From positions 1 to 26,482 of the IMG/VR virus record IMGVR_UViG_3300044824_000336: 26,482 bases of DNA. One strand, written 5' to 3'. The DNA comes from a virus. A program made the position numbers and the translations under genes. Positions 1 to 26,482 of the stretch are shown here, piece by piece (the first letter of the stretch is position 1; every line of letters begins with the position of its first letter). The notes under the pieces were generated by a model. The model saw nothing but the letters and a program-made list of their open reading frames with translations. It searched no databases and had not been told where the DNA came from.

Positions 1-2460
1 ATGTCAAAAGAGTTAATTGTTTCGGCGAATCGCCATGAAACCCGCGTGGCGGTCCTCGAAGACGATCAGGTAGTCGAAGTCTATTATCAGCGCGAACAAG
101 AATATTCGCTGGCCGGCAGTATTCATAAAGGCCGCGTCACGCGCGTGCTTCCCGGCATGCAGTCGGCCTTCGTGGATATCGGCCTCGACCGCGATGCCTT
201 CCTGTATGTATCGGACTTCTTCGAGGACAACGACGAGTACGACAAGATTGTGACCAGCGTCGAAGAGAAGGTCCTCAAGATGGAAAAAGGATCGGCTGCC
301 CCGCCCCCCCTCGCCGCCGCCTCAACAGACGCCCCGCCAGACGCGCTGCCCGCGCCGTCCGCCGAACCGCCGGCCGCTCCTGCTGCCGCCGCTCAACCAG
401 CGGCGCCCGCTCCGCTGGCAGCCCCCGGCCAGTTTGCGCGGCGCGACGATGATCGCGACCGCCGCGGGGGCCGCCGCTCCCGCCGCCGCCGCCCCAAGGG
501 CCGCGGCTTGCCCGAATCCAAGTATTTCTCGCCCGGGCCGCACAGCCCGGCCGTCCCGCCGCCCGCGCCCGAGCAAGCGGCAGAAGCGGAGCCGGAGACG
601 CCGGAAGATACGGCGGAAGATATCATGGTGCTCCCCGGTGAGTCGCTCGCCAAATACCGTGGCGAAGCGCCCCACGAACCCGAATTCCAGTCCGCCGGGA
701 TCCAGGAACGCGAAGAGTCCGCCGCCCCCGAGAATCCCGACACCTCCGCCGCCTCTGCCATCCCCGAATTTGCCGGGACCACCGCGCTTGTGGAAGCCGC
801 TGAGATCCCCGAAGCGGCCACCACCCCGGAGCCGAGCTTAGGTGGGGCAGGCGATTTCGCCTGCCGTCCCGAAACCCCCGAAGCATCCGAAATTGCCGAG
901 CCGGCCGAATCCGCCGAAATTCCGGAAGCCATCGCATCCGCCGGCTCGCCCGAATCCTCCGCGGACGCCGAGCCGGACTCCGAGCAGTCCTCCTCCGCCG
1001 AGCCTGTCGACGAAGATCAGCTAGGTCCCGAGCCCGCCCGCATCCCCACCAGCCTCACCGCCACGCTCCGCGAGCAGGGCGGACGTTACCCGCACCGCGT
1101 CTCCCGCCGCATGCGCCGCCGCGGCCGCCCCGATGGCGCCGATCCCCAGCCGGTGGGGCAGGCGCTTCCGCCTGCCGTCCGGAAACAGGAACTCCGGCCC
1201 CCCGATACCCGTCAGGTGGCCCGGCCGGAACCCGCCCGCGCCGAGAAGTCCGCCGCCGCGCCCTCTATCAGCGACCTGCTGCGTGAAGGCCAGGAAATCA
1301 TCGTCCAAATCGCTAAGGAACCCCTCGGCCAAAAAGGCGCGCGCATCACTTCCCACATCGCCCTGCCCGGCCGATTCCTGGTCTACATGCCAACCGTCGA
1401 CCACATCGGCGTCTCCCGCAAAATCCCCTCCGACGAAGAGCGCCTCCGCCTGAAGCGCGTGCTGCAAGCCAACCGCACCGGCATCCCCGGCGGCTACATC
1501 GTCCGCACCGCCGGCGACGGCCGCACCGAAGAAGAACTCCGCGCCGACATGCTCTTCCTCTACAATCTCTGGCTGGACATGCGCCAGAAAGCCGAGAAGC
1601 GGCCCGCCCCCGCGCTCATCCACCACGATCTGGACGTCGTCGAGCGCATCCTGCGCGACCAGCTCACCGCCTCGTTCAAGAGTATCTGGGTCGATAACGA
1701 AGAAGTCTACGAGAACGTGCTGGCCTTCGTGCAGCGCTTCCAGCCCGCGCTGGTCGCCCGCGTCAGGCTGTATACCCGCAACACGCCCATCTTCGACGAG
1801 TACGGCATCACCGCGGAACTCGAAAAGGCCCTGCGCCCGAAAGTGTGGCTCAAGACCGGCGGCCATATCGTCATCAATCAAACCGAAGCCCTGGTGGCCA
1901 TCGACGTCAACACCGGCAAATACGTGGGCAAATCCAACCGCCTCGAAGACACCATCGTCAAAACCAATACCGACGCCATCAAGGAAATCGTGCGCCAGAT
2001 CCGCCTGCGCGACTTAGGCGGCATCATCGTGGTCGATTTCATCGATATGGATGAACGCAAGAACCGCCAGAAAGTGATGCAGGTTCTGGAAGAGGCCATG
2101 CGCGCCGATCGCGCTCCTTACAAGATTCTGCAGTTCAACGATTTCGGATTGGTGGCCATCACCCGCAAGCGCGTCAAGCAGAGCCTCGAGCGCACCTTGT
2201 GCGTGCCCTGCCCAAATTGCGAAGGCTCGGGCTACGTGAAGAGCGTGCAGACCGTGATCGGCGAAATCCTGGTGGAAGCCCAAAAGATCGCCCGGGCCGT
2301 GGAAGGCAACGAGGTGATGCTGCGCGTCAACCCCGAAGTCGCCAAGGTGCTGAAGTCCAACCAGAATTCGTACCTGCAGGAGGTCGAAGAGATCCTCGGG
2401 CGTACCGTGCTGGTGAAGAGCGACCCACTGTTGCACCAGGAGAAATTCGACTTGGCATAA
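1..2460 (+). CDS. rng: Ribonuclease E/G family endoribonuclease
   Basis: Single-strand-specific endoribonuclease of the RNase E/G family, acting in rRNA maturation and mRNA decay in the cytoplasm. The 819-residue frame starts with ATG at the first base of the window, so its promoter and ribosome binding site are not visible. An S1-type RNA-binding domain starts near residue 35. It is interrupted at about residue 97 by a long Pro/Ala/Glu/Arg-rich low-complexity stretch and resumes at about 421 (SISDLLREGQEIIVQI). The catalytic DNase I-like part carries the expected metal ligands: D635 in VAIDVNTGK, and D679 with D682 in VDFIDMDE. The zinc-link CPNC is at C737-C740, which in RNase E joins protomers. 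The C-terminus is short, as in RNase G, with no degradosome scaffold tail; the disordered part sits inside the S1 domain instead. The symbol could equally be rne; the family call is secure. Confidence 0.95.
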   Translation: MSKELIVSANRHETRVAVLEDDQVVEVYYQREQEYSLAGSIHKGRVTRVLPGMQSAFVDIGLDRDAFLYVSDFFEDNDEYDKIVTSVEEKVLKMEKGSAAPPPLAAASTDAPPDALPAPSAEPPAAPAAAAQPAAPAPLAAPGQFARRDDDRDRRGGRRSRRRRPKGRGLPESKYFSPGPHSPAVPPPAPEQAAEAEPETPEDTAEDIMVLPGESLAKYRGEAPHEPEFQSAGIQEREESAAPENPDTSAASAIPEFAGTTALVEAAEIPEAATTPEPSLGGAGDFACRPETPEASEIAEPAESAEIPEAIASAGSPESSADAEPDSEQSSSAEPVDEDQLGPEPARIPTSLTATLREQGGRYPHRVSRRMRRRGRPDGADPQPVGQALPPAVRKQELRPPDTRQVARPEPARAEKSAAAPSISDLLREGQEIIVQIAKEPLGQKGARITSHIALPGRFLVYMPTVDHIGVSRKIPSDEERLRLKRVLQANRTGIPGGYIVRTAGDGRTEEELRADMLFLYNLWLDMRQKAEKRPAPALIHHDLDVVERILRDQLTASFKSIWVDNEEVYENVLAFVQRFQPALVARVRLYTRNTPIFDEYGITAELEKALRPKVWLKTGGHIVINQTEALVAIDVNTGKYVGKSNRLEDTIVKTNTDAIKEIVRQIRLRDLGGIIVVDFIDMDERKNRQKVMQVLEEAMRADRAPYKILQFNDFGLVAITRKRVKQSLERTLCVPCPNCEGSGYVKSVQTVIGEILVEAQKIARAVEGNEVMLRVNPEVAKVLKSNQNSYLQEVEEILGRTVLVKSDPLLHQEKFDLA
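842..869. repeat. Palindromic repeat inside the RNase E/G gene, copy 1
   Basis: A 28-nt unit whose core GGCAGGCGATTTCGCCTGCC folds into a perfect 9-bp stem. It begins at the second base of a codon and is read as GGAGDFACRP. It matches the copy at 1153-1180 in 26 of 28 positions. It lies in the low-complexity insert, where extra residues are probably tolerated. Confidence 0.85.
1153..1180. repeat. Palindromic repeat inside the RNase E/G gene, copy 2
   Basis: Second copy of the 28-nt palindrome, core GGCAGGCGCTTCCGCCTGCC with an 8-bp stem and CTTC loop. Here it begins at the first base of a codon and is read as VGQALPPAVR. The same DNA therefore gives an unrelated peptide from that of the first copy, which shows that the DNA and not the protein is the repeated item. 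Confidence 0.85.
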
Positions 2461-2594
2461 GCGGGGCAGCCCTCCAGCGGCGTTTCAGAAAAGGCTTGCC
2501 TCGGTGCGACGCGGGCAGCCCGTAAGTGGCGGCTTTGATGCGCTTCGTCGTTGCGCTTCACGCCGCTGGTTCTGCCGGAAGCGGGGCCGCCCTC
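2461..2594. repeat. Short GC-rich repeat pair after the RNase gene
   Basis: Directly after the RNase E/G stop, GCGGGGCAGCCCTC (2461-2474) recurs as GCGGGGCCGCCCTC (2581-2594), 13 of 14 identical. A weaker relative, GCGGGCAGCCC, is at about 2510-2520. The stretch holds no convincing gene and no clear terminator with a U-run. It may be another dispersed repeat family or the damaged 5' part of the group II intron that follows. Confidence 0.4.
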
Positions 2595-2660
2595 ACTGCG
2601 TCCGAGGAGGCGGAAGATCCCTAACCCGCATTTTTCATCGATATTTGATGGTGATGACGT

Positions 2661-2704
2661 GGCGCGCGCACTCGTGCGTGCCGCGTCGGTACTCATGCCG
2701 ACGC
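2661..2704. repeat. Tandem hairpin repeat (CACTCGTG family), copy 1
   Basis: Two adjacent hairpins. Bases 2661-2682 form a stem around an ACTC loop (arms GGCGCGCGC and GTGCGTGCC, with G-T wobbles). Bases 2683-2704 form a 9-bp stem around CTCA (arms GCGTCGGTA and TGCCGACGC). The same two-hairpin layout occurs at 17671-17726, which supports a REP-like dispersed element. Confidence 0.7.
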
Positions 2705-2797
2705 CCGCTCCCGACAGACTGTCCGGAACCCACCAGGGTGTCGAGACGAGTCTGGCGGCACGGCCTGCGCAAGGACCTGCACGATAAGACGTACCCA

Positions 2798-2819
2798 CCG
2801 GGGTACCCTCTGGGTCCGG
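2798..2819. repeat. Hairpin repeat B (CCGGGGTNCCC), copy 1
   Basis: A 22-nt palindromic unit, arm CCGGGGTACCC, loop TCT, then GGGTCCGG. Variable stem positions 8 and 18 are A and T. It lies within the RT remnant, where intact relatives have a shorter link between KTY and the basic MIPKPGGG block. Confidence 0.75.
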
Positions 2820-3031
2820 GGAAGCGGAAGATGATTTCCCAGCCGGGCGGCGGAGAGCCTGCGCGGGGTATCCCGACGGTACGCGAGCAGGTGGCGCAAA
2901 CCGCGGCGCAGGCTGATTTTGGAACCGATCGGGGAAGCGGACTTGGAGCCGAGTGCTGAGGGCTACCGGCCGCGGAGGAGGGCACCGGATGCGATGCGGA
3001 AAGTCGCTGAACGGCCCTGCGCATCCCGCTC

Positions 3032-3053
3032 CCGGGGTCCCCTTTGGGGGCGG
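3032..3053. repeat. Hairpin repeat B, copy 2
   Basis: A 22-nt unit, arm CCGGGGTCCCC, loop TTT, then GGGGGCGG. Variable stem positions 8 and 18 are C and G. It interrupts the intron RT remnant just after the RKVAE block and is followed at once by the CAGCCACCCCTGG motif. Confidence 0.7.
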
Positions 3054-3059
3054 CCCCTG

Positions 3060-3072
3060 CAGCCACCCCTGG
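3060..3072 (-). repeat. CCAGGGGTGGCTG motif next to repeat B
   Basis: CAGCCACCCCTGG on the + strand, the exact reverse complement of 13224-13236. Both occurrences stand close downstream of a repeat B hairpin, so the two motifs may be parts of one composite repeat. Confidence 0.55.
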
Positions 3073-3897
3073 ATCCGGTGCCGCCTCTGCCGATCAATCA
3101 ACGATCCTCCGCGGGACCCACCTGCATCCGCGCCGCGTGCGGTAGGGTGTCAAGGTATTTCGACCAATCCGCGTCCCCGCTATCCGTATATCCCGCAGGC
3201 CGCAGCAGCGACGGTTCCCGGGCGGCCCGGATCATGATCGCGGTACGCCGCAAGGCGGGGGGCGGTCAGTCCAGGGCGCACCTGTAGATGCACCGGATGT
3301 GGAAGGGCTTTCGGCAGACCCGGCGGGAAGCGCCGTTTCGGGCGCGGATCGGGAACTCCGCGGAGGACTTCGGGATCCTCAGTCGCGGCCAGGCGAAAGA
3401 GGCACGGGAGTGGACGAGTCGGGTGCTGGAGCGGCGGGCGCGGACTCTAAACGAAAAGCAGACGAGCCTGCGGAATGCCTGGCAGGCGCGATTCGATTTT
3501 CGGGGATATCCATGCGGACCGCCTATCCATCCGCGCGGCGGCGGCAGGTATATCGGATACCGCCCGTCGCAGCAGAGCGTGCGCCGGATCCAGCAGAAGG
3601 GGGGAGAACGGCTGGATCGTCGGCACGGGGCACCCTGGGAGGCAGTTCGTCAAAAGCTACATCCAAAGTTACCTGGCTGGCGGCAGTACTTCCGCGTAGG
3701 GAGCCCGCGCAAGGCGTATCGGGCAGTCGCTGCGTACGTTAAGATCGTGTGACGAGTTTCCGGAGCAGGCGGCACCCGGTGTCCTTGTAAGGCATTCGCC
3801 AGTTCGCTGCGGAACGAGTGTAGGGACCCTTGGGGGTGTTTCGGCTCCCAGGGCTCCGGGCCGCGCGTACGGGAGTCCCCGATGCAGCCAGTCGGCA

Positions 3898-3997
3898 AGC
3901 CGGATGCCTGCAATGGGCCCGTCCGGTTTGATGCGCGGGGATGCGAAACGGGGCGGCGCTTCGGCGTCAGCACGCGCGCCCATCCTCGACTCTACCT
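3898..3997 (+). ncRNA. Degenerate group II intron domain V and 3' end
   Basis: Bases 3898-3930 read AGCCGGA ... TCCGGTTT around a degenerate upper stem with a GCAA-containing loop. This fits the lower helix and overall 33-34 nt layout of group II intron domain V, and it lies at the expected distance after the maturase C-terminus. The following stretch ends with CTCGACTCTACCT near 3997, a plausible 3' boundary for this type of intron. The upper helix pairs poorly, so the ribozyme is probably dead. The 5' end of the intron was not found. Confidence 0.6.
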
Positions 3998-4010
3998 GGG
4001 TAAGCCGCGA

Positions 4011-6767
4011 TCAAGCCCCCATAAACAGGCCGAGTCCGGGCCAGGGCGACAGCGGTAACCCGTAGCCGATCAGGCAGCATTGGTCCAGCGCGAACAGCAC
4101 CAGGGACCCCATCTTCAGCCCTTTCGCGAAGCGTGACTCTTTTGCCCACGGTGACATGTAGTTTCCGATGCCCACCAGATGCGCGCTATTCGCCGGCGCA
4201 AAGCCCAATTGCACCGGCAGGTCGATCGAACTAACGGCCTTGTCCAGATCGCAGTCGCCCGTGTAGGTGAAGTTCTCAGTCTTGAAGCAGTTGAGGTTCG
4301 CTGGAGACCATTGCGCCGGCAAGTTGATCGCACAAGTGAGCGGAGCATCGTTTGTGTCCGGCGGATAGAGCACTTCGAACTGCGCATTCGCGTGTGTCTG
4401 CCGCACGAAGGCCATGATCGCAGCGGTGAACTGGCCGATCAGTCCAGGCAGAAACGCCGATTCCTGCGGGTATGGCGTGGGGTCGTTGCTCGGGTCGGTA
4501 AACACGTGCATGGGTTGCCCGTACTGCGACTGAAACGCGGCCGTCGTATAGGCGTCATAGAAGGGCATGCCCCCGTTGGCGATCGGCGTCCAATTGCCAT
4601 TGGCCGGATCCGCTGGCGGGCAGAAGTACCACCACTGCACCTCGCCGAATTGCAGATACGGCTGCACGCCGGCTGCAGCCATCACGTTTGCCATGTCGAG
4701 GTAGACTTGCTGCCAGTACGCCAGACTCGCCGGCGAGAAATTCGTCTGCAAAGCCGGCGTGTTCACACGGCATGGGCTGCCGTCCGGATAACACTGGGCG
4801 ATGCCGGCCGCCGCCGACGGATCTCCATTCCCCAGTTCCGTGCTGAACGAAGCCGTCACCTGGATGCCGTAGCTACTGAGCGCCGTGTAGAAGCTCTGGC
4901 TCCAGTCGCGCGCCGCCCGATTAATTCGCGGCGTGGCGGTCAAATCGGTAAGCCAGTTGCCATCCACGCCGCCCACCAGCGCTCCGCTAGTCTGCGTCTG
5001 CAGAGTCGTACTGCCGCCTACATCGGCGGAAAGCGTGAGTCCATTGCCGGCGCTGCCCATGACGCGTGCGTTGATCGTGAGCACGCCATCGTTCGCCTGC
5101 GCCCACGCGCCGGTGGCCCCTTCGTTGATAAGTAGCGTGAACGCCTGCGCCAGGCTTGAGGGTGTGTCGCCGATCAGGTTCAAGTGCGTGAAGACAGTCG
5201 GTCCCAGCGATACTTGGGTCGTCTTGCCGAACTCCGGCGTGCCCGAAAACGCGATCGTCCCGCTGGCGTACTGTTGCCCCGCGCAAGCCAGCTCGTAGAA
5301 CCATAGCGCGCCCGCATAGTGATTGGCCCTGCCCGTGAATCCCAGCGCCTGGATCAGCCACGCGGTCCGCTCCGGCGCCAGGGCCTGCGAGTGCAGCGTG
5401 TCCCAGTCGGTCGCCAGCGTCGTTTGCGGGTCCGCCAGGAAAGCGGGCTGATCGCCGGTCGGAATCGCAATTTCCAGGAAATCGAAATAGAGCGCAGATC
5501 CCGCGTCTCCCGTATGTGTGATCGTGACGGTGTGCTGAGTCCCCCCTGCCATTGTTCCCAAGTCCCATCGCACCAGGACATCTTCGCCCGGAAGCGCCAG
5601 TGTCAACGTCTGTACCGGATTCTGGTCCACTTGAACCGATACCTGCGCGGCGGCGGGGAATCTTCGCGTCCCTAGGTTCAGAACATGGTTTTGCGGCGAT
5701 CGGTAGGAATAGCTTACGCTCGCGCCTGGCGTGGTTGCGTAACTGATCGACCCGCCCGAGTAGTTACCCAGAGCTTTAGTCCACTGACCTGTGTAGCTGA
5801 TTGCAACGTCATCGTCTTCTACGCGCCAGCTTCCCAGGCCCGCCACTTGGTAGTCGCGGTTCGAGGCGTTGACCGTCCAGTTCGAGACCGCCACCGCAAA
5901 CTCGCAGCGCGCGAAATTGCGCGGCTGCAGGTCGGCGGCCCACGTCCAGCGCATTTTGCGCACCGCATTCATGGGTACGGGCACCGTGGCGCCGGTGTGA
6001 TCGAGCCCGCTGATCGAGCTGAAGTCCAGGTTGATCTGCCACTGGCTCGGCGATACACCACCGCTGAAAAGTTGCCATCCCGGCTGCCAGCTCTCCGTCG
6101 CCGTTCTGGGCGGTGCGCTATAAACGTTCGCATAAACGCCAATCCGGTTGCCGTTCGCCCCGGTGCCGCTATTGGCGAGCGTCAACGCGATGGCCGCGCC
6201 CTTCGCGGACGCCTGCATGGTTTGTGAGAACGTGTTGATGCTGTTGGCAAGCGCTGCCGCGGCCGATTCCAACGTGTCGACGCCGTATAGTTGATAGGTG
6301 TAGTGCTCTTGATCCCACGCCAGCTCGATATAGTCGCCGCCCGCCGCCGCGCCTTGCAGCTCGAAAGTCGCTGACGCCGGCGTATAACTTCCGGCCACCG
6401 GTGTCGCATGCCCCATCAATGGAATTCTGTAGAGCTGCTCGCCCGTTCCGGGATCGGCCCACACGCGGAGATAGGGCCAGTCCACTGTCGGATACAGCGC
6501 CGAATCGATCGCAATGCAGTTCGCGCGGGTCTCCTGGTAACAAAGCTGCAGCCCGCTCAAATCGCCGTCCGGCAAATTGCGGAACACCGGATGCTCGAAA
6601 ACGTTGTCGCGATTCCATTCGACGACAACCCAGTCGGACTGAGTGCGCCAGCAGCCCGAAATGGTGAAACCGTTCGGACTAGTCGCGCTCAGTGCCGCCA
6701 CTGCCGAGGGCTGATAGAAGTAGCACTGCAAGTCTTGGTTGGGAGTAAGCTTCTGAAGCGTGGACAT
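4011..6767 (-). CDS. Tail-tip/fiber protein with putative TIM-barrel hydrolase domain
   Basis: 918-residue last gene of the head-tail operon. The N-terminal half is beta-rich: a Trp-rich module (about 30-250), then a carbohydrate-binding-like module (about 310-440) opening with SWRVEDDDVAISYTGQW. The C-terminal half (about 470-918) has the look of a glycoside-hydrolase TIM barrel, with E709 in FGEVQWWYF and E831 in CFKTENFTY as candidate acid/base and nucleophile. It starts with ATG 16 nt after the hub gene and would be translated from the same message. Large tail-tip proteins of GTAs and siphoviruses can carry such barrels to work on surface glycans. The barrel assignment is inference from motifs; the position at the tail-gene end is clear. 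The stop lies only about 14 nt from the intron remnant's end. Confidence 0.65.
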   Translation of the reverse strand: MSTLQKLTPNQDLQCYFYQPSAVAALSATSPNGFTISGCWRTQSDWVVVEWNRDNVFEHPVFRNLPDGDLSGLQLCYQETRANCIAIDSALYPTVDWPYLRVWADPGTGEQLYRIPLMGHATPVAGSYTPASATFELQGAAAGGDYIELAWDQEHYTYQLYGVDTLESAAAALANSINTFSQTMQASAKGAAIALTLANSGTGANGNRIGVYANVYSAPPRTATESWQPGWQLFSGGVSPSQWQINLDFSSISGLDHTGATVPVPMNAVRKMRWTWAADLQPRNFARCEFAVAVSNWTVNASNRDYQVAGLGSWRVEDDDVAISYTGQWTKALGNYSGGSISYATTPGASVSYSYRSPQNHVLNLGTRRFPAAAQVSVQVDQNPVQTLTLALPGEDVLVRWDLGTMAGGTQHTVTITHTGDAGSALYFDFLEIAIPTGDQPAFLADPQTTLATDWDTLHSQALAPERTAWLIQALGFTGRANHYAGALWFYELACAGQQYASGTIAFSGTPEFGKTTQVSLGPTVFTHLNLIGDTPSSLAQAFTLLINEGATGAWAQANDGVLTINARVMGSAGNGLTLSADVGGSTTLQTQTSGALVGGVDGNWLTDLTATPRINRAARDWSQSFYTALSSYGIQVTASFSTELGNGDPSAAAGIAQCYPDGSPCRVNTPALQTNFSPASLAYWQQVYLDMANVMAAAGVQPYLQFGEVQWWYFCPPADPANGNWTPIANGGMPFYDAYTTAAFQSQYGQPMHVFTDPSNDPTPYPQESAFLPGLIGQFTAAIMAFVRQTHANAQFEVLYPPDTNDAPLTCAINLPAQWSPANLNCFKTENFTYTGDCDLDKAVSSIDLPVQLGFAPANSAHLVGIGNYMSPWAKESRFAKGLKMGSLVLFALDQCCLIGYGLPLSPWPGLGLFMGA

Positions 6768-6783
6768 GCGTTTGGCCGTCTGG

Positions 6784-9700
6784 TTACAACCGCAGGATTA
6801 CCGTCAGGTCCGAGCCAGGGCTGGTCTGTCCCACTGAGGTAATCGCCATGCTGAGTTGCGCCTGCGCCAGCAATGGCATCCCGAAGCCATTCACACTGGG
6901 CGAAACGGTGGCGCTAGCGGGAATTGAGAGAGTGCAGTAGGGCGATCCATTCTGGCTCAGGGTCATTTGTATAGGTCCTCCAACGGGCGCCTGCTTAACG
7001 ACCGCATACACATCTTGTACGGCATGCGCCGCTTCCACAACCACGTTCGGCGCCGGGTTGCTGTCCACCGCCAGGAATCCCTGCACCTGGAACGAGTACT
7101 GTCCGCCGGAAAGCGTCCGCAATCCATAATTCACCGACTGTGTCAAATTAATCGCGCCCGTCGGGCTGTTGCCTCTCGAATTCGTTACGAACAGCTCCGC
7201 GCTGGCCACTTTCGTATTCGGCAGCGGCATTGGATAGCTCCAGTTGCCGCTAAGTGGACTGCCAAAGAAGTCCAGGGGGAACGGAACTACCGCGACTTTG
7301 CTCAACAAGTGATAGACGGCAACTTGTGCGGCATGTGATGCCGCGGCCGTGCCATGCATGCCGCGGGTTACTTGATATTGGAGCCCGCCGTTCGCGAGTG
7401 CCACCACTTGCAGCACTTCCGCCTCGACTTGCACGAACGACCCCGCCGCCGCCGTGCCGGCTTGCGTTAGATTCAGTACGGCGTCGGTCGCCGCCATCTG
7501 CACGGCTAGCGAGTATGGAGTGCTCCCTACCAGCTCGTCCCAGTAGTACATGGTCAGCGTGCCTGCCGTTACGCTGTAAGTGTTGGTAAGTGTCGGGAAG
7601 GAAACCCCGCTCAGCTCCACTGTGCCGCTTGCGAGCGATGACGTGCCCAGCCCAAAGACCGGCTGGGGCGGAGCCGCCATATCGGCGGACCCTCCGCCTC
7701 CTATCGTCCACCGGGTCAGCGTCGACAATAGCGGCGGCCCTTCCAGATTGTTCACGTTCGCCCCTCTGCCCTGTATGTGCAGTGTGACACCCGCCTCGTT
7801 CGGAATCTCGAACTGCACAGGGCTGGTCTTGGCGGTGGCCGCGAAATGCCATGCCGCCTCCGCCACCACGAAAAGACTCGTTGCATCTGGTTGCAGGGCC
7901 CACGGTTGTATCAGCGTGAGAGTCGTCGCGGTGTTCGACGCAATCGTGTACTCCTGGTCCGCGCCGGTCCCGCTGATAATCCGGACGATCATGCCGGCAT
8001 AATTGGCACCGCCCATTTCTGCGGTGCTGTTGCCCACCGTGTTGGCGGTCGCGATGCTCGCGGCGAATGGGGGCTGCAGTTCCGTCCGCCAATAAAAGTT
8101 GGCGTGATCGAACGCCGGGTCGGGCGGTGTCCAAATTTGGGCCGGCAATCCCGTATCGGTAAAGCTGGTGCCGAGCGCCCGATTGGAAGCGATCCGGCCC
8201 ATCTGTTGTGGATTCGGTCCCCGGTATACGTTGAAACTTACCGTGTTAGCGTCAAAACTGAGTCCAGTCAGCGTCACGCTGTTCGTGTTCGACCCCGGCG
8301 GTATGCTGGCGAGTATTACGAACGATAGAGCGCTCTCGTTTCCTGCCGAATCCAGCGCGCTCACCGCGTAGTACAGTGTCTGGTTGCCTGTCAGCGTCCC
8401 GCCTGCCCCCATCGTGGCCGCCAGGCTCACCAGCGGTATACCCGGCCCGCCGGTTGCCGTCGTTGACGGCGCCACAAAGCCCACCGTGAGATCTTCGCTT
8501 ACGCCGCCATCGCTGGAGTTGCTGGAACTCTCGGCGATCTGGTATTCCGGATTTCCGCTGGAATCGATTACGTTGCCGAGTAGCGGACGCGGCACGCCCA
8601 CGCCGGAATCGGGCTGACGGCGCGTGCCGGTGTCTCCCGGTATCTGGCCATTTGTATCCTCGTACCATTCGTCCTGATGAATCTGCGCCGTGATCTTAGC
8701 GATCCTATAATTCGTGCCCGGCGCGATCTTGACGATGCGGAAGGGTTGGCGCTCAAAACCTTCTTTGAGGTAGGTGACGGTAATGATGTCGCCTGGCCGC
8801 AGGCCTAGCGCTTTTACACTGGTTTCAAATGTGATGTAAGTGTTCCCGGCGACCGCTTTATCCAGCGTGAACTGCAAAATGCGCGCTGCCTGATCGTAGT
8901 TCGGAATCCCCAACGCCATGAGCGTTGTAGTAATCACCTGGCCGGTGAGGTCGATATCGCCCACGTCGACCATGAGCAGACTGTCCTGCTGATACCCGTT
9001 GAATGCGTCTTGAAACTCCACGGTCACCTGGTTCGGTGTGTCCGCGATGCTCCGGGAAGACACCTGCACGCTTGGCTCTCCGTTGGCCTTGCGCAAAATA
9101 TTCGCGGCGCCCGTCGATCCGTCGCTGAACTCATATGCCGGCCAGCCTCCGTTCAGCGGCTCCGTGCTGTTGCTCCACGCCGGCTGCGCCGGTTGCTGTA
9201 GCGCGATTGAGTTTTCCACTTGCAACTGCAGCATGCCGCCCACGCTGTACGTGAATAGCAGCCTTGCGGCGTTCCGGATTCCCCGAATCGTGTCCGCTGC
9301 GTTGCGCCGCGTTTGCAGACAGAGGTTGCACTGAAAACGCGGGATCATGATGCTATTCCCGTTCAGATCCTGCGTCTGGATCTGCTGATCGCAATACGGC
9401 GCCGCCGCCGCGAACGTCGTGAGATCGATATTCGCAGTACCCCACCCGCTCCGTTGCAGAAGATCCAGCAGAATCCACGCGGGATTGGCGGTGAACTCCG
9501 TGTTCTGGTAACTGCCGTCGCTCCCGTAAATCGGTAGTTGCAAGCCATCCGCCAAGACTTGCACGGTGGGCAGTGACTGACCGTTGTTAATCTGATTCGG
9601 TACGACAACTGAGAGATAGGCCATGCTGCCGTAAGGATCGCCGGCCGGGTTGCCCGCTGCGTCCGCAAAATCCGCATTGAACGCGCCGTTCCGGCTGCCT

Positions 9701-10683
9701 GGGCTGATCGCGTTGTACCAGCCCGTGGCTGTCATGTTCTTGCCGGATTGCCCGACGGGAATCTCGATCTGGTTTACCAGCACCTCCTGCACGCCCCGGA
9801 TCGGGCCCATCCCCAGCAGCACTTCCATGTGCGTCAGGTTTCCATCATTGCGCGTAAATACGATGGGGGGATAATACCAGGCGGTGCCGTATAACAACGG
9901 GACAAAGTCGTTGTAGATCGCGACATTGTCGTCCACGGCTGCGTAATGCCACCCGCTGCCGTAACTCCGCACCTGAATCGATGAGGGCACAAATTCGAGC
10001 CCGCCGAACCGCATCGGTCCGGAAAACATCCCACGGGCTTCGCAATCGAGCCGGGTGTACGCGCACGAGGTGTAGGGCGCGCCGCCCACCATGGCGCCCA
10101 CGCCGCCGGTCTGATCGCACGAATATCCGCAAGGGTAGAACAGTGAGTATTGCCCGCTGCGGCCCCCATTCAGCGCTTCCTGCCTCTGCTGTGCATTAGA
10201 TGGAAACAGCCAGGGACACCGCCGTTGGATCCGGACCGGCGGCAGCAGCACTCTCTGCATGTTCATGCGGTTGACGGCCGAGAGTTGAAACAGCGATTCG
10301 GTGCTCTGGTCGGGCGGGTTGACGACGCCCTGAAACAACACTGCTGCGTCCGATGTCGCGGCGCCTTCGAGCAGGTTGTAAAACAAGAACGTCACCGTCA
10401 TCGTGGCGCCCTTCCAGCCTACCGATCGTTCCAATTCCGAGAAGTAAGAATCGGCGTTGGCCATCGCCAGCGAAACGCGCGGAATCGCGTCCACTCCCTG
10501 ATCCGACGACGTCTGCACCTCGAACACGTTGTGCTTCATCACCCGCGGCGCGTAGGTGTTGCCGCCATAAATCACCTGGTGCGTGCTCCAGTACTCCGCC
10601 TGCCCGTTCTGCAATACGCACTGGAACAGCAGCAGCGGGGTGTCGGTGACCGCCAACTCCTTTAGATCATAGATACTCAACAT
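6784..10683 (-). CDS. Tail hub / tail-tip protein
   Basis: About 1299 residues from ATG at 10683; a GTG at 10701 would add six residues. The N-terminal 250 residues resemble baseplate hub proteins of the BR0599/DUF2163 type and contain a cysteine cluster (C156, C185, C189, C207, C214) of the kind that binds a metal or Fe-S centre in lambda gpL and the RcGTA hub. Around 620-680 is a tail-hub block (GLRPGDIITVTYLKEGFERQ, then IHQDEWYE). A fibronectin III-like module follows at about 730-840 (YYAVSALDSAGNES, FNVYRGPNP). The rest is beta-rich and repetitive. The start overlaps the upstream minor tail gene by 17 nt, which implies coupled translation. It should form the central tail-tip ring; no peptidase motif was recognised. 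Confidence 0.7.
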   Translation of the reverse strand: MLSIYDLKELAVTDTPLLLFQCVLQNGQAEYWSTHQVIYGGNTYAPRVMKHNVFEVQTSSDQGVDAIPRVSLAMANADSYFSELERSVGWKGATMTVTFLFYNLLEGAATSDAAVLFQGVVNPPDQSTESLFQLSAVNRMNMQRVLLPPVRIQRRCPWLFPSNAQQRQEALNGGRSGQYSLFYPCGYSCDQTGGVGAMVGGAPYTSCAYTRLDCEARGMFSGPMRFGGLEFVPSSIQVRSYGSGWHYAAVDDNVAIYNDFVPLLYGTAWYYPPIVFTRNDGNLTHMEVLLGMGPIRGVQEVLVNQIEIPVGQSGKNMTATGWYNAISPGSRNGAFNADFADAAGNPAGDPYGSMAYLSVVVPNQINNGQSLPTVQVLADGLQLPIYGSDGSYQNTEFTANPAWILLDLLQRSGWGTANIDLTTFAAAAPYCDQQIQTQDLNGNSIMIPRFQCNLCLQTRRNAADTIRGIRNAARLLFTYSVGGMLQLQVENSIALQQPAQPAWSNSTEPLNGGWPAYEFSDGSTGAANILRKANGEPSVQVSSRSIADTPNQVTVEFQDAFNGYQQDSLLMVDVGDIDLTGQVITTTLMALGIPNYDQAARILQFTLDKAVAGNTYITFETSVKALGLRPGDIITVTYLKEGFERQPFRIVKIAPGTNYRIAKITAQIHQDEWYEDTNGQIPGDTGTRRQPDSGVGVPRPLLGNVIDSSGNPEYQIAESSSNSSDGGVSEDLTVGFVAPSTTATGGPGIPLVSLAATMGAGGTLTGNQTLYYAVSALDSAGNESALSFVILASIPPGSNTNSVTLTGLSFDANTVSFNVYRGPNPQQMGRIASNRALGTSFTDTGLPAQIWTPPDPAFDHANFYWRTELQPPFAASIATANTVGNSTAEMGGANYAGMIVRIISGTGADQEYTIASNTATTLTLIQPWALQPDATSLFVVAEAAWHFAATAKTSPVQFEIPNEAGVTLHIQGRGANVNNLEGPPLLSTLTRWTIGGGGSADMAAPPQPVFGLGTSSLASGTVELSGVSFPTLTNTYSVTAGTLTMYYWDELVGSTPYSLAVQMAATDAVLNLTQAGTAAAGSFVQVEAEVLQVVALANGGLQYQVTRGMHGTAAASHAAQVAVYHLLSKVAVVPFPLDFFGSPLSGNWSYPMPLPNTKVASAELFVTNSRGNSPTGAINLTQSVNYGLRTLSGGQYSFQVQGFLAVDSNPAPNVVVEAAHAVQDVYAVVKQAPVGGPIQMTLSQNGSPYCTLSIPASATVSPSVNGFGMPLLAQAQLSMAITSVGQTSPGSDLTVILRL

Positions 10684-11452
10684 TGACGATATCCAACTCA
10701 CAGGAATGGCGGCTTGGACCCACTGTTGTGATCGTTAGGGCGTCATCCCGAAACCGCGCGTTCGGGTACACGCCGCCCGTCTCGGCCGTTTGTTTGTAAA
10801 GCGACGCAGTGGTCTGCGCCTCCGCCTGCATCCCGAAGACGTCCACTGTCGTGCCCGGATCCAGCGCAATGCCGAAGCTGATGGAATCGGCGGTGTCTTC
10901 TAGCTGCCCGGCGGAGGTCAGCCGCGTCCACTGGGGGCCGATCGCTCGCGCGTCCGTCGCGGAGCCGCGCACCAGCCATACCCGCGTGCGCTGGCCGCTG
11001 CGCGCATATAGGCTGAGACAGTAGTCCAAAGATGCAGGCGCGTTGAGCGATTGCTGCAGCATCAATGTGGCGCCCGTCGGGTTACTGACCTGGTAAGCGG
11101 CCGTGCCGCCCATCGGATCCGTCACGCCCCCTGTCAATGTCAGTAGTGGGCTCGCCTGCCAGACGGCCTGATTCTGCTGCTCGCTCCACGCCAGCAGATT
11201 GTCGGCGGGATCCAGGAAAGTGAACGGCGTCAGACGCCCCTCGACAGCCTGAAAAAGAGCTTCCAAGGCGGCCAGTTCCTGATCGCTTATCTCGTCGAAG
11301 GATAGGTGCCATTCCGTGACCGACGCGGCGGGATCGGCCAGCTTGACCTGGTAGCCCTGGCAGCTCTGATTTACCACCGTCCTTGCCTCGCGTTGCCTTG
11401 TGATCGGAAACTGGCCGGTTGCCCCGGACGATAGTTGCGGAAAGTAAATCAT
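10667..11452 (-). CDS. Minor tail protein, distal-tail-like with a carbohydrate-binding-like domain
   Basis: 261 residues from ATG at 11452 (MIYFPQLSSG), preferred because GGACC lies just upstream and the start falls one base after the previous stop; a longer frame begins at 11503. The N-terminal 100 residues (WHLSFDEISDQELAALEALF, then FTFLDPADN) repeat the pattern of the preceding 120-aa protein and resemble DUF2460-type distal tail proteins. From about residue 105 (NLLAWSEQQNQAVW) it turns into a jelly-roll-like module seen in phage tail proteins that bind carbohydrate. It probably forms part of the ring joining tail tube to hub. The call is by position and pattern. Confidence 0.6.
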   Translation of the reverse strand: MIYFPQLSSGATGQFPITRQREARTVVNQSCQGYQVKLADPAASVTEWHLSFDEISDQELAALEALFQAVEGRLTPFTFLDPADNLLAWSEQQNQAVWQASPLLTLTGGVTDPMGGTAAYQVSNPTGATLMLQQSLNAPASLDYCLSLYARSGQRTRVWLVRGSATDARAIGPQWTRLTSAGQLEDTADSISFGIALDPGTTVDVFGMQAEAQTTASLYKQTAETGGVYPNARFRDDALTITTVGPSRHSCELDIVNVEYL

Positions 11453-11453
11453 C

Positions 11454-11816
11454 TTAGGTCCTGTTTTGGCAGACGGTGAGCGTAGTTTCGCCCCGCATCT
11501 CACCTCTCAGTTGAAAACCGAATGTGTCACCGGTCAGGCTGCAGTTCGGATAGACCGTTCCGTCCCACGGATCGGTGAAGGAGAAGCTGCCGAATCTGCC
11601 CTCGTTCGATACGAAGAACCGATCTAATGCGGCAACTTCGGCTTCGTCCAGCAAATCGAGTTGTATTGTCCACCGATGCAGTACCGAAGGGTTGTCTCGA
11701 AACCGCTGCTCGGTACCGTCCAGAAAACGGATCGCGTTGGTGTTGAACAGCAGTGTCCTTTTCGCCGGATATTGCATCACGGCGCCGGTCTTTAGCGTCG
11801 GAAACATAGCCGTCAC
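11454..11816 (-). CDS. Small distal tail protein
   Basis: 120 residues. The GTG start overlaps the stop of the tape-measure candidate (GTGA); an ATG at 11807 is the alternative. The pattern WTIQLDLLDEAEVAALDRFF followed by FSFTDPWDG parallels the N-terminus of the next gene, so the two look like a duplicated distal-tail module. It lies between tape measure and hub, the classic place for a distal tail protein. No catalytic features. Confidence 0.55.
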   Translation of the reverse strand: MTAMFPTLKTGAVMQYPAKRTLLFNTNAIRFLDGTEQRFRDNPSVLHRWTIQLDLLDEAEVAALDRFFVSNEGRFGSFSFTDPWDGTVYPNCSLTGDTFGFQLRGEMRGETTLTVCQNRT

Positions 11817-12394
11817 AGGTTCGCCACAACGTCATTGATGGAGTTCATGTTCAACATCGCCTGCCGGACCGCCTGTGCGATATCGTCGCTATGATCCAGA
11901 AACGACTGGCTGTCCATGGCTTGTACCTGGACCGTGATCTGCGGAACCGCGCTCGATCCGCCGCTTGCAACGGAACGCGGCAGACCGTTCTCGCCCCAGA
12001 CTACGTCTTGGCCGTTGGTAGTGGACTCGAGGTTCAGGGAAGGGGGGAGCGAAAAAGGCGCTAGGGGTGCGGGTTGTTGAGACTGTCCGCCGCCAAACAA
12101 ACTGGAAAACAACGATACCAGTGGCATGAGACTAAACCCGCCCCCCAGAAACTGGCTCGCCGTGCTGAGCACGTCTGAAACTTCCTTGCCGGGGCTGGAA
12201 CCCTGAGCTTGACTGCTTTGTGCCAGGGCATCAGTGTTAGCGGCGGTCGCCTGCGTCTGGGCATCGATCACTTGGGTGGATTTTCCAAGAGCGTCGATGA
12301 GACCCTGCTCGGCTGCTGCCGATTGGCCGCCCGCCGGGCTACCCGACGCTTGGTTGAAAGCGGTTAACAATGTCTGTTGTGACGTACTAGGCAT
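11813..12394 (-). CDS. Very short tape-measure candidate
   Basis: 193 residues from ATG at 12394, chosen for the upstream AGAGGGAAAA; the open frame runs further upstream to 12460. It follows the tail-chaperone pair directly, the invariant position of the tape-measure gene. The sequence is Gln/Ala/Ser-rich and probably helical at first (IDAQTQATAANTDALAQSSQ), then has one hydrophobic Gly-rich segment (about 100-125, GGGFSLMPLVSLFSSLFGGG), and ends in a small domain (ITVQVQAMDSQSFLDHSDDI). Tape measures of ordinary siphoviruses run to many hundreds of residues; this one is close to the roughly 220 residues of the RcGTA tape measure. If it is the ruler, the tail must be short. It might instead be an accessory tail protein. 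Confidence 0.5.
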   Translation of the reverse strand: MPSTSQQTLLTAFNQASGSPAGGQSAAAEQGLIDALGKSTQVIDAQTQATAANTDALAQSSQAQGSSPGKEVSDVLSTASQFLGGGFSLMPLVSLFSSLFGGGQSQQPAPLAPFSLPPSLNLESTTNGQDVVWGENGLPRSVASGGSSAVPQITVQVQAMDSQSFLDHSDDIAQAVRQAMLNMNSINDVVANL

Positions 12395-12422
12395 TTTTCC
12401 CTCTGGGCGCAGGACCGCTGCT

Positions 12423-12761
12423 TTAGCCTCTAGTGCCGGAGCCGCCGGCCGCCTCCGCAAGCTCCTGCTCTAAAACCAGAAAAGCTTCCACCGCGCGCGC
12501 CCCCAGACCTTCGATTCCCCTCTGCCCTAACTTGCGCCGCACAAGATACTCCTCGAGCCATGCCATGCTTTGTGCCGTGATAAACGATTTTGGACAGACG
12601 GTGGTCGCCGCATTGTTCCTCGCCCACACCACGCGCTCGGGCGCCGCTAGCGCCTGCGGTATCCAGCCGCACCTGCGCTTCATCTCCAGGCCGGCCTTAC
12701 GGCAAGTCGCGCACTCCCAGCCGGCCTGGTTGGAGAATTGGAAATGGAGTGCGACAATCAG
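12423..12761 (-). CDS. Tail-assembly chaperone -1 frame extension (T part)
   Basis: Frame entered from the upstream chaperone gene by -1 slippage at 12761-12767. It adds about 112 residues starting LIVALHF, giving a fusion of about 233 residues. The open frame extends upstream to 12791, but I see no good independent start. It contains a Cys pair and a third Cys (WECATC, then KRRCGW), a short helical segment (MAWLEEYLVRRKLGQRG) and an acidic end. In lambda-like phages the G-T fusion binds the tail tube protein while G coats the tape measure; the gene order here (tube, G, T, tape measure) is the same. Confidence 0.7.
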   Translation of the reverse strand: MIVALHFQFSNQAGWECATCRKAGLEMKRRCGWIPQALAAPERVVWARNNAATTVCPKSFITAQSMAWLEEYLVRRKLGQRGIEGLGARAVEAFLVLEQELAEAAGGSGTRG

Positions 12762-13123
12762 TTTTTTCTTTCGGCTTCCGGCAGCCCACACTGTTGCTTG
12801 ACAGCAGCCAAAGCCTCCCGGAACAGTTCTTCAGGTCCGTTCGCCGCCAGTGACTCCGGAGTCGCCGGCTGGCCGTCCAACTCGAGACCCGTGACTTCCT
12901 TCAAGCCCCAGAGCAGATAGATCCGATCGATCTCCGACGCCAGCAGCGCGGCTTCCATCTTTTCGTTGGGAGTGTCGCCCGCCTCCACGAACTCTTTCCG
13001 CGCCGCCAACTCCCGGATGCGGCGCGTCAACTCCACCCGGCGCCCAAATGACATCTTGGCGACCGTATAACTAACCCCAGGCGCGACAGTAGAATCTATG
13101 GTTTCAAAAGTCGAATATTCCAT
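12758..13123 (-). CDS. Tail-assembly chaperone (G part)
   Basis: 121 residues, mostly helical and charged (SFGRRVELTRRIRELAARKE, then EALAAVKQQCGLPEAERKN). It stands between the tail tube gene and the tape-measure candidate. Its last codons are AGA AAA AAC followed by TGA, so the gene ends in a perfect X XXY YYZ slippery site. Start ATG at 13123 has only a weak ribosome binding site. About 138 nt separate it from the tube gene, an unusually long gap for this operon and filled by repeats. The chaperone is made during assembly and is not expected in the mature particle. Confidence 0.7.
   Translation of the reverse strand: MEYSTFETIDSTVAPGVSYTVAKMSFGRRVELTRRIRELAARKEFVEAGDTPNEKMEAALLASEIDRIYLLWGLKEVTGLELDGQPATPESLAANGPEELFREALAAVKQQCGLPEAERKN
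12761..12767 (-). promoter_or_regulatory. Programmed -1 ribosomal frameshift site A AAA AAC
   Basis: On the minus strand the zero-frame codons are AGA AAA AAC TGA. The heptamer A AAA AAC is among the most efficient bacterial -1 slippery sequences. Slippage moves ribosomes into the frame that starts CTG ATT GTC and stays open to 12423. The stop codon adjacent to the heptamer may lengthen the pause. I did not identify a definite downstream pseudoknot. Confidence 0.85.
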
Positions 13124-13178
13124 CTGGACACCAACTCAAGCTCTTACTACTCATACTTGTAAGGCGCGCAATCTTGCC

Positions 13179-13199
13179 CCGGGGTCCCCTCTGGGGACG
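13179..13199. repeat. Hairpin repeat B, copy 3
   Basis: Arm CCGGGGTCCCC, loop TCT, then GGGGACG; stem positions 8 and 18 are C and G. It sits in the gap between the tail tube gene and the chaperone gene (13124-13261), the longest gap inside the operon after its first gene. No coding sequence is seen in the gap. Confidence 0.75.
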
Positions 13200-13223
13200 C
13201 CTTTTTGGGCGGCTTTCCCGGGG

Positions 13224-13236
13224 CCAGGGGTGGCTG
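13224..13236 (+). repeat. CCAGGGGTGGCTG motif next to repeat B
   Basis: Exact 13-nt reverse complement of 3060-3072. It stands about 25 nt from a repeat B hairpin, like the first copy about 7 nt from its own, so the pair is likely one composite dispersed repeat. Confidence 0.55.
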
Positions 13237-13261
13237 ACCCCGCTTTTGTAACGCGATAGTG

Positions 13262-14434
13262 CTATCCGAACGCCACCACAATCTCGTTGTCTGCCGTCCC
13301 CTGCGCCCTCGATCCTTGAAACTTCCATTGCAGCCTGTTATCGCTGTCGTCGAACTCAGGCACTACCGGCACCACGCTCATCATGTAGACGCCCATGACT
13401 TGGCCGGTTTGCTGGCCAAGTTGAAACATCACACTTACCGGCGACTGCTGCCGCGCCGCTTGGTACAGTCCTTGCGTCGCCGCATCGTCCAGTTCATACA
13501 GGCTAAAGGCCGCCGTCACGGATCGCGGCCCCGGCGCAACGGCTTGCGGCAGGTTGGTTCCAAATTCCTTCGACCGCGTATCCAGACCGTTGTCTAATTG
13601 GAATGTCCCGCTCGTGATCGTGTAGAACTTGCTGGGCGTACTGCCCAGCCAGGCCTCACCCATGTTGCCCGGCACGATCGAGTAGTCGAAGGCTCCAAGA
13701 GCCGGCTCCACGGGGAAGTTCCTCAGCTGTCCCATTCCGGCTGCGAAACTGGAACTGTCGATCAGGTCTTGCGCCATTCCCTCGAACTCAAACTGGTGAT
13801 AATCGCCATTCACCTTTACAGTCATCCGGTCTACTGCTGCCCCGCAGAGAATCCGCTGGAGCGCCGTGCTGGGATCCCAATAGTCGAAGATGCTTACGCT
13901 TGGCAATGCTGTCGCCGGAAAATAGGAAACGCTCGGAGCAATCTCGGTCCCCGCGGCCGGAGCGCTGGAGAATGGGGCGTTCACTTGCACGGCCGTCGCG
14001 CTCACGATTGCCGTGACAAACCGAATCTCGCCGTTACAGGACACGCCTTGCCCCGCCACGAGCCCATGTGGCGCCGCAAAGACCAGCGACGTGGCGCTGG
14101 AACCCGCCGCGGCCGCCCCTCCCGCGTACATCGTCGGAACGGCGCCCATGCTGGCCTGAAAAAGCGGACCATAAGATGGACCCGGATTCTGTCCTCCCCA
14201 GCTCGTCATGTAGGTTGTCACATCGAAACTGGTTGTGCGCCGCAGCCCCGCGGGTATTCCTACGAACGTCCGGCTGCCCGTCTTATCCCGCCGGTCGGCC
14301 TTCTCCAACTGATTCTTGGCGGTCAGTTTCACCGCCGGAAACCGGTTCTGCGCCGTGATCGCCGGCGTCTGTCCGTAGCTGTTTTCCAATCCCGTATAGA
14401 AACGGTTGGCATTGGATGAAATATACGAAGCCAT
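13262..14434 (-). CDS. Major tail (tube) protein
   Basis: 390 residues, ATG at 14434 with TAAGG upstream. The N-terminus (about 1-90) and C-terminus (about 200-390) look like a tail-tube fold: a paired beta domain with a receptor-like central helix segment (DYHQFEFEGMAQDLIDSS) and a conserved-looking end (RLQWKFQGSRAQGTADNEIV). Between them a Gly/Ala/Ser-rich module (about 105-165, SATSLVFAAPHGLVAGQGV) resembles the small Ig-like decorations often inserted in tail tube or tail-tip proteins. It lies between the terminator-like gene and the chaperones, as in most siphovirus tail operons. Confidence 0.65.
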   Translation of the reverse strand: MASYISSNANRFYTGLENSYGQTPAITAQNRFPAVKLTAKNQLEKADRRDKTGSRTFVGIPAGLRRTTSFDVTTYMTSWGGQNPGPSYGPLFQASMGAVPTMYAGGAAAAGSSATSLVFAAPHGLVAGQGVSCNGEIRFVTAIVSATAVQVNAPFSSAPAAGTEIAPSVSYFPATALPSVSIFDYWDPSTALQRILCGAAVDRMTVKVNGDYHQFEFEGMAQDLIDSSSFAAGMGQLRNFPVEPALGAFDYSIVPGNMGEAWLGSTPSKFYTITSGTFQLDNGLDTRSKEFGTNLPQAVAPGPRSVTAAFSLYELDDAATQGLYQAARQQSPVSVMFQLGQQTGQVMGVYMMSVVPVVPEFDDSDNRLQWKFQGSRAQGTADNEIVVAFG

Positions 14435-14438
14435 AGCC

Positions 14439-14933
14439 TTAGTCGCTTACTCCCACTTCGAAAGTGACCTTACCTACCTGGATGAAATTTCGTCCGCCAT
14501 GCTTCACGGGCCCTAAGGCCGCTTCATAGCATCCGGCGTAGTACATTCCTTCACCCCAGTCGCCCCGGTTCTGATCCAGCACCTGGGTCACAGCGTCGAG
14601 GTACACTTGGAGTTGATCCTCGATCCCCTCCAGTCTGTCCTGTGAAACCCTCACCTCAATCGCCATGATGCCCTTTCCGGAAAAGTTTCGGAACTTCTCC
14701 TTGAGCTGGTTCACGATCTTTTCGCAGTATACGTTGACCGCCGGATACTGCACGTCGGTGCTGCGCTCTGCCAGTTCAATCGATACGTTCTGCGCCAAAA
14801 TCTGATTCTGTCCGGCTGGCGGTAGAGTTATGTTCTCGGCCTGAGCTAGCGTTGATACGCAGGCGTTCAGCCCCTGCGGTGCGCTGAGGAGTGTGACTAC
14901 CTGCGCGGTGACCGTGCTGCCTACCCATGCCAT
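14439..14933 (-). CDS. Tail terminator / tail completion-like protein
   Basis: 164 residues, ATG at 14933 preceded by GAGAGG. Compact alpha/beta sequence with a central stretch (SIELAERSTDVQYPAVNVYC) and a C-terminal beta-strand (FIQVGKVTFEVGVSD). Its position between head-connector genes and the tail tube gene, with only 4 nt to the latter, fits a tail terminator that caps the tube before head joining. No diagnostic motif; the call is mainly positional. Confidence 0.5.
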   Translation of the reverse strand: MAWVGSTVTAQVVTLLSAPQGLNACVSTLAQAENITLPPAGQNQILAQNVSIELAERSTDVQYPAVNVYCEKIVNQLKEKFRNFSGKGIMAIEVRVSQDRLEGIEDQLQVYLDAVTQVLDQNRGDWGEGMYYAGCYEAALGPVKHGGRNFIQVGKVTFEVGVSD

Positions 14934-14936
14934 GCT

Positions 14937-15701
14937 TTAACCTCTCTGAATAACTCGCGGTAACGCCCGAAGATAGTCTGGCGCCTGGCCGCTCCCTGGC
15001 CCTTGTCCCAGAGTGGATACTGGCCCTGCCTGGACCCAAACTTGATCCAACGCTAGCGGCGACGTGTTTTGCAGCGCCATTGCCGTAGGCGACAGCCCTA
15101 CGTACACATTCCAGGCCGTTGCGTTGGCCGGTTGATTGACCGGCTGGGCCACTAGCGCATTCCCGGCCGCCACGGTAAGGGTGCTCGGATTACTGGCCTG
15201 CCCCTCCTCGCTCTCCATGTTCAGCCATGACACGCTCGCACAGTAGGTCATGGCCGCTTGACCGCCCGGAATGGACGTCAGTTGCGGCGGAGCTGCCTGC
15301 GGGATCGGGTCGGCTACGATGCCCAACCCGGTCTGAATGAGCTTGTCCATGGCCCACTTCGCCAGTTGCTGAAACTGGTCGCGCTTGCCCTTGTAACGGT
15401 CGTTCAGTTGATTGAAGTAGGCGTCCTGATAGGCCAGCATCAGGGTTTGGAACACGTGCCAAAGCTGCAGCGGCGGCGTGACCACGATGTTGTTCAACTG
15501 TGGGTCCGGTTGGAGCCAGAACTGCCAGTCGTAAGTGTTGCTGCGCTGCAGAAGGGTCATCAGTTCGATCCCCAGTTCTTGCTGTGCCAGCGCCAGTTTT
15601 TGACTCAGATCGATGTTCTCCGTCTGCGCTGTGGCCAGCACGGAGGAGTCCTGGCCCATGAGATCCTGGATCGTCGATATTCCATCCGTGAATAGCGCCA
15701 T
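14937..15701 (-). CDS. Head-tail connector-like protein with fibronectin-like C-terminus
   Basis: 254 residues. The first about 130 are predicted helical, with helices around ENIDLSQKLALAQQELGIEL and LQLWHVFQTLMLAYQDAYF, as in head-tail adaptor proteins. The last about 100 (ATAWNVYVGLSPTAMALQN) look like a fibronectin III module, the same style as in the tail hub. An adaptor carrying such an appendage is not standard. The gene lies 3 nt before the terminator-like gene. The function is inferred from position. Confidence 0.45.
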   Translation of the reverse strand: MALFTDGISTIQDLMGQDSSVLATAQTENIDLSQKLALAQQELGIELMTLLQRSNTYDWQFWLQPDPQLNNIVVTPPLQLWHVFQTLMLAYQDAYFNQLNDRYKGKRDQFQQLAKWAMDKLIQTGLGIVADPIPQAAPPQLTSIPGGQAAMTYCASVSWLNMESEEGQASNPSTLTVAAGNALVAQPVNQPANATAWNVYVGLSPTAMALQNTSPLALDQVWVQAGPVSTLGQGPGSGQAPDYLRALPRVIQRG

Positions 15702-15713
15702 TGTCCCGGCCGC

Positions 15714-16040
15714 CTACTCTTTGCCCGGCTGTGCGCCGCCCTTCAGCTTGCGTAGCTCATTGGGCGAAATGACCGCGAACTGCATGCGCGACGCCGCCGC
15801 GAGTTGATCCGCCTGCCGCTTCGCCTCCGCCTTCTGATCTTGGAACTCGCGCGCTTCCTCGGTCGTCGCCAGCCGCGCGCCGCCTTCCACAATCATCTTT
15901 GCCGCGATTCGCCGCGGAACTTCGGTGCGCACTCCTTCCCGTCCGCCATCCGGAGTCTCGAGGCTGACCAACACTGCCGAAGGGTCTCTTAGGCTTTCCT
16001 CCAGCGCCCGAATTTTCTTGTAATAAACTTGTAAGTCCAT
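15714..16040 (-). CDS. Small conserved head-region protein, function unknown
   Basis: 108 residues, charged and probably helical, with a coiled-coil-like stretch (TTEEAREFQDQKAEAKRQAD). It lies between the coat protein and the connector-like gene, 12 nt before the latter. The start is ATG at 16040 with a weak AAGAG upstream. Not recognised as a known family; a head-completion or neck role would fit the position only. Confidence 0.55.
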   Translation of the reverse strand: MDLQVYYKKIRALEESLRDPSAVLVSLETPDGGREGVRTEVPRRIAAKMIVEGGARLATTEEAREFQDQKAEAKRQADQLAAASRMQFAVISPNELRKLKGGAQPGKE

Positions 16041-16116
16041 GGTTATCTCTTGTGGGGCCGGGCGTACCCGGCCCCCTTTCCTGGTTGTCCGCCTGAGTGC
16101 AGTTTCGCTTGTGGCG

Positions 16117-17028
16117 TTAAGTATTCACCTGGACGCCAAAGTTGTTGCGGATCACCGCGCAGCCGTACAACACGTCTACCGTGAACTGCTGAGCCAATGT
16201 ATTCGGCTGGTAGCTCATCACTACCCGCATGCCGAAGTTCCCCATCTCCGCGTAATGCGCCACTGCGCCCGTGCCGTACAACGGCTGCGGCAGTCTCCGG
16301 ATGACCAGGCCGATCGCGGGCTTGGTGAAAGCGAGGTTGTGCGTCGTTAACGGCGAGCTGCCGGTAGTCGCGACATACTGCGACCGCATCACGAAGAAGT
16401 CCTTGATCTTCCCCACCGCGCCGTCGATCAAAGCCCGCAGTCCCGCCTCGCCGGCGGTCTGGAATTCGCTGAAGCGTTCGATCTGCCGCAATTGCGAATA
16501 TGTTGCGGCATCCACAACCAGGTATTTCGGCTCCGACGGCGGAACCTTCGCCGTAAACAGACCGCTTTCTGCCTGATCGATCACCGCTTCCACCAGCGGT
16601 GTCCCCGGCGTGCCCACCGGCGTGTTCGCCGTAAACCCGGCAAACAGGTTCAGCAGGCTTGTCTCGATGCTCTCGGCTATCGCCACCACCGCCGGTTGCA
16701 TGTAGACCTGCAGTAAGTCGGGAACCGCCAGCACCTTGGTCACGTCCGGAATCTGGAAAGTCGCTTCGGCGTGCATGTTCAGCACGATCTGCGCATTCCC
16801 CAGGTTCGGGTTCTGCGGTTGAACTTGTCCGCCTTCGGCTATGTTGTTGGCTACCAGCACTGGAGGAATCGGGATGTTCACCGTATCCCCGGCCTGCGCC
16901 AAAACAGGTTCATAATCGCGGTTGACCAGGTTACCCATGACTAGGTTCCCGACCAAGGCGGGCAGAGCGTCTGCCGCCACCAGCTTCACAATCGCGCTGG
17001 CCACATTAGCTGATGTAATTGTCGCCAT
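16117..17028 (-). CDS. Major coat (capsid) protein, P22 gp5-like
   Basis: 303 residues, ATG at 17028 after TAGGAGATTGA. The N-terminal pattern (SAIVKLVAADALPALVGNLV, then GDTVNIPIPP) and the middle (VVDAATYSQLRQIERF, then GAVGKIKDFFVMRSQYV) resemble P22-type HK97-fold coat proteins. No capsid protease is seen next to it, which fits this coat class with its separate scaffold. It forms the icosahedral shell. Two palindromes stand in the 68-nt gap just upstream of its ribosome binding site. Confidence 0.75.
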   Translation of the reverse strand: MATITSANVASAIVKLVAADALPALVGNLVMGNLVNRDYEPVLAQAGDTVNIPIPPVLVANNIAEGGQVQPQNPNLGNAQIVLNMHAEATFQIPDVTKVLAVPDLLQVYMQPAVVAIAESIETSLLNLFAGFTANTPVGTPGTPLVEAVIDQAESGLFTAKVPPSEPKYLVVDAATYSQLRQIERFSEFQTAGEAGLRALIDGAVGKIKDFFVMRSQYVATTGSSPLTTHNLAFTKPAIGLVIRRLPQPLYGTGAVAHYAEMGNFGMRVVMSYQPNTLAQQFTVDVLYGCAVIRNNFGVQVNT

Positions 17029-17042
17029 TCAATCTCCTAAGT

Positions 17043-17090
17043 GGAACAGGCTCTTTTGCCTGTCCTTTTGAAATCAGGCATTTCTGCCTG
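17043..17090. repeat. Two CAGGC/GCCTG hairpins between scaffold and coat genes
   Basis: Bases 17043-17065 fold around ACAGGC and GCCTGT. Bases 17075-17090 are CAGGCATTTCTGCCTG, a 6-bp stem with TTTC loop. Both share the CAGGC...TT...GCCTG core of the repeats in the RNase E/G gene, with a base change on both arms. They lie in the 5' leader of the coat gene, where they might stabilise or separate that message, or they may simply be dispersed repeats. Confidence 0.6.
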
Positions 17091-17096
17091 TTGTGC

Positions 17097-17648
17097 CTAT
17101 ATGCCGCGCAGGTTCTGCGAAGCAACGCGCAGAATCTCCTTCCGCGCCCGTTCCATTTCTTCCGGACTCATTCCCGGCCGGATGCCCTCCAGGTCCACGC
17201 TCTCGGTGCTTTCCCGCGGCGCCTTGTGCGCGGCGGTGATCCCCGATCCTCCCGGTATCCTTGCCGGCAGAAACTCTGGATTCTCGCTCACGAAGTTGCT
17301 CAAATATTCTTTGAGTGGCACTTCGCCTTCGTCGCTGTGCGCCAGCAGCCGGCCGTCCTCCGTGCGGAACACGCCGTCTTGCACCGCCCGGTATGCCAGG
17401 TCGACCTTCGCAATCCCCAGCCGTTGTAGCTCCGCCCGTATGGCCGAGCTTCTCTCCGCCTGTTCCGCCGCCTGCCGGCTGCGCTTGCTTTCATCTTCTA
17501 CTTCGTTCAGCCGCCGCTCCAGTTGCTCCCGGCGTTTGCGTTCCTCCGCCAGTTCCGTCTTGTAAGCCGGTTCGCTCTTGGCCTGCTGCTCCTGAAGAAA
17601 CTCCTGAATTGCCTGCTTGACAATCGCTTGTACGTCTGCGTCTTCCAT
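17097..17648 (-). CDS. Scaffold-like protein
   Basis: 183 residues from ATG at 17648, preferred over a GTG at 17681 because AGAGGTGG lies just before it and the longer start would run into a hairpin repeat. Residues about 10-75 form a charged coiled coil (EERKRREQLERRLNEVEDES). The C-terminal part has helix-forming acidic/basic sequence ending MSPEEMERARKEILRVASQN. Length, composition and location between portal and coat match a phage scaffolding protein, which fills the procapsid and leaves on maturation. Confidence 0.65.
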   Translation of the reverse strand: MEDADVQAIVKQAIQEFLQEQQAKSEPAYKTELAEERKRREQLERRLNEVEDESKRSRQAAEQAERSSAIRAELQRLGIAKVDLAYRAVQDGVFRTEDGRLLAHSDEGEVPLKEYLSNFVSENPEFLPARIPGGSGITAAHKAPRESTESVDLEGIRPGMSPEEMERARKEILRVASQNLRGI

Positions 17649-17670
17649 GACCACCTCTTTTCCCTGATGT

Positions 17671-17726
17671 GGCACACGCACTCATGCGCGCACTCGTGCG
17701 TGCCGGGTCGAGACTCGTCTCGACAC
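17671..17726. repeat. Tandem hairpin repeat (CACTCGTG family), copy 2
   Basis: Bases 17671-17704 hold GCGCACTCGTGCGTGCC-type palindromes. Bases 17707-17724 are GTCGAGACTCGTCTCGAC, a perfect 7-bp stem with CTCG loop. Same two-hairpin layout as 2661-2704. It sits in the gap between the portal and scaffold genes. Confidence 0.75.
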
Positions 17727-17730
17727 GTCT

Positions 17731-19101
17731 TCATCCCTGGTTTTCAATCTCCTCCGCAATCTGAGTCTTGATCTCCTGCCGTACGTCCGACAGAAACTTG
17801 AACGCCAGTTTCTTGAAAACCTGTTTCTTCAGCGTCTCTGATTCGATCCCCAAACTAAGCAGCTTCCCCGCGTCGTCCAGTTCATTGCTGAAATCGGCGA
17901 TGTCAAACTCGTCTAGCCCGGAAACATCGATCGAAATGTTGTCCTGGCGCGCCGCCGCGATCGCTCGCAGGACCTGCTTCATCGTTTCCTTCACCGCGTC
18001 GCCGTACGCCCGCAGCACTTCCTGTGTGATGCTGAAATCCCTCTGCTTGCTGGCACCCGATTGGTGCTGGCTCGATGAATCCGACCCGGCCGCGTGCGTA
18101 ATCAAATAGCACACCCTGTAAATCTCGTCTTTGAGCTGGATCAGATTGTCGGCGGCAATCTGGTAAACCTTGCCTTCCGGCTCGGTCCACCCGAAGCGGT
18201 CCCCCGGCGCCAGTTGGATAAAATAGGACTCGCCCACGATCTGGTTCCACTCACGCTCCGAGTAGATCACCGGAGAGGCGAACAAACCCATCGTCAGCGC
18301 CCAGGAAAGCGCGTTCGACTTGTTGAAGTGCTCCAGTTGCAGCAGTGCCGCCTTGTTCATCAACCAAAGTCCTTCGGTCACGCGCAACTGGAAAATCGGC
18401 ACCCGGTCCTGGCCGGCCAGCCCGTGCACTCCTTCATCCACCAGCCGCACTTCTTTGTTCTTCAGTTGCTGATAGACTTGATAGTTCTGCCGGTCGTAGT
18501 AGATCCAGCGGGTCTCGCGAACCCATTCGCTCTCGGTGACCTTGGACTTGCGGAGCGCCGAGGTCCGGATCACCGCCCATTCCAACCCCCCGTGATCGTC
18601 GTAACTCCAGTTAATAAGTTCCTCTGGCGAGTAATCCACCAGATACGCCCGCGAGCGTCCCACGGCATCCTCTTCCGCGCGGTTACTGGCCGAAAGTTGC
18701 GATCGTGGAAAATCCACTACGATGTGACTCCGCCCCTGCACTAGCGTTTGTACGATCCGCTGGCGGAAGAACTCCGCTATGGATGTGCCCTTCAGGTCGC
18801 AATCCTCCGCGAATAGGTTGTAGAAGTCTTTTGCCCCGTCGTCGTTGCCGTCGAACAGCAGAGCCGCCTCGCGCCGCATCAACGTCGCCGCGTACCAGTC
18901 GATAATCGAGCCGATATAGTTCTCGTAGAACACTCGGCTCAACCGCTCGGCATAGATATCGTTGGGCTCCTTGTGCCGCCTGATCAGATACTCGAAGGCG
19001 TTCTCCCGCATCTGCTCGCCGCCGGCGTAAAGATCCCTGTACTTCTTCCACATCGCTTTCTTGGCGGCATACTCGGGATGCTCTCGATCGATGTTCACCA
19101 T
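17731..19101 (-). CDS. Portal protein (DUF4055-like)
   Basis: 456 residues, ATG at 19101 after TGAGGA. Starts MVNIDREHPEYAAKKAMWKK and has a helical N-terminus (RLSRVFYENYIGSIIDWYAA), a mixed middle, and a C-terminal helical part (LDDAGKLLSLGIESETLKKQ) typical of portal wing and crown helices. It follows the terminase gene with a 7-nt gap. The portal is the dodecameric DNA gate at one capsid vertex. The DUF4055 link is from memory; the portal role is supported by order and size. Confidence 0.7.
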   Translation of the reverse strand: MVNIDREHPEYAAKKAMWKKYRDLYAGGEQMRENAFEYLIRRHKEPNDIYAERLSRVFYENYIGSIIDWYAATLMRREAALLFDGNDDGAKDFYNLFAEDCDLKGTSIAEFFRQRIVQTLVQGRSHIVVDFPRSQLSASNRAEEDAVGRSRAYLVDYSPEELINWSYDDHGGLEWAVIRTSALRKSKVTESEWVRETRWIYYDRQNYQVYQQLKNKEVRLVDEGVHGLAGQDRVPIFQLRVTEGLWLMNKAALLQLEHFNKSNALSWALTMGLFASPVIYSEREWNQIVGESYFIQLAPGDRFGWTEPEGKVYQIAADNLIQLKDEIYRVCYLITHAAGSDSSSQHQSGASKQRDFSITQEVLRAYGDAVKETMKQVLRAIAAARQDNISIDVSGLDEFDIADFSNELDDAGKLLSLGIESETLKKQVFKKLAFKFLSDVRQEIKTQIAEEIENQG

Positions 19102-19108
19102 CTGGTCC

Positions 19109-20413
19109 TCAAATCAGCCGCTCCTGGTGTTCGCCGATCCCCGGCTGCGGTCTGCATTCCTGCCACAACAGGTAACCCAGTGCGTCCGAAAGATGGGTCC
19201 TGCGGCGATCCTTCTCCTTGTCGATTGCGTTGCTGTCCGCTTTGTACGACACCTGCTCGAAATCCTTAATCAACTCCTTGCACTTAGGGTCCGCCAGCAG
19301 CCGTATCTCGCCGCTCGCCGAGCGCAGCTTCGCGTTAGTCAGCATGATCCGTTCCCGCACGCTCGGGTTGGCTTTGGGCACCTTATACGTCACCCGCGCG
19401 CCGTAATTCATGCGGAAGTACTCGCGCACGATCTGGTAATCCGAGGCGCCCGTGGTGTGCTGGCTGTTCCCCGATGCGTCGCCGTATATCACAACTCCGC
19501 TTCTGTGATTGGGAAATTGCCTTTCAAACTTCTCGCAGGCTTCATGCGTGCTGGCGTGCCGCAGCGCGATTTCGTCGAGCACGAATACGGTCCGGCCCTC
19601 GATTTGCGCCACTACCGAAGACATCGGGTCCACGTTGAAATCCAACGCCCACAGCAGCGGACAATTTGGGTTGACCTGCAGGTTCTTCACATGGTCGCGG
19701 CGGTTGAAGGCGCTATATACAAGTCCGCCTTCGAGGCTCAGGTACTGCCCAAGCGCTTCCTGCTGATAAAAGGTCTCATCGTAGCTGTTCTTCAATCGCT
19801 CGTAGAAGTCTGGAACCTTCTCGAGCAGGTACCGGTTCTCGTGAGGCTTCGCGATGATCGCGCTGTATCCTGGAACCGGTTCCGCGATGAATTTCTGATA
19901 GACCCAGTCGTAGCCCTTCGGCGTCCACGCGGCGAAGCCGCAAAGTAGCTCGGCTTGCGGGTCTCGAAGCCGTCCCTCCAGCCGCAACCAGGCCCCTTCT
20001 GGCGAATAAGTCAGCTCATCGAGTCCAAACCAAGCCAGATTTGTGCCGCGCAGCCGCTCAAAGTCGTCCACCGGTCGGAAGATGATGCGCGAACCGCTGT
20101 ATTTCATCGTGAGCATGTTCTCGGCCTTGTTGTATTGGTACGGGAGATCCATGCTGTCCAAAAGTGCAAACAACGTCGTCTGCGTGGCATCGCGCAACAT
20201 CGGATAAGTCGGCGCGCCGATCAGCCCCAGTTTGCCCTGGTTTTGGCAAGAGAGTTTGATCGCCTCAAAGCAAAGTGCCTGGCTTTTGCCGGAAGCGACA
20301 GGTCCGGAAAAACCCTTGAATCGCGATGTGCAGTCGTGAAAGGCCTTTTGTGAAGGAAGCGCGTCATAGACTATGTCTTTCCCGAGGATTCCGTCCTGTC
20401 CGATTCTATCCAT
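19109..20413 (-). CDS. terL: Terminase large subunit
   Basis: 434 residues; DNA-packaging motor with ATPase and nuclease domains. Walker A GPVASGKS at residues 37-44, Walker B LAWFGLDE with D132 and E133, and an RNase H-like nuclease domain with D258 in WALDFN, D280/E281 in FVLDE and D312 in IYGDAS. All key residues look present, so the motor may be functional. ATG at 20413 lies inside the preceding small gene, a 43-nt overlap that suggests coupled translation. Confidence 0.85.
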   Translation of the reverse strand: MDRIGQDGILGKDIVYDALPSQKAFHDCTSRFKGFSGPVASGKSQALCFEAIKLSCQNQGKLGLIGAPTYPMLRDATQTTLFALLDSMDLPYQYNKAENMLTMKYSGSRIIFRPVDDFERLRGTNLAWFGLDELTYSPEGAWLRLEGRLRDPQAELLCGFAAWTPKGYDWVYQKFIAEPVPGYSAIIAKPHENRYLLEKVPDFYERLKNSYDETFYQQEALGQYLSLEGGLVYSAFNRRDHVKNLQVNPNCPLLWALDFNVDPMSSVVAQIEGRTVFVLDEIALRHASTHEACEKFERQFPNHRSGVVIYGDASGNSQHTTGASDYQIVREYFRMNYGARVTYKVPKANPSVRERIMLTNAKLRSASGEIRLLADPKCKELIKDFEQVSYKADSNAIDKEKDRRRTHLSDALGYLLWQECRPQPGIGEHQERLI

Positions 20414-20580
20414 CGCACCCTGACTTCGCGCGGTTCGTCTGCATCCAGTTCTTTCTCGATTTGCAACAATCGCACTAGGTCCGCCAACGTCGGTTTCATC
20501 GCGCCCGTTCCCAGCTTCGCCTCGATGCTCTCTATCGCTTTCCTGACGATCCGTGCTCTGTGCTTCTGTGGTCCTGTCAT
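20371..20580 (-). CDS. Small protein before terminase, possible small-terminase-like
   Basis: 69 residues from ATG at 20580 (MTGPQKHRARIVRKAIESIE), with TAGGG upstream; a TTG at 20586 is possible. Basic, probably helical N-terminus and an acidic C-terminus. First gene of the head-tail operon and overlapping terL. The position suggests a DNA-recognition partner for the terminase, but it is shorter than typical small terminases and has no motif I can name. Confidence 0.5.
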   Translation of the reverse strand: MTGPQKHRARIVRKAIESIEAKLGTGAMKPTLADLVRLLQIEKELDADEPREVRVRWIESDRTESSGKT

Positions 20581-20696
20581 CCGCAAGCCCTATTCCCGAT
20601 TTGAGACTAACATCCGCGGTTTCGTGCCCGGACTGCGACTGTGGGCTAAGTGACAGATTTTGAACGTGCAGATTATGTTTCTCGACGTGTGACTCG
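20581..20696 (-). other. Leader upstream of the head-tail operon
   Basis: About 115 nt between the operon's first start codon and the left inverted repeat of the mobile element. It must hold the operon promoter if one is local, but I see no convincing -35/-10 pair and no operator palindrome. The element insertion may have removed the native control region. Confidence 0.35.
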
Positions 20697-20709
20697 TTTA
20701 CCGGCCAAT
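20697..20709 (+). repeat. Left inverted repeat of the mobile element
   Basis: TTTACCGGCCAAT. Reverse complement of 24518-24530 apart from one base. A second GGCCAAT follows at 20788-20794 in the same orientation, so several recombinase binding sites may sit at this end. Confidence 0.6.
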
Positions 20710-20778
20710 ATCAGGTTCCGGATTCTGGGCGGTAGAAGGTGAGGCGTTTCTTCCAGATGGATCTGTGATTCAGTAGGG

Positions 20779-20833
20779 GGCGAAGGCGGCCAATCGGACA
20801 ACGTTCGCGCGGTGATCCAGAAGGGCCTTCGCC
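20779..20833 (+). promoter_or_regulatory. Inverted repeat upstream of the element's first gene
   Basis: GGCGAAGGC (20779-20787) and GCCTTCGCC (20825-20833) are perfect 9-nt complements separated by 37 nt, ending 6 nt before the GTG start at 20840. It could form a leader hairpin hiding the start, or be a protein-binding site at the element end. Confidence 0.4.
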
Positions 20834-20839
20834 ACCGCA

Positions 20840-21310
20840 GTGATTGTATTTATCGCATGGAATCACGCCGAAGGCAAGCCTGGCGAGATGGTTCGCATTT
20901 GTCCGGCATGCCAACAGGCTTCCGTCATTGGGCATGGATGGCGTGGCCGTCCGGCCCATGATGCGAAGCATACCCAGATCCGCATTCATCGCGGAATCTG
21001 CAAATTCTGCGACCTGACTCTGACCATGCTGCCATGCTGGCTGGTTCCCGGCGGGCACTACAGCCTCGCCGCCCGCCAACAGGCCGAACATCTGGTCACT
21101 GAGCAAGAACGGCCCCCGGAGCAATGTGTCCCCGACGGCGCCGGCGAGAAGCGTTACGCGGATCCCTGCACGGTGCGGCGCGGGTTCCAGCGCCGGCTGG
21201 AAAGTCTGTGGCTGTGCCTCGCCGGGAGGTGGCCGCGGCCACCCACCCTGTTTGCCTGGGATTGGAAGGCGGCCCATCGTATTCTGATTCCGGAGGCCAA
21301 CTCGGCATGA
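20840..21310 (+). CDS. Zinc-ribbon protein of the mobile element
   Basis: 156 residues from GTG at 20840; ATG at 20888 is an alternative just before the zinc ribbon. Four cysteines (C21, C24, C54, C57; CPAC and CKFC) form a likely zinc ribbon in a block with HGW and HYSLAARQQ, reminiscent of DUF6431-type proteins found beside recombinases (recalled, not checked). The C-terminus has FAWDWKAAHRILIPE. It is probably DNA-binding and might recognise element ends. Its stop overlaps the next start (ATGA). No nuclease motif is visible. Confidence 0.65.
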   Translation: MIVFIAWNHAEGKPGEMVRICPACQQASVIGHGWRGRPAHDAKHTQIRIHRGICKFCDLTLTMLPCWLVPGGHYSLAARQQAEHLVTEQERPPEQCVPDGAGEKRYADPCTVRRGFQRRLESLWLCLAGRWPRPPTLFAWDWKAAHRILIPEANSA

Positions 21311-22293
21311 ACTGCGAGCAACGACAGCACCTGCGGCGGAGGATTCCGCTGCTCACGTACCTCAAACAACAAGGATGGAAACCAACCGCGTACAGCGAGT
21401 CCGACGAGGTGTGCGGATTGTGCCCGTTGCATCGCGACAGCCGGCCCTCCTTCTATGTCAACCGTCGCAAGGACGTGTTCTACTGCCATGGATGCGGACA
21501 AGGAGGCGATGTGGTCCGGCTGGCGGAACTGCTCCACGGGCTGAGCTTCCAGAGAGCGCTGGCCACACTCATGGGGCCGGAGGAGGGAAACGGAGGACGT
21601 CTTTGGAGCGATGTTTGCGACTTCTACCGGCATCAGCTCCGGCGCAGCCTCGAGGCCCAGAGCTATTTGCGCAGCCGGGGGATTGAGTCCCCGGCGGTGG
21701 TGGACCGGATGCGCATCGGCTATGCGCCCGGCGGCTGCCTGCGAGCCTATCTACAAGATCTGGGTTATACGCGCGCAGCCATGGTCTCCAGCGGGCTCAT
21801 CGATGCGCAAGGCCGCGACCGGTTGTGGCAGGCGATTACGTTTCCGATCGCAGAGACGGCCAGCCTGTACGGCCGCCATACCGGCCCCGCTGCCGGTCGT
21901 CACCGCTTTCTGGCACGTCCCAAAGGAGGACTCTACGGATGGGACCGCGCCCGATGTGGCCGGACGGTGATCGTGGTGGAGGGATTGTTCGACCTGGCTT
22001 CGCTGTGGCAAGCCGGATTCACCGAGGCGGTCGCCTTGCTGGGCAGCCATTTCAATGCGCGGCAGCAGGCCCAGTTATGCGATGGGCGGCCGCGGACCGT
22101 GTACTTATGCCTGGACGCCGATGAGAACGGCAGTGGCCCGCGCGCCGCGCGGTTGTGGAGTCGACGGCTGGAACAAACCGGGGTGCGCCTGTTGCCGGTC
22201 GAGTTGCCAGGCGGATACGATCCCAACCGCTTCTTTGCCGAGGGCGGCAGCGCAGCGCAGTTCTCCCGCTATCTGGAGCAAGCCGGCCGATGA
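21307..22293 (+). CDS. DnaG-like CHC2 zinc finger/Toprim protein
   Basis: 328 residues from the coupled ATG at 21307; a longer open frame upstream is disregarded because of the ATGA overlap. The CHC2 finger has C39, H42, C60 and C63, the same spacing as in DnaG. The middle part resembles the DnaG N-lobe. The Toprim core has E225 in VIVVEG and D270/D272 in LCLDADENG, the metal-binding acidic residues of primases. It lacks the C-terminal helicase-binding domain of cellular DnaG. It may make primers or bind single strands during element movement; alternatively it only borrows the fold for DNA binding. Catalytic residues look intact. Confidence 0.8.
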   Translation: MNCEQRQHLRRRIPLLTYLKQQGWKPTAYSESDEVCGLCPLHRDSRPSFYVNRRKDVFYCHGCGQGGDVVRLAELLHGLSFQRALATLMGPEEGNGGRLWSDVCDFYRHQLRRSLEAQSYLRSRGIESPAVVDRMRIGYAPGGCLRAYLQDLGYTRAAMVSSGLIDAQGRDRLWQAITFPIAETASLYGRHTGPAAGRHRFLARPKGGLYGWDRARCGRTVIVVEGLFDLASLWQAGFTEAVALLGSHFNARQQAQLCDGRPRTVYLCLDADENGSGPRAARLWSRRLEQTGVRLLPVELPGGYDPNRFFAEGGSAAQFSRYLEQAGR

Positions 22294-23354
22294 AATTCCT
22301 ACTGCAGCGCCGTGGGGATGTGGGCGCCAGCGCGTCGCCCTACCGCGTGGTGGAACAAGACGGCGGCGAGATTGCCTGGGTCAACCGCTTTCTGGATATG
22401 CAACGGGTGCGCGGGCTGAACGAGTTTTCCCTGCGCTATTACGGACATCTGCTCCTGCACTTTATCCGCTGGTGGGCCAAGCAGCCGGATGTGGATGTGA
22501 TGCGCCTGGACGCGCAGGCATTCACCGAATCGACGCTCATCGACTATGTGCGGGCCCAGCGGGAGGAGTTGCCCAAGCTCTCTCCGGAAACCATCAATAG
22601 CCGCTCGGCGATGCTGCGGCGCCTGTTCCGGTTTCACTTCCAGGTGGAGATGCCGCATGGCCCTTACCGGTTGCAGCGCGTCTGGTGGACACCACCCGGC
22701 GGGCGTCATCGCAGAGGCAGGAGTGCGGGGGCCGCAGATCTGCGGCTGAAGGTGCCGCCCCGCGTCATCGAGCCGTTGTCGGTGGAACAGGTCGCCAGGT
22801 TCTGGTACAGTTTTCGCACGGCGCGCGACATTGCCGTGGTGGGTTTGTTGTTGCTGAGCGGGTTGCGATCGTGCGAGGTCCTGGCGCTGGAACTGGAAGA
22901 TCTGCTGCTGAGCGAAGCGCAGTTGCGGGTGCGGGGCAAAGGGGGGAAGGTGCGGATGATGCCGTTGCCGCCGGAAACCATCCGCTTGCTGGATGGCTAC
23001 CTGAAGACGGAGCGTCCCCTGACCAACGCGGCGCAGGTGTTTGTCAGTCTCAAAGGGAAAGCGCGCGGCCAGCCCGTGACCAAAGATGGGTTGCGCAGCC
23101 TGTTCCGCCACCACCGCGCCTTGACCACCATCCAGAAGGCCAATCCGCACCGGGCCCAGAGGGCACCCCGGCACACCTTCGGTAGTGACATGATTCGCGC
23201 TGGCGTCAGTCTTCCCGCTCTGCAACGATTGATGGGCCACGCCAACATCGAGACGACTCTGCTCTATATCCAGATCAGCCCGCAGGACGTTTATGAGGAA
23301 TATGCCCGGGCCGTCGCCAAGCGGGTGGCTCCGGCGCGCATCGCACAACCATGA
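22290..23354 (+). CDS. Tyrosine recombinase 1, with altered HxxR box
   Basis: 354 residues from the coupled ATG at 22290 (MKFLLQRRGDVG). The N-terminal SAM-like core-binding domain is about 35-140. Catalytic residues: R193 in SGLRSCE, a Lys in GKGGKVRMM, H317 in LMGHAN and Y326 in LLYIQ. The HxxR box is unusual: relatives read PHRxRHTF, but here H287 and R294 are separated by extra residues (HRAQRAPRHTF), a 4-residue surplus encoded inside a 22-nt palindromic repeat at 23150-23171. This probably weakens or kills strand cleavage, since the His and Arg must both contact the scissile phosphate. Ends with an ATGA overlap to recombinase 2. Confidence 0.85.
   Translation: MKFLLQRRGDVGASASPYRVVEQDGGEIAWVNRFLDMQRVRGLNEFSLRYYGHLLLHFIRWWAKQPDVDVMRLDAQAFTESTLIDYVRAQREELPKLSPETINSRSAMLRRLFRFHFQVEMPHGPYRLQRVWWTPPGGRHRRGRSAGAADLRLKVPPRVIEPLSVEQVARFWYSFRTARDIAVVGLLLLSGLRSCEVLALELEDLLLSEAQLRVRGKGGKVRMMPLPPETIRLLDGYLKTERPLTNAAQVFVSLKGKARGQPVTKDGLRSLFRHHRALTTIQKANPHRAQRAPRHTFGSDMIRAGVSLPALQRLMGHANIETTLLYIQISPQDVYEEYARAVAKRVAPARIAQP
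23150..23171. repeat. Hairpin repeat B inside recombinase 1
   Basis: Twenty-two bases, arms CCGGGCCC and GGGCACCCCGG around AGA. Identical to the reverse complement of 26201-26222. Variable stem bases are a C-G pair read on this strand. It covers the codons between catalytic H287 and R294. Confidence 0.85.
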
Positions 23355-24511
23355 AGCCGACCGAGCATCCTTTACAGAAAGCGCTGGAAGCGCGGGTCCG
23401 ATTGTTGGAAACCACCTTGCAGCCTTCCACGGTGAAACAGTACCGGCGCACGGTCCGGCTGTTTCTGGGGTACTTGAGCCAGAATTTCCCGGAGGTCCAC
23501 AGACCCTCCCAATTACGCCGCGATCCGCATGCGCTGGGCTGGTTGGAGTATCTGTGGAAACTGCGTACCCCCACGGGCAGCCCGCTCGACAGCAGCACGC
23601 GCGGTCAGCATGTGTTGCGGTTGCGCACGCTGTTGGATCTGCTGGCGGATTTGCCGCAACCACCGCGGCCTGGCTTATTGTGCGGCCCGGATGTGCCCCC
23701 GCGCCAGTATCGCCTGCCGCGGCCTTTGACTCCCGAGGATGACGCGCGCCTGCAACAGCATTGGACCGCCGCCACGGATGTTCTCAGTAGCGCCCTGCTG
23801 CTGCAGCGTTTGACCGGCATGCGGATTGGAGAATGCGTGGACCTGGCGCCCGATTGTCTGCGCCATCTGGGCGACAACCGCTGGAGCTTACATGTGCCGC
23901 ATGGCAAGCCGCGCAGCGAACGCTGGGTTCCGGTGGACGACCCGGTGCGCGTGGTGATCGAGCGTCTCACCTTCCTCCGCACACTGCCACCGGCGGCCGA
24001 TCCGCAGTTCCTTTTGGCGCGGCCCAAAGGCCGCGACGTGCTGCTCGCGTCGCTGCGTCAAACGTTGTGCGACGCCGCCGCACAGGTGGGGATCCAGGCG
24101 CACCTGGTTCCGCATCAGCTCCGCCATAGCTACGCCACTACTATGCTGCGTGCGTGCGTCAGCTTACCCGCCTTGATGAAACTGCTGGGCCATCACAATG
24201 CCAACATGACCCTGCTGTATGTCGAGGTCACCCAACAGGACTTGCAGCGCGAGTATCGCGCGGCGCGCCTCCAGCCCCGGCACCATATGCCGGTTCCTCC
24301 GGCCCTCCAATGCGGCATCCCGCCGACTTCTGCCGCCGACGCCACGGCTGTCGAGGCCGCCCTCCATGCCGTTCTCCGACTTATGAACCTGTATCGCCAG
24401 CTCTTGGCCCCGTCCAGCGCAAATAAACAGATCCTTCTGTTATCCCGGCGCCTCACCCGTATCCGCAGCCTCTTTGAAAAGCTCAGCCAGGAGCCTGCCG
24501 GAGAAAAATAG
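23351..24511 (+). CDS. Tyrosine recombinase 2
   Basis: 386 residues from the coupled ATG at 23351. Full catalytic set: R158 in TGMRIGE, a Lys in HGKPRSERWV, H255 and R258 in PHQLRHSY, H281 in LLGHHN and Y290 in LLYVEV. The N-terminal core-binding domain is about 5-110. A C-terminal extension of about 80 residues beyond the catalytic domain (about 305-386) ends in a charged helix (LSRRLTRIRSLFEKLSQE), possibly for contact with the partner recombinase. It is clearly different in sequence from recombinase 1, so this is not a recent duplication. The two may act as a heterotetramer like XerC/XerD. Confidence 0.9.
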   Translation: MKPTEHPLQKALEARVRLLETTLQPSTVKQYRRTVRLFLGYLSQNFPEVHRPSQLRRDPHALGWLEYLWKLRTPTGSPLDSSTRGQHVLRLRTLLDLLADLPQPPRPGLLCGPDVPPRQYRLPRPLTPEDDARLQQHWTAATDVLSSALLLQRLTGMRIGECVDLAPDCLRHLGDNRWSLHVPHGKPRSERWVPVDDPVRVVIERLTFLRTLPPAADPQFLLARPKGRDVLLASLRQTLCDAAAQVGIQAHLVPHQLRHSYATTMLRACVSLPALMKLLGHHNANMTLLYVEVTQQDLQREYRAARLQPRHHMPVPPALQCGIPPTSAADATAVEAALHAVLRLMNLYRQLLAPSSANKQILLLSRRLTRIRSLFEKLSQEPAGEK

Positions 24512-24517
24512 GTATAG

Positions 24518-24530
24518 ATTGGCCAGTAAA
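24518..24530 (-). repeat. Right inverted repeat of the mobile element
   Basis: ATTGGCCAGTAAA, starting 7 nt after the stop of recombinase 2. Pairs with 20697-20709 in inverted orientation with one mismatch. Confidence 0.6.
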
Positions 24531-24540
24531 TGACTGAAGA

Positions 24541-24574
24541 GCGGCCTTCGGCCCGCGCGAGGCTTTAGCCTCGC
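24541..24574. terminator. Two strong hairpins between convergent genes
   Basis: GCGGCCTTCGGCCCGC (24541-24556) and GCGAGGCTTTAGCCTCGC (24557-24574, 8-bp stem) stand side by side between the converging recombinase and RND genes. They could end transcription from both sides, but neither is followed by a T-run, so they might equally be REP-like repeats. Confidence 0.45.
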
Positions 24575-24625
24575 CCGCTGGCCTTTCGCCTCGCTTGCCT
24601 TGCCCCTTTGTTTTATAAGAAGAGA

Positions 24626-26482
24626 CTATCCCCGGCGAAACCCGATTCGGTCCGCCAGATAGAAGTGTACGGTCGGCGTCACCACCAGCGACAGAACCAT
24701 CGACGCCAGTATGCCGCCGATCACCGCGATCGCCAGCGGCTGCAGCATCTGCGATCCCGCGCCCCATGCCAGCGCCAGCGGAATCATGCCGGCCACCGTC
24801 GCCAGCGCCGTCATCATGATGGGCCGCAACCGCCGCTCGCCCGCGCGGATCATGCTCTCTTCGGCCGGCGTCCCCTCGCCGCGGAACTTCTGGTCCGCGT
24901 CCAGCAGCAGGATGCCGTTCTTCGCCACGATCCCGATCACCATGATCAAACCCATGAACGAAGAGATATTGAACGTCGTCCCTGTCACCAGTAGTGCCAG
25001 AAAAACGCCCGAAGTGGAAAGCACCGCCGACGAAAGAATCGCCACCGGCGCCGCGAAGCTGCCGAATTCGAACAACAATACGATGAACACCAGCAACACC
25101 GCCAGCACCAGCACGAACACTAAGTCCCGGAATGACCGTTGCTGCTCTTCGTACCCGCCCCCATAGGCCACCCGGATCCCCGCCGGAAGACCCAGTCCAT
25201 TAACGGCCTTCTGCACGGCCGCCATGCCCGCGCCCAGATTCAGCCCCTCCAGGCGCGCCGTCACCGCCACATCGCGTTGCAGGTTCTCACGGCGGATCTC
25301 AGTTTGCCCCGGTTCTTCCGTCGCGTCGGCCAGCGTTCCGAGCGTGCCCGTCTTCCCGCTGGAACTCACCAGCAGCGTATTCCGGATCGCCTCCAGCGAT
25401 GCCCGCCTCTGCTCTGGAAAACGCACGCGGATGGTGTAGGCCCGGTCGTTCACCACCGCCGGCGTGGGCGCCGGCTCCCCTTGCAGAATGACACTCGTGT
25501 CCAGTTCGACTTCCTGCGGCGTGAACCCCGCGCGCGCCGCCACACCCGGATTCACCTGAAACACCAACGCCGGGCCGCTAATCGTGTTATCGATGCCGTT
25601 CAGCACGTCTACCACGCCGGGGATCTTCTTGATGGCATCCGCCACCTTCGGCGCCCATTCCCGCAGCACCGCCGGATCTTGCGAAAACAGTTTAATCAGG
25701 ATTGGCTCGGGCGCATTGGTAAGATCGCCGATCATGTCTTGCAGTAACTGCGGGTACTCCACTTCCAACATGGGCGCCTGCTTGGCAACCTTGGCGCGCA
25801 CTTCCGCCACCACCTCCTCGGCGCTGCGGCCGCGCTTGCGTTTGAGCTTCACCGAGATATCGCCTCGATTGGCCTCCGTGACCGCCGCCAGCCCCAGTTG
25901 CAACCCGGTTCGCCTGGAGGTGCTCTCCACCTCCGGCGTCGCGCGCAGGATGCCTTCCACCGCCGATACTGTGCGGTTGGTATCGTCCAGCGACGAACCC
26001 GCCGGCATCAGATAGTCCACGATGAACCCGCCCTCATCCATGCCCGGCAGCAGGTCCGAACCAAGCGCCCGATAGCACAAATAGGAGCCCGCAATCACCG
26101 CCAGGCTGAACGCCGCAAACGCCAGCGGGTGCTCCAGCATGCCGCGCAGCACCCGCTCGTAAACCCGCATCACCCGCCGCGGAACGCCTTCCCTTCCCGC
26201 CCGGGGTGCCCTCTGGGCCCGGATGAAATAGTGGCTCAGCGTCGGCGTCCACGTGAGCGCCAGCGCCAGCGACGTCATCAGCGCCACCCCCACCGTGAGC
26301 GCCAGCGCCCGAAAGAATACGCCGGTCACGCCCGTAATCGAAATCAGCGGCAGGAAGACTACGATGGGGGTGATGGTCGATCCCACCAGCGGCGCGCGAA
26401 TCTCCCGAATCGCGCTGCGAATGGCTTCGCCGCGCGTCTGGCCCGCGTCCCGATGCGCCACGATATTCTCCACCACCACAAT
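24626..26482 (-). CDS. RND efflux permease, C-terminal part
   Basis: About 618 residues of an inner-membrane resistance-nodulation-division proton antiporter; the 5' part lies beyond the window. The first visible residues (IVVVENIV) belong to transmembrane helix 4, which in full proteins lies near residue 400 of about 1040. Next come helices 5-6 (ITPIVVFLPLISITGVTGVF), a cytoplasmic loop, helix 7, the second periplasmic domain (GMDEGGFIVDYLMPAGSSLD) and the final helix bundle (FGSFAAPVAILSSAVLSTSG, then GIVAKNGILLLDA). It would work with a membrane-fusion protein and outer-membrane channel, not seen here. It could be a drug (HAE1) or metal (CzcA-like) pump; the sequence shown does not settle this. 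A palindromic repeat adds residues in the loop before helix 7. Confidence 0.9.
   Translation of the reverse strand: MVVVENIVAHRDAGQTRGEAIRSAIREIRAPLVGSTITPIVVFLPLISITGVTGVFFRALALTVGVALMTSLALALTWTPTLSHYFIRAQRAPRAGREGVPRRVMRVYERVLRGMLEHPLAFAAFSLAVIAGSYLCYRALGSDLLPGMDEGGFIVDYLMPAGSSLDDTNRTVSAVEGILRATPEVESTSRRTGLQLGLAAVTEANRGDISVKLKRKRGRSAEEVVAEVRAKVAKQAPMLEVEYPQLLQDMIGDLTNAPEPILIKLFSQDPAVLREWAPKVADAIKKIPGVVDVLNGIDNTISGPALVFQVNPGVAARAGFTPQEVELDTSVILQGEPAPTPAVVNDRAYTIRVRFPEQRRASLEAIRNTLLVSSSGKTGTLGTLADATEEPGQTEIRRENLQRDVAVTARLEGLNLGAGMAAVQKAVNGLGLPAGIRVAYGGGYEEQQRSFRDLVFVLVLAVLLVFIVLLFEFGSFAAPVAILSSAVLSTSGVFLALLVTGTTFNISSFMGLIMVIGIVAKNGILLLDADQKFRGEGTPAEESMIRAGERRLRPIMMTALATVAGMIPLALAWGAGSQMLQPLAIAVIGGILASMVLSLVVTPTVHFYLADRIGFRRG
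26201..26222. repeat. Hairpin repeat B inside the RND gene
   Basis: Arm CCGGGGTGCCC, loop TCT, then GGGCCCGG; identical in reverse complement to 23150-23171. On the coding strand it encodes RAQRAPR, the same peptide as in recombinase 1, here in a cytoplasmic loop after helix 6 (SHYFIRAQRAPRAG), where extra residues should be harmless. Confidence 0.85.

Follow-up and report, generated by a model that had tools for sequence, protein, structure and literature searches.

What are the four genes that lie on the plus strand between a packaging cluster and an RND efflux gene in the DNA analysed here, and why should so small a set include a primase? The window, by which we mean the whole stretch of DNA analysed, is an entire IMG/VR contig of 26,482 bases. 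Judging from our recognition of the proteins, the host is probably a soil-dwelling member of the Acidobacteriota. Judged from sequence, the four genes quite probably constitute a cargo-free, site-specific Tn554-like transposon with a TnpA/TnpB-type pair of tyrosine recombinases; the features concerned are listed in the table.

Features of the window (positions in bases; + and - are strands of the contig)
Feature	Position	Strand	Remarks
RNase E/G gene	1-2460		
Group II intron maturase, C-terminal fragment	3288-3752		Between RNase E/G and packaging cluster
Head-and-tail packaging cluster (terminase, portal, scaffold, P22-like coat, tail proteins)	4011-20586	-	
Left spacer, TGACTCG	20690-20696	+	Between host DNA and left repeat; compared with empty sites L019, L017, L043, L050
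Left terminal inverted repeat, TTTACCGGCCAAT	20697-20709	+	Same end in L011, L018, L020, L105
Subterminal hairpin, GGCGAAGGC (20779-20787) ... GCCTTCGCC (20825-20833)	20779-20833	+	Directly before first start codon
DUF6431 zinc-ribbon protein, 156 aa, GTG start	20840-21310	+	PF20020; homologues in L011, L014, L018
Short DnaG-like primase, 328 aa	21307-22293	+	CHC2, DNAG_N, Toprim
TR1, TnpA-type tyrosine recombinase, 354 aa	22290-23354	+	Phage_integrase, 79 bits
TR2, TnpB-type tyrosine recombinase without N-terminal extension, 386 aa	23351-24511	+	Phage_integrase, 76 bits
Right terminal inverted repeat, ATTGGCCAGTAAA	24518-24530	+	
Right spacer, TGACTGA	24531-24537	+	Identical to empty-site spacer in L019, L050
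RND efflux gene	24626-26479	-	Beyond right end of element

A sequence-only reading of this DNA had proposed a strict tandem of a zinc-ribbon protein, a CHC2/Toprim primase and two tyrosine recombinases (TR1 and TR2), each stop codon overlapping the next start as ATGA. Open reading frames and Pfam matches bear out the gene set, and the overlaps are present at all three junctions in the window and, identically, in a second copy (L011). The first protein matches PF20020 (DUF6431) with 27.7 bits against a cut-off of 26.6, and is a probable DNA-binding accessory protein. The primase matches the CHC2 zinc finger (53.6 bits), DNAG_N (28 bits) and Toprim_2 (49 bits), and among solved DnaG primases its profile matched 2au3 with an E value of 1e-37; it has the CHC2 zinc finger, core, Toprim domain and conserved ligands and acidic residues of the DnaG type, the zinc ligands and acidic residues being invariant between the window and L011. 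Its sequence stops after Toprim, without the helicase-binding C-terminal domain of full primases, and it misses the DnaG equivalog cut-off (134 against 284 bits). In the comparison with L011 the catalytic residues of the recombinases and the primase are conserved. AlphaFold models of the primase and the zinc-ribbon protein were poor (mean pLDDT ~51) and were left unused.

The element spans positions 20690-24530 (3.84 kb). The 13-bp inverted repeats that had been proposed to flank the genes, matching at 12 of 13 positions, were found, the left one 130 bp ahead of the first gene and the right one 6 bp past the last stop codon. Of 300 first-order Markov shuffles of both flanks, two produced a comparable pair, so taken alone the pair is only moderately significant; we regard the repeats as real because the same left end recurs in L011, L018, L020 and L105. 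Matches to the inverted-repeat pattern in L102-L104, L106, L107 and L111-L115 showed no gene of the element and were put down to chance. In the left non-coding region, the DNA fold of 20690-20839 has a z score of -3.0, and a hairpin core, GCGAAGGC/GCCTTCGC, is common to five copies (window, L018, L011, L014 and L105) when these are read side by side. An automatic consensus fold did not recover the hairpin, and we therefore treat it as a lead only; it might protect the start codon or be of use to the primase.

To place the ends against their target, terL was used to gather 80 loci of the packaging cluster (L016-L095). Four of these (L017, L019, L043 and L050) are clean empty sites, in which the RND gene directly adjoins the upstream side of the terS leader and the element is missing. 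On the window plus strand the empty site of L019 reads CGTG-TGACTGA-AGGGCGG, the left junction of the window CGTG-TGACTCG-TTTACCGGCCAAT and its right junction ATTGGCCAGTAAA-TGACTGA-AGAGCGG. The insertion is therefore exact; the right spacer is identical to that of the empty site and the left differs from it at two of seven bases. Just outside the two repeats is a 5-bp direct repeat, TGACT (20690-20694 and 24531-24535), which the earlier reading did not mention. On the junctions alone, a 5-bp target duplication would fit this repeat too, but tyrosine recombinases are not known to produce duplications of that kind.

Every copy found in the viral contigs lies at one target, GTCAC(A) or a decayed form of it, ~280-310 bp before terL of the 16-kb phage-like packaging cluster; it reads TGAC(T) on the plus strand of the window and AGTCACA on the opposite strand. 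At the same distance upstream of terL, near 20690 in the window, is a leader, GTCACACGTCGAGAAATATAATCTGC..., that is strongly conserved across the cluster loci, while the DNA preceding it changes completely. The genes upstream of GTCAC also differ: RND in the window and the four empty loci and, by reading of the DNA, a galE-like gene in L016, a signal-peptidase-like gene in L041 and a transposase-like gene in L053. These differences place the site at the leader's upstream edge; the leader may be a promoter or the end of the packaging cluster. The sequence-only reading had named in advance an outcome that would count against mobility, namely the same genes in a fixed chromosomal place without the inverted repeats. 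The place is indeed fixed in the viral contigs searched, but the repeats are present and empty sites exist.

A second full set of the four genes was found in L011 (L011, L013, L015 and L160 are one contig carrying all four genes). It has the same genes, order, 4-bp overlaps and left end, at 51-63% protein identity to the window. A degenerate PALMKLLGH pattern had led to L011 and L012, and alignment scans added L014 and re-found L011. The other copies are partial: L018 has the left end and part of the first gene; L020 has ~90 bp of the left end followed by unrelated DNA; L014 has the first gene and part of the primase, with a decayed repeat; L105 and L109 have the left end, L105 also the start of the first gene. 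In L012 a TR2-like relic is followed by a similar end, ATTGGCCGGATAAACG, beside a Y2 transposase fragment and ~1 kb from an intact empty CAGTCACA. The insertions in L011, L014 and L105 have similar flanks, and to judge from the sequences may be inherited. Between L011 and L014, dN and dS are 0.051 and 0.542 for the primase gene (dN/dS ~0.1) and 0.115 and 0.625 for the zinc-ribbon gene; the low primase dN relative to dS indicates that purifying selection is keeping the primase functional in that sister lineage. These observations bear on the idea that the four genes are tandem remnants of different mobile elements brought together by chance, an idea that might be encouraged by the variability of the sequence before GTCAC and by the TR2-like relic beside a Y2 transposase fragment in L012. 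A second copy with the same genes, order, overlaps and left end refutes it, purifying selection between L011 and L014 stands against it as well, and we regard it as scarcely credible. The exact ends and inverted repeats, together with the clean empty sites and a further copy of all four genes, support the earlier view of the four genes as a mobile element, and its remark that cargo is absent is true of both copies that could be read throughout.

Further searches bear on the distribution of the element. Close-relative scans of viral contigs with queries P0002 and P0004 returned nothing, a single scan of genome contigs, with the primase as query, gave host DnaG only, and a TR1 profile at E 1e-30 had no match in 398 genomes of one other phylum. 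Among plasmids and phages no four-gene set was recognised, only distant TnpA/TnpB-type or other recombinases and DnaG-like primases, and no primase-bearing Tn554-like element was found among the open-access papers searched. Among the viral contigs no copy was seen at a second, unrelated target, all being before terS; movement to new places is therefore a supposition.

The constant company of the packaging cluster raises the question of whether the four genes belong to it. The cluster lies between host genes in the window and is a candidate gene transfer agent or domesticated prophage. A related terL is encoded in at least 516 viral-contig stretches, and many contigs have terL at their very start and a length of 16.1-16.6 kb. 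A look for RNase E/G in 20 packaging-cluster records found none, a result without weight, since most of these records are trimmed to the cluster itself. The four genes might serve a prophage for integration and replication, with the neighbouring cluster supplying its structural genes, and be situated at the prophage end beside a host gene. All copies found stand directly before terS, and the scanned cluster open reading frames had no integrase or replication match, a gap that recombinases and a primase would fill. But the inverted repeats enclose the four genes and not the cluster, clusters with the same RND flank do cleanly without them, the remaining loci that have a long stretch before terL showed no element protein there, and the recombinases are of the transposon (TnpA/TnpB) type; we think this explanation unlikely. 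Integrase and primase are also the core of satellites such as P4, and the element could be a small phage satellite exploiting the packaging cluster. It lies exactly at the start of the conserved leader, and its 3.8 kb would fit a small particle; as a minimal satellite of a domesticated, gene-transfer-agent-like cluster it would home to the leader, bring its own second-strand primase and perhaps ride in the cluster's particles. The element has no packaging, capsid-resizing or regulatory gene, though, and particles made by the cluster are a supposition, and we consider such a satellite distinctly improbable.

The preferred reading, that of a Tn554-like transposon, is in keeping with the closest relatives of the recombinases. 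The best match of TR1 is the TnpA-type protein of a Rhodococcus Tn554-like element (35%, E 2e-50), and TR2 best matches the C-terminal region of the TnpB-type partner (E 1e-39), aligned from TnpB residue 133 or later with the N-terminal extension absent; the order of TR1 and TR2 is that of TnpA and TnpB in the Rhodococcus elements. With the Tn554 family (Tn554, Tn553/Tn552-II and actinobacterial relatives) the element shares TnpA- and TnpB-type recombinases in that order, imperfect terminal inverted repeats and, as far as the one target seen suggests, target specificity, and with the Tn552-II circle a 7-bp spacer. It differs in lacking TnpC/DUF6262 (no TnpC-type DUF6262 match was found by Pfam among the four proteins), the TnpB extension and cargo, and in adding a DUF6431 protein and a primase, whereas Rhodococcus-type elements in L007 and L008 have a DUF6262 (TnpC-type) gene with no primase or DUF6431 gene listed alongside. 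The earlier description as insertion-sequence-like therefore needs amending: this is not a generic insertion sequence, having a Tn554-type TnpA/TnpB pair and one conserved target in every copy found.

Other small elements resemble it in part. Strand-biased circularizing elements (SEs) likewise have four conserved genes, for at least two tyrosine recombinases and accessory proteins, as well as inverted repeats that flank a short spacer, and preferred targets (PMC10214605); they have IntA, Tfp, IntB, Srap and a 6-bp spacer, while the cargo-free window element has Pfam-identified DUF6431 and primase proteins and a spacer that reads as 7 bp. RIT elements, of ~3.5 kb, share tandem recombinase genes overlapping by a few bases and terminal inverted repeats (PMC3414803), but have three recombinases against two here; the window element has 13-bp repeats and primase and zinc-ribbon genes. 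The marks of IS91, a Y2/HUH transposase and Zn_Tnp_IS91, were both absent from the matches of the four proteins. In another phylum, 87 of the 398 genomes have a DUF6431 match above the cut-off. In one genome with 12 matches, the four examined (L146-L149) sit in a 3.33-kb repeat, at least 99.8% identical, that encodes the DUF6431 protein, an rve transposase, an AAA ATPase and a small ORF. These transposons, like the window element, encode DUF6431 first in a short transposition operon, but a DDE (rve) transposase and an AAA ATPase replace the recombinases and primase; DUF6431 therefore looks like a transposition accessory used with different enzymes. We note separately three tandem, RIT-like tyrosine recombinases at L157:816-3442, beside a DUF6431-DDE transposon.

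How might such an element move? For Tn552-II, a relative of Tn554, a circle with a 7-bp spacer has been sequenced, the spacer being mainly that of the left flank, and the study's authors suggest that the circle is replicated from a single-stranded form (PMC12486829); SE circles were found as nicked double strands and are thought to arise by copy-out (PMC10214605). We infer a circular intermediate, single-strand movement, and binding of ends or target by the DUF6431 protein. Single-strand exchange would free or copy out one strand, and the element ends would join in a circle as ATTGGCCAGTAAA-TGACTCG-TTTACCGGCCAAT, with 13-bp arms and a 7-bp spacer. The element primase would begin second-strand synthesis, and the circle would insert at TGAC(T), at the upstream edge of the packaging-cluster leader, with the DUF6431 protein, in the role of TnpC, bound to ends or target. 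The earlier suggestion that a primase implies a single-stranded or replicative step agrees with the Tn552-II (PMC12486829) and SE (PMC10214605) models. Against the single-strand route, SE circles are nicked double strands and not single strands (PMC10214605), and against the role of the primase, a host primase could do the priming; that the element's own enzyme starts second-strand synthesis on a copied-out strand we hold to be an evenly balanced proposition.

The copy in the window may itself be damaged at TR1. Its HxxR motif carries a net insertion of 12 bp (window PHRAQRAPRHTFG, L011 PHRFRHTFG), in which 14 other bases replace the two expected between CCGG repeats. The resulting 22-mer, 23150-23171, recurs without a mismatch on the reverse strand of the neighbouring RND gene (26201-26222), and it was not found in L019, L043 or L050. 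The pattern suggests either a templated insertion at CCGG microhomologies or an artefact of assembly.

For Tn554-type and related elements, movement by single-stranded copy-out with subsequent replication is a proposal, and a primase beside the same recombinase pair would offer a natural test of it: should the enzyme prove necessary once the strands have been exchanged, the single-strand route would gain direct support. Were our reading true, primases would join the parts list of very small transposons, and DUF6431 would be a part common to tyrosine-recombinase and DDE transposons.
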